Under the pieces are notes generated by a model. The model saw nothing but the letters and a program-made list of their open reading frames with translations. It made no database searches and was not told the origin of the DNA. This document shows positions 1 through 60,101 of a stretch of DNA of 60,101 nt, in pieces. The stretch lies in IMG/VR virus record IMGVR_UViG_3300020430_000017, positions 1 through 60,101 of that record; one strand, 5' to 3'. Within the stretch, counting starts at the first letter, position 1, and the number at the start of each line of letters is the position of its first letter. Source of the stretch: a virus. The position numbers were made by a program, and so were the translations under genes.

Positions 1-388
1 CGAAGGAGCGAGCCGCCGCAAGTGCTGAATCACTATAACGCCCCTCGATCTTGGTAAGGATCTCAAGCTGACGCGGTGACAACCGGTGACCGTTGGCGTT
101 CTGACCTTGAACGCTCTCCACGAATCCGCGATCCCAAGAGTTAGCCGGTGTGCGCTCGATAAGAGCGGCACAGCGAGCCTCGATGGTGGCATCACCAGTC
201 GCACCAGAGGCATCAAGCTGCGCGATTCGCTCTTTAACAAGGAAGAAGTGGTGCTTTCGCCCACTGGTCATAGCCTTGCCGCCGCTCCAGTGACGGTGCA
301 GGCTCTCAATAAAATTACGGTCGCGACCAACAAGGCGCTTGTTGGCGAGAAGGGCGGCGAACTCGATTTTCCAGTTGGTGCGTGCCAT
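1..388 (-). CDS. Hypothetical phage protein, C-terminus outside window
   Basis: An open frame starts with ATG at 388 and runs off the left edge without a stop, giving at least 129 residues. It begins M-A-R-T-N-W-K-I-E and is rich in charged and helical residues. Near the visible end it has the stretch L-S-P-R-Q-L-E-I-L-T-K-I-E-G-R, a pattern I associate with uncharacterised phage proteins, though I cannot name a family. The start is supported by the promoter-like box at 431-460, 43 bp upstream, and a purine-rich GGAGATAAC just before the ATG. Its product and role are unknown. Confidence 0.75.
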   Translation of the reverse strand, partial: MARTNWKIEFAALLANKRLVGRDRNFIESLHRHWSGGKAMTSGRKHHFFLVKERIAQLDASGATGDATIEARCAALIERTPANSWDRGFVESVQGQNANGHRLSPRQLEILTKIEGRYSDSALAAARSF

Positions 389-430
389 GTAGTTATCTCC
401 TTGCCTCTCGGCTCTAACTCACTACATGAG

Positions 431-460
431 TTAGACGTATTTGGGACCGGCTTTATTCAA
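431..460 (-). promoter_or_regulatory. Phage-specific promoter box, copy 1
   Basis: On the minus strand this reads TTGAAT, a 19 bp spacer ending TACG, then TCTAAC, about 43 bp before the ATG at 388. It matches nine other boxes in the window in sequence, spacing and position. The A/T tract seen upstream of most copies is weak here. Confidence 0.7.
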
Positions 461-565
461 TGAAAGGTGAGAAAAGTTTAGAAAAGTGGAAGGCTCAACG
501 ACTGGCGCGAGGATCGTGAGAGAGAGAGAAAGACCAGCAGCACGCCAGCCGGAGCCTCAGAAAGT

Positions 566-805
566 TTATTGATCGTCGGGATTAGCCCACAGATCGTGAC
601 GCTGAACCTCTGTTAGCCGTCGCTCTGCCATAGTGCGGGTTAGACGCTGAATAACTCCAACGTCTGCCAGCTTGCGGTGAACCTCTACGACTGTCGGCAC
701 GTCCTCTTCGCACGCGATCTGATCCCAAATCGCCATCGCCTTTGTCTCTTCGCCCGAAGATAGAAGGTTAGTAATTTCTTGCACGAATGTATCTACGTTT
801 GACAT
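566..805 (-). CDS. Small hypothetical protein (79 aa)
   Basis: This acidic, helical 79-residue protein starts M-S-N-V-D-T-F-V-Q-E. An AAGGAA ribosome binding site lies a suitable distance before the ATG at 805. It follows the MoxR gene in the direction of transcription after 44 bp and probably shares its transcript, so it may work with the MoxR/VWA module. I recognise no domain. Confidence 0.65.
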   Translation of the reverse strand: MSNVDTFVQEITNLLSSGEETKAMAIWDQIACEEDVPTVVEVHRKLADVGVIQRLTRTMAERRLTEVQRHDLWANPDDQ

Positions 806-849
806 GGTGTGATTTCCTTAATGATTTCAACAGGTTGCCAGTGGCAGGC

Positions 850-1950
850 TTAGGAAGCCTGTCCACCGGAAAGAACCTCGACGATGAATGACGTGACGAG
901 TGTACCGTCCGTCGCAGTCGTCTGGTGCAGCTTGATGCAGTTCTCGACCTCGTTGCCCTCTGCACCGGCAACGGTCCACAGCTTCATGGCTACCTCGGAA
1001 GGCAGAGACACAAAGTAGTCCGCAAGGTTTTGGATCTGATCCTCAGACAGTGCAGCCTTGAAAACCTCCTTAGCCTCCATTTTCTCCACGAGAGCGGAGT
1101 GGTCATTGATACCCCAATCCTTAGTGCGGTCGATCTGACCGTCATCAAGAATGTTCTCGACAGTCACCTGAGCCTCGTAGGTCTTGATGAAGTCTTGAAG
1201 CGCAACGGCAGCCTCAAACCCGACGAACGCGGTCGCAAGGTTAAAGATTGTGCCAGCATCAGCCTTGACTGTCTCTGCTTCCAACAGGTTAGCAGCGGTC
1301 AAGCACTCGTTGAGGCGATCCCAAGAGCGGCGAGAAGGGTAAACCTTGTTAGGCTCAAACTCACCGGAGTGCTCAAGGTGGTTACGGTTAGTGTTGATGA
1401 AGTCCCAAACAAGACCATCAACGTTGTCCTTTGCCCAAGTCAGCCAGTCCTCACAGGTAGGCTCAACGTCGAACACGGTCCAACGGTCAAGCTCTGCCGG
1501 GTCCATTTCGCCGACTTGGTACTGAGCGCCATGCTCACCACCGTTGACGGCAGCGAAGATCAGAGTCTCAGGGTGAAGGGTCCAGCCTGCAATCTTGCGG
1601 CTATCGGTAAGCTCAAAGATACCTTGACGGACCTCCATAGTCGCGCGGTCAACCTCGTCCAAGAACAGGACACAAGGCTCAGTGCAGGCTTGAATAAGCC
1701 AGCTAAACGGACGGAACTGAGAAGCGCCAACACCGTTGACCTCGATCAGTTCTGGGGCTGGCATACCGAGAAGATCACCCTCGGTCATTTGTGAAGCGCG
1801 GCGCTCCACCACAGGCAGACCAGCAGCAGCAGCGTACTGGTACACAACCTGCGACTTGCCAACGCCGTGACGACCGCGCAGAAGCACAGGCTTGCGAACG
1901 CGGGCAACGTGGGGGATAACAGCGGAAAAGGTCTTGAAGTCTACAGCCAT
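850..1950 (-). CDS. MoxR-family AAA+ ATPase
   Basis: This 366-residue protein has a Walker A motif G-R-H-G-V-G-K-S at residues 26-33 and a Walker B motif V-L-F-L-D-E-V-D at about 94-101. Sensor-like segments follow, including P-E-T-L-I-F-A-A-V-N-G near 145. This is the arrangement of MoxR-type AAA+ ATPases, which act as chaperones or remodelling motors and usually partner a VWA-domain protein. Such a VWA protein is encoded just upstream at 2753-3958, with two small genes between, so I infer they form one machine. The gene starts 79 bp downstream of a phage promoter box at 2029-2058. The target of the module is unknown. Confidence 0.88.
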   Translation of the reverse strand: MAVDFKTFSAVIPHVARVRKPVLLRGRHGVGKSQVVYQYAAAAGLPVVERRASQMTEGDLLGMPAPELIEVNGVGASQFRPFSWLIQACTEPCVLFLDEVDRATMEVRQGIFELTDSRKIAGWTLHPETLIFAAVNGGEHGAQYQVGEMDPAELDRWTVFDVEPTCEDWLTWAKDNVDGLVWDFINTNRNHLEHSGEFEPNKVYPSRRSWDRLNECLTAANLLEAETVKADAGTIFNLATAFVGFEAAVALQDFIKTYEAQVTVENILDDGQIDRTKDWGINDHSALVEKMEAKEVFKAALSEDQIQNLADYFVSLPSEVAMKLWTVAGAEGNEVENCIKLHQTTATDGTLVTSFIVEVLSGGQAS

Positions 1951-2028
1951 TTTATTCTCTCTCTCAATGGTTGAAGGGTTGAAGGGCGGAATGCCCGGTA
2001 GTTGAATCTCTCTAACTAACTACATTAG

Positions 2029-2058
2029 TTAGACGTAAAAGGAGGGTGTTTTATTCAA
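2029..2058 (-). promoter_or_regulatory. Phage-specific promoter box, copy 2
   Basis: Minus strand TTGAAT, 19 bp, TCTAAC upstream of the MoxR gene. Immediately upstream lies an A-tract/GATC/T-tract (about 2066-2088) that overlaps the stop codon of the preceding gene and may act as terminator or UP element. The leader of about 79 nt is longer than at the other copies. Confidence 0.75.
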
Positions 2059-2086
2059 AGAAAATCGAAAAAAGTTGATCTTTTTT

Positions 2087-2428
2087 TCAAATAAACATCG
2101 GAATCTGAAGGTTAATAACGTCAGCGAATGGTTCGGTCTTGTCGTCGCCCCAGTCGCAGACATAGGCGAATTCATCCCAATTGAAGATCTTGTCAATCAT
2201 CGTGCATGCAGCGCGACCGGCTTCAGTGATGAACCAGCGGTCAATCCAGCCGCCCTCAGTCATGCACCGTTGGCGCTCCAGAAGCCCAGCGAGCACAAGC
2301 GTATCAATGTCGTTACGCATTGGTCCTCCGAGCAGCGACCAGTCAAAGTCGCGTGAGGCAACCGCTTCAAGGGTTGACCACTCATCGAGGGTGAGGCGAA
2401 GGCTACGAAGGTCGGAGACTGAAAACAT
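2087..2428 (-). CDS. Small winged-helix-like protein
   Basis: A 113-residue protein whose middle reads like a winged helix: a helix with L-D-E-W-S-T-L-E-A-V, then R-N-D-I-D-T-L-V-L-A-G-L-L-E-R and a wing-like W-F-I-T-E-A-G-R-A-A. That last pattern is common in small MarR- or PadR-like DNA-binding proteins. An AAGGAA site precedes the ATG. It lies between the MoxR and VWA genes and could regulate that unit, or be one of its parts. The family call is by pattern only. Confidence 0.6.
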   Translation of the reverse strand: MFSVSDLRSLRLTLDEWSTLEAVASRDFDWSLLGGPMRNDIDTLVLAGLLERQRCMTEGGWIDRWFITEAGRAACTMIDKIFNWDEFAYVCDWGDDKTEPFADVINLQIPMFI

Positions 2429-2520
2429 GATGTGTTCCTTTGACTTACTCTATGATTATACAGGAAGTAGAAAATAAATGTGGACAAAATATGTCCGGTT
2501 TGGGTGGACTCGCCGAAAAC

Positions 2521-2739
2521 CTACCAATTAACTGGATCATTCCCACATAGGGTTTCTGATATAGTGGCAGTTGATGTGCCCTTCATCATGCGCTCGTTGC
2601 GCGTTTGCTGTTCTTCTTCAAAAGCAAGGATCTTCCTTGCATCCTCGATGGTGCCGTGGTCGGGGCAAGCTGGACCGGCAGCTAGTTCGCAAAGGTCTTT
2701 AATGATTGCCAGCAGATCGGCACGGGATTGACGCTTCAT
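2521..2739 (-). CDS. Small hypothetical protein (72 aa)
   Basis: I choose the ATG at 2739 rather than a TTG or ATG further upstream because GGAG lies 8-10 bases before it (GGAGATTATTAAAC-ATG) and because this avoids overlap with the VWA gene ending at 2753. The product is a helical protein starting M-K-R-Q-S-R-A-D-L-L with no recognisable domain. It follows the VWA gene directly. Confidence 0.6.
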   Translation of the reverse strand: MKRQSRADLLAIIKDLCELAAGPACPDHGTIEDARKILAFEEEQQTRNERMMKGTSTATISETLCGNDPVNW

Positions 2740-2752
2740 GTTTAATAATCTC

Positions 2753-3958
2753 CTATTCATCGATGGCGATGATGCGTTCGTTGGTTTGAAAGTATGGGCG
2801 CTGAGCGTAGTACGTGGTAGTCATCCACATACGCTGAGCGTTGCAGTTCTTAGGCTTTGGAGCCATCAGGTCCGTAAGGACGATCATGCCGTCGAAACCG
2901 TTGGCGTTGCAGTGGTCAGTCGGCGGGTCGAAGTTAGTACCTCCGCATGCAACGCGCTCCCACTTACGACGCTCGCCCTTCTTCCAAGTGTAAACCTTGT
3001 CGGCGATTACCTCATCATCGAACGGCACGACAGTAAACTCGGCAAGTGCAGCCAGCTTGTCCAACTCAGAGTAGAAGGCGGCAAGCATCGAATCGGACAC
3101 GGAGCCAGACTGGTCGATGTAGATGCCGATGCGGGCAACACGGTTGACCTTCTTACCCGGATGGATGTAGCGGTAACGCTTGTTCAGGCGCTTGACGGTC
3201 GAGGACCGGTTAGACCGCTGAGTGGTCTTTACAAAGTAGCGCAGCACCTTCTTCCAATCGACCTTTGGCGTGATGCGCTCCATGATCTCCTGACGGGTCT
3301 GGCGACTAACGGAGCCCCATGAGTTAGCGCGTGCGGCTTCCTCGGCTGCTTTCTTGACTGCCTCTTTAAGACGCTCTTTGGCGATCTCATTCATGGTGTT
3401 GTCGCCTTGACCCTCTTCCCATCCAGAGTGATCGTCAAAGCTATCGCCGAAGTCGCGACCACCAGAAGAACCGTCACCGTCGCCGGACTCGCCGTTACCT
3501 TCGCCCTCTTCGCCTTCGCCTTCGTCCTTGTTCTGCTCATCCTTCAACTTGTTGAAGTACCACTCAGCAGACTTGCCAAGGGGCATATCCTCAAATGGAC
3601 CCTCACCGGGCAGACAGCACATGTCGGGCAACTCGCCCTGAAGGTGGGAGTTGATAGCGAGGTCAGTCGCGACGTTCCACAGCTTAGACATACCAGCTTC
3701 GGGAAGGCGACCAGTCACATGCTCAAAGACAAGGTGGTAAAATTCGTGTTTGAGAACACCCAATTTCTGCTTGTCGGTCAGACCCTCAAAGAACTCAGGA
3801 TTATAAAGCATAACGAACGTACCGCGATCCTTGTCCACCTTGACGCCAGCAGTCGGGATAGCGGTCGTAGCTCGCTTGTCGATGCGACGTGAAAGGGCGG
3901 CAAAGAATGGCTCATCCATCAGGAGTCGCGCAGTGTGCATGTTAAGGTTGAAGGACAT
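2753..3958 (-). CDS. DUF2201-like metallopeptidase/VWA protein
   Basis: A 401-residue protein with two parts. The N-terminal part carries H-E-F-Y-H at residues 71-75, a zincin HExxH motif, as in the putative metallopeptidase domain of the DUF2201 family. A low-complexity acidic, Gly-rich linker covers about 143-190. The C-terminal part is a von Willebrand A-like domain with the MIDAS motif D-Q-S-G-S at 282-286, a T in the C-G-G-T-N loop and a later D in V-L-T-D-L. In bacteria such proteins are encoded with MoxR ATPases, and here the MoxR gene follows after two small genes. It has its own phage promoter box 29 bp upstream. I infer a phage-encoded MoxR/VWA remodelling system; whether the peptidase site is active is unknown. 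Confidence 0.85.
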   Translation of the reverse strand: MSFNLNMHTARLLMDEPFFAALSRRIDKRATTAIPTAGVKVDKDRGTFVMLYNPEFFEGLTDKQKLGVLKHEFYHLVFEHVTGRLPEAGMSKLWNVATDLAINSHLQGELPDMCCLPGEGPFEDMPLGKSAEWYFNKLKDEQNKDEGEGEEGEGNGESGDGDGSSGGRDFGDSFDDHSGWEEGQGDNTMNEIAKERLKEAVKKAAEEAARANSWGSVSRQTRQEIMERITPKVDWKKVLRYFVKTTQRSNRSSTVKRLNKRYRYIHPGKKVNRVARIGIYIDQSGSVSDSMLAAFYSELDKLAALAEFTVVPFDDEVIADKVYTWKKGERRKWERVACGGTNFDPPTDHCNANGFDGMIVLTDLMAPKPKNCNAQRMWMTTTYYAQRPYFQTNERIIAIDE

Positions 3959-3986
3959 AGTTCTCTCTCTCTGTTTGGTACATCTA

Positions 3987-4016
3987 TTAGACGTACTAGC
4001 AGGGTCTTTTATTCAA
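3987..4016 (-). promoter_or_regulatory. Phage-specific promoter box, copy 3
   Basis: Minus strand TTGAAT, 19 bp ending TACG, TCTAAT, 29 bp before the ATG of the VWA gene. Two GATC sites sit in the A/T tract just upstream (about 4020-4046). The TCTAAT distance to the start codon matches several other copies. Confidence 0.8.
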
Positions 4017-4084
4017 AGAAAATCGATCTTTTTTGATCTTTTTTCAGATTTCTTAAATAACTAGGTTCAAAGCCGACAATGGAC

Positions 4085-4822
4085 CTACAGGTCATAGTCG
4101 AGCCAGAAGTGACTGCGGCTCTCGCCCTTCTCAAAGGCGTTGGCGACAAGCGAATCGGGCGGGTTCTTCCAGTCTGGACACTGTTCGACCCACTCTTCGT
4201 CAATCTGTGCTGCCATTTGCTCTGGCGTCAGCTTGCCAACGACCTCGATAGTCATAGCGTAGGTGCTCGTTTGCGCCTCGCGATGAGCAGGACTGTTGAT
4301 TGCAACACTGTGCTTGCGACCAACGCCGCTGATGGGGCGCAACGTCACCTTATAGTTAGGCTGGCGCTTGTGCGTAGACTGTAGATCAAGAGCCTCGACC
4401 ATCATCAGAGTGGATTGAGTGGAATAGCCATACTCCTTGTACTTGACCATGGCACCGATGCCGATGCCGTCTGTCAGCGCCCAATCGCGAACCTCTTGGC
4501 GAGTCTCGCGGGTCATGACCGCATAACGCTCTATGTCTTTCTTGAGGACCGGGCAAGTACGTCGATTGTGACCGTGATCCTTGCAGTAAGAGCACACGCG
4601 CCCGCGACTCTCATCGCGACGACCGCTCTTTTCGCCAGTCTCAGGGTTCACACCCGTCATCTTCGCGATCTGGCGTGCATAGTATTCGGTGTAACGTCCT
4701 TCGCCTTCTTTTTCTTTCTCAAGATTCCGTTGAATGCGTGCTAGACGCTCAGGACACGTACGCTTATTGTGACCGTACTCAAAGCAATAGCTGCAGCGAA
4801 CTCTACCGTTGTAATTACCCAT
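4085..4822 (-). CDS. Double zinc-knuckle protein with SH3-like tail
   Basis: This 245-residue protein has two CCHC zinc knuckles with the spacing Cx2Cx4Hx4C: C10, C13, H18, C23 and C77, C80, H85, C90. Zinc knuckles of this type bind single-stranded nucleic acid, often RNA. After the second knuckle comes G-I-G-A-M-V-K-Y at about 120, which resembles the start of the many M-K-V-G-D-L-V-R proteins of this region, suggesting a fused SH3-like barrel. A paralogue with the same layout lies at 14390-15058. It has its own phage promoter box 31 bp upstream. A role in host or phage RNA handling is inference. Confidence 0.8.
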   Translation of the reverse strand: MGNYNGRVRCSYCFEYGHNKRTCPERLARIQRNLEKEKEGEGRYTEYYARQIAKMTGVNPETGEKSGRRDESRGRVCSYCKDHGHNRRTCPVLKKDIERYAVMTRETRQEVRDWALTDGIGIGAMVKYKEYGYSTQSTLMMVEALDLQSTHKRQPNYKVTLRPISGVGRKHSVAINSPAHREAQTSTYAMTIEVVGKLTPEQMAAQIDEEWVEQCPDWKNPPDSLVANAFEKGESRSHFWLDYDL

Positions 4823-4852
4823 GATTTACCTCTCTCTTTGTTGGTACATGTA

Positions 4853-4882
4853 TTAGACGAATGAGGGGAGTGGTTTATTCAA
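4853..4882 (-). promoter_or_regulatory. Phage-specific promoter box, copy 4
   Basis: Minus strand TTGAAT, 19 bp ending TTCG, TCTAAT, 31 bp before the ATG at 4822. The upstream tract (about 4886-4912) again holds two GATC sites between A- and T-runs. Confidence 0.8.
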
Positions 4883-4959
4883 AGAAAAGTGATCTTTTTT
4901 GATCTTTTTTTTGAACCTCTCCCCCACTGACTCTTCGATCATACCACACTTTAATAATC

Positions 4960-5238
4960 TTACCGGACAGAAAATGTCCGACCTGCAAGCTCTCCCGAAA
5001 AGGCAGGTTCAACCTCGATTTCATCGAGGGGCAACCAGCCAGTCCAGTGTTCACGTCCGCCCTTGCCATTGCTGGAGTGGCGCGTTTGCGATACCAGCAG
5101 AAGCGCGGCACGTCCGTCCATGCACCATACTGAGTTCTTTGCCATGGCTACCTTGAACAACGGTCCATGCTCACGGATGCGGTTCTTCGTGCGGCTGCAC
5201 GCTTTCTGGTTCCACGTTACTTTAATAAAATCAGCCAC
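4960..5238 (-). CDS. Small hypothetical protein (92 aa)
   Basis: A 92-residue basic protein with a GTG start at 5238, supported by GGAGGT five bases upstream. It overlaps the end of the previous gene by 8 bp. The N-terminus M-A-D-F-I-K-V-T-W and the central L-F-K-V-A-M-A-K-N-S-V-W-C-M-D-G look like beta strands, and W-T-G-W-L-P-L-D-E-I-E-V resembles the closing strand of the barrel proteins nearby. Membership of that family is possible but not clear. The last codons contain a small GGACA/TGTCC hairpin. Confidence 0.65.
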   Translation of the reverse strand: MADFIKVTWNQKACSRTKNRIREHGPLFKVAMAKNSVWCMDGRAALLLVSQTRHSSNGKGGREHWTGWLPLDEIEVEPAFSGELAGRTFSVR

Positions 5239-5470
5239 TTATGACCTCCATATCTCTTGGTAAATATCTTCGTTGCCATTCGCCCCGATGGATGCCGAGG
5301 AATTGAACCGTGAAAATCTCAGGTGGATACATCGGCATACCCTCTGAGGTTACGTGCCCTTGCATCACATAGTCACCGCGAGGTTTACCGACTTTAATAA
5401 TCAGACCCACCGCGCCAACTGGCACGCCGATGGATGCGCGTGTGATCTTTACTAAATTACCGACTTGCAT
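5231..5470 (-). CDS. SH3-like small protein (MQVGNLVK type)
   Basis: One of the expanded family of small beta-barrel-like proteins. It starts M-Q-V-G-N-L-V-K-I, where the G-(D/N)-L-V signature is typical of KOW/SH3-like first strands, and ends R-D-M-E-V-I-S-G, matching the L-x-V-I-S endings of its relatives. I chose the ATG at 5470, with GAGGTGG upstream, over a start 33 bp earlier. It overlaps the 34-residue peptide gene before it and the next gene after it. The function is unknown. Confidence 0.75.
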   Translation of the reverse strand: MQVGNLVKITRASIGVPVGAVGLIIKVGKPRGDYVMQGHVTSEGMPMYPPEIFTVQFLGIHRGEWQRRYLPRDMEVISG

Positions 5471-5561
5471 CAGCCACCTCGCCAGCAGTCTCAAGTGCAG
5501 CACCGATAAACAGGAACGGCATCGACATAACGATCAGAGTCTCAATCATGGTGATAATCAT
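5457..5561 (-). CDS. Mini membrane peptide (34 aa)
   Basis: This very short frame starts at an ATG that overlaps the stop of the preceding 25-residue peptide (ATGA). It encodes a hydrophobic helix with M-S-M-P-F-L-F-I-G-A-A-L followed by an acidic tail. It ends inside the start region of the SH3-like gene at 5470. The overlap on both sides and the hydrophobic composition suggest a real small membrane protein; no family is recognised. Confidence 0.5.
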   Translation of the reverse strand: MIITMIETLIVMSMPFLFIGAALETAGEVADASR

Positions 5562-5635
5562 GCAGACACCATCAGCAGAAGAAACGAAACGATACTAATC
5601 GACATAGGAATCAGGAATGGAATTGCTTCAAGCAT
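5558..5635 (-). CDS. Mini membrane peptide (25 aa)
   Basis: This is the first gene after the promoter box at 5664-5693. It has GAGAGAGG upstream of the ATG and encodes 25 residues that are almost entirely hydrophobic (M-L-E-A-I-P-F-L-I-P-M-S). The reading frame closes with TGA inside the next start codon. It could be a single-pass membrane peptide or a translated leader. Short length limits confidence. Confidence 0.5.
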   Translation of the reverse strand: MLEAIPFLIPMSISIVSFLLLMVSA

Positions 5636-5663
5636 ATGAACCTCTCTCTTTGTTGCTCATTTA

Positions 5664-5693
5664 TTAGACGTATGAGCGCATGGGTTTATTCAA
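5664..5693 (-). promoter_or_regulatory. Phage-specific promoter box, copy 5
   Basis: Minus strand TTGAAT, 19 bp ending TACG, TCTAAT, 29 bp before the ATG at 5635. The upstream A-run, TTGATC, T-run overlaps the stop codon of the gene ending at 5711. Confidence 0.8.
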
Positions 5694-5710
5694 AGAAAAG
5701 CGAAAAAAGA

Positions 5711-5911
5711 TCAACTTTTTTTAACGCTTGAAATCACTTTAATATCTTGTCGGCGAGCGGGCGAAACCACATTCTGACCCAGCGCGCCGAACCACAGCAC
5801 GTCTATGCCTGCATACCCATGGTTAAAGAAGCCGACCACGATACCGAGAACGGGTGGATCGGTCGGTGTCCACAGGACGAGATCCCCGACGCTGATAGGC
5901 TCGTTGCTCAT
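5711..5911 (-). CDS. SH3-like small protein (VGDLVLW type)
   Basis: I take the ATG at 5911, giving a 66-residue protein with I-S-V-G-D-L-V-L-W near the N-terminus, the family signature, and a D-I-K-V-I-S-S ending. The frame is open for another 111 bp upstream but that part lies over a different membrane-protein gene. Its stop codon forms part of the A/T tract upstream of the next promoter box. The function is unknown. Confidence 0.75.
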   Translation of the reverse strand: MSNEPISVGDLVLWTPTDPPVLGIVVGFFNHGYAGIDVLWFGALGQNVVSPARRQDIKVISSVKKS

Positions 5912-6029
5912 GTTTAATAAGTAGTCCATTCCAGTGCTTCCACGGGAAAACAGCCAACGCAACAACACAAAGCAGTGGCACAAGCCACAGCCCACTATCC
6001 AACAATGCAATCTGCCAATCACTCAACAT
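5823..6029 (-). CDS. Small single-pass membrane protein (68 aa)
   Basis: It begins with ATG at 6029, with GAGGTGG six bases upstream, and overlaps the end of the previous SH3-like gene. Residues about 12-30 (L-W-L-V-P-L-L-C-V-V-A-L-A-V) form a clear transmembrane helix, followed by a basic Arg-rich tail. The last 29 codons overlap the next gene in another frame, which lowers confidence in the C-terminus. It fits the pattern of tiny membrane proteins placed between the barrel genes. Confidence 0.45.
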   Translation of the reverse strand: MLSDWQIALLDSGLWLVPLLCVVALAVFPWKHWNGLLIKHEQRAYQRRGSRPVDTDRSTRSRYRGRLL

Positions 6030-6210
6030 TATCAACCACCTCTATCAAGTTTGTTTGAATCGGGCTTACCCGACCACCGAACCATGCGACCATCGCACAA
6101 GTATACGGGTTTGTGTCTTTGTCAAAGGTACGCATACCAAGGAACACACCGCGAGAGTTATTGAACGATGGGTGTGCGTTCTTGTTTCTTACTACATCAC
6201 CGACTTTCAC
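6019..6210 (-). CDS. SH3-like small protein (MKVGDVVR type)
   Basis: A 63-residue protein starting M-K-V-G-D-V-V-R-N, the family signature, with a strand-rich middle (G-V-F-L-G-M-R-T-F) and the closing N-L-I-E-V-V-D. It overlaps the upstream gene by 14 bp and the downstream membrane-protein gene by 11 bp, as in a tightly coupled operon. Confidence 0.75.
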   Translation of the reverse strand: MKVGDVVRNKNAHPSFNNSRGVFLGMRTFDKDTNPYTCAMVAWFGGRVSPIQTNLIEVVDNVE

Positions 6211-6376
6211 TGATAACTCTCAATTGTGAATGATGACCAGAATCAAGCTCCAGAGTATCCATCCAGCGAATGATCGGGTACTTGTTGCCACAGCCCTCGT
6301 ATACTTCTTTGAAGCCAAGCACAACAGCCATTGCGCGCGGGTTTCTTGCTGATCGAACCAAATCACCGACTTTCAT
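6197..6376 (-). CDS. SH3-like small protein (MKVGDLVR type)
   Basis: A 59-residue protein from the ATG at 6376, chosen because GGAG lies eight bases upstream; a TTG two codons earlier is possible. The signature is M-K-V-G-D-L-V-R-S-A-R-N, with strands A-M-A-V-V-L-G-F-K and ending L-R-V-I-S-E. The compact, all-beta pattern fits a single SH3-like or KOW-like barrel. Confidence 0.78.
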   Translation of the reverse strand: MKVGDLVRSARNPRAMAVVLGFKEVYEGCGNKYPIIRWMDTLELDSGHHSQLRVISESR

Positions 6377-6378
6377 GA

Positions 6379-6729
6379 TCAATACTCCACCGAACGAGTG
6401 ACGTAAATATGGTCAAAGCCCCAGCCCCGAACCTCGTTGTCATCCAGTTCTTCGCCAGTGCGAACGAACCGATAATGATCTTCCATGTCCTCAGCATCGC
6501 AATCGTTCATGAATTCCTCAAGGGCTGCAACCTCTTTGAAAGTATCGTACCACTTGATGTGATCCCAATGAAAGAGGACAGCGCCGTCATCGTAGTTGTC
6601 GATGCGCTTGTCAGCTTCCGAATAGCACAATTTGCGCGCCATTTCACAAGTAGCGAGCGCATTGAGAAACAACGGCAACGCCTCTTTGCCGACAACCAAG
6701 ACAACTTCCGAACGATAACCCACGTACAC
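6379..6729 (-). CDS. Conserved phage hypothetical protein (116 aa)
   Basis: It starts M-Y-V-G-Y-R-S-E-V-V-L-V-V and ends with D-D-N-E-V-R-G-W-G-F-D. I recognise this kind of layout (Y-R-S-E-V at the start, F-V-R-x-G-E-x-x-D-D-x-E near the end) from uncharacterised proteins in many phages, but no function is known to me. It is the first gene after its own promoter box and ends just where the next start codon begins. Confidence 0.75.
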   Translation of the reverse strand: MYVGYRSEVVLVVGKEALPLFLNALATCEMARKLCYSEADKRIDNYDDGAVLFHWDHIKWYDTFKEVAALEEFMNDCDAEDMEDHYRFVRTGEELDDNEVRGWGFDHIYVTRSVEY

Positions 6730-6754
6730 CTCTCTCTTTTCGTTGGTACATCTA

Positions 6755-6784
6755 TTAGACGTATGACGTTCAGGGTTTATTCAA
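6755..6784 (-). promoter_or_regulatory. Phage-specific promoter box, copy 6
   Basis: Minus strand TTGAAT, 19 bp ending TACG, TCTAAT, 26 bp before the ATG at 6729. The A-run/TTGATC/T-run just upstream contains the stop codon of the preceding gene. Confidence 0.8.
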
Positions 6785-6801
6785 AGAAAATTAAAAAAAG
6801 A

Positions 6802-7017
6802 TCAACTTTCTTTAGGTCCAGACAAGAATTCTACATCGTTACAAGCGACTGAGAAGATGTCACCATACCGTGGACCAGTGGTAACGACTACGGAAATCGC
6901 CTCCAAGCCATACACAAGATAATGATCGCGAACCAAAGCCAAGGCACCGAACAGGCTGTCACCTACATGATTCGGTCTGCCTCCAAAGGTTAATCTTACT
7001 AAGCTACCCGGATGCAC
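6802..7017 (-). CDS. SH3-like small protein (MHPGSLVR type)
   Basis: A 71-residue member of the barrel family starting M-H-P-G-S-L-V-R-L. Later strands include L-F-G-A-L-A-L-V-R-D and the closing D-V-E-F-L-S-G. It overlaps the previous gene by 14 bp and ends in the A/T tract before the promoter at 6755-6784. Confidence 0.72.
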   Translation of the reverse strand: MHPGSLVRLTFGGRPNHVGDSLFGALALVRDHYLVYGLEAISVVVTTGPRYGDIFSVACNDVEFLSGPKES

Positions 7018-7201
7018 TGATCACCTTTAGGTATCCGCTGTGTTCCGTTGTCGTCTTTAGATCCGCCCACAACACTCGGAATCGTCGATTCTTAACACCG
7101 ACACTCGGACCAAGATCCTCCATGATAATGCCGGGGTTGGCATATCTCTCTTTGCCTCCGAAGAAACCAGACACAAAGTTTACTAAATCACCTACTTTCA
7201 T
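7004..7201 (-). CDS. SH3-like small protein (MKVGDLVN type)
   Basis: A 65-residue protein starting M-K-V-G-D-L-V-N-F and ending L-K-V-I-S-A-S-G. Between them, N-P-G-I-I-M-E-D and R-R-F-R-V-L-W read as strands. I prefer the ATG at 7201 over a start four codons earlier; it overlaps the stop of the 31-residue membrane peptide. Confidence 0.75.
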   Translation of the reverse strand: MKVGDLVNFVSGFFGGKERYANPGIIMEDLGPSVGVKNRRFRVLWADLKTTTEHSGYLKVISASG

Positions 7202-7293
7202 GACAGAAACCAAGTCATCGCAAACGAAAACAGGAACACACCCACAACTATAACAATGGTTATTAACAACGGTCCAATTTCATCGTCCCTCAC
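7198..7293 (-). CDS. Mini membrane peptide (31 aa)
   Basis: A GTG start at 7293 overlaps the stop of the SWIM gene (GTGA), with GGAAGG upstream. The peptide has an acidic start, R-D-D-E, then a long hydrophobic helix I-T-I-V-I-V-V-G-V-F-L-F-S-F. Its stop overlaps the ATG of the next gene. Both junctions and the composition argue for a real single-pass membrane peptide. Confidence 0.5.
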   Translation of the reverse strand: MRDDEIGPLLITIVIVVGVFLFSFAMTWFLS

Positions 7294-7601
7294 TGAACAC
7301 CTTCCTTTATCTCTTCGATATGCCGACACTTACGACGAAAACCATAGCCAGTGCATGTGCATGAATACAAACCATCGGACAGCTTGACAGTATAGGTATT
7401 GCCTTTGCTACCATTGACTTGCCAAGCCTGCTCACCGGCTGCTGACTGGCGTTCGCGAGGTTTATAAACCATGTACTCGGATAACTCATCGAGAGTAGTA
7501 CCAGCAGGAACCTCGACCCACACAGAGCCAGCGATCCCATATCGGATGCCGGTATGACTAGTGAACAATGCGGGCGGTATACTGACCTCTACTGGACTCA
7601 T
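7290..7601 (-). CDS. SWIM zinc-finger protein
   Basis: A 103-residue protein whose C-terminus carries C81, C83, C92 and H94, the CxCx(n)CxH signature of SWIM zinc fingers, preceded by Y-T-V-K-L-S-D-G-L-Y-S. SWIM domains bind DNA or proteins and occur alone in some phage proteins. The N-terminal 60 residues are not recognisable. It is coupled to genes on both sides by overlaps. Confidence 0.75.
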   Translation of the reverse strand: MSPVEVSIPPALFTSHTGIRYGIAGSVWVEVPAGTTLDELSEYMVYKPRERQSAAGEQAWQVNGSKGNTYTVKLSDGLYSCTCTGYGFRRKCRHIEEIKEGVQ

Positions 7602-7948
7602 GCTTTCCCCTTGTGGTTGGCGTTGCCTGCATTGTACGCAACGTGACGCATCGGACGATTGCCGATAGTTGTGTTAGAACCTGAAAGATGGCAGGATTTG
7701 CCCTTGTGGAAGCCTGTGACGGCTTTCCAAGCCTTGGAGTATGCGTCCCTGTCCTCGTCGCTCTCAAAGGCGACAATGGAGATTCCAGCGGCTTTACCGT
7801 CGCCTGCCTGCAGACCGAGATACTTGACAGCAGTTTCGGTACCCAACTCTTCAACACAGTCAGGACACTCATTGATCTTGCCGCCTGCCTGCTTCTTGGC
7901 AGTCGAGTTAGGGTCGAACATAATTTCACAGTGAATGCATTCCCTCAC
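7598..7948 (-). CDS. Zinc-ribbon-like small protein
   Basis: A 116-residue protein with two CxxC pairs, C4/C7 and C28/C31, that could bind one zinc ion as a ribbon. The remainder includes A-A-G-I-S-I-V-A-F-E-S-D and a basic, His-rich tail. It starts with ATG overlapping the upstream stop (ATGA at 7945-7948) and ends overlapping the SWIM gene. The function is unknown. Confidence 0.7.
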   Translation of the reverse strand: MRECIHCEIMFDPNSTAKKQAGGKINECPDCVEELGTETAVKYLGLQAGDGKAAGISIVAFESDEDRDAYSKAWKAVTGFHKGKSCHLSGSNTTIGNRPMRHVAYNAGNANHKGKA

Positions 7949-8403
7949 GATACCAACTCCAGATCACGGGTGGCAATGTATGAGTCGCTACGGTCAATGC
8001 CGATCCAGTCGATGCAGACGCTATCACTAGCCTCTTTAGTAACCATGCCAGTCAAGCCAGCAAAGCCCCAACGCTGAGCGCGCTTGCTCTGCTTGCCGCG
8101 CACAAGCTGACCAGCCTTGAACTTGCAGGGTGGCGGCTTCATCGAGTGAAGCAGTTGTGTCAGGTTGTCGCGGAATGATCCTGCGTGATAGTCAGTATAC
8201 ATACAGCTTTCGTCACCGACCCGACGACGGTGCCAGTTGCAAGCATCAGCTTCCATAGCATCGGCATCCATGCCGCCGCGATGACCATTCGCAAGGAACG
8301 AACCTACTTCATTCTCATACTGGAACCAGTATCGGCATCCGTCATACTGGACCTTAACGCCAAGGTACTTCTCGATCTTCTTGATTGCTTTTCCGACTTT
8401 CAT
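7945..8403 (-). CDS. Two-domain protein with SH3-like C-terminus
   Basis: A 152-residue protein. The first 90 residues form an unknown domain starting M-K-V-G-K-A-I-K-K-I-E-K-Y. The last 60 residues begin F-K-A-G-Q-L-V-R-G and end T-R-D-L-E-L-V-S, which is a full copy of the barrel family found as solo proteins around it. This fusion shows that the barrel is a domain that can be joined to others. It starts 32 bp after a phage promoter box. Confidence 0.75.
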   Translation of the reverse strand: MKVGKAIKKIEKYLGVKVQYDGCRYWFQYENEVGSFLANGHRGGMDADAMEADACNWHRRRVGDESCMYTDYHAGSFRDNLTQLLHSMKPPPCKFKAGQLVRGKQSKRAQRWGFAGLTGMVTKEASDSVCIDWIGIDRSDSYIATRDLELVS

Positions 8404-8434
8404 ATATGTCCTCTCTATCAGTTGGTGACATTAG

Positions 8435-8463
8435 TTAGACGTACAACTTTCAGATTTATTCAA
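8435..8463 (-). promoter_or_regulatory. Phage-specific promoter box, copy 7
   Basis: Minus strand TTGAAT, 18 bp ending TACG, TCTAAC, 32 bp before the ATG at 8403. The upstream A/T tract lacks GATC (it reads GATA) and overlaps the stop of the Smr gene. Confidence 0.75.
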
Positions 8464-8470
8464 AGAAAGT

Positions 8471-8704
8471 TCAAAAAAGTTGATATTTTTTCGGAGGCTC
8501 CACAACGATCAGTGCGCCAAGGTTATAGTCGGACTCTTCATAAGCCGCAAGCTCATAGCGGGTCAGCACTTGCCTGACCAAATCTTTCATTCGTCGCGAG
8601 TTGCCAGTGATAATCTTGAAAGGAGTTTCATTTTTCCAAGCAAAATCAAGTACTTGCGACTCCACATCCTCATGCTTTACGCCATGCAAATCAAGCGTCT
8701 GCAT
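8471..8704 (-). CDS. Solo Smr-domain protein
   Basis: A 77-residue protein that is a bare Smr (small MutS-related) domain: L-D-L-H-G at residues 4-8, then K-I-I-T-G-N-S at 30-36, and N-L-G-A-L-I-V near the end. In bacteria Smr domains are nucleases that cut DNA or RNA, including mRNA on stalled or collided ribosomes. The usual G-x-G loop is T-G-N-S here. A role in cutting host or phage RNA is inference. It overlaps the previous barrel gene by 14 bp. Confidence 0.8.
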   Translation of the reverse strand: MQTLDLHGVKHEDVESQVLDFAWKNETPFKIITGNSRRMKDLVRQVLTRYELAAYEESDYNLGALIVVEPPKKYQLF

Positions 8705-8921
8705 GGATCACTTCCAAATCTCTTATGGGCAATCTGAGGATCTGCCCATCGAGCAGCACCTCCGCAAAGGATTCCTTCGGTGCCTTTGACCAATCAATCT
8801 TCTTGCCTCTCTCAGAGGTATTCCACAGCTTGTGCTGAAATACCCGCTTGACCAAGCCCACGGTATCGGGACGTTGCCGACCCACCATAGCTTTCCACCT
8901 TACCAAGTCACCCACTTTCAT
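8691..8921 (-). CDS. SH3-like small protein (MKVGDLVR type)
   Basis: A 76-residue member of the family starting M-K-V-G-D-L-V-R-W and ending R-D-L-E-V-I-H. The middle reads T-V-G-L-V-K-R-V-F and A-E-V-L-L-D-G as strands. It overlaps the D12 methylase stop by 4 bp (ATGA), so it is translated with the candidate restriction-modification pair. Confidence 0.78.
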   Translation of the reverse strand: MKVGDLVRWKAMVGRQRPDTVGLVKRVFQHKLWNTSERGKKIDWSKAPKESFAEVLLDGQILRLPIRDLEVIHADA

Positions 8922-9781
8922 TCTGGCTCTCCTATCATCAAAATCTCGACTGCTTTCTTTGCAGTGAATGTCCCATCATCATGCTTCTTCCTGCGACCGG
9001 CTGTGTACGTGGTATCAAACTTTACTAAATGATTGCTACCTGTCCGATCCTCAAAGAAATTGTCACCCACATCGCGGTTGGACATAAGAACATAAGCTCC
9101 TAACTCCTTAGAATCATTGAGGAAATCAATCACTTGTTGCTGCAGCCCATCATCAAAGTCAACGCCATACTGAGTGAACGAACCACGATACGGAGGGTCG
9201 AGGAAAACGTAAGAACCACGCTGGATATGGGATAGTGTGTCATTAAAGTCACCGGATAGCAGTGTGCAGCTTTGTAGCGCAGCATGCCATTCCATCACAT
9301 TGTCACGATCATAAACCTTGTCCTTCTGGTTCAACAGACCGCACGGTGTTCCAAAGCGACCGTTGGTGTTCTGGTTGATCTGCCAGATACCATTGAATCC
9401 TGTTTTCATTAGAAAGTACAGTGTTGCAGTCTCCTGAATATCTCCCCACTTGTCGAACTCATACGCATGCTCATTACGCAAAGCATAATAAAACTCCTTT
9501 CGACCGGGCTTATCAAGCGATAGGTAACGTTCCGACAGGCAATCAAGGTGCTCTGTGAACTCTTCAACGTCATCGCGCACCGCTGAATAGATACGCATGA
9601 TAGATTCATTTGAGTCATTCAGCACAAATTCAGCATCAGGATTCTTCTGATATGCCCAAACGAACATAGCACCAGCACCGACAAACGGTTCGACATAATG
9701 ATCGAACGTGTCTGGTAGATACTCGGTGTACTTTTTAATCATGCGAGTCTTACCACCCGCCCACATAAACAATGGCTTCAT
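8918..9781 (-). CDS. D12-class DNA adenine methyltransferase
   Basis: A 287-residue protein of the D12 (Dam-like) group of N6-adenine methyltransferases. It has W-A-G-G-K-T-R at the start, P-F-V-G-A-G-A-M-F for AdoMet binding, and the catalytic F-L-D-P-P-Y near residue 195. These enzymes methylate adenine in short sites such as GATC; the specificity here cannot be read from the sequence. Its ATG overlaps the stop of the MunI-like nuclease gene (ATGA), so the two are co-translated. That pairing suggests a restriction-modification system, although a protective phage methylase is also possible. Confidence 0.9.
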   Translation of the reverse strand: MKPLFMWAGGKTRMIKKYTEYLPDTFDHYVEPFVGAGAMFVWAYQKNPDAEFVLNDSNESIMRIYSAVRDDVEEFTEHLDCLSERYLSLDKPGRKEFYYALRNEHAYEFDKWGDIQETATLYFLMKTGFNGIWQINQNTNGRFGTPCGLLNQKDKVYDRDNVMEWHAALQSCTLLSGDFNDTLSHIQRGSYVFLDPPYRGSFTQYGVDFDDGLQQQVIDFLNDSKELGAYVLMSNRDVGDNFFEDRTGSNHLVKFDTTYTAGRRKKHDDGTFTAKKAVEILMIGEPE

Positions 9782-10302
9782 ACAATCTCCATGATCTTGC
9801 CAGCAACGTCATCAATGTTCGCAAAATCAGGTTCCATTATCGCATAGTTTGAATCTTCAAGCAAGAGATTTATTTCGTCTTGATACTTTTGCCCTTGGAA
9901 CGTGTGTCCTGAGAACACAAGAAAGAACGGTTCCTCTACCAGCGTGGGATCGTCGCGGCGCACTCGTCGTTTTAGCGACTCGGACAGATACTTGTAAACT
10001 CGCTCATGAGCGTTGCCGCCATTGTTGCCAGTTTTCTTTTCGATGTAAAGGCACTTACCGGTAACCTTATTAATTACCTTTAGGTCGAGCACGATACCGC
10101 GACCCTCGGAATAGACCTGCAGCTTTGGCGGCTTGGTTACAACCTCATAATGCGCTGGCAGCGCGCTGCTCAGAATGGTGGCAAATGCATTCTCACCGCC
10201 CATGCCAGTCTTAGCAGCCTGATCTTGCCACTTCTTGCGGTCAGACAGAGCGCTGTGGTGGCTCCAATAGTTACGGTCGCTCGGATAATCGTGATAACTC
10301 AA
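9778..10302 (-). CDS. MunI-like type II restriction endonuclease candidate
   Basis: A 174-residue protein with a TTG start that overlaps the previous stop. It has D73 in V-L-D-L-K, and E88 and K90 in Y-I-E-K-K-T-G. This D-x14-E-x-K spacing equals the D83/E98/K100 active site I recall for MunI. It is followed by G-N-A-H-E-R-V-Y-K-Y, a conserved-looking segment. It is shorter than MunI (about 200 residues). The downstream overlapping gene is an adenine methylase, the normal partner of such an enzyme. If confirmed, this is a phage-borne restriction-modification pair. The family call rests on motif spacing and context. Confidence 0.68.
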   Translation of the reverse strand: MSYHDYPSDRNYWSHHSALSDRKKWQDQAAKTGMGGENAFATILSSALPAHYEVVTKPPKLQVYSEGRGIVLDLKVINKVTGKCLYIEKKTGNNGGNAHERVYKYLSESLKRRVRRDDPTLVEEPFFLVFSGHTFQGQKYQDEINLLLEDSNYAIMEPDFANIDDVAGKIMEIV

Positions 10303-10520
10303 TCTTCTTCCTCTCCCAAGTTTAATGTTTCTTCATGCACTGTCAACAGTTCGCCAGTTTGAAGCAAGCTGATTACCCAGCCCTTTTCAAAGCTGGGTCC
10401 GTCTTTCTGATATTCTTCTGGTGTTTGTGCGACTGCTTCAACATCGCACTCATCCAAAATCAACGCTGGACCTTGATCTAGCCAGTTATAAACTCTGCCA
10501 ACCTTAATCGTCTTATCCAC
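10299..10520 (-). CDS. SH3-like small protein (KVGRVYNW type)
   Basis: A 73-residue acidic protein with T-I-K-V-G-R-V-Y-N-W at the start and strands P-A-L-I-L-D-E and W-V-I-S-L-L. It looks like a diverged member of the barrel family with an acidic C-terminal tail. Its stop overlaps the TTG start of the nuclease gene, so it is part of the same coupled unit. Confidence 0.68.
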   Translation of the reverse strand: MDKTIKVGRVYNWLDQGPALILDECDVEAVAQTPEEYQKDGPSFEKGWVISLLQTGELLTVHEETLNLGEEED

Positions 10521-10839
10521 TTACGGGCTCCATGTTACGCCATGCTTCCGGCGCGACCTTCATTTTCTTACCAGCGAAAGTCACATATGCTTCGTGCCTC
10601 GCTTCGTAGGTACTGGCACTCAACTTGTCTTGTCTTGCAACCTTGCCCAAGTAGATAATCGGACTATCAAACAGTTTTCCACTTGATAGGCGTCTGAAGC
10701 GATGTCTATGATTTGCCCTGCGGCACTCCAATTGCTGATATGTTCCGTCGCCTACATAGTGTGCAGCAGACCAGACCGAAAAGTAAAACCCTTGCTTCGG
10801 TCTGATCATCATACCTTCTTTTAGTTCACTCACTCTCAT
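10513..10839 (-). CDS. SH3-like small protein (MRVSELKEGM type)
   Basis: A 108-residue basic protein from the ATG at 10839. It starts M-R-V-S-E-L-K-E-G-M-M-I-R-P-K, a variant where the strand follows a short helix, and contains S-P-I-I-Y-L-G-K-V and H-E-A-Y-V-T-F-A-G-K. It overlaps both neighbours. The function is unknown; a barrel-family link is likely but weaker than for its neighbours. Confidence 0.68.
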   Translation of the reverse strand: MRVSELKEGMMIRPKQGFYFSVWSAAHYVGDGTYQQLECRRANHRHRFRRLSSGKLFDSPIIYLGKVARQDKLSASTYEARHEAYVTFAGKKMKVAPEAWRNMEPVSG

Positions 10840-11047
10840 TAGCAACCTCACTTAGAAACTTCAAATCCTGATGTATAAATGTGGACTCGCTCACGTAACG
10901 CCCGCCAAAGTTGACAGGCGGCGTCCATGCAACTTTATAGCACGGCATGTTCTTGAACATTACGCTTTCATTCACTTCAGTGATGATGCCCCTGCGACCA
11001 TGGAAGTCACTAAACGCGCCAGTATACTCCACCATGCTGCCGATCAT
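10826..11047 (-). CDS. SH3-like small protein (MIGSMVEY type)
   Basis: A 73-residue protein starting M-I-G-S-M-V-E-Y-T, followed by R-R-G-I-I-T-E-V-N and C-Y-K-V-A-W-T-P-P, and ending Q-D-L-K-F-L-S. The order of strands matches the other barrel proteins. It overlaps the gene before and after it. Confidence 0.72.
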   Translation of the reverse strand: MIGSMVEYTGAFSDFHGRRGIITEVNESVMFKNMPCYKVAWTPPVNFGGRYVSESTFIHQDLKFLSEVANESE

Positions 11048-11346
11048 GACGCACCCCACAAATCAGGAATGCCCTCGGGTAACTCACCTTCGACCATGCC
11101 GCCATGCCTTGCGATGACCGCAAGGATCACATCACGCGGCACCCATGCGTACACAGTGCCAGTCGGATCGGTAGGATCTTCTGCCCACTGCCTCAACATA
11201 GGTTCTTCACGGTTCGGGAACCCAATCTCAGCCGACGTGTACGGTCCTGTATCGTTACGCGGGTCGCAGTATGCGCCCTGATTTGCTTGTACTGACATGC
11301 GGAAACCATCAGCACACACAACTGTTTCATTCTTCTTCTTGAACAT
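11044..11346 (-). CDS. Conserved phage hypothetical protein (100 aa)
   Basis: The protein contains M-S-V-Q-A-N-Q-G-A-Y-C-D-P-R-N, then G-P-Y-T-S-A-E-I-G-F-P and V-Y-A-W-V-P-R-D-V-I. I associate this arrangement with an uncharacterised protein widespread in phages, expressed from accessory regions. No catalytic motif is visible. It overlaps both neighbours and so belongs to the same operon. Confidence 0.75.
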   Translation of the reverse strand: MFKKKNETVVCADGFRMSVQANQGAYCDPRNDTGPYTSAEIGFPNREEPMLRQWAEDPTDPTGTVYAWVPRDVILAVIARHGGMVEGELPEGIPDLWGAS

Positions 11347-11557
11347 TCATTCTCTCCAAAAACATTTCATGGATTCTCATATGATGCCCATTCAACATCT
11401 TAACATTATAAATGGACGTAAACTTTCTCTTAGGGTCAACGTTTGTGCCGGTAGCACTCCACTCGGACAGCACCAGCGCAAAGCGTTTGTCTCCCATTCC
11501 TTCCTCATGCACGCCGTCTTTGATCCTTACCAGATCACCGGGCTGGAACTTGCTCAC
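11327..11557 (-). CDS. SH3-like small protein (PGDLVRIK type)
   Basis: A 76-residue protein with F-Q-P-G-D-L-V-R-I-K-D-G at the start, a very clear family signature, then R-F-A-L-V-L-S-E-W and Y-N-V-K-M-L-N-G. The C-terminus is acidic. It overlaps the next gene by 20 bp. Confidence 0.78.
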   Translation of the reverse strand: MSKFQPGDLVRIKDGVHEEGMGDKRFALVLSEWSATGTNVDPKRKFTSIYNVKMLNGHHMRIHEMFLERMNVQEEE

Positions 11558-11796
11558 TTTTCTGCCTTTATGACTGTGCAGTCTGCCACGTTGAGCAGCC
11601 TGACTGCATTCCAGTCGTTCAATGGTCGAACCTTCACAATGCTACCAACAGAGATCTCGACAACCAAACCGTGTTCCGGCTCCATCGACTCTTCACATAG
11701 CGCGTCAGGCTTCCACACATCATAGCACACCATGTCGCCGACCTTAACTTTTTTTGATGTCGAAAGGTTATTAATATGTGGTCTAGCTGGTTTCAT
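11554..11796 (-). CDS. SH3-like small protein (KVGDMVCY type)
   Basis: An 80-residue protein with an N-terminal extension of 16 residues before K-V-K-V-G-D-M-V-C-Y. Later strands are H-G-L-V-V-E-I-S-V-G and D-C-T-V-I-K. The stop overlaps the next ATG. Confidence 0.72.
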   Translation of the reverse strand: MKPARPHINNLSTSKKVKVGDMVCYDVWKPDALCEESMEPEHGLVVEISVGSIVKVRPLNDWNAVRLLNVADCTVIKAEK

Positions 11797-12064
11797 TGGG
11801 ACTCAACAATCTCACGTTATGCGAGTGAATGTTATAGTATGACCGACCGTTAGACAAGACCTTAAGGATCTGGTAGTATGGTGATGCACCGGCTGGCATG
11901 CCTCCACCATTTGACGTTAGCTTTACGCAGTGCCAATCTGATGCCTTTAGTACAACCGCTTGACCGACAGGACACTGAACGAACATGCGGTCGTCAGCGT
12001 TTACAACCTCGATGAGATCGCCTGTACGGTAAGCACGGTCAAGTTTGCGAATCGGAGTGCTCAT
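11783..12064 (-). CDS. SH3-like small protein (RTGDLIEV type)
   Basis: A 93-residue protein with Y-R-T-G-D-L-I-E-V-V after a short leader, then Q-A-V-V-L-K-A-S-D-W and Y-Y-Q-I-L-K-V-L, ending N-V-R-L-L-S. It is one of the longer solo barrel proteins. Overlaps of 4 and 14 bp tie it to its neighbours. Confidence 0.72.
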   Translation of the reverse strand: MSTPIRKLDRAYRTGDLIEVVNADDRMFVQCPVGQAVVLKASDWHCVKLTSNGGGMPAGASPYYQILKVLSNGRSYYNIHSHNVRLLSPNETS

Positions 12065-12294
12065 GCCTCTCCAGTAACCAAGCCGTCAATTTGCTTGACT
12101 GATTGGCTCAAGAAACTCTCAATGAGAAATCGATCTGCAAGCGATTGTGGGTCATCCTTTCCCTCCAGCGCGGCAAGTTTCTCTGCCATACTGAACCACA
12201 TCGAGGATTGCACACAGTTCTCACCGAACTCTGCAGCCTCTACATGGGCTTGCTCAAAAGGTGTAAGTTTAATGTCACGTACTTGGCTAGTCAT
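12061..12294 (-). CDS. Small helical hypothetical protein (77 aa)
   Basis: A 77-residue protein starting M-T-S-Q-V-R-D-I-K-L-T-P-F-E, with helices H-V-E-A-A-E-F-G-E and M-A-E-K-L-A-A-L-E. It is unlike the barrel proteins and I recognise no family. The ATG overlaps nothing upstream but the stop overlaps the next start (ATGA). Confidence 0.65.
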   Translation of the reverse strand: MTSQVRDIKLTPFEQAHVEAAEFGENCVQSSMWFSMAEKLAALEGKDDPQSLADRFLIESFLSQSVKQIDGLVTGEA

Positions 12295-12303
12295 GTTCTC
12301 TCC

Positions 12304-12657
12304 TTAGCTAGCGTAGCGGATACCATAATTGGTAGTGGCATTCATGCCGTTAGAACTATCGCAGACGTTACCGCGAATAGCAGATGGACCTTTGGTGTTG
12401 GGTGCCTTCCAAGTTGCAGGCTTGAAGATAGCACCGTCAGACTTACGAACAAAGCCGTACACAGAACAGTTGATACCCAAGCCCTCACCCTCTTCACGCA
12501 CCACCTTCCAGTACACGCGACCCGGATGAACCGTGATCTTAGGGGGCTTAAGGTTTGAATAGTTAGTTGAGTAATACTCATTGACCTTTTGTTGAACCTT
12601 CTTTACAAAGGTTTCAAAGGCATATTCGATTTCGACTTGACTACGTTGAGTGTCCAT
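12304..12657 (-). CDS. Conserved phage hypothetical protein (117 aa)
   Basis: From the ATG at 12657 (GGAG upstream) this protein has R-V-Y-W-K-V-V-R, then V-Y-G-F-V-R-K-S-D-G-A-I-F and K-P-A-T-W-K-A-P. This K-P-A-S/T-W-K-A-P feature is one I associate with a common uncharacterised phage protein. It is the first gene after its own promoter box, 29 bp downstream. Confidence 0.78.
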   Translation of the reverse strand: MDTQRSQVEIEYAFETFVKKVQQKVNEYYSTNYSNLKPPKITVHPGRVYWKVVREEGEGLGINCSVYGFVRKSDGAIFKPATWKAPNTKGPSAIRGNVCDSSNGMNATTNYGIRYAS

Positions 12658-12685
12658 ATAGTTCTCCTTTTTGATGCTCACTACG

Positions 12686-12715
12686 TTAGACGTACAGGGG
12701 TCGAGTTTTATTCAA
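12686..12715 (-). promoter_or_regulatory. Phage-specific promoter box, copy 8
   Basis: Minus strand TTGAAT, 19 bp ending TACG, TCTAAC, 29 bp before the ATG at 12657. The upstream tract is a simple A-run that overlaps the stop of the preceding gene, without GATC. Confidence 0.78.
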
Positions 12716-12731
12716 AGAAAAGTGAAGTTTT

Positions 12732-13025
12732 TTAATAATCGTCTGAAAGCGTGCTGTTAAGGACATAATCAATGTAGTCCTCTGGGCATTTCATGATGAT
12801 AAATCGCCAACCCATCCATTTAGAATCCCACAACTCATTCAACAGGGGTTCATCGAGGGGAGCACTCGGGTTCTCTACCTCAAGCCACAGCACCAAGTGT
12901 GTACCTCCGTCGTCGCTCTCAAACTTAACGTCAAATCGTCCGTCCCAAATGCCCGCAACGTGCTTGCGAAGTGCGCGTTCTGCCTCATCCTTTGGTGACT
13001 TTTCCCCCAGTGCGAATTTAGCCAT
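12732..13025 (-). CDS. Small hypothetical protein (97 aa)
   Basis: A 97-residue acidic protein with R-F-D-V-K-F-E-S-D-D-G-G-T and H-L-V-L-W-L-E-V-E as alternating strands, and a GGAGAGAG ribosome binding site. I recognise no family. It lies after a 36 bp gap that contains one copy of the TAAGTAGTTTC repeat. Confidence 0.68.
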   Translation of the reverse strand: MAKFALGEKSPKDEAERALRKHVAGIWDGRFDVKFESDDGGTHLVLWLEVENPSAPLDEPLLNELWDSKWMGWRFIIMKCPEDYIDYVLNSTLSDDY

Positions 13026-13061
13026 GTCTCTCTCCTATGGTTGGCTATAAGTAAGTAGTTT

Positions 13062-13517
13062 CTAAAACGGAACTTGAAGGTCACCGGGAGCAGAAGTTAG
13101 CGGAAACATGGTCCACGCTTGCGGGCTCCACACTGCGGCTTCGGGGATGGTTTCTTTAGCGAGTCTAACGTGGTTTACAATTTCCTCCATTGATGGGCAT
13201 GCTGGGTCAAAATAATGTTTGCAAAGATAATCATAGTTATAGTCAACAATAATAAGAGCGCCGCCGATGTTGAGCCCTATCTGTACCCAGTTCGACAGTA
13301 ACCACAGGCGACTGCCATTAGCGACAAACGATTCAGAACGACTCTGGATGCGCTCATGGTCAGGGTGAGGCTGGTAGGCTTCGGGATATGGCGAGTATGG
13401 CGGCTGCGCTGAGTATCCCTCTGCCCATGCATTGATGACGCCACGAACCTTGTCGAGATCAGTATAATAATGATCTGGCACCGAACAGTGTTTTAGGTCC
13501 ACTCTAACCAGCGGCAT
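13062..13517 (-). CDS. Hypothetical protein (151 aa)
   Basis: A 151-residue protein rich in aromatic residues: Y-S-A-Q-P-P-Y-S-P-Y-P-E near the start, W-V-Q-I-G-L-N-I-G-G-A-L-I-I-V in the middle. The hydrophobic middle is too short and broken for a sure membrane helix. The start abuts the stop of the previous gene, so it is in the same operon. I recognise no family. Confidence 0.68.
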   Translation of the reverse strand: MPLVRVDLKHCSVPDHYYTDLDKVRGVINAWAEGYSAQPPYSPYPEAYQPHPDHERIQSRSESFVANGSRLWLLSNWVQIGLNIGGALIIVDYNYDYLCKHYFDPACPSMEEIVNHVRLAKETIPEAAVWSPQAWTMFPLTSAPGDLQVPF

Positions 13518-13903
13518 TATTTACGCCTCTTATCTGCGGCACCCAGCTTCTTAAAGAAGCGACCCTCATACCATTCGCCAGTTTCCACCTCACCCATTGA
13601 GGATAAGATGCTGTCACGTTCCCACGCGGCAAAGCCACTGTGTTTTCGCCCAAGGCTGCACATATCTTCGTAGGTCATCTTTATCATGTGGCGATACACG
13701 GGCATATGAATTGGCTTAGGTTTCAAGCCAGTGCGTAACCACTTAATACGAACGGAGTTCGCGTATTTTTTCGGCGCAGATGCCTCCCAAGGTTGGCTTG
13801 GTCGCCACAAATCCGCAGCTTCTACAACTAAACCCATAGTCTCGTATCCTCTTCCACCCACATTGTACCATACCAGATCGCCGATTGTCAATCGTTTTGT
13901 CAT
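13517..13903 (-). CDS. SH3-like protein with C-terminal extension
   Basis: A 128-residue protein. The first 60 residues start M-T-K-R-L-T-I-G-D-L-V-W-Y and continue M-G-L-V-V-E-A-A and V-R-I-K-W-L, which is the barrel pattern. The last 60 residues are basic and helical with no recognised domain. It overlaps the previous gene by 4 bp (ATGA). Confidence 0.72.
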   Translation of the reverse strand: MTKRLTIGDLVWYNVGGRGYETMGLVVEAADLWRPSQPWEASAPKKYANSVRIKWLRTGLKPKPIHMPVYRHMIKMTYEDMCSLGRKHSGFAAWERDSILSSMGEVETGEWYEGRFFKKLGAADKRRK

Positions 13904-14163
13904 GTGCTCTCCTTTGGTCCCGCGCTTGACAGGACTTCAAATGAATACTTGGAAGTGTCTAAAATATGATACTCGCATGAGCGCGGTATGTAAACTACAA
14001 CGGTTGGCGATTCATCATTGGCAGTTTCGACAATGAGCCCGTAACAATAAACAGGTTGATGTGGCCATGCGTTGCCGGTATCGTCGGCAGTGTAAACAGC
14101 ATACGATATAACCCACCGAACGTAATCGCCGGGGTATAGCTTATGTTGCGCGCAATAAGTCAC
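13900..14163 (-). CDS. SH3-like small protein (PGDYVRW type)
   Basis: An 87-residue protein with a GTG start, containing L-Y-P-G-D-Y-V-R-W-V-I and Y-C-Y-G-L-I-V-E-T-A, ending F-E-V-L-S-S. The strand order again matches the family. Translation may be coupled to the 43-residue gene whose stop lies three bases upstream. Confidence 0.68.
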   Translation of the reverse strand: MTYCAQHKLYPGDYVRWVISYAVYTADDTGNAWPHQPVYCYGLIVETANDESPTVVVYIPRSCEYHILDTSKYSFEVLSSAGPKEST

Positions 14164-14166
14164 ATA

Positions 14167-14298
14167 CTAACTAGACTGCTTTTTCCTCTCGGTGTCACGA
14201 ATCTTCTCGATACGCCTCATAACTTGTTCAACCATTTCTTTATTGTAAGCGGGATATGCCTCCCTTAGAAGCTCCCGCATGTAATCATACTTTGACAT
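14167..14298 (-). CDS. Small helical protein (43 aa)
   Basis: This 43-residue frame has GGAG seven bases before the ATG at 14298 and begins 22 bp after a promoter box. The product is a charged helix starting M-S-K-Y-D-Y-M-R-E and ending E-R-K-K-Q-S-S. It is the first gene of its transcript. No family is recognised. Confidence 0.6.
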   Translation of the reverse strand: MSKYDYMRELLREAYPAYNKEMVEQVMRRIEKIRDTERKKQSS

Positions 14299-14319
14299 TG
14301 TTTCTCCTTTGTCATCCAG

Positions 14320-14349
14320 TTGGACGTATAAGGTGTATCATTTATTCAT
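14320..14349 (-). promoter_or_regulatory. Phage-specific promoter box, copy 9 (variant)
   Basis: Minus strand ATGAAT, 19 bp ending TACG, TCCAAC, 22 bp before the ATG at 14298. It differs from the others by one base in each element, and there is no A/T tract upstream. Confidence 0.6.
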
Positions 14350-14389
14350 TTGAGAGAGGAAAATTTTCCGGCGAAGTTCCGCGCTGAGA

Positions 14390-15058
14390 TTATATTACCC
14401 TCGAATCTTTATCTTTGTTCTCAAACAGTGCGTCGATGCCGCTTTCTCCACTAATCCAATCGGCGGGCATGCCGAAATCGTATGATGGTGAAACTACCTC
14501 CCACCCATTAATCTTTAATGATGGCTCACTTAGTGTGTGCGGGACTGTCAAGTAAACCCGACGACCGACGTTAGATATTTGTTGGACTAAAACACTCCGC
14601 TCCCCACCATTGACATGATTCATGTTTTCCCATTCGTGCCTTAAGACCATCCACAACCCACCGCTTTCGGGATTATAGTGTCTATGGAGTCCGTGACGCT
14701 TCTTCATGCGAACCATGGCACCAATACCAAGACCAAGTAGCTTGATGTTTGCATAGTAGAGGCTGCGCCATGCAGCATTCTTCATCACTGCTGCCTCTCT
14801 ATCATGAGCCAACACCACGCATGTTCTACGGTTGTGACCTAACGTGTGACAGTATGTACAACTACGGGGCATTTTAGCACGTCGCGATGCGCTCTTTGAA
14901 ATAGAAACTTTATTAGCCTCATGCTCTTTGACTAACGGATGATCCTCACCGTGTGCTTCTTTGATGCGCTCAATGTCGGCGCGCAATTGTGGACATGTCT
15001 GTCGATTGTGCCCTTTCGTGTGACAATAACTACACACTACTGTTTTTCCGCTGCCCAT
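14390..15058 (-). CDS. Double zinc-knuckle protein, paralogue
   Basis: A 222-residue paralogue of the protein at 4085-4822. Its knuckles use C9, C12, H17, C22 and C67, C70, H75, C80, again Cx2Cx4Hx4C, each inside a near-identical C-x-Y-C-x4-G-H-N-R-x-T-C context (the family shares H-N-K/R-x-T-C). Then comes G-L-G-I-G-A-M-V-R-M-K, a barrel-like start. The copy-to-copy divergence outside the knuckles is large, so this is an old duplication. A single-stranded nucleic acid ligand is likely from the knuckle family. Confidence 0.8.
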   Translation of the reverse strand: MGSGKTVVCSYCHTKGHNRQTCPQLRADIERIKEAHGEDHPLVKEHEANKVSISKSASRRAKMPRSCTYCHTLGHNRRTCVVLAHDREAAVMKNAAWRSLYYANIKLLGLGIGAMVRMKKRHGLHRHYNPESGGLWMVLRHEWENMNHVNGGERSVLVQQISNVGRRVYLTVPHTLSEPSLKINGWEVVSPSYDFGMPADWISGESGIDALFENKDKDSRVI

Positions 15059-15114
15059 CCTTAATAATCCATTAGCTAATGTACACTAAGTAGTTTCCAA
15101 ATGATTCTTTATCC

Positions 15115-15360
15115 CTATTGCCTTTGTCTAATGATCTTATGCGTGTCTGCATATTTCTCATAGACTTCTTCAATAAACCAAGTGAAATGCTTGTTCTTCT
15201 TCCACGGGTACTGAACCTCATACGAACATGGCTTGTCGCCATATCTTTCTTTGAGCACTTCAATGTCACCGGGCATCAAAGTACCGGACAAATCATCGGG
15301 ATAAACCTCGACAATAATAATCTCTTGCCCTCTTGTGCTCTTTGCTGTCTTTCCCATCAT
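15115..15360 (-). CDS. Small hypothetical protein (81 aa)
   Basis: An 81-residue charged protein with E-I-I-I-V-E-V-Y-P-D-D and Y-E-V-Q-Y-P-W-K-K. Its start overlaps the stop of the HAD gene (ATGA; a second ATG follows at once). The 50 bp downstream contain a copy of the TAAGTAGTTTC repeat. No family is recognised. Confidence 0.65.
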   Translation of the reverse strand: MMGKTAKSTRGQEIIIVEVYPDDLSGTLMPGDIEVLKERYGDKPCSYEVQYPWKKNKHFTWFIEEVYEKYADTHKIIRQRQ

Positions 15361-16151
15361 ACACCACCGGGTGGGGATGACTTGCTGCGCTTCATCTTGG
15401 GTTTAGTGTGCCCCTTGCCGCCGCCAGTCTCTTTGTTGTTGCCTTTTCCGATCAAGTCTTTCTTGTGACCTGCGTGTTGCCTTCTCATTCTAGTTTGAAA
15501 CTCTCCGTGATCCAATTCTGGATCTTTATCTTCGTCCATAGTCTCCGCATAGTTGACGAGGCGTGTGATCACATTGACCTCGGGATACTCTCTTTTCAAT
15601 TCATCAACCGCTGCAATGTTCTTAGGAGAGTCATCGAAAAACAAAACGTCGTTCATCCCAAGATTATTAATCTGGTCCTCGATCCATGCCTTCTTTGCAT
15701 ACGGATCGCTAGTACCCAGTGTAATCATTTCAAACATGTTTGCATCAATGTGAAGCACATCCTGTATGAAATCCATGATGTCGTTAGCTGCAGCGTCGGC
15801 GCGAGCGGTCAGGATTGCAATCTTTCTGCCTGCACCATCACGTATCTCTGCGTCTACAACCTTCTGCATGATTCGCGCAACCTGTTGAATCTGGCGAGGG
15901 TTAATAAGCGCATCGAACTCGCCAAAGTCGAACACCTCATCCTTTGCATTAATGTACTCACCCGTAGCAGGGTTCTGTTCGGGGATAGGTTCATACACTG
16001 CGTACTCGGCTGGCGTCAGTCTGAACTGTGTTCCATCTGCTCTGGTTACAATCACGTCTGCATCGGTAACAGCCAGCGTGTCATCAAAGTCGAACACCCT
16101 TAGCTTGGACTCATTAAGAAAATGATTCCATTTATCAAGATGCTTTTTCAT
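15357..16151 (-). CDS. HAD-family phosphatase with capsid-targeting-like N-terminus
   Basis: A 264-residue protein with the HAD nucleophile motif F-D-F-D-D-T-L near residue 20, K-I-A-I-L-T-A-R-A as motif II, and L-F-F-D-D-S-P-K-N as motif IV. HAD enzymes of this kind remove phosphate from small substrates or polynucleotide 3' ends. The first 15 residues, ending K-W-N-H-F-L-N-E-S, resemble the capsid-targeting peptides of T4 internal proteins, which are cut after L/I-x-E by the prohead protease. This suggests the enzyme is packaged and injected. The C-terminus is Gly/Lys-rich. The substrate is unknown. Confidence 0.8.
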   Translation of the reverse strand: MKKHLDKWNHFLNESKLRVFDFDDTLAVTDADVIVTRADGTQFRLTPAEYAVYEPIPEQNPATGEYINAKDEVFDFGEFDALINPRQIQQVARIMQKVVDAEIRDGAGRKIAILTARADAAANDIMDFIQDVLHIDANMFEMITLGTSDPYAKKAWIEDQINNLGMNDVLFFDDSPKNIAAVDELKREYPEVNVITRLVNYAETMDEDKDPELDHGEFQTRMRRQHAGHKKDLIGKGNNKETGGGKGHTKPKMKRSKSSPPGGV

Positions 16152-16154
16152 AGC

Positions 16155-19100
16155 TTACTCCGCTTCTTTAATAATCTTTCTTATCTTACCACGGATTTTT
16201 GCTTCTGTCAACCTTTTCTTTAGATACGCAACGCGGCGATCAATACTTTCTGCTGGTCGAGGCTCACCTGTTGTGCCGCGAAGGGTTGCATTCTCTGGAT
16301 CAAGCTGTCTGATGATCTCTTTAGTCCATGCGTCAAGCATTTCTTGGGGTGGTGGCTCACCATTATGAGCCGCACGCCAGCGGCTGTCGGCAAGCGCCAC
16401 TTCATAATCAACACGCTTCTTCAAAATCTCTTCCTTGGAGCCAAAGAATTTCGTTGTGATTGCTTCGTCGGCGTGGCGTGCAAAATCCATCTTATTGATA
16501 ATCGCACCTGCAACGCCTGCTTCGGTTGTCCATCGTCGGACCTCCTGTTCCCAGCCTTCGGGCAAGTGCTTCTGCTTGTCCCAGCCAATGTGCCGACCGT
16601 TTGACATTCCAGTTAGAAACCTCTCAACCAAGACCTCTTTCTCGTATACGTTCATGGCTTCCCAAATGGCTCCGTCATTGTTAGTCCACCATTCGGCAAT
16701 AGCTTGTGTACTCTTAGCAATCTCTTCCTGATAATGGTTTGCCCTCTGTATAGCGTTAGCTGAAAGCTCAATTGCATGATTGCCGCTCATATAACTCTGC
16801 TTCATTTCTTCTGAAATCTCATAGTTTGGCTCAAGAACAAACTCTTCTGTGACCTCTCTTGCTGCCTGCATAATCATATCAATGTGTTCATCGACAAACT
16901 CAACAAAATGGAATGCACCTTGCAACTCTTCAAGCGTGTCCTTGCTGTTCACCACAACTCTGAATCTGAAAAAGATTGGAAGCTCTGTCGAGTCATCTCC
17001 CGACTCGCCAAATATCAGACCAAGCTGCACGTCCTTAGCAAAGTCAACGCCCTCGTACTCCGGTCTTGCGTATTTATCACCGAAAGGAAAGTCAAGCTGC
17101 TTCTCTGCATAGCCATTCGCTGCAGATTCCAACTTCTTTAGCTTGTCTGCAAAGAACTTGGCGAAAGCAGAGTTTGTGTCTGGTCCGACCCACACAACAC
17201 GACGCTCTTTTCTACCACTGATTGCGCTAGCCATCAACTGGCTAAACTGGTTTCTGATAACCGACCGGCTAATCGTACTGTAGGTGTTCATCGGGTGTTT
17301 CGTGAGCCAATACATTTTCTCTCTATTGATCTTAATGTCTAGAGGCATGTCAGGGTCGCCGTTGCCAGTGCCTCGCCCAAGATTAAACCAAATCTCGCCC
17401 GATGGATCGTCATCGTCGTCACCAATGACATTAAAGTTTTTGAGCCTATCTTCAAAGTCCTCGATCTCACTGGTTGTGTTATCCCATGCGTTTTGCTTGG
17501 CATAGCCGTCACTGACCAGCTTTCTCCTCACCTTCTCATAAAGCTCATCGTACTTGCCGTCTAGCTCTAGCATATAGTCTAAGAAATAGTCAGCATCGTC
17601 GGGGTTGCTGCAGTCTTCGCATTGAAATCTATAATCAATAACCAGAGTGCCATCATCATCTATTTCCCAGTCAATCTCTTCTGCATATTCGCCTATGTCG
17701 AGGGTGCTGTTTGAAAATTCACGGCTTGCGTACGACCCGTCGCCCCAACTGTTTTCGGGAATGCTTTGTTCTGGGGCTCCGTCCTTCCAGCCCAAGTCGA
17801 TTCTTAACGTTAATGTTCCGTCCGCATTGACATATGGCTGGTCGCCCCAACCATCGGCTTCTTGGACATATGCACCGAAGGTTGCATTCTCCAACTGGTT
17901 ACTAGCTGTATCGTTCAAGTCGTCAACGGCATTTTCATATTCCTCATAAAGCCGGTTTTGTTCTTCCTCTTCTTCGTCTCCTTCGTCGTGATGTACATCC
18001 ATGCCAAACGAGTAAGGGTCGTCCATGTCTGGGCTTCTACCCGGTCTAAAGAACAGACTGAGGATTTCGCCGTCGCGGGTGTCACCATAGCTACCGCCGT
18101 AGCGTGTGAGATAGTCTGACTGCGGTATGAAATACGTGGTTGCTTCGCCCTTGCCAGTCTCAGGATCAATGTCTCCCAACTCTTGAGCGAATATCTCTTT
18201 CTGCTTATCCCACACAAACTCTCGCACTGCGGCGATAAAGCCGGGGATCCCCTTGCCGTATTGTCTGCTCTCGGGAGCAGCAAAGGTTAATGAATTGGGT
18301 TCGTCCACATACTTTCTGAGCCTAACGCGAGCAGAAGCACCGATGCCCTCAACGCCCCTGTCGTTATCTCTAAAGATTTCTTCATCGTCAAACTCGCCGA
18401 TGTCTACCTTGTCTGGCGCTCGGGTAGCTTCTTCGCTGTGCTTCTTTAGTGCGGCATCGTATTCTTCTTGTGATGTGATGCCTTCGTATGGTTTGAAACC
18501 GGGAAGCCCAGCCGCTTGTGCATCTTCATAGTTTTTAATGTACTGCTTGAATAGCTCAGGGCTGATGTTCAACTCTTTTGCTTTGGAGATCAGTGCGACC
18601 TCTTTGAATTTCTCTGGCTTTGCTGCCATCTCAACACGCTTATCAAGATCGTTCCACCACTTTGAGCCGTGGCTGCTCCTAGACCAAACCCACAACAGCA
18701 CCAATGCACCTTCGGGACTCTCTGTATCATAGTCCTGACGAATCTGTGTAATTCTCTCGGCTTGTCCCATCGTGTCATACATTCTGTCTAGCTTGGCAAT
18801 CGGCTTTTCTCTTTCCTCAGAAGGTGTCAGAAGTTTATTAAGTTCTGTCTCTGTGACTGCGTACGCGATAGGTCCGTGACCCTTGGCTTCCGCAACTGCA
18901 CATTGGAAATACTCGCTGCCCTCGCTGTGGCATGAGCGAATGTTACTAATGTCACTCATGCGCAGAACATCAATGGGGTGACGCGACAAGATAACGTGCA
19001 TGTTCGCTGACTTAGCAGGATCCGTCAAGAGGGCATCAATCTTTGTGTGGTTTCTGTCTTTTGTGTAGAATGTTTGGTTCTTTGCCCACCACTGCGCCGA

Positions 19101-19754
19101 GCCCTCGGGAACCTCACCCTTCTTCTCAAGACCACCAATAATCTTATTGATGCCCTGTTTCTGAACCTTAGTAATCTTCTCGCCTGCTCGCGGTCCTTTC
19201 GGAATGACCTGCTCGACTCGGCGTTCCATAGTCAGATCGGCAACGTCAATTTCTACTTCGTATTCGCCACCACCATCAGCAGCAAGGCGTTGGCGCTTCT
19301 GCTTTACCTTCTTTGTGGGAAAGCCACGGGACGAAGGATCAACACGGGCTTCCCACGCCTTCCAATCTTCTTTCGTTGGCTCCCAGTCTTCGTCCGTATC
19401 TGGGTTGACCTGTTGCCCGGTTTCTACGTTCTTCTCGTAAGCATAGAGGCTACGGTATCGGTCGCGAGCATCCTCGCTAATCGGCGGCAACCAGCCTGCA
19501 GCCTTGACGCCTCGCATGATAGCTTTAAGCATGCGGGTGTCCTCGCTGTCCAGCGGGAAAGTAACACGCATGTTGTCGCCAAAGATCTCTCCGAAATCGT
19601 AAGCTAAACCTTCTGTTTCAGCCATCCAGTCATAGATCTTCTGAGCAGCCTGCGAAGAGATTTCATTCATAATCTCGCGGCTCTCGGCAATGGTCGGCGG
19701 CTTTGTACTTTGTGCGAACTTCTGCCAGTTCTCTAGAATAGTTTTATAATCCAT
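16155..19754 (-). CDS. Giant virion-like protein (1199 aa), paralogue of 53353-55704
   Basis: This acidic 1199-residue protein begins with I-L-E-N-W-Q-K-F-A-Q-S and has T-I-A-E-S by residue 25, a plausible prohead protease site. Residues about 250-300 contain R-H-P-I-D-V-L-R-M-S-D, S-C-H-S-E-G-S and C-A-V-A-E-A-K-G-H-G, followed by R-V-R-L-R-K and Y-G-G-S-Y-G-D. The same blocks occur in the same order in the 783-residue protein at 53353-55704. These shared blocks define an unnamed domain with conserved Cys and His. A packaged internal or structural protein is my inference. The last gene of the block, the HAD enzyme, follows after 3 bp. Confidence 0.72.
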   Translation of the reverse strand: MDYKTILENWQKFAQSTKPPTIAESREIMNEISSQAAQKIYDWMAETEGLAYDFGEIFGDNMRVTFPLDSEDTRMLKAIMRGVKAAGWLPPISEDARDRYRSLYAYEKNVETGQQVNPDTDEDWEPTKEDWKAWEARVDPSSRGFPTKKVKQKRQRLAADGGGEYEVEIDVADLTMERRVEQVIPKGPRAGEKITKVQKQGINKIIGGLEKKGEVPEGSAQWWAKNQTFYTKDRNHTKIDALLTDPAKSANMHVILSRHPIDVLRMSDISNIRSCHSEGSEYFQCAVAEAKGHGPIAYAVTETELNKLLTPSEEREKPIAKLDRMYDTMGQAERITQIRQDYDTESPEGALVLLWVWSRSSHGSKWWNDLDKRVEMAAKPEKFKEVALISKAKELNISPELFKQYIKNYEDAQAAGLPGFKPYEGITSQEEYDAALKKHSEEATRAPDKVDIGEFDDEEIFRDNDRGVEGIGASARVRLRKYVDEPNSLTFAAPESRQYGKGIPGFIAAVREFVWDKQKEIFAQELGDIDPETGKGEATTYFIPQSDYLTRYGGSYGDTRDGEILSLFFRPGRSPDMDDPYSFGMDVHHDEGDEEEEEQNRLYEEYENAVDDLNDTASNQLENATFGAYVQEADGWGDQPYVNADGTLTLRIDLGWKDGAPEQSIPENSWGDGSYASREFSNSTLDIGEYAEEIDWEIDDDGTLVIDYRFQCEDCSNPDDADYFLDYMLELDGKYDELYEKVRRKLVSDGYAKQNAWDNTTSEIEDFEDRLKNFNVIGDDDDDPSGEIWFNLGRGTGNGDPDMPLDIKINREKMYWLTKHPMNTYSTISRSVIRNQFSQLMASAISGRKERRVVWVGPDTNSAFAKFFADKLKKLESAANGYAEKQLDFPFGDKYARPEYEGVDFAKDVQLGLIFGESGDDSTELPIFFRFRVVVNSKDTLEELQGAFHFVEFVDEHIDMIMQAAREVTEEFVLEPNYEISEEMKQSYMSGNHAIELSANAIQRANHYQEEIAKSTQAIAEWWTNNDGAIWEAMNVYEKEVLVERFLTGMSNGRHIGWDKQKHLPEGWEQEVRRWTTEAGVAGAIINKMDFARHADEAITTKFFGSKEEILKKRVDYEVALADSRWRAAHNGEPPPQEMLDAWTKEIIRQLDPENATLRGTTGEPRPAESIDRRVAYLKKRLTEAKIRGKIRKIIKEAE

Positions 19755-19772
19755 GTGGCGTTCCTACAGTAA

Positions 19773-20132
19773 TTAGTACGTTTTCTGCTCACCGTCATCA
19801 TAAGTAATGATAGTTTTGTTCGACGGATGAGGTTCTACATGAACCTTCAAAAAGTCGCCCAAGCTATCAAAGATAGCGATACCGCCTCTCGGCGGTGGAT
19901 AGAGCCAGTGAATGATGCAGTGACCTGACGCTAACTCAACGCCCTCAATCACGACACCCTCTCCTGAAACGCCAGTCTCGTCGTTCTGTCGGCACACAGT
20001 AAAGGTACGAATACCTCTCGGAGCCAACTTAGGCGGTGGCTTAGGTTTCAAGCTCTCGTCTATCTCACCCAACTCATCAGTTGTGACCATAGCGATAACT
20101 TCACCATCATCGTCAAATTGAATACTCATCAT
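19773..20132 (-). CDS. Hypothetical protein with HWL-type domain (119 aa)
   Basis: A 119-residue protein. After an acidic start and a Pro/Lys linker, the second half reads G-V-S-G-E-G-V-V-I-E-G-V-E, then H-C-I-I-H-W-L-Y-P-P-P and A-I-F-D-S-L-G-D. I have seen such G-x-G-V-V ... W-L-x-P-P ... Y/F-D-S arrangements in small phage and actinobacterial proteins of unknown function. The ATG overlaps the stop of the coiled-coil gene. Confidence 0.65.
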   Translation of the reverse strand: MMSIQFDDDGEVIAMVTTDELGEIDESLKPKPPPKLAPRGIRTFTVCRQNDETGVSGEGVVIEGVELASGHCIIHWLYPPPRGGIAIFDSLGDFLKVHVEPHPSNKTIITYDDGEQKTY

Positions 20133-20449
20133 GCATCCCCCACAGGCGCTAAGTTTCGGAGCAAACTGTCTTCGATTTCATCTGTAAGTGATTTCATGAT
20201 TGCCCTCTCTGCCTCTTTCATCTCATCCATGTGCTGCCAAAGCAACACATTCTCATCCTTGACTGCTGCCAAAGCCTCTGACAGTTTCTTGTTGTTGATC
20301 CTCAATAGCTCTACCTGATATCTTAGCTCAAGGTTCTCACGCTGTAGAGAGGATCCTGATCTTACCCTCTTCCAAGCCCGACTCAAAGTCCGTGCGGGCA
20401 ATAGCACTGCGTCTTTTGCTGTGACCAGTGCCCAATGAAAAAGTCTCAT
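20129..20449 (-). CDS. Coiled-coil protein (106 aa)
   Basis: The first 29 residues are amphipathic and basic (M-R-L-F-H-W-A-L-V-T-A-K-D), followed by a long heptad-rich coiled coil Q-R-E-N-L-E-L-R-Y to E-A-E-R-A-I-M-K. A GGAA site precedes the ATG at 20449. Its first 113 bp overlap the barrel gene at 20337-20558 in another frame. No in-frame start after the overlap is convincing, so I accept both genes. A peripheral membrane or spanin-like role is possible but not shown. Confidence 0.6.
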   Translation of the reverse strand: MRLFHWALVTAKDAVLLPARTLSRAWKRVRSGSSLQRENLELRYQVELLRINNKKLSEALAAVKDENVLLWQHMDEMKEAERAIMKSLTDEIEDSLLRNLAPVGDA

Positions 20450-20558
20450 AGTAATATTCCTTTTTTAAATCGCTGTCGAGCATCTGAAACCCGACGCAGA
20501 ACTTGTCAACAATAACATGCTGCGTGTCTCCGATCATAACCAATGTGCCGATTTTCAT
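20337..20558 (-). CDS. SH3-like small protein (MKIGTLVM type)
   Basis: A 73-residue protein starting M-K-I-G-T-L-V-M-I-G-D and ending K-I-R-I-L-S-T-A, the family layout. GGAGGT lies six bases before the ATG. It lies outside the main cluster of the family and overlaps the next gene by 113 bp in a different frame, which is exceptional in this compact genome. Confidence 0.65.
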   Translation of the reverse strand: MKIGTLVMIGDTQHVIVDKFCVGFQMLDSDLKKEYYYETFSLGTGHSKRRSAIARTDFESGLEEGKIRILSTA

Positions 20559-20956
20559 GATGACACCTCCACTGGCTCTCCCCAGCGAACAATGCTGAGT
20601 CCTTTAATCTTGGCTAAATCAGCCGTCAAATAGCGACGAACCCAGTAACGAGGCGCTAGATCGGAGTTAAGCTCAAACTTAATAACATATCGGTTGAACC
20701 AATACTGGTCAGTAGCTCTCGCTCGACTGACGTGACCTGCACGCGCAGGATCAGTAACCGTCGTAACACGCTCAATTGAGCGAATATCATCGAGGGTCTG
20801 ATCCTTATTGCCGCCTTTCGTCTTGCTGATGCGTACATCCACCTCAACCTCATAGGCGCGGTGAATATATGTAGGGTCATCCTCTTCCTTAAGAAGCCTA
20901 AACCACTTGTCTGCTGCTCTCTTCGATTCTTGCATGTAATAAATAGTTTGTTTCAT
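20555..20956 (-). CDS. Conserved phage hypothetical protein (133 aa)
   Basis: From the ATG at 20956 the protein has V-E-V-D-V-R-I-S-K-T-K-G-G-N-K and L-D-D-I-R-S-I-E-R-V-T-T-V, then Y-V-I-K-F-E-L-N-S-D. The D-I-R-x-I-E-x-V-T-x-V pattern resembles small ferredoxin-like proteins seen in T4-superfamily phages, none with a known function. I reject an upstream start because it would run into the phosphomannomutase gene. Confidence 0.68.
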   Translation of the reverse strand: MKQTIYYMQESKRAADKWFRLLKEEDDPTYIHRAYEVEVDVRISKTKGGNKDQTLDDIRSIERVTTVTDPARAGHVSRARATDQYWFNRYVIKFELNSDLAPRYWVRRYLTADLAKIKGLSIVRWGEPVEVSS

Positions 20957-20958
20957 GT

Positions 20959-21696
20959 TTAAATGCTTTTTAACAACTCTGCAGTGTCTTTCCATGACTC
21001 AACACTGTGAACGTGACCGTTTCCCCGATTGCGAACAGCCTCTGCGATTGCAAAGTCGTTACCGGGATATTCTGTCCTATCCCCTACAAAATGTATTATA
21101 GCATCTTGCGGTAAATCTTTAAAATGTTCTCGTATCACCTGAGACTTGTCGCGACCCTTGGTGAAAATATCAATACTAACTGCTCCACCGATAACAAAAT
21201 CACAGCTAGCATGCTTCTCGGACAAGCGTGCAACAATAGCCTCGCGCTCTTTGTGTTCTGCATCATAGGCTGCGTACTCTCTTCTTTGGTCCTGAGTAGC
21301 CTTTGTTCCAACGATAGAAAAGTTAATCATCCCAGTGCGATTATCATAGTGGGCACCTGTCTTGGTTGGGTAGGCAGACTTCTCTACTTCCTTTGTCAAG
21401 TCAGCAATCAAGCCCTTGTTAGGTCTGAACTTGTGCTCGTATTCGTGAAACCATGCTCTAGGTTCACCTTTCTTTCTTCTGTAATATACGTTGCCCATGC
21501 ACGCAAACACGCCCTCGATACGGTCCATCACCGCTGGAGATAGCTGCTCGGTCAGTCTCTTGAAGCTGCCGCCTGAGACAAGGTAGACTTCTTTATCCTT
21601 TGTCCACTCGAAAAATTGGAGGCGAAAAATTTCAACCGCCTTCTGTTTCGGAGGCGTCAAAGTTCCATCAACATCAAACAAGTATATTGTTCTCAT
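20959..21696 (-). CDS. Phosphomannomutase, eukaryotic-type HAD
   Basis: A 245-residue protein of the HAD IIB phosphomannomutase family. It has F-D-V-D-G-T-L-T at residues 7-14, V-S-G-G-S-F near 40, G-M-I-N-F-S-I-V-G in the middle, G-G-A-V-S-I-D-I-F and the C-terminal F-V-G-D-R-T-E-Y-P-G-N-D. These match the alpha-PMM family that converts mannose-6-phosphate to mannose-1-phosphate. The adjoining gene encodes a mannose-6-phosphate isomerase-type cupin, so the two give a route from fructose-6-phosphate to mannose-1-phosphate. The purpose, perhaps surface polysaccharide or modified base synthesis, is inference. Confidence 0.88.
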   Translation of the reverse strand: MRTIYLFDVDGTLTPPKQKAVEIFRLQFFEWTKDKEVYLVSGGSFKRLTEQLSPAVMDRIEGVFACMGNVYYRRKKGEPRAWFHEYEHKFRPNKGLIADLTKEVEKSAYPTKTGAHYDNRTGMINFSIVGTKATQDQRREYAAYDAEHKEREAIVARLSEKHASCDFVIGGAVSIDIFTKGRDKSQVIREHFKDLPQDAIIHFVGDRTEYPGNDFAIAEAVRNRGNGHVHSVESWKDTAELLKSI

Positions 21697-22055
21697 CTAT
21701 TGTAATCATCCTGCAAGCGAACCACATCGTCAATCTCTGCTGTGCTCACCTCAATCAGCACAACGTCTTCCTTGTCGGCACAATAGCGATGAATCAAACC
21801 GGGTCGAATACGCTGACTCTCACCTTCGCCCAGCACCATTTGGATGCTAGTCTCTGTATCGGTGTACTCATGGTGTGGTCCGTACTCCAACAACAAAGAA
21901 CCTTTCAAGACGTAGATAGTCTCATCCTTTTCTCTATGGTACTGCAGGGACAGTCTGTGTCCTGCATTGATGTGCAGAATCTTTCCCAAATATCTGTCGG
22001 TGATTGCCCACCTGTCTTCGTAGCCCCAAGGCTTCACAACTAAGTTATCTTTCAT
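21693..22055 (-). CDS. Mannose-6-phosphate isomerase-type cupin
   Basis: From the ATG at 22055 this 120-residue protein is a single cupin: K-P-W-G-Y-E-D-R-W at the start, H-R-L-S-L-Q-Y-H-R-E-K-D-E-T as metal-binding motif 1, and I-R-P-G-L-I-H-R-Y as motif 2. It matches the C-terminal isomerase domain of type II phosphomannose isomerases, which interconvert fructose-6- and mannose-6-phosphate. It overlaps the phosphomannomutase start by 4 bp. A frame extending 20 residues further upstream lacks support because a small gene occupies it. Confidence 0.86.
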   Translation of the reverse strand: MKDNLVVKPWGYEDRWAITDRYLGKILHINAGHRLSLQYHREKDETIYVLKGSLLLEYGPHHEYTDTETSIQMVLGEGESQRIRPGLIHRYCADKEDVVLIEVSTAEIDDVVRLQDDYNR

Positions 22056-22060
22056 GTCAC

Positions 22061-22231
22061 TCACCTGCACACTGGGGGCTTTGCAAAAAGATGAATGCCC
22101 TCGCGAGGCTCCCACCCATGCTTCTTGATGTAAGCCTTCTTAGCTGCTTTGCCATCAATACCCTCTTCAACACCAATGGTGGTGTATTTGCGAGTTTCAA
22201 AGTTGTATTCCATAATCGTATAATCGTTCAT
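22061..22231 (-). CDS. Small hypothetical protein (56 aa)
   Basis: This 56-residue frame has GGAG six bases before its ATG at 22231 and ends just before the cupin start. It reads M-N-D-Y-T-I-M-E-Y-N-F, then K-K-A-Y-I-K-K-H-G-W. The composition and spacing argue for a real gene, probably in the sugar operon. No family is recognised. Confidence 0.62.
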   Translation of the reverse strand: MNDYTIMEYNFETRKYTTIGVEEGIDGKAAKKAYIKKHGWEPREGIHLFAKPPVCR

Positions 22232-22232
22232 T

Positions 22233-22583
22233 TTATCTCCAAAATAGTTGTACAGCCATGATGCAGCACGAAAGAAAGATGCAGATCATGGTCTTGGTTG
22301 TGAACATGCTCTCGTTAAGCAAGAGCCATGTAAGGACGGGAAAAACAAAGTATGACGCGGCAAAGCCCATGAATCGTGCTGACCACGCTTCTCCTGTTTC
22401 CTCAAAAATATAGCGGGTAGCCATCCAAAAGCTGAGCCCAACAGGGATAGAATAGATACCAACTGCCAATAGGGGTTTATCTTTCCACCACTCCCACGCA
22501 AACTGAGAATTTAGCTGGAACCATGCGCAAACATGCCCAAGAAAAAAGAACCCAAGACCATATAAAAAGTTAACACTAGGCAT
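22233..22583 (-). CDS. Four-helix membrane protein (DMT-like)
   Basis: A 116-residue hydrophobic protein with four predicted membrane helices. It contains A-W-F-Q-L-N-S-Q-F, A-T-R-Y-I-F-E-E-T-G-E-A-W and L-N-E-S-M-F-T-T-K-T. I recognise this layout as a conserved membrane protein of large phages and marine viruses, of unknown function. The ATG at 22583 has GGAG upstream. It ends one base before the 56-residue gene. Confidence 0.78.
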   Translation of the reverse strand: MPSVNFLYGLGFFFLGHVCAWFQLNSQFAWEWWKDKPLLAVGIYSIPVGLSFWMATRYIFEETGEAWSARFMGFAASYFVFPVLTWLLLNESMFTTKTMICIFLSCCIMAVQLFWR

Positions 22584-23061
22584 TCTTACTCCATTCAAGA
22601 TACTTGTAAAGTGCGCTGGTCACCATGGAGTGCCATACACTATCGTCAATTGGGATTTGAAAATCCGCAGCAATCTCTCGCCCCTTCTCCCACGCCATCA
22701 CCTCTTCTCTCAGGGTGTCGATCTTGTGGGCTCGGGTGGCGCGTTTGCCATTAATAACCGCAGCAGGGTAGCGTCGTTTATGATCTCTCTCGCACTCTCT
22801 CAAGAGAACGTGTCCAGCCTCATGGAGCAACAAGTATAGTTGTCGCTGACGAGTGACGCGATTGTTGACCACGATAAAATCACCGGGCACAATGCCACGT
22901 CGCTCATGAAACAAAGCTGTTTCACCATCTTGTTCAAATGTTACTTGCAAATCATACTCAATCTCTAGGAAGCTGACAACTCTGTCGATATACTCTTTAT
23001 AAATCGCCGTTCTGTTGGAGTCTTCGCTTCCTTTTCTTTTCGCATTCTGTGCATCCTTCAT
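22576..23061 (-). CDS. ImmA/IrrE-like zinc peptidase
   Basis: A 161-residue protein with L-L-L-H-E-A-G-H-V-L-L at 77-87, the HExxH zinc site, and a later E-E-V-M-A-W-E-K-G, the third-ligand region seen in ImmA/IrrE-type peptidases. These enzymes cleave phage repressors in ICEBs1 and DdrO in Deinococcus, and are also found in phages. A role in cutting a regulator is inference. The start at 23061 is chosen over a TTG/ATG three codons upstream. Confidence 0.78.
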   Translation of the reverse strand: MKDAQNAKRKGSEDSNRTAIYKEYIDRVVSFLEIEYDLQVTFEQDGETALFHERRGIVPGDFIVVNNRVTRQRQLYLLLHEAGHVLLRECERDHKRRYPAAVINGKRATRAHKIDTLREEVMAWEKGREIAADFQIPIDDSVWHSMVTSALYKYLEWSKNA

Positions 23062-23314
23062 TCTCATCAATCCCCAAATGTTCTTTAAGTTCAGCTAAGC
23101 CGCCAATTACTTCTTCATCTCCATTTATATCACACTTTACAACTAAAGGCAAGGCTGGCCACTTATATTTTTTGCCAATAAACACCTGCATCTCAGGGCT
23201 CTTGTCCATAAAGGTTAATGCATACTCATAACCAGACTTGTCCAGTGTCTTAACAGAAACAATAGTGTAAGGATCGTGACCGGTGCCATACACTTGGTAG
23301 TACATAATTGCCAT
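22997..23314 (-). CDS. Glutaredoxin-fold protein lacking the CxxC site
   Basis: A 105-residue protein aligning by eye with glutaredoxins: Y-Y-Q-V-Y-G-T-G at the start, L-P-L-V-V in the cis-Pro position and E-V-I-G-G-L-A-E-L for the G-G motif. The active-site C-P-Y-C is replaced by D-P-Y-T, so it cannot act as a classical redoxin. A Cys pair C-T-E-C lies near the C-terminus, after the fold. It may have become a binding protein. The overlap with the ImmA-like gene is 65 bp. Confidence 0.6.
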   Translation of the reverse strand: MAIMYYQVYGTGHDPYTIVSVKTLDKSGYEYALTFMDKSPEMQVFIGKKYKWPALPLVVKCDINGDEEVIGGLAELKEHLGIDENEGCTECEKKRKRRLQQNGDL

Positions 23315-23315
23315 G

Positions 23316-23612
23316 TCAGCCCTTTAACAACTGTTGAGTAGATATGTTTAGCTTATCTTCAATGAGCCCAATAGCGCCCACAACTACAATATCCATGCCG
23401 CCGTTGCCGCGACTCATTTGAATTTTAGTGAACTCCTGCCTAGCGTCTAAACCTTCGGGCAAAATACCCTCCTGCAAAAGCGCTGTTGCGCGAGCGTCAG
23501 GACGCAGGCACACAACATAGTCTGGGTTCACGACGACTTCTCTCAAAGTCCATTTGTTTTTTGTACGCTGAGTGGGCTGTTCATAAAGCTCCACCAACTT
23601 AATTCCCTTCAT
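23316..23612 (-). CDS. Hypothetical protein (98 aa)
   Basis: A 98-residue protein starting M-K-G-I-K-L-V-E-L-Y-E with N-P-D-Y-V-V-C-L-R-P-D, and later G-G-M-D-I-V-V-V-G-A. It is mostly beta and looks like a small regulatory or structural protein. The stop precedes the next ATG by one base. No family is recognised. Confidence 0.65.
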   Translation of the reverse strand: MKGIKLVELYEQPTQRTKNKWTLREVVVNPDYVVCLRPDARATALLQEGILPEGLDARQEFTKIQMSRGNGGMDIVVVGAIGLIEDKLNISTQQLLKG

Positions 23613-23860
23613 CGTAATTCCTCCTTGTAGGGATAAACGTGTCTTTTGTTAGCATGCATGCGGCGACCGTTGACAAAGACAACAACAGTGTCTGGTAACT
23701 CGTCCATCACCACGCCAGTAGTTGGAGCGGTAGTGGTAGTCGTATGTGTCAATTCCAGTTCTGAAAGGCTCCACAGCACTACATCTTGGGGGATATGAAC
23801 TAAGTCGCCGACGACAAACTTAGGATTATTCACTTGTGTCTGGCGCTTCTTCTGTGCCAC
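23609..23860 (-). CDS. SH3-like small protein (VVGDLVHI type)
   Basis: An 83-residue protein with K-F-V-V-G-D-L-V-H-I after a 14-residue leader, then T-T-G-V-V-M-D-E and T-V-V-V-F-V-N-G. It belongs to the barrel family and lies outside the main cluster. It overlaps both neighbours. Confidence 0.7.
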   Translation of the reverse strand: MAQKKRQTQVNNPKFVVGDLVHIPQDVVLWSLSELELTHTTTTTAPTTGVVMDELPDTVVVFVNGRRMHANKRHVYPYKEELR

Positions 23861-24128
23861 TTACTTTTCCTTGGATTGCGTTATTATAGCCAGAAAGCAG
23901 TGAGCCTGCATCCTCCAACCTCTGATCAATAGACGCAAGTTTGCGGCGAGTCTGCTCAATAACCTCTAAGATCTCTTCACCTTTAAGGACATCCCTGATG
24001 GAACCGTCGTCAATAGAACCGACATGGTTTGACAGGATGAGCAAAGCCTTGCCGCTATCTCTCATGAATTCAGTAATCAGGCTGGGTATATTCTCCAACT
24101 CTTCTGAATAAGTGATGTTAACTCTCAT
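23826..24128 (-). CDS. Helical hypothetical protein (100 aa)
   Basis: A 100-residue protein starting M-R-V-N-I-T-Y-S-E-E-L, with a long helix E-I-L-E-V-I-E-Q-T-R-R-K-L. It overlaps the next barrel gene by 35 bp. No family is recognised. It lies in an operon that begins with the TM protein at 24149. Confidence 0.62.
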   Translation of the reverse strand: MRVNITYSEELENIPSLITEFMRDSGKALLILSNHVGSIDDGSIRDVLKGEEILEVIEQTRRKLASIDQRLEDAGSLLSGYNNAIQGKVSGTEEAPDTSE

Positions 24129-24148
24129 CTATACTCCAATAGATACTG

Positions 24149-24478
24149 TTAGGGGGCTGTTGTAATCATACCCCAAATACTATTCATAACCAATGCTATC
24201 GTCAAACTTACGATAGACCAAACAACCTTTGTGTTACTAGCCTTCCACGACTCCAACTGCTGAATGCGAGCCTCAAGCTGCGCATGTCTGGCGTATAGTC
24301 CCTTATCAGGATTATACATAGCTTCTTTGATCTTAGAAATGTCGCCTGACATGCTCTCCAGATCTGTCTTAAGATCCGTAATCCCCGACGAAAGGGTGTC
24401 AAGCTTCGCTCCTAGATTTGCGATAGAGGCGTTAAGCTCAATCATCATAGCACTCGCATTTGGAATATCATTGGACAT
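24149..24478 (-). CDS. Tail-anchored coiled-coil membrane protein
   Basis: A 109-residue protein with heptad repeats (A-K-L-D-T-L-S-S-G-I-T-D-L-K-T-D) in the N-terminal two thirds and one membrane helix V-V-W-S-I-V-S-L-T-I-A-L-V-M at the C-terminus. This layout resembles XhlA-like or spanin-like lysis helpers, but the endolysin gene is 3 kb away and the link is only suggestive. It starts 26 bp after the groEL stop and lies just past a TAAGTAGTTTC repeat. Confidence 0.65.
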   Translation of the reverse strand: MSNDIPNASAMMIELNASIANLGAKLDTLSSGITDLKTDLESMSGDISKIKEAMYNPDKGLYARHAQLEARIQQLESWKASNTKVVWSIVSLTIALVMNSIWGMITTAP

Positions 24479-24504
24479 ACCTTAAGTAGTTTCTAGATAT
24501 TGTT

Positions 24505-26085
24505 TTAGCCCACAACAGCATGGCTAGTAGTCAACAAAGTCCCAGCAGCAGAAGCAGCGTTCTGCAGAGCGCAGCGCGTAACCTTGACAGGATCAATAAC
24601 ACCTGCCTCAATCATTCTGCACATAGTGCCTGTGTAGAAATCCCAGCCCTCGTCATCAGAACCTGCAAGCACACGCTCAGTAACAAGGTCTGCACTAGCA
24701 CCTGCGTTGTTAGCCATCTGTTGCAACGGGGCAAAGACCGCATTCTTAACAATCTCGATGCCTGCGCGCTGCTCTTCGGTAGGTGCATCAACCACAAGAT
24801 TGCTAGCTGCACGAATCAGGGCAACACCACCACCGGGAACGATCCCTTCTTGTTGGGCAGAGCGCACGGCTTCAAGTGCATCTTCAATTCGATGACGCTT
24901 CTCGGTCATTTCAATCTCGGTAGCAGCACCAACTTTAATAACCGCGACTCCGCTTGCGAGTCGGGTGATGCGCTCCTGAATCTTCTCGCACTCATGCAGG
25001 TCATCTGTCTCTTTCAACTCTGCCTTGAGATCTTCAATCTTCTCTTCAATCTTAGAATAGTCGCCTGCACCACCAGCAATAGTGGTAGAGCCCTTGGTAA
25101 CCTCGATAGTCTTGCAAGTACCAAGATGCTCAAGGGTTACATCGGCAGGGCTCATCGCATCAATCTGCGAAATGTATGTGGCTCCTACGGATAACGCAAG
25201 ATCCTGCATGATATTGGCACGGTCCTCACCATAGCGCGGTGCTTTGATAGAGGCAACCTTAATGCCTGAGTTCATTTCCTGACGGCGAACTGCATTCATA
25301 ATAAGTGCAGCCAGTGCTTGACCCTCAACCTCGTCAGCAACAATAATAAGCGGTCGAGTACTCCGATCTGCAATTTCAAGCACTGGCAAAATTTCATCCA
25401 CTCTCTCAATCTTGGCATCAGTCACCATGATAAGCGGATTTTCATAACGTACGTGTCGGCGGCGCTGGTCATTGATAAACGCCGTAGCTGTGAAGCCCGA
25501 AGAGAACCTGAAACCTTCAATGAGATCCAAGCTTGTCTCAAGGCTACGTGCCTCTTCTACCGTGACAGAGCCGTCCTTGCCAACGCTGTCAACCGCAGTA
25601 GCCACAATGTTGCCAAGGGTGCGGTCGTTGTTAGCAGAGATGGTAGCAATGTGAGCGATGTCATCCTTGCTGCGAATCGGCTGCGCCATGTCTTTCAGGT
25701 TAGTAACAATCCCATCGACAGCTAAGTTGATACCTCGCTGCAACTCGATAGGCGACATACCTGCGACCAGATACCTTTGCGACTGGTTCAGGATAGCACG
25801 GGCAAGCACCGTTGCGGTGGTGGTGCCATCACCAGCGGAAGTGTTCGTCTGCGCAGACACCTGCTTGATGATCTGTGCTCCCACATTCTCAAATGGATCC
25901 TCTAAGTCCACATGATTAGCGACGGTCACTCCGTCTTTAGTAATCATAGGATTGCCATTCTCAGTTTTAAGAATGACGTTCCTTCCACGCGGTCCAAGTG
26001 TTGCCGCCGTATAGTCTGCTAGCAGATTGACGCCTGCCAGAATCTTTTTGTTTAACTCAGTACCTTTACAGAATTGTCTAGGCAA
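24505..26085 (-). CDS. groEL: Phage-encoded GroEL chaperonin
   Basis: A full-length 526-residue group I chaperonin. It has T-L-G-P-R-G-R-N-V near the start, A-G-D-G-T-T-T-A-T-V-L for ATP binding, and E-G-I-V-P-G-G-G-V-A-L. It lacks the GGM-rich tail of bacterial GroEL and ends S-H-A-V-V-G. It folds proteins in an ATP-driven double ring; a phage copy would help fold capsid or enzymes without the host version. The partner GroES-like gene is far away at 41595-41867. A consensus sigma-70 promoter lies directly upstream. Confidence 0.95.
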   Translation of the reverse strand: MPRQFCKGTELNKKILAGVNLLADYTAATLGPRGRNVILKTENGNPMITKDGVTVANHVDLEDPFENVGAQIIKQVSAQTNTSAGDGTTTATVLARAILNQSQRYLVAGMSPIELQRGINLAVDGIVTNLKDMAQPIRSKDDIAHIATISANNDRTLGNIVATAVDSVGKDGSVTVEEARSLETSLDLIEGFRFSSGFTATAFINDQRRRHVRYENPLIMVTDAKIERVDEILPVLEIADRSTRPLIIVADEVEGQALAALIMNAVRRQEMNSGIKVASIKAPRYGEDRANIMQDLALSVGATYISQIDAMSPADVTLEHLGTCKTIEVTKGSTTIAGGAGDYSKIEEKIEDLKAELKETDDLHECEKIQERITRLASGVAVIKVGAATEIEMTEKRHRIEDALEAVRSAQQEGIVPGGGVALIRAASNLVVDAPTEEQRAGIEIVKNAVFAPLQQMANNAGASADLVTERVLAGSDDEGWDFYTGTMCRMIEAGVIDPVKVTRCALQNAASAAGTLLTTSHAVVG

Positions 26086-26109
26086 TGTACACCTCTCATA
26101 TTATGGTTT

Positions 26110-26138
26110 ATTATACCCCAACTACACGGGGTTGTCAA
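26110..26138 (-). promoter_or_regulatory. Consensus sigma-70 promoter of groEL
   Basis: Minus strand TTGACA (26133-26138), a spacer of exactly 17 bp, and TATAAT (26110-26115), both perfect matches to consensus, 25 bp before the groEL ATG. The spacer holds an inverted repeat, ACCCC and GGGGT, that could be an operator. Confidence 0.92.
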
Positions 26139-26143
26139 ATTGT

Positions 26144-27631
26144 TTATTCAGGATCGGATGAAATATCTTCTTCGAGTGATTTCTTGACCACTTCGGCATC
26201 CTGCACAGCTTCCTGACCGTGGGTAATGGCTGCGCTGCGCTGGCGTGATGAGAAGTATTCACCGATATTTGTGGTTAGATTCTGAACACCGTCGAGCAGG
26301 TTGGTAACGCGACCCTGTAGAGTCTTCGCATAAATCTCTGCGATAGCATTGAATCGTTGCTCAGTAAAGTCAAGGTTACCGTGACCCTGCAAGTTGATGC
26401 TGTCTCCCAGCTTCTTAATCATGCCGAACGACACCTCCCATTGTGAGGGATCTTCACCGCGACCCTCAGTCATAAGGATCTTCTCGCGCTGGTAAAAGGT
26501 TAATGATTCATCAAGTGGCTCTTGCTCTTCTGGCTCTGGCTTAGCTTGCTTGTGCAACATGCCTCGCTTGGTATAGCCGGGAGCCTGCGTGATAATGGCA
26601 GCAAGCTGCTCCATATCTCCCGATTGGATTGCAGCATTGAGAGCGTCAACAGACACGTCACCCAGCAGGGCTCGGGTTTTCTTTGAACCACCAGCCAAGA
26701 ACGTAGTCAGGTTTTCTCTGGTAATGTCGAACTCCCAAATCTCTAGTGCTCCGACGCCGCCGCTCTCTTCTTTGGTCTTGTATGCAACAAGATACTTGAT
26801 AGCAGGCTCGCCGCGAACGAACAAAAAGTCCACAAGGTTAGTAAAACTTCCCTTGACGCCCGTGCTCTTGCCCAGCAGCTTGAGGCTGACTGGAACATTC
26901 TGCCCGCCGAACTGACTGAAAGCCACGAAGTCTTCGATGGGCAGTGTGCCCTTGACGCGACCGGCTTCTTGATGACCTCCAGTTAGTGCCGCCATGAATG
27001 CCTCAAACACGAAACCAGCAGACGACTCATTAAAGTGGTTCATCGCTGCCTTAAGGCTTTCGATAATGATCATGGTGTTGATAATAACGCGAGGGCTTGT
27101 CTTGCGCTTTGCCTTCGCAGGGTCCAAGAAGTCATTAAGATATTGGATACGCGCAGCAATAGATGCACCACCGCGAACAACCTTAAAGATATTATTTACT
27201 TGCTCACGATCCATATGCTTTGGATCACCCCACGCCTCGGTGGGTGTATACTTGGGAAGCGATAACACGAACTTCTGACCGGCACTCTGCTCTTCGTTCA
27301 TCTGCTCCATGCCACGTACGTCTTGCATCGCTTGCTGACTAAGCATAGCCTCAAGATCATCCTTGTTCATGCCGCTGTCAGCCAGCAGCTTGATTGCCTC
27401 AACCATGTCGGAGTCAACACCAACCATCAAAAGCTTGCGGTATAGTTCCTTCCATTGGTCAGGCGGTAGTCTACCCTCTTTAATCGCCTTCTTCGTAGGT
27501 TGAAAATCTTCGATAACTTCTTCGATGATCTCGGTGAGCATTTCAAAGCTCAGTACGTCGTTGGTTGGCGATAAAGAATCGGCAGATTTGAAATAGCTCT
27601 CAATGAGCGCGTCTAATTCTTTGTTTCCCAT
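26144..27631 (-). CDS. Large virion-like protein with nuclease-like core
   Basis: A 495-residue protein. The central part has S-A-G-F-V-F-E-A-F-M-A-A-L, then P-I-E-D-F-V-A-F and V-P-V-S-L-K-L-L. The order E ... D ... S-x-K resembles a PD-(D/E)xK nuclease core. N-terminal and C-terminal parts are helical and acidic, and no capsid-targeting tag is clear. In position it lies next to the endolysin. A packaged or DNA-associated nuclease-like protein is inference; it could also be inactive. Confidence 0.55.
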   Translation of the reverse strand: MGNKELDALIESYFKSADSLSPTNDVLSFEMLTEIIEEVIEDFQPTKKAIKEGRLPPDQWKELYRKLLMVGVDSDMVEAIKLLADSGMNKDDLEAMLSQQAMQDVRGMEQMNEEQSAGQKFVLSLPKYTPTEAWGDPKHMDREQVNNIFKVVRGGASIAARIQYLNDFLDPAKAKRKTSPRVIINTMIIIESLKAAMNHFNESSAGFVFEAFMAALTGGHQEAGRVKGTLPIEDFVAFSQFGGQNVPVSLKLLGKSTGVKGSFTNLVDFLFVRGEPAIKYLVAYKTKEESGGVGALEIWEFDITRENLTTFLAGGSKKTRALLGDVSVDALNAAIQSGDMEQLAAIITQAPGYTKRGMLHKQAKPEPEEQEPLDESLTFYQREKILMTEGRGEDPSQWEVSFGMIKKLGDSINLQGHGNLDFTEQRFNAIAEIYAKTLQGRVTNLLDGVQNLTTNIGEYFSSRQRSAAITHGQEAVQDAEVVKKSLEEDISSDPE

Positions 27632-27638
27632 ATATTAA

Positions 27639-28574
27639 TTAGTCCTCAATTTCCTCTTTTACTTGTTCTAATAGCCCACAAATGTCTAAACCTGCACAAT
27701 CAATCTTTCGGCTGGTTAGATGGTAGTGGCTGATAAATCCTTTGAATGTGCCACGGGCTGCTCTATTGTCCACCCTTGTACTGGTTGCCCCATCACGTTC
27801 GATAGTCTCCAACGGGATACCAACGCCATCGTGAACAGCTTTCCATAATGCTTTCAGTGCCTCAATCTGTACCGGGTAAAAGTCCAAGAACGGATCTAGC
27901 TTATTGCCATGAACCCATGCACTATCTTGAATGGGGCGTTCGCCAAACCCGTTCTTCACATACCAGTCCTGATACTTTGGGTAGTATGCGTTGCTGATTT
28001 CAACGCCAATAGATTTGTGGTTGACCTTGCCGTTGCCAGCATGCCATGCGCCGTGCTGTGTGTCTAGCAGTTGATAGATTGTGCCGTCATTGTCAATACA
28101 AAAGTGTACGGAGATTCCTCGGCGGGCTAGTACCATCGCACAAGATTCAGCCGACAAGCAGACATCCCAGTGGTTCACGAAGATCGTGGGCTTCCTGTCG
28201 GGCTTGCCAGCGTAATCATAATAGCTGCCCTCGTCGCAGTCAAGACCCAAAGCCTCATCCCACAGGACTACCTTGTCCCAGCCAATCTTGATGAACTTGC
28301 CATTGTGAACAATATATTTTTGATCACTGCAATACTTCGACGCCTTCTCATAAGGAGATGGGTGCGGAACATGGTCAGATATTTCAGCTTCGCGCTCAGT
28401 CCAAATTCTTCTGTAGGTGGCAGGACCGACCAAGCCATCGGCAGTGAGCCCCATTCTCTTCTGCCACTTCTTAACTGCACTGACAAGCTCGTCGTCGTTA
28501 TGTGTGCAGCCGAACCATGACGGATCCCAGCCTAGCGAATCTTGAGAGGATTTGTTGTAAAATACCTTGTCCAC
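27639..28574 (-). CDS. N-acetylmuramoyl-L-alanine amidase endolysin
   Basis: A 311-residue protein. Residues about 30-57 form a peptidoglycan-binding domain (V-K-K-W-Q-K-R-M-G-L-T-A-D-G-L-V-G). The rest is an amidase_2 (PGRP-type) domain with N-H-W-D, H-G-A-W-H-A-G, I-G-V-E-I-S-N, S-H-Y-H and D-C-A-G, giving His/His/Cys zinc ligands. It would cut peptidoglycan between muramic acid and the stem peptide to free progeny. It has no signal peptide, so a holin is expected elsewhere. Confidence 0.92.
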   Translation of the reverse strand: MDKVFYNKSSQDSLGWDPSWFGCTHNDDELVSAVKKWQKRMGLTADGLVGPATYRRIWTEREAEISDHVPHPSPYEKASKYCSDQKYIVHNGKFIKIGWDKVVLWDEALGLDCDEGSYYDYAGKPDRKPTIFVNHWDVCLSAESCAMVLARRGISVHFCIDNDGTIYQLLDTQHGAWHAGNGKVNHKSIGVEISNAYYPKYQDWYVKNGFGERPIQDSAWVHGNKLDPFLDFYPVQIEALKALWKAVHDGVGIPLETIERDGATSTRVDNRAARGTFKGFISHYHLTSRKIDCAGLDICGLLEQVKEEIED

Positions 28575-28598
28575 GCCATGTCCTCAAGTTTAATAATC

Positions 28599-29255
28599 TC
28601 AGACAATAATGTCTGCGATACCGTATTCGACAGCCTCTGTTGCTGACAGGTATACGTTGACCTTTCTCTCTAAAAGCTTCTTGAGTGTACGCTTTGTCAA
28701 GCTAGTTTCTGCAAGCAAAGCGTTCATGTAAGTCTCTTGAGAGTTTCTGATCTCTTCCATCTCATTCTCAAGATTGTGAAGTGCGCCGTGGTTACCGCCA
28801 ATAACTGAGTGGATCATGACTCGGCAGTTCTTACCAATCTTTCGCTTACCCTTGGTGCCAGCAGCTAACAACAGCACACCAGCAGACATAACCTTACCAA
28901 GACCAAACGTGTGAATCTCACAGTCCTTCTGGATAAGGCGCATAATATCATAGAGTGCGAACATATCATCGGCACTTCCACCGTAGGTTGAGATGATCAT
29001 TTCCATCGGCTCCCACGTTTCCTTACCATCCTTCTCAGTCTTGCCTGAGTGGTGCAGAACCAGTAGACCGCTCAAACATTCGCGGGACTTGCGCTCATCA
29101 ATATCTCCGTAAAGACCAACGACGCGCATCTCTTCTTCTGGCACATCAAGCCCCAGCGCTGCAGCCAACTGCTCTGCGGACAACTCTTCAGCTTCAATCG
29201 CCTTGTCGTCCTTCTCATCTTCTACTTTTGTAGTCTTCTTTGGTGACATTAACAT
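28599..29255 (-). CDS. clpP: ClpP-like serine protease, copy 1
   Basis: A 218-residue ClpP-family protein with catalytic Ser in K-V-M-S-A-G-V-L-L near 123 and His in V-M-I-H-S-V-I-G-G near 146, the ClpP spacing, plus I-S-T-Y-G-G-S-A for the substrate loop. About 40 acidic, Lys-rich residues precede the fold. Alone, ClpP cuts peptides; with a Clp ATPase it degrades proteins. In phages such proteins can be prohead proteases, so a capsid maturation role is one option. The start overlaps the stop of the previous gene (TAATG). Confidence 0.9.
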   Translation of the reverse strand: MLMSPKKTTKVEDEKDDKAIEAEELSAEQLAAALGLDVPEEEMRVVGLYGDIDERKSRECLSGLLVLHHSGKTEKDGKETWEPMEMIISTYGGSADDMFALYDIMRLIQKDCEIHTFGLGKVMSAGVLLLAAGTKGKRKIGKNCRVMIHSVIGGNHGALHNLENEMEEIRNSQETYMNALLAETSLTKRTLKKLLERKVNVYLSATEAVEYGIADIIV

Positions 29256-29632
29256 TACAACTTTCCTCTGTTATTTTCAAAATGCTTAACGGCGCTGTCC
29301 CAATCAGTGAAAGGTACTTGACGCCTGAACACAACTGGATAAGCAGTCAGGAATGTATCCACCGCTGAGCGCTTCCACTTTTCATATTCGTAATCGTCTA
29401 CGTTCCTCTGCCTAATAGCTGTGGCTGAGTCTCCGAATTCATCTTCGGCAATACGATATTTGATGGCGCGGATAAACTCAATGTCTTGAGCGACTCCGAC
29501 CATTAACTTTAATGTTTGGAGCCCGACCTTTTCTACCATCAAGCCGGTTCTTCCAAGATGCATTATGTTTGCTAGAAACCATCCCAGCATATACCCGATA
29601 AGCCCTGCAAGACCTAACGATGCGTATTCCAT
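29255..29632 (-). CDS. N-terminally anchored membrane protein (125 aa)
   Basis: Residues about 5-27 (L-G-L-A-G-L-I-G-Y-M-L-G-W-F-L) make a membrane helix, and the remaining hundred residues are soluble and charged (D-D-Y-E-Y-E-K-W-K-R). I recognise the L-G-W-F-L-A-N-I-M-H-L-G-R-T-G stretch as a conserved feature of marine phage proteins, without known function. An imperfect 39 nt hairpin precedes it. Confidence 0.7.
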   Translation of the reverse strand: MEYASLGLAGLIGYMLGWFLANIMHLGRTGLMVEKVGLQTLKLMVGVAQDIEFIRAIKYRIAEDEFGDSATAIRQRNVDDYEYEKWKRSAVDTFLTAYPVVFRRQVPFTDWDSAVKHFENNRGKL

Positions 29633-29646
29633 TTTGTCTCCATTAC

Positions 29647-29685
29647 AACACTACCCCATAGTTTACACTATAGGGCAGCAGTGTT
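29647..29685 (-). other. Imperfect hairpin upstream of 29632
   Basis: The outer arms AACACT/AGTGTT and inner arms CCCTATAG/CTATGGGG can pair, with a small bulge between. It lies just before the ribosome binding site of the gene at 29632. No T-run follows in either direction of transcription, so it does not read as a normal terminator. Confidence 0.5.
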
Positions 29686-29711
29686 AAAAAATAATATTGT
29701 ACAACTTGACC

Positions 29712-30194
29712 CTACTTGCGGGCTTTAGCTGCAGCGACAAGGCGAGCGGCAACGCGGCGTGCGACTTCGTTGACCATATCTTCGTCGGAAGTAATGGTAA
29801 CGTTATCGGCAAGCTCTTGCATAAGTGGCTCTTCTTCCTCTTCGGGTGGAAGCTCTTCGTCGCCAGCTACTGGCTCCATCTCTTCTCCCTCGGGGGCTTC
29901 TTCTTCGCCACCTTCCATGCTTACGTCTGCACCTTGCTTCTGGAGTGCTGCAACAATGTCTGAAACAAGCTCTTCGGCATCAACCTCAACGGTGTCTCCC
30001 ATTGGCTCTTCTGGCGGCATCTCTTCTTCTGGTCCCTCGTCACCGGGCATCTCATCCTCGGGTGGTCCCATCTCCATGTCCATCTCATCGTCAAGCTCAG
30101 TCAGGAACTCATCCGTAAACTTAGACTCAATCTCGGCAAGACGCATGAATCTGCGAGTTACTGCCTCGTTTAAAATTAGCTTCTTCTTACTCAT
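29712..30194 (-). CDS. Acidic virion-like protein with cleavable N-terminus
   Basis: A 160-residue, extremely acidic, low-complexity protein (runs of Glu, Pro, Met and Gly). It begins K-K-K-L-I-L-N-E-A, then R-R-F-M-R-L-A-E-I, two L-x-E sites that fit T4-type prohead protease cleavage, and I recognise L-N-E-x-x-x-R-R-F-M-x-L-A as a feature of small virion proteins in marine T4-like phages. The C-terminus A-A-R-L-V-A-A-A-K-A-R-K is basic. A prohead core or internal role is inference. Confidence 0.65.
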   Translation of the reverse strand: MSKKKLILNEAVTRRFMRLAEIESKFTDEFLTELDDEMDMEMGPPEDEMPGDEGPEEEMPPEEPMGDTVEVDAEELVSDIVAALQKQGADVSMEGGEEEAPEGEEMEPVAGDEELPPEEEEEPLMQELADNVTITSDEDMVNEVARRVAARLVAAAKARK

Positions 30195-30264
30195 TGCTTT
30201 ATAATCTCCTAAATAATATTATGAAGGCTTCGATAATAAATAGTCTATACGTCAGCAAACGGCT

Positions 30265-30519
30265 TCAACTGCTGAATAAAAAATCTTTCAAATACGCAGC
30301 GCGAAGCGAGATCTTGTGGAGTGCCCTTTTTTCTAACTGTTGAATCCTCGCTGGCGTGTATCCTAATCGCTTTGCCACTTCCTCTAAAGTCATGGCTCCG
30401 TTCTTCCGAACTGCTATCAGTGTGCAGTTGTTGTCCTCTGTGTAATCTATCCACAATCGACATTCTTCTTCTTTGCAATCTTCGTTTTCTTTAAGGCACC
30501 GTCTTGCACAGCGCCTCAT
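30265..30519 (-). CDS. Sigma-70 region 4-like factor with Cys cluster
   Basis: An 84-residue protein. Its second half, M-T-L-E-E-V-A-K-R-L-G-Y-T and R-I-Q-Q-L-E-K-R-A-L, is the sigma region 4 helix-turn-helix that binds -35 elements. The first half has Cys at 4, 8, 15, 20 and 32 and could hold a metal. Such short sigma-4-like proteins occur in T4-like phages, where one could divert RNA polymerase to phage promoters. It is a candidate reader of the TTGAATAAA box. Confidence 0.8.
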   Translation of the reverse strand: MRRCARRCLKENEDCKEEECRLWIDYTEDNNCTLIAVRKNGAMTLEEVAKRLGYTPARIQQLEKRALHKISLRAAYLKDFLFSS

Positions 30520-30785
30520 CTGACACCCTTTACTTCCTCTGCTACCATCATAGCTTGATGCAGCTTAGAAATGATATCGTACCCGTCTATAATGTTCACA
30601 TGGTCACAACGGAACCACTCTTCGGTAAACTCGGGCGGGACAGGCGATGTCCACTTGACCTTGTACCACCGCCATGGTGGTAGCGGTGCTCCGCATTCAC
30701 GCAACTCTGTGTCTAGAATCACGCCGTAGTATGGTGGGTCTGTTTTTCTATTCCAACATACAATCTTTCCTCTACAATCCTTCAT
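30516..30785 (-). CDS. SH3-like small protein (RGKIVCW type)
   Basis: An 89-residue protein from the ATG at 30785. C-R-G-K-I-V-C-W and Y-Y-G-V-I-L-D-T at the start and W-R-W-Y-K-V-K-W give a strand pattern like the barrel family, though the G-D-L-V signature is replaced by G-K-I-V. It overlaps the sigma-like gene by 4 bp. Confidence 0.62.
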   Translation of the reverse strand: MKDCRGKIVCWNRKTDPPYYGVILDTELRECGAPLPPWRWYKVKWTSPVPPEFTEEWFRCDHVNIIDGYDIISKLHQAMMVAEEVKGVR

Positions 30786-31098
30786 GTTCTTCCTCAATCA
30801 TATCAAATATATTCTCAATCTCATTGGAGTTGAGTGCTAGTTTATTAGACAATTCTTTTCCTTCGTTCTTCAACTTCTTTGACTTAGCCAGCTTCGCTTT
30901 ACTCTGGCTGCTCTTCTTCAACTTTAATGTTTCTATAAACTCTTCAAACTCTGCGTCATCATTTAGGTATGCCTCAATGCAACCCCGAAAGAAGTCAGAC
31001 TGCTTGATACCGTCATAATGCAAGCGAATGCGTAGCTTGGCGTGTACTTGGTCATTCTCCCTGAATACTACTCGCTTGTTGTAGAACTCATCGGACAT
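30772..31098 (-). CDS. Possible ribbon-helix-helix DNA-binding protein
   Basis: A 108-residue protein. H-A-K-L-R-I-R-L-H-Y-D-G reads as a strand followed by the helix K-Q-S-D-F-F-R-G-C-I-E-A-Y-L, the order of a ribbon-helix-helix DNA-binding fold. A long Lys/Ser-rich helix and acidic tail follow. I recognise it as a conserved protein of T4-like marine phages. It shares the start/stop junction of the IMPDH/GMPR gene upstream. Confidence 0.65.
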   Translation of the reverse strand: MSDEFYNKRVVFRENDQVHAKLRIRLHYDGIKQSDFFRGCIEAYLNDDAEFEEFIETLKLKKSSQSKAKLAKSKKLKNEGKELSNKLALNSNEIENIFDMIEEEHEGL

Positions 31099-32123
31099 TA
31101 CTTAATACCCAAGATGTGTGTGCCTGACTCTCTCATGCCCGCTGCGGTCTGCCGTGTGAACACAGCCTTTGTCTGTAGTTCAATCAAAGTCCGTGCGCCC
31201 GTATAGGAGAAGCCACTGCGAATGCCCTTATCTAAGCTGTACAGCACATTCTTTACTGTACCCTTGGATGGGAGAACAGTGGAGATCCCCTCCAGCGATG
31301 ATGCTGAACCTCTCCAGTCCTTTTGCGCCTCTTCTGACGCCATGCCACGGTAGGTTTTGTGGGGCTCGCCATCAATATAAATGATCTCGCCGGGAGTCTC
31401 GGACGTGCCAGAAAGAAGTGAGCCAACCATTACACAGTCTGCGCCTGCAGCAAGAGCCTTTACAATATCACCACTGTTGCGGATACCTCCGTCAGCAATG
31501 ATAGTAACGTCGCGGTCTGTCTTGGCACAGTCAACCACTGTCTGTAAGCCGGGATGACCATGACCGGTCTGGATTCGCGTGGAGCAGATAGAACCGCCTC
31601 CGATGTTACACCGAACAGAGTCGGCACCCCAGTCAGACAGCGCGTTAATGCCATCGAGCGTAGCAACATTGCCCGCCATGATGTGTACGGTGTCACCAAA
31701 TGTATCTCTAAGCTGCTTTAATGCAGACTCCATTAGCACATGATGACCGTGAGCCACGTCCACACACAATACTTTTGTGCCCATCGCAACCAGCGCCTTT
31801 GCTCTGTCGTGATAATCTCCGGTCACGCCGATAGCTGCTGCCTTGATACCCCTGTTGACCTTTCTGATCATCCTCGCTTGTTCATCGGTTGAGCAATAGC
31901 GATGGATAATGCCCATGCCGCCAGCCTTGTTCATAGCGTTCGCCATAGCCGGTCCAGTAACTGTATCCATTGGCGACGAAATGACAGGCAGGTGAAGCCT
32001 TATAGGTCTAGACCATCTGCCACCAAGGTTTGTGCCAACATCAATTTCCTGTCGGCTTCGGATATCTGAGTACTGTGGCACAAGCAACACATCATCATAT
32101 GTTAGGCTCACTAAAGTTCTCAT
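31098..32123 (-). CDS. IMP dehydrogenase/GMP reductase family enzyme
   Basis: A 341-residue TIM-barrel enzyme without CBS domains. It has [10 protein letters not shown] at the start, [17 protein letters not shown] with the catalytic Cys, and [10 protein letters not shown]. The later Y-R-G-M-A-S block and the length resemble GMP reductase more than IMP dehydrogenase. It would act in purine interconversion, feeding guanine nucleotides for phage DNA. Which reaction it runs cannot be settled by eye. Confidence 0.9.
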
Positions 32124-32386
32124 TTCATTTCTCCCTTCTCATACTTCTCAACAACGCGCTGTGCAGCATCCCAGCAATCTGGGCAGTACAGCCTGACCGT
32201 CTTCTGCTGTTCCCGCACTACAACATTCCACGTTGCTAGCATTTCCCTATCACGTTTATCAAACTCTTTCTCGCACATCAAACAAGAATCCGGCAGTTTT
32301 GTATAGATGCCCATCTTGTCGGCTAGGTCTGGGTTGCCGCTCTTTCTTTCCATCTTGGCTGCTGCACGGCGTTGCTTGCGATTCAT
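32120..32386 (-). CDS. Conserved small zinc-ribbon protein (88 aa)
   Basis: From the ATG at 32386 it starts M-N-R-K-Q-R-R-A-A-A-K-M, a very basic start, then C-L-M-C and later C-P-D-C, two zinc-binding pairs. N-V-V-V-R-E-Q-Q-K lies between. I recognise this M-N-R-K-Q-R-R protein as conserved in T4-like marine phages, with no known role. It overlaps the start of the IMPDH-like gene. Confidence 0.7.
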   Translation of the reverse strand: MNRKQRRAAAKMERKSGNPDLADKMGIYTKLPDSCLMCEKEFDKRDREMLATWNVVVREQQKTVRLYCPDCWDAAQRVVEKYEKGEMK

Positions 32387-32874
32387 CGAGTGAGCGCCCC
32401 CATGACTGGTGGTGCGCCTTGAGCCCATGACGGGTGTTTGCGGAACACAACAACTGCTGACGGGAATGGTGCGGAGTTGTCGCTATCACCAAACTTAAGA
32501 CGACCCTTGATAAAATATACGAACTCTGCCTTCATCACATAGTCGTGCCAATACTTTGTATCTGTCCTCGCCGGGATCAGCATGACAACCTTAGTATTGT
32601 TATCTGCCTCGGCTGACTCGTACCCCTTACGGATCCACTGGTCAATACCACGACCGTACGGAGGATTAACAAATACGGTGTGTCCCGTCCAGTCCTTAGA
32701 CAGACCATCCTCTGCTTCTGTGTAGAAGTTGGCGCACTTTGTGTTGTGCGGTGATGCGCATGGGTCCAAGTCAAAGGGACCGAAGCGCCAGTTTAGCTTG
32801 TCAAAGAAATCCTGTGGCGTTGCCCAGTCACCAGTTGCGCTGGAGAACATTACTTTTTGTGTTGCTTTATCCAT
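32383..32874 (-). CDS. Phage N6-adenine methyltransferase (DNA_N_6_adenine)
   Basis: From the ATG at 32874, supported by GGAGGC upstream, this 163-residue protein has W-A-T-P-Q-D-F-F-D-K-L, F-D-L-D-P-C-A-S and V-F-V-N-P-P-Y-G-R. The D-L-D-P-C and N-P-P-Y motifs define the phage DNA N-6-adenine methyltransferase family. It is the third adenine methylase in the window. The target site is unknown. Confidence 0.88.
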   Translation of the reverse strand: MDKATQKVMFSSATGDWATPQDFFDKLNWRFGPFDLDPCASPHNTKCANFYTEAEDGLSKDWTGHTVFVNPPYGRGIDQWIRKGYESAEADNNTKVVMLIPARTDTKYWHDYVMKAEFVYFIKGRLKFGDSDNSAPFPSAVVVFRKHPSWAQGAPPVMGALTR

Positions 32875-34060
32875 TGCGTGCCTCCACTTGTACAAATGCT
32901 TGCTCTGCCACATCCCACTCCCACGCTTCTGTCTCAGTCAAATCAACGATCTGATGAACCCAGATGACTCGCTGAACTAGTGGGTACTTTGCATTTCTGT
33001 GGCGTTGGTTAAGGTTGAACTCGGTTAGTGCCTTCATTACGCTACTTCGCTCATCGGTAACTGACTTGAGAGAAGTCAAGGGTGATCCGTACGTTGCTCC
33101 CGCTCGTAAAATAAGGTAGTGAGGATGGTTGTCGTTTGTATCCACTGGCTGTTTCGACCACCATTCGCGCATACGACGGAGCACCGACTGCTTGCCGCTG
33201 GGCATAAAAATCATTCGGGCGTGTTGATTTTCGGTGTTCCAAGTGCCGTTAAAATATTTATTGTACAAAGCAGGAGCACCACTCCAATCTTGTTCGTGAA
33301 CGATGACCTGACCGATATGCGATGCAAAGCAGGCATTAGCGAGAGCACCCAGCTTCTTAGCCATCTTCGGCAAACCATACTTACTATCGCGAACAATAAT
33401 CTCCTGCTTTGCCCACTCAAGCTTCTGCTCTTCTGTGTAGGCGAGGTATGTCGGGTCTTCTTCGGAGATAAGTTCCCACTCCGTAAGGACTTGGTGAACT
33501 AAGTCTCCGCTCTCTTCTGGTCGCGTCCAGTGACTTTGCCGGTTACCAATCTCTGCCAACGTCTTAATGCGGCGCTTAAATTGAATCTCTGAATAGTCGC
33601 TCAAATCAATCACAACCAAGTTGCACAATGATTTATTTCCCGCTGCAATGCCCATTTCATGAGCGCGTACGCGCTTGTTACCGCAAAATACCCAAAGCAT
33701 ATCATTCCACAATGCGGCATGGATAATGCGGTCCTGTGGTACATCGAGAGTGTAGAACTCCTTAAAGTACTGTCGAGCGCTAGTTCCGTCGATAGAGTTT
33801 GTGCCGAGAATTCTAGTCTGAGCGTATCTGTACAGCGGGTGGGTCGCAGGGGCAAGGTTGGAAAGGTCGTGCGCTTCCAAGATTTCTAGATCATCATCGT
33901 GATCAATGTAGTTCTGCCAAAGCTCTCCTTGTCGAATATCAGAGTCGGAAGTCGGAGCAAAATGCTGTAACCTTCTGATTCGACTCTCTGCATCGGTATA
34001 ATACTTTGAGTTCTTAGCTTCTCTGATTCGTCGCCATGTTGACTTCTTGTTTTTACTCAT
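32867..34060 (-). CDS. ParB/Srx-like domain protein
   Basis: From the ATG at 34060 this protein has 397 residues. A segment near 105-140 (R-I-I-H-A-A-L-W, then F-C-G-N-K-R-V-R-A-H-E) resembles the G-x-x-R motif of ParB/Srx-fold nucleases and sulphiredoxins. The rest is not recognised, but R-R-M-R-E-W-W and W-V-H-Q-I-V-D-L are strand- and helix-like. It sits between a PD-(D/E)xK gene and the adenine methylase and overlaps both, which suggests DNA work. Confidence 0.55.
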   Translation of the reverse strand: MSKNKKSTWRRIREAKNSKYYTDAESRIRRLQHFAPTSDSDIRQGELWQNYIDHDDDLEILEAHDLSNLAPATHPLYRYAQTRILGTNSIDGTSARQYFKEFYTLDVPQDRIIHAALWNDMLWVFCGNKRVRAHEMGIAAGNKSLCNLVVIDLSDYSEIQFKRRIKTLAEIGNRQSHWTRPEESGDLVHQVLTEWELISEEDPTYLAYTEEQKLEWAKQEIIVRDSKYGLPKMAKKLGALANACFASHIGQVIVHEQDWSGAPALYNKYFNGTWNTENQHARMIFMPSGKQSVLRRMREWWSKQPVDTNDNHPHYLILRAGATYGSPLTSLKSVTDERSSVMKALTEFNLNQRHRNAKYPLVQRVIWVHQIVDLTETEAWEWDVAEQAFVQVEARNG

Positions 34061-34481
34061 CTGTGCTCCCTGCGGGTTGGTTGTGGTTAGTGGGGAAATC
34101 ATCAGGAGGATTTTTCTTCACACTAAAAGACTTTGTTGGAATTTTAGAATAATTCTCAAGTTTATAAAAATAACAGGAGTCTTCTGCTTTGTTGTATCCA
34201 ACTAGCCAGTCAATCCCATGCTCTGCATAGTCAAGAGAATTTCTAGGTTTTCCATTTTGACTAACCACCTCACTTGAGCGATCAACTACCTTGGTAATAC
34301 TGTTACCCTTCATTGTCTTAACCTGAATCGTCTGAAACGATCCATTGATATCAGCTACTAAATCGTACGTCGCATCGCGACTGATTGGCTCTAGTACATG
34401 CCAGCCTCGCCTTACTATCTCCATGGATACTGCCATTTCGCTGAGATCTCCGCTCTGATTTGATAAATGTCGATAGGTCAT
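34053..34481 (-). CDS. PD-(D/E)xK endonuclease-like protein (PDDEXK_5 type)
   Basis: A 142-residue protein with G-D-L-S-E-M-A-V at residues 11-18, Y-D-L-V-A-D near 40 and I-Q-V-K-T near 52, which gives the E ... D ... Q-x-K core of the PD-(D/E)xK fold. Homologous small proteins are listed as Holliday-junction-resolvase-like or anti-phage nucleases. It lies next to dut. Activity is likely; substrate unknown. Confidence 0.7.
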   Translation of the reverse strand: MTYRHLSNQSGDLSEMAVSMEIVRRGWHVLEPISRDATYDLVADINGSFQTIQVKTMKGNSITKVVDRSSEVVSQNGKPRNSLDYAEHGIDWLVGYNKAEDSCYFYKLENYSKIPTKSFSVKKNPPDDFPTNHNQPAGSTDE

Positions 34482-34943
34482 CTACTCACCTGTGCTCCCC
34501 AAGGCTCCATCGCCCCTGTCGCTAATTGTGATTGGATACCAGCCATATAGATCGTCGTCACCGTTGCGCTCCATAGCACGGAAGTGAACGACAGGGACCA
34601 TAACTACTTGTGCAATCTTTGAGTGCGACTCGATAGTTTGTGGCTCAGTCCCAACGTTGTGAAGGTTAATAAACACCTCGCCATCATAACCAGAGTCAAT
34701 GACGCATGCGCCGACCAGCAGACCACGCTTTGCAGCCATGCCTGAGCGATTCTTGACCTCCAGCATATATCCGTGTGGAATACCGAACCGCAATCCAGTT
34801 GGCAAGATAGCGCGACTACCGGGCTCAATTACCACCGGCTGATGATCAGGGGGGCTGAAATGGATATCCAGCCCCGCATCAGACGGGTTAGCTCGGGAGG
34901 GAGGGTGAACGTTAAGGTGCGTACGGCACCACTCGATCATCAT
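34482..34943 (-). CDS. dut: dUTPase
   Basis: A 153-residue trimeric-type dUTPase with all five motifs: D-A-G-L-D, N-R-S-G-M-A-A-K-R-G-L, I-D-S-G-Y-D-G-E-V, K-I-A-Q-V-V-M-V-P and R-G-D-G-A-L-G-S-T-G. It splits dUTP to dUMP and PPi, limiting uracil in DNA and giving precursor for dTMP. The start overlaps the stop of the small gene upstream (TAATG). Confidence 0.95.
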   Translation of the reverse strand: MMIEWCRTHLNVHPPSRANPSDAGLDIHFSPPDHQPVVIEPGSRAILPTGLRFGIPHGYMLEVKNRSGMAAKRGLLVGACVIDSGYDGEVFINLHNVGTEPQTIESHSKIAQVVMVPVVHFRAMERNGDDDLYGWYPITISDRGDGALGSTGE

Positions 34944-35230
34944 TACTCATCTCCATCAGGGTTAGCAGCAGTCGAAAGGACGCTGTAGGTATCATAAAGA
35001 GCGTCAAGATCAACTTCACCCTTCATGAGTCGGTATGCCTTAACAGCAACGCTCATTTCCTCACGGGTAAGCCAGCCTTGGCGTCGGTAATCATTCCGAA
35101 GCTCGCGGCGCTGATCCTTGTAGGGCTCCATAGCGTCTTCAATAGTTTTAAGAGAGCGGATATACTCTACGATATATCGCTGACGACGTGCTTCTGCCCC
35201 AGAAAGTGTGGGCTTCTTCTCTTCACTCAT
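34943..35230 (-). CDS. Small helical protein, weakly GapR-like (95 aa)
   Basis: A 95-residue charged protein with two long helices: Y-I-R-S-L-K-T-I-E-D-A-M-E-P-Y-K, and R-E-E-M-S-V-A-V-K-A-Y-R. The pattern weakly recalls DUF2312/GapR DNA-binding proteins, but this is not secure. It is the first gene after a strong sigma-70 promoter, so it heads the dut operon. Confidence 0.62.
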   Translation of the reverse strand: MSEEKKPTLSGAEARRQRYIVEYIRSLKTIEDAMEPYKDQRRELRNDYRRQGWLTREEMSVAVKAYRLMKGEVDLDALYDTYSVLSTAANPDGDE

Positions 35231-35263
35231 TGTATCTCCTTAGTGAGAGTGGTTAGTGTGTAT

Positions 35264-35292
35264 ATAATACCAGCTTACTTGTTGGCTGTCAA
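35264..35292 (-). promoter_or_regulatory. Strong sigma-70 promoter
   Basis: Minus strand TTGACA (35287-35292), 17 bp, TATTAT (35264-35269), 34 bp before the ATG at 35230. The -35 is consensus and the -10 differs at one position. It would drive the dut operon. Confidence 0.88.
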
Positions 35293-35526
35293 CTACTTTT
35301 TTTCTTTTTCATGCTTTCGCCACCAATGGTCACGAAGCTCTATGATGTTATCACGCAGGAAGCCATCATCCGGGTTCTGTGCATATGCCTGTTCGTATTC
35401 GCGCATCATTTCTTCAATCATGCGCTCGCTACGCCTGATACGGATCCGTGCCATCACCAACCCGACCAAGAGAAAGACGAAGAACAGAACAAAGAACGAA
35501 CCGAATACTACAGCAAAACCTTCCAT
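35293..35526 (-). CDS. Single-pass membrane protein (77 aa)
   Basis: From the ATG at 35526 the protein begins with a long membrane helix, V-V-F-G-S-F-F-V-L-F-F-V-F, then a charged cytoplasmic-type tail (E-R-M-I-E-E-M-M-R-E-Y). It follows the ClpP copy 2 gene after 7 bp and precedes the promoter above. Its stop is next to the TTGACA. Confidence 0.65.
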   Translation of the reverse strand: MEGFAVVFGSFFVLFFVFLLVGLVMARIRIRRSERMIEEMMREYEQAYAQNPDDGFLRDNIIELRDHWWRKHEKEKK

Positions 35527-35533
35527 GTTATAA

Positions 35534-36145
35534 CTAGTCCGCTGAAAATTTGATGTCAACGTTAATGTCTACCTCAAACTGAGGGACACCAATGTGGTCA
35601 ACCAAGCCATGCTCAAGTGCCTCGTCGGGCTCCAAGTACCAGTCTGCGTGCCCACGGTCATGGATGTGCTTCAAGAAATATGTTTTGTTCTTGCCGCAGT
35701 TCTGTGCCATCATGTGGTAGACGCTCTTTTGTAACCTCTCGGCTTCCTTCGCATCAGATTTGATCTCTTCAATCTTGCCCCATGCACCACTTGATACATC
35801 ATGAATCATGACAGTTGCGTACGGGTCGCAATATCTCATGCCCTTGGTTCCGAAGGTCGAGAAGATAGCACCACAGGACATAGCCTTGCCCTGAATGAAG
35901 GTGGCGACAGGCAGCTTAGAGCTACGCACATCTGAAATCATAGACATCAGACTGTACACAGCGCCGCCATAACTATCAATAATGATAGGGATGACAGGCT
36001 GACCAGTGTTGTGTGCCTTTGCCATTTGATTAGTGAAGTCTCTGGCAGCGACCTCGTTAAAGTTTCTCACCCTGATGATTACAGGAAAGCCTTCCTTCAA
36101 CGTGTATTCTTTCAGTAGAGGACTAGCGTTAATAATGTGTTTCAT
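35534..36145 (-). CDS. clpP: ClpP-like serine protease, copy 2
   Basis: A 203-residue ClpP-family protein with Ser in K-A-M-S-C-G-A-I near 89 and His in V-M-I-H-D-V-S-S-G-A-W-G-K near 113, plus I-D-S-Y-G-G-A-V for substrate binding. It shares only the fold with copy 1 and has no N-terminal extension. It lies 3 bp after the polymerase gene in the transcript. Its position in a replication operon favours a role other than capsid maturation, but that is inference. Confidence 0.9.
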   Translation of the reverse strand: MKHIINASPLLKEYTLKEGFPVIIRVRNFNEVAARDFTNQMAKAHNTGQPVIPIIIDSYGGAVYSLMSMISDVRSSKLPVATFIQGKAMSCGAIFSTFGTKGMRYCDPYATVMIHDVSSGAWGKIEEIKSDAKEAERLQKSVYHMMAQNCGKNKTYFLKHIHDRGHADWYLEPDEALEHGLVDHIGVPQFEVDINVDIKFSAD

Positions 36146-36147
36146 GT

Positions 36148-39100
36148 TTACCCCAATAGTCTAAAGTTGTGGTGAATCGAGCGCGTGCTAAATCCCCACT
36201 TTGGATCATAGTCCAGCTTCGCCATGTATGGACGATTGATTTGAACGTTGTCGCCTCGCTCGGGTCTTACGCCCCAGCACTTAATCTTTGTTGTCTTGTT
36301 AGACGAATCGATTGCCTCAACAATCCAATATGTCTTTCCGTTCTTTGTCTTGCGTGGAATAATCTTACGAGGCACAAACCATGCCACCTGCAGATCTGGA
36401 TCAAACTCGCCGAGAGGCGGGACAAACTTTTCTTCCAGCCGCTGACGAACACGCTCGCTGAGAACTAAGTCGAACGGGAACACACCGGTAAGGTCAACTT
36501 GATACTGAATCAATTCTTCCTCGGTGAATGCACCCTCGTCTGCGTATGCCTCGATGTTCTCGATGAACCGCTTCTTGTTCTTTGGGCGGTCCACGGCAAC
36601 ACATGACCAGAAGTGCTTGAGTCCGGTGAACCGGTCGTCCATCAGAGAGTTGAGTGCTTGACAGCGAATCAACACATCCAGAGCCTTCTTGTTCAACTTA
36701 GAGTATGTAATGTTTTCGTTGAACAAAAACTCTTCAACGTTAGCAAATGGACGGTTAGCAATCACCTGTGCGATAGCTGCCTCGCCCAAGCCCTTGACCG
36801 AAGTGAGTGGCTGGATGAGCGTTCTGCCGTCCTCGCTGATCTCCCAGACTGTGCCAGACTTGTTGATGTCAAGCGGTGCAATCTCAAAGCCATAGTTCTT
36901 GGCGACATTGATTGCCTTTTCCTTGCGAGACTCTGGCTCCTTGTCCAAGAAAGATGCCAGCCACTCGGCAGGATAGTAATTCATCAACCACGCGCACTGG
37001 AACGAGAGGACCGAGTACGACACTGCATGTGACTTATTGAAGCCATAACCAGAAAAGTACTCAAAAGTATCCCACAGTCCCTCAGCGTCTGCGACCTTGA
37101 TGCCTTTCTCTTGGCAACCTTCAACAAACTTTTTATGAATAAGCGCTTTCTTATCATTCTTGCCTGTACCCTTCTTGGTAAGTAGTTTCCGCAACAAGTT
37201 ACCCTCATCGAGCGTCAAGTCCTTACCCAGCTTGTGAGCCAAGATAGCAATCTGCTCTTGGAAGATGAGGAAGCCAAATGTCTCTTCGGTTACCTCTTGC
37301 ACGATAGGGTGAATGTACTTCACATACTGTGGGCTGTTCTTGGCATCGACGTAATCTTTATCAACGCCAGCACTCAGTGGACCGGGACGAAAGATAGACG
37401 TGATAGCAGAAATGTCAATGATGCTGGTCGGCTTGGCGCGAACACAAAACTGTTGCGCTCCGTTCTCAGTAAACTGAAAAACGCCTCCCCACTTGCCTGC
37501 ATGAAAAACATTTTCGTATACCTCTTGGTCATCAAAGTCAATCGAATCGGGATGAAGGTTATTATTATAGAACTCACGGACCTGCTCAAAGCTAGGATCC
37601 TCGACCCCATGATGGCGCTGGAGAATGTGACGGATGGCACCTTCAATCATTCGCAGCGTAGACAAGCCGAGAATATCAAACTTAATAAATCCCATCGGCT
37701 CAAGGTGTCGGACGTTCTGACCCTCGGACCATGGCGTTTGTCGAACACCGCCTGAGTTAATCAGCGGCATGTACTGGTCAAGATTCTCAGCGACCACAAC
37801 ACCGCCAGCATGACGCGAGCATGAGCGAGTCTGTCCATAGAGCGCGTTAACGTGTGTCTTCACATGTGGATACTTGTTAAGGAAAGCCTGCAAGGTTCCG
37901 CTAAACTCCATCACCTCTTCAAAAGTGGGAGTATAGACGCCAGCCTTGATTCCGTGGCGCTGCTTCGCTGGACCTGTAGCCTCAAACATCATCGTGCTCG
38001 TCACCGCATTGACCTCGGTGAACGGGATACCATAGAACTTAGAGATATCCTTGATGAGCGACTTAAGTTGCAGAGTGTTCCAGTTGGAAATGGGAGCAAC
38101 GGTATCTTCACCCCACTGCTCGATAAGCTCTTCTTTCAGGACCATCGGGTCAGACACATCGTAATCAATATCTGGGTAGTCCGTGGCATCGGAACGCAGG
38201 AAGCGGGAGAACAGCAGACCGTACTTGATAGGATCAATCTGTGTAATGCCCAGCGCATATGCCACTAGTGAGCCTGCAGCAGAGCCTCGACCGGGACCAG
38301 CCAGCATCTTCTCAGTAGCCTTGTCAGCAATAGCCTTCATGGTCAGGAAGTATTTGCTGAATCCACGGTTATCGATGACTTTCAACTCACGACGCAGCCG
38401 TTCTCGATACTCTTCATTCTTGTCAAAACCAAGTGCTCGCAAACCTTGCATCGAATATTGTACTAGTGCCTCCGTTGCGGTGGAGCCTGCTGGTACCACA
38501 AAGTCCGGTAGGCGAACGGTGTTGTCTGGAAAGAACGACTCAACGCGCTCATGAGCGATTTTGTGACCGTTCTTAATTGAACTAAGAACCAGATCATCAT
38601 CATATACAGCCCCAGCCTCAGAAGAATACTTCCGATAGGACTCCCACATTTGGTCACCGTTCTTCGGGTACAGTTCATAACCGATTTCCTCTACATCAAT
38701 AGGTAGCTCGTTGCTCTCATAATCAGGCTTAGCTTTTCCAAGCCAGCCAAGACGCTTGTACAACTCGCGATCCTTCCATGCTGTTGGGCTCGGGTAGTGA
38801 CTATCTGCCGTTGACAGTAGCTCCAGACCAAACTCGTTATGCATTTCAACGATACATTGGTTCAGTTGATGCTGCTCGGGCACATTGTTCCACTGCAACT
38901 CGCCGTACCAGCGATCGCCAAAGATAGACTGCATGCGCCGTGTCGTCGTGCGCATACGGTCAAGGCACGCTTCCTTGTCGAATGTGCGGTTGCCGTCCTC
39001 ATCAGTCTCCCAGCTTTGCCAGAAGTCTTGAGCATATACGCCACCGAGACATGCAGAAGAGGCGATGATGCCCTCTGAATATTTCTCAAGAAGCGCATAG

Positions 39101-39600
39101 TCCATGCGCGGATAACGATAGAAATTGTCAGGCTGATAGCTTTCGGAGATGAGCTTAAAAAGGTTATTAAGTCCTGTCTGGTTCTGCGCGACAAGCACAA
39201 GGTGGGCACGACGACGTAGCACGTCCTTCACTGCTTTCTTGCTCGCGTCTTCGTCTTCAATCGTAGTACCAGATTGGGACTCCTTCTTAACGTTTTTAAG
39301 TTTGGCGCGTGCTACCTCGTAGTCCGTTCGCCATTCCTCAATAGAAGGAATGAAATATGCTTCAACACCATAGATAGGCTTGAAGTCCTTGCCATCAGCT
39401 TGCATCTTCTTAGCATGCAGAACTTGATGTGCAAGACCATTCATATTTCCGTGGTCTGTCAAAGCCAAAGCTGTGCAGCCATTATCATATGCAAAATCCA
39501 TATGCTCTTGGGGATAGCCAATAGCATCGAAAATGGAACCTGCAACGCTGTGCGCATGCAGATTCACGAACGGAATCTTTGAGGTAACTCGCTTTGTCAT
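36148..39600 (-). CDS. dnaE: DNA polymerase III alpha subunit (DnaE type)
   Basis: An 1150-residue family C polymerase. The PHP domain starts at N-L-H-A-H-S near 13-18 and T-D-H-G-N near 50. The catalytic block Y-P-D-I-D-Y-D-V-S-D lies near 474-482, after G-P-G-R-G-S-A-A-G-S. A helix-hairpin-helix and a C-terminal OB fold (N-G-K-T-Y-W-I-V-E) follow. It is the replicative chain-growing enzyme in bacteria. Phages of the T4 group normally use a family B polymerase, so this is a replacement or acquisition. No separate exonuclease subunit is seen in this window. Confidence 0.95.
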   Translation of the reverse strand: MTKRVTSKIPFVNLHAHSVAGSIFDAIGYPQEHMDFAYDNGCTALALTDHGNMNGLAHQVLHAKKMQADGKDFKPIYGVEAYFIPSIEEWRTDYEVARAKLKNVKKESQSGTTIEDEDASKKAVKDVLRRRAHLVLVAQNQTGLNNLFKLISESYQPDNFYRYPRMDYALLEKYSEGIIASSACLGGVYAQDFWQSWETDEDGNRTFDKEACLDRMRTTTRRMQSIFGDRWYGELQWNNVPEQHQLNQCIVEMHNEFGLELLSTADSHYPSPTAWKDRELYKRLGWLGKAKPDYESNELPIDVEEIGYELYPKNGDQMWESYRKYSSEAGAVYDDDLVLSSIKNGHKIAHERVESFFPDNTVRLPDFVVPAGSTATEALVQYSMQGLRALGFDKNEEYRERLRRELKVIDNRGFSKYFLTMKAIADKATEKMLAGPGRGSAAGSLVAYALGITQIDPIKYGLLFSRFLRSDATDYPDIDYDVSDPMVLKEELIEQWGEDTVAPISNWNTLQLKSLIKDISKFYGIPFTEVNAVTSTMMFEATGPAKQRHGIKAGVYTPTFEEVMEFSGTLQAFLNKYPHVKTHVNALYGQTRSCSRHAGGVVVAENLDQYMPLINSGGVRQTPWSEGQNVRHLEPMGFIKFDILGLSTLRMIEGAIRHILQRHHGVEDPSFEQVREFYNNNLHPDSIDFDDQEVYENVFHAGKWGGVFQFTENGAQQFCVRAKPTSIIDISAITSIFRPGPLSAGVDKDYVDAKNSPQYVKYIHPIVQEVTEETFGFLIFQEQIAILAHKLGKDLTLDEGNLLRKLLTKKGTGKNDKKALIHKKFVEGCQEKGIKVADAEGLWDTFEYFSGYGFNKSHAVSYSVLSFQCAWLMNYYPAEWLASFLDKEPESRKEKAINVAKNYGFEIAPLDINKSGTVWEISEDGRTLIQPLTSVKGLGEAAIAQVIANRPFANVEEFLFNENITYSKLNKKALDVLIRCQALNSLMDDRFTGLKHFWSCVAVDRPKNKKRFIENIEAYADEGAFTEEELIQYQVDLTGVFPFDLVLSERVRQRLEEKFVPPLGEFDPDLQVAWFVPRKIIPRKTKNGKTYWIVEAIDSSNKTTKIKCWGVRPERGDNVQINRPYMAKLDYDPKWGFSTRSIHHNFRLLG

Positions 39601-39606
39601 CTATAA

Positions 39607-39798
39607 TTACGCCTCGTCAATGATGTTATCGACAAGACGAACGAAATCGGTAGGACCGAGATCGTTTCCGTTAGCACTCTCAGTGATCACATGGTAGCGC
39701 AAACCACCCAAACGACGTTGGATAGATGATAGACGAGAGCGCAGTTCCTCATTCTCATTCTTGAGCTTTGTGGTGGGGGTTGTTTTCTTAGTGGACAT
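39607..39798 (-). CDS. Small coiled-coil protein (63 aa)
   Basis: A 63-residue protein with a charged Thr/Lys start, a helix L-K-N-E-N-E-E-L-R-S-R-L and an acidic end. It lies directly before dnaE in the transcript. No family is recognised; a replication accessory role is only positional. Confidence 0.6.
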   Translation of the reverse strand: MSTKKTTPTTKLKNENEELRSRLSSIQRRLGGLRYHVITESANGNDLGPTDFVRLVDNIIDEA

Positions 39799-39799
39799 T

Positions 39800-40711
39800 T
39801 TATTCTCCTTGTTGAATGTCTGTTCCTATAGGATTGAGCTTCGATACAGGCAATAAGCAATCAGGACGCTCAATGTGTTGTGCCTCTTCTGAGGCTAAAA
39901 AGTTGCGGTATTTGTTCCAGTCTTCAATGGCATGGAACCACGGGACTTCGACTTTATTAGCTTCATCCATTATAGCAGAACCAAACACAATGTCAAGCGG
40001 AAAATGGCGGGCAGAGTATCTTTTTTCTATTGGCAATTTCTTACTCGGATACTTCTCCCCTTTCTTCGGGGCATACCAGCCGCCAGTGCCTTTCTCTCTG
40101 ACATCGCGACGAAACATCTTGAAGTCCTCCCCGTCAAAGGTGAAGGGGAGCGGAAGACCATCACGTATGGTCTTGTTGTTATGTGCTAAATAAAATCTAT
40201 TGTTGGATGAGATGTGCTTTCGACTAGAGCGCAGCACTTCAGCATTTATAATCCCTGTTGGAAAGGCGACAAAGAACCTGTCTGGTATCACCCACTTACT
40301 CATCTGACCAGAGATGTGGTATGCAGTCAGCGCTCCATGCAATACGCTCCAGCCATAGCAGTCTCTTTTGTCTCTGTCTTTGGGGTGAATCGGAACATAA
40401 TAAATAGGAATCTGCTGTGTTTCCTCGCTGGGAAATCTTGTCATTGTGCGGTTTCTATAAACCGGATCTTCTACAAAATCGCCTAGGGTATGTTTAATAA
40501 TAGGGGCAACATCATCATTACAAACAATCCAGACTGTCTCGCATCCAGCATATGCACATTGGACTACAGCATGTTCAATTGCCGTGTAGTTCTCAGCGAT
40601 CATTGCCATGCAGTTTGGCAATCCAAGGTTAATGTTTGCTGACATGCCAGCCACCGGAATAATCCCTGCAAGATGATATGAGAGATTGCTCCCTTTGCCC
40701 GTTTCAATCAT
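39800..40711 (-). CDS. Nucleotidyltransferase-like protein
   Basis: A 303-residue protein whose start G-I-I-P-V-A-G-M-S-A-N resembles the glycine-rich loop of GlmU/RmlA-type nucleotidyltransferases, followed by A-I-E-H-A-V-V-Q-C-A-Y-A-G-C-E-T-V-W. I recognise it as a conserved protein of T4-like marine phages. The usual G-x-G-T-R-x-x-P-x-T-x-x-x-P-K signature is absent, so activity is uncertain. It overlaps the next gene by 4 bp. Confidence 0.65.
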   Translation of the reverse strand: MIETGKGSNLSYHLAGIIPVAGMSANINLGLPNCMAMIAENYTAIEHAVVQCAYAGCETVWIVCNDDVAPIIKHTLGDFVEDPVYRNRTMTRFPSEETQQIPIYYVPIHPKDRDKRDCYGWSVLHGALTAYHISGQMSKWVIPDRFFVAFPTGIINAEVLRSSRKHISSNNRFYLAHNNKTIRDGLPLPFTFDGEDFKMFRRDVREKGTGGWYAPKKGEKYPSKKLPIEKRYSARHFPLDIVFGSAIMDEANKVEVPWFHAIEDWNKYRNFLASEEAQHIERPDCLLPVSKLNPIGTDIQQGE

Positions 40712-41595
40712 GGTGTCAATAAAACTTTAGGAATGTAGGGGTTAGCGGGGCGCGGATCGCCGTACGGCTTTGTGTTTGCCAAACACTCGTTCAGCAACAT
40801 GTGCGGCTCAATCCTATTAAATACAATGTTTGGTGTTTCTGCATATTTGTGCATATCTGTTTTGCGGATACGCCTCTTCTGAAACTCTATCTTGATGGCA
40901 TAATGTTTTGGGTTGCCATTGGGATCACTTCCGTTGCGGGCTCCACGGATACCTACTTCCTTCATCTTGCTGATAACTTTGAAGCGTGCATATGTCGGGG
41001 AGTACTCAAACTCATCAAGCTGGTCTTCCGAAAGAAACGACTCGGAGCATAAATCTTTCTTGTCGGCATGGTTGCCGTGAAGACGCTCCGAGGGATAAAA
41101 ATATATATTTCTCACAAAATCCTCAGATGGCTCTATTAATTTGCTCTCGCCATGGCGCATTCCAGAACGCACGTCAAACCAGTCAACAACTCGATACGTG
41201 TCACAAAGGTTTAATATATCGGGCATACCCTCAATCTTGTCATCATCGAATACCCATGCAGTGCTAAAGTCTCCCCTCACAATACGTGAGCGATTAGCTG
41301 TGGTTACCACAAGAGAACTGTCATCGACACGGATTGAGGCAGCATTGTCGGCGAAAGGAAGCTGACCGCCCATGGATAGAATCATATAAAGATGATCCCA
41401 AAGGTCAATCTGGTGCTTGATCTTGCCGCTGCCCATTCCGTATGCTGACAGGTCAATCTCTCTTATCTTCTCAAAGTTCCAAGGTGCCGACGAAGGATAG
41501 CCAACTACAGGCATGCCGGTGTAGAATGCATAGATCAGTGCGCTTAGGCTGTAGCCCACAATGACTCCATCCCATTGGTACCTATGTTCCTTCAT
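40708..41595 (-). CDS. Uncharacterised protein paired with 39800 gene
   Basis: A 295-residue protein starting W-D-G-V-I-V-G-Y-S-L-S-A-L-I-Y-A-F, which could be the first strand and helix of a nucleotide-binding fold although the loop lacks the G-x-G-x-x-G motif. It is conserved next to the nucleotidyltransferase-like gene in other marine phages as far as I recall. It shares its stop region with the GroES-like gene. The function is unknown. Confidence 0.6.
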   Translation of the reverse strand: MKEHRYQWDGVIVGYSLSALIYAFYTGMPVVGYPSSAPWNFEKIREIDLSAYGMGSGKIKHQIDLWDHLYMILSMGGQLPFADNAASIRVDDSSLVVTTANRSRIVRGDFSTAWVFDDDKIEGMPDILNLCDTYRVVDWFDVRSGMRHGESKLIEPSEDFVRNIYFYPSERLHGNHADKKDLCSESFLSEDQLDEFEYSPTYARFKVISKMKEVGIRGARNGSDPNGNPKHYAIKIEFQKRRIRKTDMHKYAETPNIVFNRIEPHMLLNECLANTKPYGDPRPANPYIPKVLLTP

Positions 41596-41867
41596 TAAGC
41601 AAAAGATGCTAACACATAATTCTCCAAAACCAAAAGATACTTTGATCCATCAAAGTCCAGATTCTTTACCATGTGGCGCTCGACAGCAATAAGATCTCCA
41701 GTCTGGTAATTCTGGCTACAGTCTTCTGCTTGCGATACCACGCGATAACATTCGTATTCCTTTGCGGGAGGCTTGTAGCTATCGGGTAGCACAAACCCCT
41801 TTTCATCTTCTGGGTTGGTGTTGACTTCTTCAACTTGAATGTGTCGGTTCTTTGGTGTTAGTTGCAC
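41595..41867 (-). CDS. groES: GroES-like cochaperonin
   Basis: A 90-residue protein with a GTG start and AGGAGG upstream. It follows the GroES plan: P-K-N-R-H-I-Q-V-E-E-V, a mobile loop with K-G-F-V-L-P-D-S, Y-Q-T-G-D-L-I-A-V, and K-Y-L-L-V-L-E-N-Y-V-L-A. The F-V-L triplet stands where GroES has I-V-L for GroEL binding. It would cap the phage or host GroEL ring, like T4 gp31. It is 15 kb away from groEL and sits in the ribonucleotide reductase operon. Confidence 0.8.
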   Translation of the reverse strand: MQLTPKNRHIQVEEVNTNPEDEKGFVLPDSYKPPAKEYECYRVVSQAEDCSQNYQTGDLIAVERHMVKNLDFDGSKYLLVLENYVLASFA

Positions 41868-41875
41868 CTTTCCTC

Positions 41876-43855
41876 CTAGATTGTGCAGGTGTCGTTGGTG
41901 CAGAACTTAGATCCAGCACCTTCGGCTTCGGTATCGATACGATCAATCGGCGTGATTTTGCTTGACATTTTCTCGTATTCTTCTTTTGTGATTGCTTCAT
42001 AGGGAGCCTGTTTATATCCTGTTTCTTTGTATGCTAAGAATGATACTGCCTTAAGGCGAGTCTCGTACATCTCCAGCGCACTCTTGAGAGCATCGGCTTC
42101 GTGAGGCTGGAAGGTTACTGTTACAGACACAGAGTTGTCAGCCCAAAAGTGCTGGTACTGTGCTGCGATCTCAAGCTGCTCCCACATGGACACATCCTTC
42201 TTGCTCTTCTCAAAGAAAGGCTCTTGCACCGGAAACTCTACAACAGTAGTGTTGGGCGAGTATGCATCCGGTTCCATATTATACCCTGCTTTCTTCAAAT
42301 GGTCAAGCATATCTGACGTGTTTGAGAAACGAATCCTACGAATGTAGTACTCGGACTCGGGAAAGTGAATGCCGGGAGTCGAGCCATTCAGCAATGACAC
42401 TGTGCCGCTGGGCTTAATGCTGGTCATGCGTACGGAGCGAGGGATACAAAGCCAGTTTGAATATTCCTCATCCAAATCCTGCACACGATCATATGCCTTA
42501 TCGCACCAGTCATAGACTTCACGGCGACCATGCTTGGCGAATGCCTGTACAACTCCAGACTGCGACAGTCCGATGCGTCGGTTCTTGAGCATGATTGCGT
42601 TTGTCTCTGGCCAGTGCGTGTTGACCAGTGTAACTGTCTTGCCATACAAGTATGCGATCTTTAATGTTTTCAGATAATCATCATAACTCTCATGCTTTGC
42701 TGGGTATGTCTCGACCAAGCAGCACAACTCTGCATCCTCAAGCTGTTGCTCAACGCAAGGGTTGAATCCCATAACGTGACGATCATCGTCGCGAGGCTCA
42801 TCCTTGAAACGACCACGGGTGCGAGCGTTGTTCAACCAGATATAGCCGGGTTCGCCGTTCTTCTGTGATTGTTCCGCGTGCCATGTATAATCCATTCCAA
42901 CCATAGCCTCAAACGAGTTATTGGATCCCCAGCGATGTGAGTAAAGCTTTTCCTGATCATTCTTCATCGACAGATATTCTTTATCGTCGTGCGCGCCAAG
43001 CGCAAGAGCAGCAGAACGTCGGACGTTGCCTGCAACAACACACTTCCCAATAAGGTTCTCAGTGTCAACAATATCAACAGATGTTACAGTCTCACCAATG
43101 CGAGCGTCATAAAGTTCTTTAAGGTTATTATGTAACAGCAACAAAGGCTCATGCCCAGCAGACGTACCGCCGAAACCCTTGATGGGGGCACCCAATGGAC
43201 GAATGGCACTGTAGTCGAACTGAGGCACGTCGCTTCCAAAGTAGTATCCGTCAAGCAGAATACGAACTGAGCGCACCCAACCTTCGCGGCTATCATCAAT
43301 GACATAAACGTCATCAACAAAGTTAGGCTGGCGAATTGTCGCGGTGCCTGCACCCTTGGTGTCGAACCCAACACCAATTCCAACCATCAGCGCATCCATA
43401 ATCCATGCAAACAGATAGCCCCCCTTGGTACTAATATCTTTAGTAGAGCGGAAAGCGCAGTTGAACAAGCCTGCGCCAGTGCGCTCTTGGACAAACTTCG
43501 TTCCCATCATCCACAAGCCGCGACCGGGTGGCGACCACTTGAGGGTGAAAAGCCTATCGTACGCATCCTTGGCAGTGCGCTGTGCCTTTGCATCATTCCA
43601 CTCAAGCCCTAAACGGGCAACGTGCTGCTTCTGTATATCAAACATACCCTCGATAACTCGGCGACATGTCTGGAACCACTCTTCGGTTCCCGATGTGCCG
43701 GGTGTTGTTTCTTCCAGTCGGCGGGCGTACGTCCTCTTAAACGTCACGTATCCCAACGGACCCCACGGCACTTGTCGATCTCTATAGTTATCAATAAAAG
43801 ATTCTGACAGTCGAAATCGACGGACTGACGGATCTCTCTCGGTTTGCTCGTACAT
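41876..43855 (-). CDS. nrdJ: Adenosylcobalamin-dependent class II ribonucleotide reductase
   Basis: A 659-residue monomeric class II enzyme, reducing ribonucleotides with B12 instead of an iron subunit. It has L-F-N-C-A-F near 130, the catalytic N-P-C-V-E-Q with L-C-C-L-V-E-T after it, and the C-terminal redox pair C-T-N-D-T-C, a Cx4C spacing as in Lactobacillus leichmannii. It needs no NrdB partner, and none is visible. The host or its community must supply cobalamin, which fits an aquatic bacterium. Confidence 0.93.
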   Translation of the reverse strand: MYEQTERDPSVRRFRLSESFIDNYRDRQVPWGPLGYVTFKRTYARRLEETTPGTSGTEEWFQTCRRVIEGMFDIQKQHVARLGLEWNDAKAQRTAKDAYDRLFTLKWSPPGRGLWMMGTKFVQERTGAGLFNCAFRSTKDISTKGGYLFAWIMDALMVGIGVGFDTKGAGTATIRQPNFVDDVYVIDDSREGWVRSVRILLDGYYFGSDVPQFDYSAIRPLGAPIKGFGGTSAGHEPLLLLHNNLKELYDARIGETVTSVDIVDTENLIGKCVVAGNVRRSAALALGAHDDKEYLSMKNDQEKLYSHRWGSNNSFEAMVGMDYTWHAEQSQKNGEPGYIWLNNARTRGRFKDEPRDDDRHVMGFNPCVEQQLEDAELCCLVETYPAKHESYDDYLKTLKIAYLYGKTVTLVNTHWPETNAIMLKNRRIGLSQSGVVQAFAKHGRREVYDWCDKAYDRVQDLDEEYSNWLCIPRSVRMTSIKPSGTVSLLNGSTPGIHFPESEYYIRRIRFSNTSDMLDHLKKAGYNMEPDAYSPNTTVVEFPVQEPFFEKSKKDVSMWEQLEIAAQYQHFWADNSVSVTVTFQPHEADALKSALEMYETRLKAVSFLAYKETGYKQAPYEAITKEEYEKMSSKITPIDRIDTEAEGAGSKFCTNDTCTI

Positions 43856-45225
43856 TATGTTTGCTTACTCCTATTAGCCTTAAAGTTTTTGTATTTTTCT
43901 TTTAGATTTTCTGCCTGTTTCTTGGCAGTGTTTTCGATGATTTCACCGGGTGTCTCACCAGTTGGTTCAAGAACCTTAATCTTCACAGACGCAGGATCCA
44001 TGAATATCGGGTAAACGAGTCCATCGGGTCCGTTTCTGTTTTTGGCAACGAATACTCGTCCGGTGTTGTTGTTTTTGTCGTCAATTGTTCTGGAGACTGA
44101 GAAAATAAAGTCTGCCACAAAGCACTTATTGAACGCCTCGCTGATCGACTCCATTGTAATAACTTCTGCATTCAGTCCTGACCTATTAGTTTGCGATGCT
44201 GTCCAAAGTGGACATTGATTTTCTTGAGCGATTGCCCGCAACTCTTCATAGATAGATTCCAGTTCATTTCTTTTCTCTTTTTGATAAGTAACAGGTCGCA
44301 AAAGATCCCCATAATCGACAATAATCATATCCGGTGTGATGTCTCGCTTGCGCAATTTCTCTAAATGAGTGGATAGAGTTCGCGTGCTTGCAGACTTGGT
44401 TGGATACTCTTTAATAATTAGTGTGCCTTCAATGTCTTGGACAGTCTCATACACTAATTCTTTTAGTTGAAACAGATCACCTAGCGGCACCCCCGTAAGG
44501 CATGAGTCATACCTGTTTCCAATAGCTGACTCTGCCAACTCAAGAGTGTAATGAACCACAGTCTTGCCTTCCTTGACAGCCTGTGCGCCTAAGTGCGTAA
44601 GAACCATAGACTTTCCGGCACCTGTAGGTGCGATGACGACACCAAGCTCGCCAGCACCGATGCCGCCTTTGCAGATATCGTCGATGCGATCCCAGCCGGT
44701 AGTGATCGCGTTTCTTGTTTTAAGCTGGAATCTTGCTTCAAAATCTTTCACATAATCATGACCGAAATTGTTATCGCTGCCAAGCTTAAGAGCGTTATTA
44801 ATCACAGCACTAATCTCGTCGAACGAAGAAGACTGCAGCAGCTTGACCGATTCCATCATCGCCTCTTTAAGTTTCTGCTTGCGGCAGAAATCAAGCGACA
44901 CTTCTTTAATATATTTACGACCCTCGACCTCAGAATTGCAGATGCGCGCAAAGTAACTGCGCACCTGTTGCTTGTCTGTGTCTGTCTCTCCCTCTAGTTC
45001 CGACCGCAAAAGCGTCATCATGATCTTGCGTGACGGATGTACATTATATTTGTCACGATATGCAAAGACTTGCTTCACGAACGTGCGCAGATAAGACAAC
45101 TCCAAGAAGTTTGTGTCCAATACCTCATGAATCTGATCCGCGAACGGACGATCTTCAAGGATAAGCTGGCACAGTCCCTCTTGGAAGTTCTTTCCAAATT
45201 TACTGAAACTTGGCTGCTCTGTCAT
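43855..45225 (-). CDS. Replicative DNA helicase, DnaB/gp41 type
   Basis: A 456-residue RecA-fold helicase. Walker A is A-P-T-G-A-G-K-S at 199-206 and Walker B is M-I-I-V-D-Y-G-D-L-L near 300, followed by L-W-T-A-S-Q-T-N-R. It is the hexameric helicase that unwinds the fork for the polymerase. It is the first gene after a perfect sigma-70 promoter and is coupled to nrdJ (ATG/stop overlap). No primase is seen. Confidence 0.93.
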   Translation of the reverse strand: MTEQPSFSKFGKNFQEGLCQLILEDRPFADQIHEVLDTNFLELSYLRTFVKQVFAYRDKYNVHPSRKIMMTLLRSELEGETDTDKQQVRSYFARICNSEVEGRKYIKEVSLDFCRKQKLKEAMMESVKLLQSSSFDEISAVINNALKLGSDNNFGHDYVKDFEARFQLKTRNAITTGWDRIDDICKGGIGAGELGVVIAPTGAGKSMVLTHLGAQAVKEGKTVVHYTLELAESAIGNRYDSCLTGVPLGDLFQLKELVYETVQDIEGTLIIKEYPTKSASTRTLSTHLEKLRKRDITPDMIIVDYGDLLRPVTYQKEKRNELESIYEELRAIAQENQCPLWTASQTNRSGLNAEVITMESISEAFNKCFVADFIFSVSRTIDDKNNNTGRVFVAKNRNGPDGLVYPIFMDPASVKIKVLEPTGETPGEIIENTAKKQAENLKEKYKNFKANRSKQT

Positions 45226-45242
45226 TTTTACCTCTGATGCAG

Positions 45243-45271
45243 ATTATACCGCGTTCGCTACTTGTTGTCAA
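45243..45271 (-). promoter_or_regulatory. Consensus sigma-70 promoter of the helicase gene
   Basis: Minus strand TTGACA (45266-45271), 17 bp, TATAAT (45243-45248), both perfect, 18 bp before the helicase ATG. The -35 lies in the last codons of the exonuclease gene. Confidence 0.92.
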
Positions 45272-46241
45272 CCACAATTCGCCTCATTGTTTGGAACAGG
45301 TCAGACCAATCGCCAGCACCAAAACCATCATCAATCATCATGCCCTGAACAGCGGTCTTATTAAATAGCATCTCGGCTTCTTCAACCGCAAAACGGACTT
45401 GCTTTTTTCCCTGTGGGGAGATGGCTGGGGCGTACAACTGCATCAGCTTATAGTTCTCTCTGATTGTGTCTTCGTTTGCCACAATTGATTGAAATACTTT
45501 AAGTTTTGACTCGTTGGCAATCTGATCTTGGCAGTGCTCAACGAGGTCTGTAACCGTGCAATAATCGTCATTAGAAAAAAGATCGCCGAAGCGCTTCTTG
45601 ATGGTGCCCAAGCCAACACCGGGAACTCCCGGCAGGTTGTCTGACTTGTCGCCAGCGATAGCGCGAGCGAGAGCCATGTTAGTTGGGTGGATACCGAACT
45701 CTTCAAGCAGTCGCTTGGAGTTCATGATTTGTTTTTGGATTGGTCGAAAGACAACCGTATTGTCGTCGCAAAGCTGAAAGAAATCCTTGTCACTGGACAC
45801 GATGACTTTCTGCCAGTCTGCAAAATGTCCTAGCTTAGAAACGTATGCGATAACATCATCAGCTTCCACTGCCGGTAGCATCGTCTGAGAAATCGGCATT
45901 TCATTTAGGTACTCAATCAGCCGTGTTTGCTGCCACACCTTGTTTTCAATTTCCTCATTCTCGGACAGGTTGCGCACCTCTCTGTTAAGTCGGATTGGCT
46001 TGCGACCTTCCTTGTAACCCTTGTTGACCGACTTGCGCTTCTGTGAGCCGCCAGCGCCGTCCCACGCAATCACTACATGATCTGGCTTTGTCTCACGTAG
46101 CAGCTTTTGAAGAATCTTAAGAAACCCCTTGACCCCACCGATAGGCTGACCATTGGTTGATAGGCTGGGATCTACAATGTATGCGCGAAAGTACATGTTC
46201 AGCGCGTCAATAATCAATACCCGTTTCATACCCTCAGTCAT
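45258..46241 (-). CDS. 5'-3' exonuclease (FEN/PolA-N type)
   Basis: A 327-residue protein of the FEN family. It has L-I-I-D-A-L-N-M near the start, A-V-E-A-D-D-V-I-A-Y, S-S-D-K-D-F-F-Q-L and G-D-K-S-D-N-L-P-G-V-P-G-V-G, the Asp clusters that hold two metals. It removes RNA primers and flaps on the lagging strand, as T4 RNase H and T5 exonuclease do. Both family A polymerase and this nuclease are separate proteins here. The start overlaps the 55-residue gene. Confidence 0.93.
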   Translation of the reverse strand: MTEGMKRVLIIDALNMYFRAYIVDPSLSTNGQPIGGVKGFLKILQKLLRETKPDHVVIAWDGAGGSQKRKSVNKGYKEGRKPIRLNREVRNLSENEEIENKVWQQTRLIEYLNEMPISQTMLPAVEADDVIAYVSKLGHFADWQKVIVSSDKDFFQLCDDNTVVFRPIQKQIMNSKRLLEEFGIHPTNMALARAIAGDKSDNLPGVPGVGLGTIKKRFGDLFSNDDYCTVTDLVEHCQDQIANESKLKVFQSIVANEDTIRENYKLMQLYAPAISPQGKKQVRFAVEEAEMLFNKTAVQGMMIDDGFGAGDWSDLFQTMRRIVVDNK

Positions 46242-46401
46242 TTATCTGATTCTCCAATTCTGTAATCTGTTCCATAATAAAAGCCAATCCACGCAAGTTA
46301 CCATTCCGCTGGTAAATCATCGCTTGTTCTTGTAGCTTAGATATTTGTTTTGTAATCTTGTTTCGCTTTCTCTTATTCAAGAAATCAGTTAAAAATTTCA
46401 C
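46234..46401 (-). CDS. Small helical protein (55 aa)
   Basis: A GTG start at 46401 overlaps the uvsE stop (GTGA), and its stop overlaps the exonuclease start. It reads K-F-L-T-D-F-L-N-K-R-K-R, then Q-R-N-G-N-L-R-G-L-A and E-Q-I-T-E-L-E-N. I recognise this layout (basic start, Q-R-N-G-x-L-R) from small proteins in marine phages. No function is known. Confidence 0.65.
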   Translation of the reverse strand: MKFLTDFLNKRKRNKITKQISKLQEQAMIYQRNGNLRGLAFIMEQITELENQIND

Positions 46402-47330
46402 GCTGCCACCTCTTCTGCCAAAATCTCACGATAACGCAGCAGTGCCTGCTCCTTGAACTTAGCCTCGATCATAACATCAAAGTCATTACCGTAATCGTCG
46501 AAAGGTTTAATAACATAATCAGAATGAGCTTGTGGCTTGATCTTTGGATTGTTGTGCTCGACTGACCGCGACTCGGCATAGTGGACCACAGGCTTGATAT
46601 CGCCCCATGTAGATAGGGCTAGCTCTAGTGCTTCCTGTTCGGTCTGTCCACCGGGGTGAAGCATGTGATGGTGGTAGTCGAACACAATAGGGATGCCGAT
46701 GCGCTTGTATACGCCGTCGTATAACTCCTGTGTGGAATAGAGCGATGGCTTGTCGTCGTTCTCGACCGTAAGGCGTGAGCGCACAGACTCTGGCAAGCGT
46801 TCAAAGTTGCGACAGAAGTTGTCGAGGGCGAATGGCTTGTCGCCGTAGGCGGCACCGACGTGAATGTTGAGCTTGGCATACGGAGTGCGAGGCAAACCGA
46901 GAAGGTCGAACATGTCAGCATGCACAGTCAAGTCAGTAGCCGTAAGCTGAAAGACCCGCTCCTTGGGCGAAGCAAGTTTGTTGAATGGACCGGGGTGAGA
47001 TGTGAGCCGCATGCCGTGTTCGCGAGCAAAGTTGCCGGCTGAGAGGGCTGCAGCATGTAGAGCGCCGTAGTTAGGCATGTCCTCAAGGTTGTACTCGCTA
47101 GCCCACGGAATCATGTCCGATGACAGGCGATAAAAATAAATGTCATTCTCAAGATTCCATTCCAGAATCTTGCGCAAGTCACGCATGTTTTGCAAAGCTA
47201 GCTCGGAAGCATACTCAATGCCGCGCTCTTGGAATGTGCGCTTGATCATCGTGCGATTAGTGGTAATGCGTTGCGACTTGGGGCGGTCTGAGAATGTTTT
47301 GTTGATGCATGCGTAGCCGTAGTTTCTCAT
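46398..47330 (-). CDS. uvsE: UV damage endonuclease
   Basis: From the ATG at 47330, with GGAG upstream, this 310-residue protein is a UvdE TIM barrel: M-R-N-Y-G-Y-A-C-I-N, I-Y-F-Y-R-L-S-S-D, H-P-G-P-F-N, N-I-H-V-G-A, L-T-V-E-N-D-D and D-Y-H-H-H. It nicks DNA 5' to pyrimidine dimers, which suits a phage exposed to sunlight. A frame 18 residues longer lacks an RBS. It lies downstream of a sigma-70-like promoter. Confidence 0.94.
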   Translation of the reverse strand: MRNYGYACINKTFSDRPKSQRITTNRTMIKRTFQERGIEYASELALQNMRDLRKILEWNLENDIYFYRLSSDMIPWASEYNLEDMPNYGALHAAALSAGNFAREHGMRLTSHPGPFNKLASPKERVFQLTATDLTVHADMFDLLGLPRTPYAKLNIHVGAAYGDKPFALDNFCRNFERLPESVRSRLTVENDDKPSLYSTQELYDGVYKRIGIPIVFDYHHHMLHPGGQTEQEALELALSTWGDIKPVVHYAESRSVEHNNPKIKPQAHSDYVIKPFDDYGNDFDVMIEAKFKEQALLRYREILAEEVAA

Positions 47331-47355
47331 AGTGTGACTCCTGTTAAGTGTGTGT

Positions 47356-47384
47356 ACAATACCATATGCTGATTCATAATGCAA
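47356..47384 (-). promoter_or_regulatory. Sigma-70-like promoter of uvsE
   Basis: Minus strand TTGCAT (47379-47384), 17 bp, TATTGT (47356-47361), 26 bp before the ATG at 47330. Each element has one or two mismatches from consensus. It starts immediately past the tRNA gene. Confidence 0.7.
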
Positions 47385-47401
47385 GCGTTAAAAATAAAAA
47401 A

Positions 47402-47487
47402 TGGTAGGACTGGCGGGAATCGAACCCGCATGACCTATGGTCGAGAGATTTTAAGTCTCTTGTGTCTACCAATTCCACCACAGTCCC
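47402..47487 (-). tRNA. tRNA-Leu (UAA)
   Basis: The minus strand folds into a cloverleaf with acceptor GGGACTG/CAGTCCT, anticodon stem AGAGA/TCTCT, loop CTTAAAA with anticodon TAA, a variable arm GACC/GGTC and a T arm with GGTTCGATTC. The 3' ACCA is encoded. It reads UUA codons. It is the only tRNA visible in this window and stands between a terminator and the uvsE promoter. Confidence 0.95.
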
Positions 47488-47492
47488 ATACG

Positions 47493-47529
47493 AACAAAGA
47501 AACCCTCGGGGAGATAAACTCCCCGAAGG
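47493..47529 (-). terminator. Rho-independent terminator after the WXXGXW gene
   Basis: An 11 bp stem (CCTTCGGGGAG/CTCCCCGAGGG, one G-T pair) with a TTTAT loop is followed by TTTCTTTGTT on the minus strand. It ends the transcript of the secreted protein just before the tRNA. Confidence 0.88.
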
Positions 47530-47543
47530 CAAGGTTAATGTCA

Positions 47544-47891
47544 TTACCGACGACGTGGACGGTGCTGACGAGGGTTTGCTGGGCGGCGTTCCCAGTGACC
47601 GGGTACCCATACCCGACGATGGCTGCGACGAACCCAGTGACCGGGAACCCAAACAGCGTTTGAGTTTGGTCGGGCTGCTGGTCGGTTAGGACCAAAATCG
47701 CGTCCATAGACAGGATGTGACCAGTGGGCACGGTGAACACGGGTGGCAGGAACCCACACCCAAGTAACAGACACAGTAGGAGTACCTACGGTGACAGCAG
47801 CACGGGTGTTTGGACGATGCCGGTTGTGCGCATCAGCAATTTGCGGCGCTGCCAATGCAGCAGCCGCGAGGAACGTGATAAGGAATTTCAT
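47544..47891 (-). CDS. Secreted WXXGXW-repeat protein
   Basis: A 115-residue protein with a signal peptide (M-K-F-L-I-T-F-L-A-A-A-A-L-A-A, cleavage near A-D-A), then W-V-W-V-P-A-T and two copies of V-W-V-P-G-H-W. These W-x-x-G-x-W-type repeats occur in small periplasmic proteins of proteobacteria, unusual in a phage. The mature part is rich in Arg and His and basic. It has its own phage promoter box and terminator, so it is one transcript. An envelope role during infection is inference. Confidence 0.78.
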   Translation of the reverse strand: MKFLITFLAAAALAAPQIADAHNRHRPNTRAAVTVGTPTVSVTWVWVPATRVHRAHWSHPVYGRDFGPNRPAARPNSNAVWVPGHWVRRSHRRVWVPGHWERRPANPRQHRPRRR

Positions 47892-47923
47892 GTTTATACC
47901 TCCTTCCTTGTTTGTTCACTATG

Positions 47924-47952
47924 TTAGACGTATGAGACTACATTTTATTCAT
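47924..47952 (-). promoter_or_regulatory. Phage-specific promoter box, copy 10
   Basis: Minus strand ATGAAT, 18 bp ending TACG, TCTAAC, 33 bp before the ATG at 47891. The -35-like part overlaps the recA stop codon. It is the only copy outside the 0-15 kb region. Confidence 0.72.
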
Positions 47953-49081
47953 CCTTTTCTTCATTTTCTTCATAAAAATCTGAGGCTTCGCCAATACGTT
48001 GGTCGAACTTCATGATAACCTCATCGTCCATGATCTCCATGACCGTCTTGCGGAACTCAGGATCTTGCAGGCGCTCAACCCACTTTGAGGCTTGGAACTT
48101 AGGACCAACTGCCTCGCCCTTGCTGTCGAGCAGGGAGAACCAAGCGCCAGCGCGTGCAAGACGAGGCGAACTGTGGATTGCATCAAACCAGCTTTCCTCG
48201 TCCTGCACACCGATAGCGTCACCCCACAGAATCTTAAAGTTGCACTGTCGCCCCTGTGTGCCAAAGCGTGACTTTTCAAGCTTTACCTTGACCTCGGAGC
48301 CAATACGGAACCCTTTATCATCTGTGATATAACTCGCTTTCGCCTTACGACCGGTCAGCCAGATGCGCAAAGAATATGCGTAAATCATAGCCTTTCCACC
48401 GGGAGTCATGTAAGGGGTTGTCAGGGCTTCTGACGGCGAGCGCGTGATGTTGGTCTTAAGCTGATTAAGAACAAGGAACGTGCTCTGCGAATTGGCAATC
48501 GGCACAGTTAGTTTAGACATACCCTTCGCAAGAATACGTGCCTTAACTGCCATAGATGAAAGTGGGTTGAAGTCTCCCTCAACGTCTGATACAGACGGAG
48601 TTAGCGCAAGCGAATCCCACACAAACAACATGCGATTATCATTAGAGCCTAGAAGCTCTTCAATAGTCTCCAGCACAAACTCAACAGAAGTTGCCTGAAC
48701 ATACAAAAGGTTATTAAGATCGCACCCAGCGCGCTCAAGGAACGTCGGGTCAATCGCAGACTCAGAGTCAAAGTAAATAACGTCGATGCCCATCTTCTGT
48801 GCATTCGCCGCTACCTGCGCAGCCATGTAAGATTTGCCCGTAGCCTCAAGCCCAGCAATCTCAACCACCTTGCCGACTGGGATTCCTGCTAGTTGCCCAC
48901 GACAAATAATAGAATCAAGCCAGCGAGAGCCGGTAGGGATCCAGTCCTTTACCTCCGTTGGATTCTCTTCCTTAAGATCATGAGCCACGTTGTGACCAGC
49001 CTTCTTGTTGATCAGATCGCGCATTTGTGTGATAGAGAGCTTGCCAGCCCCATTTGATTTCTTAGATCGTGCCATTCTCAA
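47945..49081 (-). CDS. recA: RecA/UvsX recombinase
   Basis: A 378-residue recombinase with Walker A G-L-E-A-T-G-K-S at 77-84, L-F-V-W-D-S-L-A-L-T as Walker B and L-V-L-N-Q-L-K. It forms filaments on single-stranded DNA for strand exchange and recombination-driven replication. A TTG start at 49081 has the better GGAG spacing, while an ATG lies two codons further in. The C-terminus is strongly acidic. It has its own sigma-70-like promoter. Confidence 0.93.
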   Translation of the reverse strand: MRMARSKKSNGAGKLSITQMRDLINKKAGHNVAHDLKEENPTEVKDWIPTGSRWLDSIICRGQLAGIPVGKVVEIAGLEATGKSYMAAQVAANAQKMGIDVIYFDSESAIDPTFLERAGCDLNNLLYVQATSVEFVLETIEELLGSNDNRMLFVWDSLALTPSVSDVEGDFNPLSSMAVKARILAKGMSKLTVPIANSQSTFLVLNQLKTNITRSPSEALTTPYMTPGGKAMIYAYSLRIWLTGRKAKASYITDDKGFRIGSEVKVKLEKSRFGTQGRQCNFKILWGDAIGVQDEESWFDAIHSSPRLARAGAWFSLLDSKGEAVGPKFQASKWVERLQDPEFRKTVMEIMDDEVIMKFDQRIGEASDFYEENEEKDE

Positions 49082-49105
49082 TTTATTCTCCTGAGTAGTG
49101 ATACT

Positions 49106-49134
49106 ATAGTACCATAGATTATTTCGTTTGTCGA
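49106..49134 (-). promoter_or_regulatory. Sigma-70-like promoter of recA
   Basis: Minus strand TCGACA (49129-49134), 17 bp, TACTAT (49106-49111), 25 bp before the recA start at 49081. Both elements differ from consensus at one position. Confidence 0.75.
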
Positions 49135-49153
49135 GCGATTTTTTTAAAAAGAT

Positions 49154-50113
49154 CTACCAAGGATCTCCGCTCATCTTTAGGGACGAAGCGAGCTTCTGTG
49201 ACTCAAACTTGAACCTCATCTTCATCACTCGCTTGCCGCCAGCCATAACACCAATCGAGTCATTGCCTACAGGTTGCAGTGTAATCTCGTCTGACATTAA
49301 AGCTTTATATTTTTCATTCTTAACCGGGTCTGAAATAGATGCGCTAAAGCCTTTCTTTCCACCGCCGCGACCGGTCACCTTAATATAATATGGATAGTTA
49401 TCCTTCGCGTCCATCCATACATCTAAAATATGCTGGCGAATGTCCTCTTGTGACATATTAGATATATGCTCCAGCAATACGCCGCGCAACGTGTTAAGCA
49501 TTGTTGCACCAATCTTTTCGGCTGCAGCTTTCAACTCTTCGTTGCCAACAGCACGTAAAAACTTTTTTCTCTCCTTGGCAGACCGAGGCAGACCCATGCT
49601 CTCAATAGCAATCTTGTCCATATCGTTCAATGCTGCAAGCAAATCAATGCCAAGCGACACCCCCACTGGTCGAACGCCGGGATTCTTAAATCCAATGTCT
49701 CCTGATGATTTTGTGCTCTTTGCGCTGATACCAAGAAACTCACCGCCAGAAAACTGTAACAGGATGTCGGTTGGATTACCAGCAGAGGCTTCTGTCCCGA
49801 CTGCTTGACTCAGAACGCCGGGGCGCGCTGTCCACCAGACATTAATAATATTGCCTTCCCAGCCATTCTCGTCAGCCCAATTCATAGTCTCATCGAACAT
49901 AGCTAGCGCACGACCCTGTTGGGCTTGAAACTCTTCGGGAGTCACCTGTGCTTGGCGTTGCAATAATGCTTGCTCTGCCTCTTCACCATTTACGAAGCGG
50001 TCCCAGCTATTTCCTGCTGCGATAAATCCAAATAAAATTTCGTTAATATCAGCACCAAGAGTGTTCTTTGACTCTCTCATATTGTCGCGAAACTTATGCA
50101 ATACTGGTTTCAT
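49154..50113 (-). CDS. PD-(D/E)xK-like protein (319 aa)
   Basis: A 319-residue protein with G-N-P-T-D-I-L-L-Q near 132 and F-L-G-I-S-A-K-S-T near 147. This D-x12-S-x-K arrangement with flanking strands fits the PD-(D/E)xK nuclease core, with Ser replacing the acidic residue. N-terminal R-E-S-K-N-T-L-G-A-D-I-N-E has a possible I-N-E cleavage site. It lies between recA and an adenine methylase. It may be a packaged or recombination nuclease; similar proteins occur in marine T4-like phages in my reading. Confidence 0.55.
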   Translation of the reverse strand: MKPVLHKFRDNMRESKNTLGADINEILFGFIAAGNSWDRFVNGEEAEQALLQRQAQVTPEEFQAQQGRALAMFDETMNWADENGWEGNIINVWWTARPGVLSQAVGTEASAGNPTDILLQFSGGEFLGISAKSTKSSGDIGFKNPGVRPVGVSLGIDLLAALNDMDKIAIESMGLPRSAKERKKFLRAVGNEELKAAAEKIGATMLNTLRGVLLEHISNMSQEDIRQHILDVWMDAKDNYPYYIKVTGRGGGKKGFSASISDPVKNEKYKALMSDEITLQPVGNDSIGVMAGGKRVMKMRFKFESQKLASSLKMSGDPW

Positions 50114-50117
50114 TTCT

Positions 50118-50963
50118 TTACCCTATAATTAGTATTTCAGATGAGGATCCCATCGTTTTTTTGCCGACGCATTTGCCATCGACCCACTCGACATTCTTCA
50201 TGCCGTACGCCCATTCAGCAGTGACGATCTTGCGGTTAGAATAGAGGTCACGCACCTCTGGACAATCATTATATGACATGACCCAATCGGATCTGTCGGA
50301 AATCAAGTTATAAAGCGCCATATGGTCGAAACCGGCGTGTAAGCCCCCTGCTTGCCCGTAGAGCATCGCTGCGTCTTCTGGCAGCATGTAGGGCGGGTCA
50401 AGGTACAGGAAGGCTCTAGGGTGCCATGGGAGGCTCGTCTGGAAGTCTGCATAGTCTACCCTGAAATTCTCGGCGTTAAACTTACGCAATCGGTCGATGG
50501 ATGATTGAGTGAATCGAGCGTATGATGCTCGCTTGGACCAGCCACCGGAAAAGGTAGCTCCTGAGAAGCTAGACCTATTGATTGCATAAAACTTTGCAGC
50601 CTTATCGTACGAGAACATGAACGATGGATCTCGTAGCTGTTCCCGAAAGTTAATAAAATCTTGTTTGGAGCATCCCTCTACAAGTTTAGTAATGCCCTTC
50701 TCTTCAATCTCATACTCCGTGCGCAAGCCAGCGACCTCATCAGCCAGCTTGTCATTGTCACCACAGAGTGCTTGCCAAAACCATACAAGGGGCACCAGCT
50801 TGTCATATCCAATGACTTTGGTGCCCCTTGATGCTACTGCTAATTCCACAGAGCCACCGCCAAAGAATGGCGAGCACAATCGTGGCACATCTTCCGGTAT
50901 GTATGGGAGTATGTGCTTAACAGCGCGTGACTTACCGCCGGGGTAACGTAGTGGAGTTTTCAT
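50118..50963 (-). CDS. D12-class DNA adenine methyltransferase, second copy
   Basis: A 281-residue Dam-like enzyme: T-P-L-R-Y-P-G-G-K-S at the start, S-P-F-F-G-G-G-S-V-E for AdoMet and Y-L-D-P-P-Y near 189. It differs strongly from the copy at 8918-9781 and is not next to an endonuclease of the MunI type. It would methylate adenine and may protect phage DNA from host enzymes. Confidence 0.9.
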   Translation of the reverse strand: MKTPLRYPGGKSRAVKHILPYIPEDVPRLCSPFFGGGSVELAVASRGTKVIGYDKLVPLVWFWQALCGDNDKLADEVAGLRTEYEIEEKGITKLVEGCSKQDFINFREQLRDPSFMFSYDKAAKFYAINRSSFSGATFSGGWSKRASYARFTQSSIDRLRKFNAENFRVDYADFQTSLPWHPRAFLYLDPPYMLPEDAAMLYGQAGGLHAGFDHMALYNLISDRSDWVMSYNDCPEVRDLYSNRKIVTAEWAYGMKNVEWVDGKCVGKKTMGSSSEILIIG

Positions 50964-50966
50964 AAT

Positions 50967-51146
50967 TTACGAGTTTTTAGTATTCTGAACGTCAACACGA
51001 ATCTCTTGGGCTGCAGCCTTTACTTCCTGCATAGCCTTTCGGACGCGAGTTCCAGCGGCGTTATTGCCTTTCTCATAAAACTTATGAAAATCAACCTTTA
51101 CTTCTTCAAGCAAGGTGATCAACTGGTCTAGTTTATTGCAACTCAT
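50967..51146 (-). CDS. Histone H1-like peptide (59 aa)
   Basis: AGGAGG precedes the ATG at 51146. The peptide reads F-H-K-F-Y-E-K-G-N-N-A-A-G-T-R, then R-K-A-M-Q-E-V-K-A-A-A-Q-E-I-R. The K-G-N-x-A-A-G-T-R-x-R-K-A and A-Q-E-I-R pattern matches short histone H1-like (Hc1-type) proteins of bacteria. It would bind DNA, perhaps in packaging or nucleoid change. It is short, so the C-terminal Lys-rich tail of true H1 is missing. Confidence 0.7.
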   Translation of the reverse strand: MSCNKLDQLITLLEEVKVDFHKFYEKGNNAAGTRVRKAMQEVKAAAQEIRVDVQNTKNS

Positions 51147-51161
51147 CTTAGTTCCTCCTAT

Positions 51162-51190
51162 AAAAAGTGGCAGACTTTAACCGGTCTGCC
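51162..51190 (-). terminator. Rho-independent terminator after the lipoprotein gene
   Basis: A perfect 7 bp stem, GGCAGAC/GTCTGCC, with an 8 nt loop is followed by ACTTTTT on the minus strand. Confidence 0.85.
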
Positions 51191-51201
51191 ATCGGTTTGG
51201 T

Positions 51202-51318
51202 TTACTCTGCTGCTGTATCAACAGAGTCAGCGGCAGTGTCTTCACTGCCAGTGTCTTCGTCCTTATCGCCGCAAGCCACAAGAAGGCTAGCTGCAAGGAC
51301 AGTGAGAGCGAATCTCAT
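51202..51318 (-). CDS. Small lipoprotein (38 aa)
   Basis: The ATG at 51318 has GGAG seven bases upstream. Residues 1-16 form a signal peptide ending L-L-V-A-C, a lipobox with Cys16, then G-D-K-D and an acidic Thr/Ala tail. Signal peptidase II would cleave before Cys16 and leave a 23-residue lipopeptide in the membrane. It may act in superinfection exclusion or lysis, both inference. It lies between the gp32 gene and a terminator. Confidence 0.75.
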   Translation of the reverse strand: MRFALTVLAASLLVACGDKDEDTGSEDTAADSVDTAAE

Positions 51319-51337
51319 GTTGTCTCCTTGGGAAAGT

Positions 51338-51362
51338 GAGGCACCTGATGACCCTGTGCCTC
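51338..51362 (-). terminator. Hairpin after gp32, possible weak terminator
   Basis: A 7 bp stem, GAGGCAC/GTGCCTC, with an 11 nt loop follows the gp32 stop. Only ACTTTCCC follows, so termination would be partial; it could also protect the 3' end of the abundant gp32 message. Confidence 0.6.
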
Positions 51363-51376
51363 CCTGTGGGCGGGCA

Positions 51377-52150
51377 CTATGCCCCCATCAGTTCATCAAA
51401 GGCGGCGTCAACCGGATCAGTCGTGGTGGTCGTCGCGGTGTACTTCTCAGTTTCATTAGAAGAAGTCTCGGCACTTTGATCCCCAGACAAATACTCATCA
51501 AGCATAGCGGACACCTCACCGGTAGTCTTACGCTCAAACAAGCCGTCGAAGTCGGGGATATTATCTAGAAGCTCTGCACAGCGCTCATCACCACCCACAG
51601 CTTCATCACAAAGCGGCGAGGAACGGCGACGAGGGGTCAGCTTCGTCTGGGGGAAAGACGCACCCGAAGGCTTGCCATATGTAAGAACCAAGTCGGTACC
51701 AGTCTCTGGATCAGTGATGTCACCGTACTCAGGGTTAAGGACCAGCCCCAGCAAGGACTCGTAAGCCATCTTGCCATAGCCCCAAGCGCGAACACCTTGG
51801 TCTTCTTCGCCTCGGACAAGAACAGGGCTAAAGAAGCGTTGGCGGGCGAAAAGCCCCTTTGCCATCTTCTTAGCTTCGTTGTCATCGTTTGCAGCACCCT
51901 CCTTCCAGAGTTGGGATGCAAACTCGCAAACCGGGCAGTCATCGCCGAAGTTGCGCTTAGGACAAAGGAAACCACGGTTTTGTCCCACGTTATAGTGGAA
52001 GTGGAACTCGCGGAAGGGGTCGCCATCTTCGGTGGGCACAATACGAATCGCTTGCTCACCGTCGCTGGGACGCCAGAACTTGTTGTCGCCAGAATCTTTG
52101 TTTTGGAGAGCGTCTAGCTTCGCTCTCATCTTTGACAGGTCAATTGCCAT
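51377..52150 (-). CDS. Single-stranded DNA-binding protein, T4 gp32-like
   Basis: A 257-residue protein with a gp32-like core: K-F-W-R-P-S-D-G-E and I-R-I-V-P at the start, His50/52 with C63, C72 and C75 as zinc ligands (C-P-K-R-N-F-G-D-D-C-P-V-C), and an acidic C-terminal tail ending D-E-L-M-G-A that would contact partners. It coats single strands for replication and recombination. It has its own strong promoter and a leader hairpin. Confidence 0.92.
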   Translation of the reverse strand: MAIDLSKMRAKLDALQNKDSGDNKFWRPSDGEQAIRIVPTEDGDPFREFHFHYNVGQNRGFLCPKRNFGDDCPVCEFASQLWKEGAANDDNEAKKMAKGLFARQRFFSPVLVRGEEDQGVRAWGYGKMAYESLLGLVLNPEYGDITDPETGTDLVLTYGKPSGASFPQTKLTPRRRSSPLCDEAVGGDERCAELLDNIPDFDGLFERKTTGEVSAMLDEYLSGDQSAETSSNETEKYTATTTTTDPVDAAFDELMGA

Positions 52151-52175
52151 GTTTTTTACCTCTTGTTGTTATAGT

Positions 52176-52199
52176 CAAAGTGACAAATCTCTCACTTTG
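52176..52199 (-). promoter_or_regulatory. Leader hairpin of gp32 mRNA
   Basis: An 8 bp perfect stem, CAAAGTGA/TCACTTTG, with an 8 nt loop lies 26 bp before the start codon, in the transcribed leader. T4 gp32 represses its own translation by binding its leader, so this hairpin is a candidate autoregulatory site. Confidence 0.65.
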
Positions 52200-52207
52200 C
52201 TTTGCTT

Positions 52208-52236
52208 AGTATAGCCTATTCTGAATCATAAGTCAA
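52208..52236 (-). promoter_or_regulatory. Strong sigma-70 promoter of gp32
   Basis: Minus strand TTGACT (52231-52236), 17 bp, TATACT (52208-52213), 58 bp before the ATG at 52150. One mismatch in each element. Confidence 0.85.
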
Positions 52237-52244
52237 GCCTTTTC

Positions 52245-52502
52245 TCAACTATTTTCAAAGGGGCTATCAACCTCGATTTCGGTCACGTTGCCCTCCACAG
52301 TTTTCCAATTAAACATGCGGAATGCGTTCGTGTCCAAGTCCCAAACAAGTTCCATACCTTCGGCAAGGGTTGGCTTGCGCCCAGTGCCCTTGATTTGAGT
52401 AGTGATAAACTTGTCGGGAATATCTGTAATACGAATGAAACGCATGGTTCGCGCCTCACCATTCTTCTTTGTGAATGTGCCGTTGTAGGCTTTCATCAGC
52501 AT
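52245..52502 (-). CDS. Conserved hypothetical protein (85 aa)
   Basis: An 85-residue protein with AGGAGG four bases before the ATG. It reads K-A-Y-N-G-T-F-T-K-K-N-G-E-A-R, then M-R-F-I-R-I-T-D-I-P and M-E-L-V-W-D-L-D-T-N-A-F-R. The T-x-K-K-N-G-x-x-R-T-M-R-F pattern resembles small proteins of T4-like marine phages with unknown roles. It overlaps the FtsZ-like gene by one base. Confidence 0.7.
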   Translation of the reverse strand: MLMKAYNGTFTKKNGEARTMRFIRITDIPDKFITTQIKGTGRKPTLAEGMELVWDLDTNAFRMFNWKTVEGNVTEIEVDSPFENS

Positions 52503-53344
52503 TATACCTCCTGTTCTTGTACTTCTGATGAGTTGGCTATTAGATAGCCATAGTTGTCGTTATAGTCAGTAGAGTGAATCCGAACCGATACGATTGTTTC
52601 ATCCCCTACCATATTCGCGCTACGCTCGCGCAAAGTCGTGAAAAGATTTCCGTCTGTTTCCAGTTGTTCTTTGTTGATAGCATAAATATAGCATCTTTCA
52701 TTAATGGTGTCAAGAGGGAAAAACAACTTTTCTTCATTTTTCTCGATATCGACCAGACCGAACGTTGAAACCCGTGCTGTTGCCAGCGACGTGGACGGCG
52801 TGTTGTAGACCGTCTTGGTGTTCAGAAAAACGTTGGTCATGTGTACTGTCCCAGCAATCAATTCATTCAGTCGCTTATAATACCCGATGACTGGAACATT
52901 TACAAGGATTTTTTCAACTTCTTTGTTGTCGATCATGTAAAGCCGCTCAAACACTCCACTTCTTGCATACTGCTGCAGAACATTTCTCACCACACGCTCA
53001 TGAAGGCGAGACTCGTTATTGAGCAAAGTGCGATCTGGCATGACATAGAGAATGCTGACTTTGCACTTCTGCAGCTTCTCCAATACTCGCAGTGACGCTG
53101 CCGACACCCGACCAGCACCACAGACGATGAACAGCACTTCTGAGCCCTTGCGCAGATACCGAAAGAACGAGCGAAAGTTAATAGGAATCGTTTCATATTC
53201 CTCAATGTTGCCAACTTGTGGCAATGCAAAATTTCCTTTTTCCTTCGGCAGTCCCACGTCAAGTTTATAAATGTTATACTGTGGGTACTGAGCGAATTCC
53301 TCTGCGATGTTACAGCCCGCAGCGCCTAAGCCTACAATGTTCAC
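52502..53344 (-). CDS. Divergent FtsZ/tubulin-like protein
   Basis: A 280-residue protein with G-L-G-A-A-G-C-N at residues 5-12, in the place of the FtsZ first nucleotide loop, I-V-C-G-A-G-R-V-S-A-A-S-L near 73-85 where FtsZ has the G-G-G-T-G-T-G loop, and E-R-L-Y-M-I-D-N-K-E-V near 133-143 like the I-x-N-D segment of FtsZ. The tubulin signature itself is lost, so nucleotide hydrolysis may be altered. Large phages of other groups encode tubulins that centre the phage nucleus. A cytoskeletal role is inference from the fold. Confidence 0.5.
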   Translation of the reverse strand: MNIVGLGAAGCNIAEEFAQYPQYNIYKLDVGLPKEKGNFALPQVGNIEEYETIPINFRSFFRYLRKGSEVLFIVCGAGRVSAASLRVLEKLQKCKVSILYVMPDRTLLNNESRLHERVVRNVLQQYARSGVFERLYMIDNKEVEKILVNVPVIGYYKRLNELIAGTVHMTNVFLNTKTVYNTPSTSLATARVSTFGLVDIEKNEEKLFFPLDTINERCYIYAINKEQLETDGNLFTTLRERSANMVGDETIVSVRIHSTDYNDNYGYLIANSSEVQEQEV

Positions 53345-53352
53345 TGTTCACC

Positions 53353-55704
53353 TCAACTGTATAAAAAGTTTTTCCAGCTACGAACGATGGACTCGTTAGT
53401 AACCTCTTTCGGCGGCTCTTCCGTCCTGTCGTCAGTGGTCTGGACATGTTCGCCCACCACCTGATTGAATACCGCTTGCACCCTTGCTGCCAACTCGTCT
53501 TCATCATCGTTATGTTCAATCGTGATCTTCATAGCCTCGACTTGCTCTTCGCTGCTGTTGTCGGTGACCTGAAGCTCCATGTACAGCCTGATCATGGGTG
53601 ATCCACCGGTCGTGCGAAGTTCTGACACCCTTGTAATCATGTTTGGATAATGCCTGTCGTCACCCGGTGTACCCTCTTCGTTCCATGCATGCTGAGTCAG
53701 CGCCTGACGCAACGGAACGCTAAACTCTCTACTCATTAGAATCGTCTTAACATCTTCGGGCGACATGTTATCGGGATAATCTGGATATGCGTATGCTGTA
53801 GCTTCGACGCTATAGTATTCCTGATAGTCTGCTTCTTCGGTTCTAACGTCCCACTCATATGCGCTAAACTCGCCGTCGTCTACTTCTCGACCAAACGTGT
53901 TGAGTGCGCCGCCATCCATGTATCCGTCGCGCTTTGCCATGCGAGTTAGCTCGCCCTTAATGCCATCGTACATGTCGTCAATCTCATTGACCTTGATACA
54001 GGCATCTTCAAAATTATCAGCGTTGAAGGCATAGCCGCTGTCGTCGGTGATATACTCATTATCAATCTGTATAGTCAGAATGATGCCGTCGCCATCGCGG
54101 TGCAGGCGTGTGCCCCATGAACCGTCATCCATGAAGCCCCATTCCATATCGCGCAACTCATCAGCCCAATACTCGACAATGCGGCGACTATCTGGAAGCG
54201 AATTCCATTCGTCAGCTTCCCACCTAATGTGTATCTTGGCATCTATCTCAACGTAATAACCTTCACCGCCGTCGTATGTAACCTCGCCTTTGATTTCGCA
54301 GGCTTGATAGCGATAGGTCCAGTCGTCGGCAAGCTCGTTGCATCGCTCTTGTTCCGCTGCCATGGTGCTCTCAAGAAACTCCATTTCTGGCAGCGTGTCT
54401 TCTGTTTCTGTATTCTTTCCTACTCTTTCAAGCTCGATGCCTGTCAGATCTTGGATTAGTCCCTTAATATTATTATCCTCGTAAGATCCACCATACTTGA
54501 TCCAGTTATCGTCTGGTCCGACCTTGGAAATGACAGATGCTTGGCTTTCTTTCGCCCACTCAGCAACTCTCTTCTGAAAGCCGGGGATCTTGGAGCCATA
54601 CACGCGAGTTTCTGGTACAGCCAATTGGAGATCGACCATGTTAGGGGGATCACCCGAGTTAACACGCACTTGGCGCAGACGGACGCGAGAAAGCGGCACC
54701 AAATCAGTGCTAAGCCCAACGTAGCTACCACGCATGTCATCAGCAAAAATCTCGCCCTCCTGAATCTCTTGCTCTGCACTGTCTATGTTGCTAGTATTTG
54801 TAGCATGCAGCAAGTCTTCTGTATTCACCACATAGGCGACAGCGCCGTGTCCATGGGCTTCTGCGACTGCACACTTGAAATAGCCATCTGTGGACTGCTC
54901 TCGCGATGGTGGCGAATGGCATGATGTAATTCGCTGGAAATCTGACATGCGGAGAATGTCTACGGGATCGCGTGTAATTATAATACTGTATCTGTTGCTG
55001 TACAGCTTGTCCATGTTCTTCTTAATATATTCGGCATTATCCTTCCAAAAGTTTGCCATCTTCTGAGCAACCTCGTAAGTGTGCCCCGATTGCAATAGAC
55101 CGGGATTGGGAATATACAGCGACATCTGCTTAGACAGCCGCTCCCAATTCTCCAACTGTTCTGCGTTCAAGGCATCTGCAGCCTCGTTGCCAGTAACGTT
55201 GCCGGGGTGACGGAGAGTGCGATCTGCCTTTTTCTGAATAATGGCAAGTAGCTCATTCTGCCTCTGTGCGACATTTGCGATTTTCCCGAAGAGCTTGCCG
55301 ATTTTCATCTGAATCTTCTTCTTTTTCTTCTCGGGGCGTGCGCCAGTGATTGCAGCCATGATATCGTCTGTGGCAGACTTCGTTGAAACCTCTCTTTCGG
55401 CAGAAACCAAGCCCTTTTCCCAATCTACTGCGTATCCTTGGTCTTGGAGAGTTTTCGCAAACTTGCCCAAATCGCTTGTTTCGTCAAATGCTTTGAAATC
55501 GATGACGAGGCGCGTTTTGCCCTCAAACAACTCATTGAATGCCATATCCTCCGGTTCCATAGAATCGATAGCGTCTTGAATGATCTCAAATTCGTCTTCG
55601 GTGAGTTCTCGGAGCAATTTGCTCTCTGTATACATTTTTGGCTTTTTAGCCGGATTTCTGGCTTCTGTTAAAAACTTGCGCCAGCCATATTCGTCGTAAT
55701 TCAT
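53353..55704 (-). CDS. Giant virion-like protein (783 aa), paralogue of 16155-19754
   Basis: The N-terminus reads Y-G-W-R-K-F-L-T-E-A, a good match to the capsid-targeting peptides of T4 internal proteins, with L-T-E as the cleavage site. Residues about 240-290 share T-R-D-P-V-D-I-L-R-M-S-D, S-C-H-S and C-A-V-A-E-A-H-G-H-G with the 1199-residue protein. The C-terminus again has V-R-S-W-K-N-F-L. The repeat of W-x-x-F-L at both ends is odd. A role as an injected internal protein is inference. Confidence 0.75.
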   Translation of the reverse strand: MNYDEYGWRKFLTEARNPAKKPKMYTESKLLRELTEDEFEIIQDAIDSMEPEDMAFNELFEGKTRLVIDFKAFDETSDLGKFAKTLQDQGYAVDWEKGLVSAEREVSTKSATDDIMAAITGARPEKKKKKIQMKIGKLFGKIANVAQRQNELLAIIQKKADRTLRHPGNVTGNEAADALNAEQLENWERLSKQMSLYIPNPGLLQSGHTYEVAQKMANFWKDNAEYIKKNMDKLYSNRYSIIITRDPVDILRMSDFQRITSCHSPPSREQSTDGYFKCAVAEAHGHGAVAYVVNTEDLLHATNTSNIDSAEQEIQEGEIFADDMRGSYVGLSTDLVPLSRVRLRQVRVNSGDPPNMVDLQLAVPETRVYGSKIPGFQKRVAEWAKESQASVISKVGPDDNWIKYGGSYEDNNIKGLIQDLTGIELERVGKNTETEDTLPEMEFLESTMAAEQERCNELADDWTYRYQACEIKGEVTYDGGEGYYVEIDAKIHIRWEADEWNSLPDSRRIVEYWADELRDMEWGFMDDGSWGTRLHRDGDGIILTIQIDNEYITDDSGYAFNADNFEDACIKVNEIDDMYDGIKGELTRMAKRDGYMDGGALNTFGREVDDGEFSAYEWDVRTEEADYQEYYSVEATAYAYPDYPDNMSPEDVKTILMSREFSVPLRQALTQHAWNEEGTPGDDRHYPNMITRVSELRTTGGSPMIRLYMELQVTDNSSEEQVEAMKITIEHNDDEDELAARVQAVFNQVVGEHVQTTDDRTEEPPKEVTNESIVRSWKNFLYS

Positions 55705-55805
55705 GAAATAGCCTCTGTGCTATAAATAGTTAGCAAAACCGCAAATCTGAAAATTATGGCGGCGAAAAAAATTTGCAACAACGACATTTTGAAGGGCATT
55801 TAGTT

Positions 55806-57023
55806 TCACAGGTTCAACGCCTTCATATTGCCAAAGTCTCTCCCCACTTGGACGTTAACTTTGAAGTCACCTAGTTCGTTGTGGCCAAAAAGGTTAATAA
55901 GTTCTGGAATCAGTCTTCGGTCTTCATCGGCGAGGTCGAGGATAATGGAATCGTGTAGGGTAAATGCGATTGTTGTTCTATTCTCTTTAAGGCGTTCATT
56001 GATTTCGATGAGCCGCCTAAGCACAACGTCCACACAGCTACTTTGAATAATATAAGAGAGAGCATGGTGGTGATCACTATGAATACATCGACCGAATCGT
56101 GTGTTGACATGTGTGCCGGTCCAATGCGAGCCAATAATTCTCTCTCTTCCGTACGTCTTTTCCAGTAGTTTTTCCACAGCCTCATCATTAGTACCTAGTG
56201 AGCCTGAGACGTTTTTACTGCCGTACAGCCACGCAAAGATTCTGCGCTTGGCTTGTTGGCGGTCCATGGAGCCGAAGATATTATCTATGTTCCACTGGTG
56301 AATGTCTTCTGTTGGTTGCTTGTTTCCAGCGAGCGACATGGCAACTCGTAACTCTGCCGCGTTGTAATCTAGCTCAAGGAACCAGTCATTGTTGGGCTTC
56401 AAAATAGAACGGTATTGCTTGTCCAGTGTGAGGATAGGGAACGTGCCCGGTGAGTTAGTTAGGCGTCCTGTCTTGGTGCCCCACACGTTATACTTGCAAT
56501 AGGGTGTGTACTTCTGAATCTTCTTGAGGAACTTACGTGTTGCGGTCTTGTGATACACGTCACGAATCCCATCCATAGATACGTTCAGTTTCTGATATCT
56601 GATGTCATCTAATGCCTCGACCAAGCTTCTTATAAAGTTATAGTTCGCGGGGCGTTCATGAGTCTCAAACACATGCTGAGTGATGCGGTTGCGCACCTCA
56701 CAATAGTCTAACAAAAAGCGCTCTGGCACCAAGTCGAAGAAGCAGTTCTCAGAAAGAGGCACCTTGGCAAACTGAAATGAACGGTAGTATGCGCGCAACT
56801 TGTCTCTCACAGTCTCCCATTGAATAGACAGGTGTGGTGGGCATACCTCATCCAACGACTTGCCGCCGCAGTATATCTTGGCAAATTCAACAGGAGTCTC
56901 GCGTAGGAATGTGCTGTAATCCCATGTCTGTGTCAACGTCGATGGCAAGCCATCATACAATAGTTCTCCATCGAGATATACACCAACGCAGTCTCGCTTG
57001 TCGTCCAATGTTTGAAACAGCAT
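55806..57023 (-). CDS. Short family A DNA polymerase
   Basis: A 405-residue protein with only the polymerase fold. T-G-R-L-T lies at 185-189, motif A L-E-L-D-Y-N-A-A-E-L-R at 216-226, motif B R255-x3-K259-x3-F263-x3-Y267-G268, and motif C L-H-D-S at 356-359. In family A enzymes motif C is normally H-D-E; here Ser replaces Glu. No 3'-5' exonuclease domain is present. It may do gap repair beside the DnaE polymerase. The altered motif C could weaken catalysis. Confidence 0.88.
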   Translation of the reverse strand: MLFQTLDDKRDCVGVYLDGELLYDGLPSTLTQTWDYSTFLRETPVEFAKIYCGGKSLDEVCPPHLSIQWETVRDKLRAYYRSFQFAKVPLSENCFFDLVPERFLLDYCEVRNRITQHVFETHERPANYNFIRSLVEALDDIRYQKLNVSMDGIRDVYHKTATRKFLKKIQKYTPYCKYNVWGTKTGRLTNSPGTFPILTLDKQYRSILKPNNDWFLELDYNAAELRVAMSLAGNKQPTEDIHQWNIDNIFGSMDRQQAKRRIFAWLYGSKNVSGSLGTNDEAVEKLLEKTYGRERIIGSHWTGTHVNTRFGRCIHSDHHHALSYIIQSSCVDVVLRRLIEINERLKENRTTIAFTLHDSIILDLADEDRRLIPELINLFGHNELGDFKVNVQVGRDFGNMKALNL

Positions 57024-57036
57024 GTGCCGTCCTTGA

Positions 57037-58884
57037 TTATGTGATGTTTAACATGAACATGCCTCTTCCGGCACGGTGTCTTTCGCGGTCTTCGTAGATA
57101 TTATACGCCTTTGAATAGTGCTCAACTGTTCTCGGCATCGGATTACCACCGGGGGTCGGCAGTCGTCTTGTTTTGCTGTTAATATAATCCATTGCTGCCT
57201 TGCCGTCAAGAGATTTCTGCAACTCTCTCAAGATTTTTACATATTTGTCGAATCGTTTCTGGCTCCAACCGATGCCAGCCTCGCGTGCGCGCACGAATAA
57301 ATAAAACTGTGCTGGGAATGCGGAGCCAAACGTTGTTACCCACACATCCCACGGTGACATGCCTGCAGTCGTGACCTGTTCAGTGCGTTGACCGGATGCA
57401 CGGTAGATGGACTTGCCGGCAAGAATAGAATACGGATCTCTCAAGTTCTTCACGCTTGGATTGGCATTGGCATCGTAAACAATTTTTTCACGCACGTATT
57501 CAATGGTAAGCGTCTGGTTGGCTGGTCCCTTTTCGTTCATTGCATAGGTGGTCACACGCTGAATCGGGAAAGCGTTTGAGAAATCGTTCCACCATGATAG
57601 GATGTAGCTCATGAGCATCTGCAAATCCGTTAGGTCAGCCCTATAGTAGCACGTCTTAAACATCACGTCAAGGTTCTTTGTCTGCGCGCTCATCGCTGCC
57701 CTGTCATACTTCTCAGCCAACTCAAGGGCTCGCTCTGTACCTATGTCCCTCATTTCTTTAGCCTTAGCGCGCAATGTCGGAATCTTTTTGTGGACCCCAA
57801 ATGGGTCGCGACCTTCGACGGCATAGTCACGAATGTAGTTGCGCATCGGTGTGGAGTTCACATCAGCAACAACACGCCATGGAATATTAAAGTCCACAGA
57901 GAACCCATATTGTCTCAGCTTAGCAACCCAAATTTCAAAGTTAGGATCATTCAACCATGTCTGTTTCTTAAGCACGTCATCATTGGGATCCTCGTCAGTC
58001 AACTCAAGCTGAAATCCACTAACGGCGCGGGGGCATTTCCTGCTGAGAATGAAGGCACTGCGAGTCAGAAAACAATCAGGTGCGTGCGTGTCAACCCAGT
58101 ATAACAGAGACTGTACAAACTGCTTGAAGTTTAATATCTTTCTGTTTCGATGTTCGATGAAGAGCCACTGTTGAAACTTCTGGAACATCTCTGCCATGTG
58201 CTCATTGTATAATGGATGCACGCTGACCCAAGCTTTTTTGAGTGGGATATTGCCCTGCTGATCGGGACGGAACACACCAGCATCAACCAGCAATGCCTTT
58301 TGGGTGTTGCCTGATGTGGTGTGGCGAGTCCAAAACCTAGACCAGTCTTTCTCAAAATGACGCCATGCTTGTGCTACAAAACTTGGTGCAAGCATGCTGT
58401 CGTCAGCGTCAGAACATGACATAAGGAACGCTTCTGACAGATAGATGGGAGTTTGATTAAGATTGACCTTTCCGTACATCGCCTTGTCGTACCAAAAGTC
58501 AATCATACCCAAAGGTGATATAAACTCGCCTTCAAGCTTGGTCTGACCAGCCGGCGCTGGCTGTACCAAGAACCTAGGGGCATTAAGCTCCCAGTCCATG
58601 CGGTTTATAAACGTAGCTTTCGTAAAATCGTCTGGTGTTGCGCCAGACCACATTGCATCCTTGTGCATCATGGGGATCCTCACGAAAGAATCAACATTAG
58701 GGTGACGCTTAGAGCGGAAAGCTATTCTTTGCATACCTCGGCGACGGCGATCATCAACCGGCTCTAATGCGCCGGGTGGTTCGACTACAAACTCAACGGA
58801 GTTATTATTGGCGCGCAGTTTCTCTTGAATAAGCCTCTTTTGCTCTTGTCCTTTTTTGAAATCTTCGTCAGAATAATCAGCCAT
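57037..58884 (-). CDS. Probable structural protein (615 aa)
   Basis: A 615-residue protein with acidic and basic segments, R-H-P-N-V-D-S-F-V-R-I-P near 57 and many aromatic residues (W-V-D-T-H-A-P-D, S-W-W-N-D-F-S). I recognise no enzyme motif. Its size and position next to another large gene at the right edge suggest a virion part. Its start is 12 bp after the previous stop, so they share a transcript. The type of structure is not clear. Confidence 0.6.
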   Translation of the reverse strand: MADYSDEDFKKGQEQKRLIQEKLRANNNSVEFVVEPPGALEPVDDRRRRGMQRIAFRSKRHPNVDSFVRIPMMHKDAMWSGATPDDFTKATFINRMDWELNAPRFLVQPAPAGQTKLEGEFISPLGMIDFWYDKAMYGKVNLNQTPIYLSEAFLMSCSDADDSMLAPSFVAQAWRHFEKDWSRFWTRHTTSGNTQKALLVDAGVFRPDQQGNIPLKKAWVSVHPLYNEHMAEMFQKFQQWLFIEHRNRKILNFKQFVQSLLYWVDTHAPDCFLTRSAFILSRKCPRAVSGFQLELTDEDPNDDVLKKQTWLNDPNFEIWVAKLRQYGFSVDFNIPWRVVADVNSTPMRNYIRDYAVEGRDPFGVHKKIPTLRAKAKEMRDIGTERALELAEKYDRAAMSAQTKNLDVMFKTCYYRADLTDLQMLMSYILSWWNDFSNAFPIQRVTTYAMNEKGPANQTLTIEYVREKIVYDANANPSVKNLRDPYSILAGKSIYRASGQRTEQVTTAGMSPWDVWVTTFGSAFPAQFYLFVRAREAGIGWSQKRFDKYVKILRELQKSLDGKAAMDYINSKTRRLPTPGGNPMPRTVEHYSKAYNIYEDRERHRAGRGMFMLNIT

Positions 58885-58896
58885 ATCTTATACTCC

Positions 58897-60101
58897 TTAC
58901 CAACTGAACCAGTCGGCGAATTCGTTAGTGCTCTCCTTGCCGCCACAGGGATCTTCCGAGTCCACATCAACACCAGCTTCGCCACGACGGAAATCGTCAT
59001 CACCCCACATGGCATCCCACACATCACTGAGCGTCATGTCTTCCCACGGATCATCCGGCACAGTCGCGTTGGCGGCGGCGACTGTTTCACAATCTGGAGC
59101 GCAATCGCTCTTCTCGGCACAGTTCTCGCTTGTCGCGGCTGCAAAAATACATTCTAGTGTTGTGTCGTACTGACCGCCTCTGCGTATCTTCGAGCGAACT
59201 TTAATAACATTATAATAGCCACCCAAACCAAGCATGTTTGCATCACTACCACAAACTGATGGATGACCTAAGCCGGGGGGCGGGTGTAGGAACACGGTCA
59301 TGCCGGGAATGTAGATGTTGTTGCCCAGCATCGTAACATCAGCATTGTACATCTCTCGAATCTGAGATATAGCCCCTGACTCGTCTTGCCGAGCCTCCTT
59401 CATTCCTTGCACATCGTTCTTTTTAAAATCAATCTTCTTAACAAGCCCTCTATCTTCACCGATTCTGTAGTGGTAGATACCGCGTGCCTCATCTAGCCCT
59501 TGCGCGCCTGTGCCGACATATGCCGTGTTCATATACAGGAAAATATAGGTAAAACCAGACAGGTCTTCACCGGCAATCGCACCTTGTGACGAAATGTAGT
59601 CGGCAATCTCTCCAATACCGGGACGCTGACCCGGCATCTCTCCGATCAAATCGGTAGGGGCAGCACCGGGAGTGGCAACCGTGAACATGGCAGTAGAAAT
59701 AACCACCTCTTGGCGAGGGGCTTGTGGAAAACAGCCGGCATTGATCGCGGGCGACACAAGCCTCGCAATAACGTCCTTCAAAAACTGCCTGACAGGGTAA
59801 GAATTGCGCTCTGCGTTGACGACGGTATCATTCCAAAACTTCATAAACATTGTATATGAAATGGGCACATCAGCCAAGTTCATCGAGATGATTTTAGGTG
59901 CCTCATCGTTATCCTTGGTCCACGCATGTCTCGGATCTTGATACTGCAGAGGACCAGTGATAAACTTCATATGCTTGACTGGGTTATCAGGGTCGATTTG
60001 GGCATCGGGAGCAAATGATTTACATGCCAACTCCATAATGTCACCAAAATAGACAAAGTAAATATCGTCATCTGAAACATCGCTTGGGTCTGCGGACTCT
60101 G
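58897..60101 (-). CDS. Probable structural protein, N-terminus outside window
   Basis: The frame is open to the right edge: 21 codons precede the internal ATG at 60036 without a stop, so the true start lies outside. The visible part has 400 residues. It includes T-M-F-T-V-A-T-P-G-A-like Ala/Pro loops, M-L-G-N-N-I-Y-I-P-G-M-T-V-F-L and G-L-G-G-Y-Y-N-V-I-K-V. Such L-G-N-x-x-x-x-P-G and G-L-G-G-Y-Y patterns occur in baseplate or tail proteins of T4-like marine phages as far as I recall. The C-terminus is acidic and Cys-containing. Confidence 0.6.
   Translation of the reverse strand, partial: ESADPSDVSDDDIYFVYFGDIMELACKSFAPDAQIDPDNPVKHMKFITGPLQYQDPRHAWTKDNDEAPKIISMNLADVPISYTMFMKFWNDTVVNAERNSYPVRQFLKDVIARLVSPAINAGCFPQAPRQEVVISTAMFTVATPGAAPTDLIGEMPGQRPGIGEIADYISSQGAIAGEDLSGFTYIFLYMNTAYVGTGAQGLDEARGIYHYRIGEDRGLVKKIDFKKNDVQGMKEARQDESGAISQIREMYNADVTMLGNNIYIPGMTVFLHPPPGLGHPSVCGSDANMLGLGGYYNVIKVRSKIRRGGQYDTTLECIFAAATSENCAEKSDCAPDCETVAAANATVPDDPWEDMTLSDVWDAMWGDDDFRRGEAGVDVDSEDPCGGKESTNEFADWFSW

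Follow-up and report, generated by a model that had tools for sequence, protein, structure and literature searches.

What are the rows of tiny, divergent genes that occupy one region of an uncultured phage genome, and why do the ends of their products look so conserved? The window, i.e., the whole 60,101-nt stretch analysed (positions 1 to 60,101 of IMG/VR record IMGVR_UViG_3300020430_000017), carries these genes on its minus strand within 5231-14163. The first-pass annotation described them as small solo proteins with variants of an M-K-V-G-D-L-V start, strongly divergent among each other and linked by start/stop overlaps, and all of this is borne out. We consider it probable that they belong to an array in which rows of tiny, swappable SH3-like cassettes are coupled through a junction and shuffle within a DnaE-encoding clade of uncultured phages, the region in the window presumably being a single phage's version of it. 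The architecture itself, junction-coupled and shuffling, is proposed with high confidence. At the level of sequence, the data show a family, a predicted fold for one canonical member, a junction, and an exchange of neighbours with breakpoints at that junction.

Family membership was judged with a profile built from 355 proteins on contigs that are not close kin to the window, the terminal motifs having been used to choose the seeds. Against this profile the window members outrank every reversed decoy, and with a profile lacking the terminal motifs the family loci are still top-ranked, albeit with weak E-values. For profile-profile comparison, we regard an hhalign probability of at least 90% as good support, 49-71% as ambiguous, and <10% as no support. 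Twelve of the listed genes are then well supported as SH3-like, four are ambiguous, and four are unsupported, with 11 neighbouring control genes all below 3%. From the "at least 14" members counted initially, 12 are thus firm, and further ones could only come from the four ambiguous genes.

All 12 firm members are encoded on the minus strand. Four are canonical cassettes, namely 6197-6376 (MKVGDLVR...LRVISESR; 98.4%), 8691-8921 (MKVGDLVR...DLEVIHADA; 97.9%; with relatives among six non-kin loci hits), 7004-7201 (MKVGDLVN...LKVISASG; 97.5%), and 6019-6210 (MKVGDVVR...LIEVVDNVE; 96.6%; with a body relative in L177). Two further cassettes are found at 5231-5470 (MQVGNLVK...MEVISG; 97.4%; with a body relative in L157) and 5711-5908 (96.8%; probable start ATG at 5911), the relative of the latter sitting elsewhere in L005 (19113-19322). 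SH3-like genes also lie at 10826-11047 (96.5%), 11327-11557 (96.2%), 11554-11796 (90.6%), and 13900-14163 (90.8%), the last having syntenic orthologues in the relatives L086 and L005. It is overlapped by 4 nt by 13517-13903, which combines an SH3-like N-terminal part with an extension (91.5%), and 7945-8403 is a two-part protein whose C-terminal part is SH3-like (95.5% over residues 96-152). The ambiguous genes, likewise on the minus strand, are 6802-7017 (MHPGSLVR...VEFLSGPKES; 60.3%, over the N-terminal nine residues only), 11783-12064 (57.8%), and, outside the cluster, 23609-23860 (48.9%) and 30516-30797 (71%). These last two had been put forward as outlying members and can be called possible ones at best; a third proposed outlier, 20337-20558, finds no family support, and neither do 4960-5238, 10299-10520, and 10513-10839 (hhalign <10%).

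A search beyond the window, as suggested at the outset, recovers the family with a profile drawn solely from non-kin contigs, and the 1065 family genes fall into 519 clusters. The median dN/dS of about 0.2 points to purifying selection, and the cassettes are therefore real, constrained genes. Single-sequence searches of window members against PHROGs and a tblastn search of two of them against isolate phages gave nothing useful.

Each cassette would be a solo SH3-like barrel of the KOW/Tudor type, some 50-80 residues long. AlphaFold2 predicts the canonical member 6197-6376 as a five-stranded KOW/Tudor/SH3-type barrel (pLDDT 91.7) with strands at residues 6-9, 16-24, 32-38, 44-46, and 52-56, and Foldseek matches this model to KOW, PWWP, and Tudor domains at TM-scores of about 0.65-0.74; the model of 11783-12064 is unusable (pLDDT 49.5). 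Together with the profile and hhalign results, this one model supports the SH3-like fold and the family expansion that had been read from the sequence. KOW domains of SPT5/NusG, PWWP, and Tudor domains are the best remote matches of the family in both sequence and fold, although weak ones (best PDB E-value 0.005 by profile and 0.08 by fold). They differ in being parts of larger proteins, whereas the phage barrel stands alone, and no open reading frame holds two copies of it. Assignment to the KOW family itself (PF00467) does not follow, as only three of 100 family members match it at E <=0.1 (best 0.0014), none of them from the window.

What sets these genes apart is the way in which they are joined. 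In loci fetched with the junction as bait, 82% of adjacent family pairs share an overlap of exactly 14 nt, against 4% of other gene pairs. The overlap persists in 344/504 pairs once junctions matching the scan pattern are removed and in 24 of the 38 pairs from loci fetched without the bait, although these pair counts are not independent, several of the contigs being related. A ribosome site of at least 4 nt is present in 305 of those 344 junctions and in 29/32 bait-free ones. The consensus spans about 33 nt (TTGGAGGTNATCA-RTG-AAAGTCGG-TGA-YYTRGT), in which one protein ends, the ribosome is loaded, and the next protein starts. Herein, the codons for L-E-V, the last strand of the upstream protein, double as the downstream Shine-Dalgarno sequence GGAGGT; the GTG or ATG start of the downstream gene is embedded in the upstream S or N codon, and the upstream TGA stop sits within the downstream G-D codons (GGTGAY). 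Codon choice follows suit, with the glutamate codon GAG favoured 162:3 in junctions versus 999:1227 in bodies.

The window holds six 14-nt junctions, all on the minus strand. The only fully canonical one, GTGAAAGTCGGTGA at 6197-6210, contains the start of 6019-6210 and the stop of 6197-6376; the other five are degenerate. At 7004-7017 the variant GTGCATCCGGGTAG provides the GTG start of 6802-7017 and the TAG stop of 7004-7201, with G-S in place of G-D. Others connect 11783-12064 to 11554-11796 (11783-11796), put GAGGT 6 nt ahead of the 10513-10839 start (10826-10839), lead from cassette 8691-8921 into the Smr-like gene 8471-8704 (8691-8704; its Smr domain is below the Pfam cut-off), or lay a tiny upstream ORF, 5457-5561 (ending in ADASR), over the start of cassette 5231-5470 (5457-5470). 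Because the junction is dual-coded, any cassette can be placed behind another cassette, or behind an unrelated gene, without losing its translation, and translation of neighbouring cassettes would be coupled through it. Unrelated SWIM, Smr, and RibA-like genes bear the E-S-R-like tail where a cassette follows. Translational coupling of overlapping genes likewise places the downstream start and ribosome site within the upstream gene (reviewed in PMC12548453), but the spacings enriched there are -4, -1, and -8, and a fixed, family-tied -14 is not among them. The same review reports that overlaps beyond -4 nt reduce coupling efficiency, which counts against a coupled junction.

The first-pass annotation overlooked that the cassettes, judged by their sequences, behave as exchangeable units. 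Cassettes that share up to 98% identity are found beside different neighbours from one contig to the next, and among 146 pairs with at least 80% body identity (29 clusters, 46 loci) the next cassette differs in 80. Where near-identical cassettes have different neighbours, DNA identity falls off at the junction on both flanks, from roughly 0.85 to 0.26. The shared junction may offer homology for the phage's own recombination. We tentatively propose, at somewhat below even chances, a putative integrase-free cassette system: the junction would be kept as both recombination site and translation coupler, the phage's own recombinase would swap cassettes in frame, and the clade would have in common a large and open reservoir of binders directed at host targets that change. 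The candidate agent is a UvsX-like recombinase encoded at 47945-49081 on the minus strand (phrog_97, E 3e-55).

Selection that keeps genes whole would, however, also place breakpoints at the junction, and recombination by homology over it is therefore not proven. It is quite possible, if again short of an even bet, that the junction is kept for compact, coupled translation only and is no recombination site, with cassettes moving by illegitimate or flank-driven recombination filtered by whole-gene selection. Translation alone would account for the strong ribosome site and the exact spacing, and breakpoints at gene borders would follow from selection to keep genes intact. On the other hand, the first genes of rows, which lack an upstream partner, retain the junction codons GTC and GGT above body usage, as if cassette and junction had moved together, and the shared ~33 nt plus the UvsX-like recombinase make homologous exchange plausible. 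The array explains, for one class of uncultured-phage genes, how tiny genes can be acquired, dropped, and rearranged with translation intact, and it makes the assembly of phage accessory repertoires directly testable.

Several known systems resemble the array in part. Integron gene cassettes are small exchangeable genes in rows with one reading direction, served by an integrase and attC sites. The array likewise consists of rows of small exchangeable genes read one way, but its border is coding in both neighbours, with no attC-type site lying beyond the gene. In lambdoid phages, short, shared boundary sequences permit the exchange of modules. The array has short shared sequences at its borders too, yet lambdoid boundaries separate whole modules, whereas here the same border recurs at every small gene and doubles as code for ribosome site, start, and stop. 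A further parallel is offered by the PeSL mobile regulatory cassettes of T4-type phages (Arbiol 2010, Comeau 2014), described in PMC4503421 as promoter-terminator stem-loops, i.e., short conserved gene-border elements that mediate modular shuffling of accessory genes. As far as that account goes, the array differs in that its element lies inside a coding overlap, without intergenic DNA, and is tied to one protein family; its exchange borders are 14-nt coding overlaps in place of an intergenic promoter and terminator stem-loop.

The fold class, for its part, is common. According to PMC12487901, small SH3/Tudor-like barrels form the largest clusters exclusive to viruses of bacteria; they share their fold class with the cassettes, and its main text, as searched, mentions neither genomic arrays nor such a junction. 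The earlier statement that no system of this design has been described therefore holds for the papers searched, a set outside which most subscription journals and preprints fall, and the fold itself is, according to PMC12487901, very common in phages. Among 84,980 bacterial species genomes three junction stretches were found, and the two that were read (L225, L226) resemble phage contigs binned into MAGs. With the junction as blastn query, isolate phages yielded short matches only; the one that was read, in Salmonella phage Det7, runs antisense within a function-unknown gene and appears fortuitous.

What could so many barrels be for? The cassette proteins may form a rapidly renewed set of binders, directed most probably at host targets that vary (defences or the machinery of the host) while the phage takes over, a functional role to which we assign not quite an even chance. 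A putative counter-defence or host-takeover role is plausible, and the many binding specificities suggested initially are compatible with a conserved barrel core whose loop positions approach 4 bits of entropy, and with the many singletons among the 519 clusters. No named inhibitor was matched in Pfam, PHROGs, NCBIfam, or the top fold matches. Alternatively, the KOW-like barrels might jointly act on RNA polymerase, ribosomes, or DNA, as their best remote matches would suggest. We consider this unlikely, given the weakness of those matches and a body net charge that averages -1.1 with a wide spread (33% at <=-3, 16% at >=+3), which speaks against a single DNA- or RNA-binding role common to all. 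The putative binder repertoire has a practical side, as the junction is a simple DNA signature with which candidate host-interaction proteins could be mined from viromes by the hundred.

Ordinary tandem duplication, in which one SH3-like gene was copied head to tail and diverged in place without exchange between phages, is a distinctly improbable origin. The junction would then be a relic of the duplication unit, retained for encoding start and stop, and paralogues within loci do occur, 23 pairs being spread over 15 loci with body identities as high as 92%. Most row neighbours, however, have no detectable body relatedness, 324 of the 519 clusters are singletons, and neither the changing neighbours of near-identical cassettes nor the unrelated genes at the same junctions fit such a history. 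A combination of duplication and exchange is likely; duplication by itself is insufficient.

Finally, it is hardly credible that the tail V-I-S-E-S-R is a protein signal, e.g., for partner binding or degradation: L-x-V-I-S does form the last strand in the 6197-6376 model, and 5711-5908 keeps K-V-I-S at its C-terminus with no overlapping gene behind it, but E-S-R-like tails occur in 381/476 genes with an overlapping start versus 8/328 without (0/38 bait-free), and the tail appears on unrelated proteins where a cassette follows. The E-S-R extension is the next gene's start in another frame and not a protein motif, and V-I-S has a structural as well as a coding role. The L-x-V-I-S terminus described earlier applies to canonical members and is not general to the family. 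The junction thus explains the conserved look of the cassette protein ends, which are largely a dual-coded translation junction that had been overlooked, and serves as a warning that conserved protein termini may be disguised ribosome sites and start codons.

Transcription of the blocks may have its own signal. An earlier promoter pattern with fixed spacing had no match, and a flexible-spacing pattern found a promoter-like repeat, TGAATAAA-N12-TACGTC, with nine exact matches in the window against none in 100 shuffles. Pattern matches on the minus strand lie at 14323-14348, 12689-12714, 8438-8462, 6758-6783, and 5667-5692. The repeats occur only at block starts and would drive the cassette blocks.

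More interesting, in our view, than the protein family described in the first-pass annotation is the dual-coded junction between its cassettes (small solo SH3-like barrel genes), together with the exchange of cassettes. The junction consensus is TTGGAGGTNATCA-RTG-AAAGTCGG-TGA-YYTRGT, in which the upstream frame reads L-E-V-I-(S/N)-E-S-R-stop and the downstream frame M-K-V-G-D-L-V, with GGAGGT as ribosome site 5 nt ahead of the downstream start. As read from the sequence, the S or N of the upstream protein merely mirrors the GTG or ATG start of the next gene. Glu is encoded by GAG in 162 of 165 junctions, compared with 45% of Glu codons in the bodies. Of 476 genes with an overlapping start, 381 have E-S-R-like ends, as against 8 of the 328 that lack one. 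The pattern extends to genes unrelated to the family. Relatives of the SWIM-like gene at 7290-7601 end in NESR, DASR or DANR if a cassette comes next, whereas those without a cassette behind them have ends of their own sequence. One Smr relative ends in ISESR, and the gene at L225:390-983 (on a fetched contig), which from its motifs we take to be RibA-like, ends in IISESR with a 14-nt overlap with a cassette. The L225 contig is filed under a Flavobacteriales MAG and looks viral.

The same cluster is present in L005 and L086, two relatives of the window found via other genes; in L086, canonical genes follow one another in a row, and at the borders in both, gene end and next gene start are one and the same DNA. 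Scanning viral contigs with the junction pattern gave at least 120 stretches, and since 8 of the 12 stretches in total with a narrower pattern were shared with this first set, the first pattern probably occurs in some 180 stretches overall. Among the loci fetched, the overlap measures exactly 14 nt in 499 of 661 pairs of adjacent family genes (344 of 504 once scan-pattern junctions are removed), and in the same loci a 14-nt overlap is found in 82% of family, ~40% of mixed and 4% of non-family pairs. In loci for whose retrieval the junction pattern played no part (the window, its relatives, and contigs picked up via their ribonucleotide reductase), 24 of 38 pairs show the exact overlap. The window has six gene pairs with a 14-nt overlap, of which one carries the canonical junction in full.

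Clustering of the 1065 members gives 519 groups (324 singletons), with 13 coupled genes in the longest rows. For cassettes with at least 80% body identity at different loci, the next cassette differs in 80 of 146 pairs (29 clusters, 46 loci), these pairs not being independent as some loci are from related contigs. At exchanged joins, DNA identity is ~0.85 on the shared side and ~0.26 past the junction, in both directions. Row-first genes retain junction codons above body usage, as expected had they once been internal. The median dN/dS of 0.21 indicates purifying selection, a rough value because median dS is near 1. Of 12 firmly supported window members, 6 have homologues in L086 and 8 in L005; several canonical members lack one in L086 or L005, and distant contigs hold body relatives of several window cassettes. 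The array resembles a repertoire of binders with fast turnover, for which a putative role in host takeover or counter-defence is our best, if tentative, guess.

Recombination over the junction is possible, since the phage encodes both a UvsX-like recombinase and an exonuclease; breakpoints would likewise fall there under selection for intact genes. Modular shuffling at conserved borders is known, but here the border of the exchanged cassettes lies inside overlapping coding sequence. We infer translational coupling at the -14 overlap. Overlaps beyond -4 reportedly reduce coupling efficiency (review, PMC12548453), and the strong ribosome site may therefore carry most of the load. A pattern search found nine minus-strand copies of the promoter-like repeat TGAATAAA-N10-14-TACGTC in the window (434, 2032, 3990, 5667, 6758, 8438, 12689, 14323 and 47927) and none in 100 shuffles; the repeat also occurs in relatives. 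With five of the nine in the array region, these repeats suggest separate transcription blocks.

All ORFs claimed in the first-pass annotation are present, and the members are as divergent as it stated: pairwise searches barely link them, and PHROG scans with single member sequences gave no matches. Its small-protein family holds in reduced form, and its interpretation is borne out in part. In profile-profile comparison, 12 of the listed genes have firm support, 4 are ambiguous and 4 lack support; all 11 control genes from the neighbourhood scored <3%. A family profile of 355 proteins from contigs not closely kin to the window was run on the complete ORF sets of the window and its relatives, mixed with reversed decoys, and window members score above the first decoy. 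Because the seeds were selected by terminal motifs, a body-only model and the fold are more independent checks. Without these motifs, family loci still come out at the top, with weak E-values. The proposed SH3-like fold is supported by prediction for one canonical member (6197-6376), a confident five-stranded barrel modelled from an alignment with 99 others. Profile and fold searches gave weak but consistent matches to the KOW domains of SPT5 and NusG, PWWP and Tudor; no family in Pfam, PHROG or NCBIfam covers the whole set. As reported in PMC12487901, the largest fold clusters exclusive to viruses of bacteria are small SH3/Tudor-like barrels.

Canonical starts occur in all 32 carrier contigs, 2 to 20 each and on one strand only per contig, where a reversed control pattern had no matches. 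The T4-type capsid protein Gp23 is found in 21 of the 32, and DnaE of the window's type in 15 of 17 contigs tested (13 at 66-76% and 2 at 44% identity); the nearest isolate phages by DnaE reach only ~31%. Gp23 had no match in the window, which is probably a genome fragment, as the relatives' genome runs on past its right end and a DnaE 76% identical to its own is encoded on a 185-kb contig that also carries Gp23. The names of MAGs containing such contigs (e.g., TMED69) are the only hint of a marine origin.

Nearly all likely genes of this 60,101 bp virus record lie on the minus strand. The gene for a D12-class N6-adenine methyltransferase (8918-9781) shares 4 nt with one that matches the MunI restriction enzyme (9778-10302), the two possibly forming a phage-borne type II restriction-modification pair (8918-10302); both genes are also present in L086 (2657-4035). 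Across the whole window, AATT occurs 130 times versus ~266 expected from base composition, and GATC is not depleted. An AAA ATPase (850-1950) adjoins a DUF2201 metallopeptidase/VWA-like protein (2753-3958), a MoxR/VWA-like pair not found in the sequenced parts of four related contigs (G003, G004, G006 and G009). The phage also encodes a GroEL-like chaperonin (24505-26085). Proteins with repeated C-x-Y-C-x-H-N-R-x-T-C knuckles lie on either side of the array (4085-4822 and 14390-15058) and are related to each other, as seen from a shared hit in G004.
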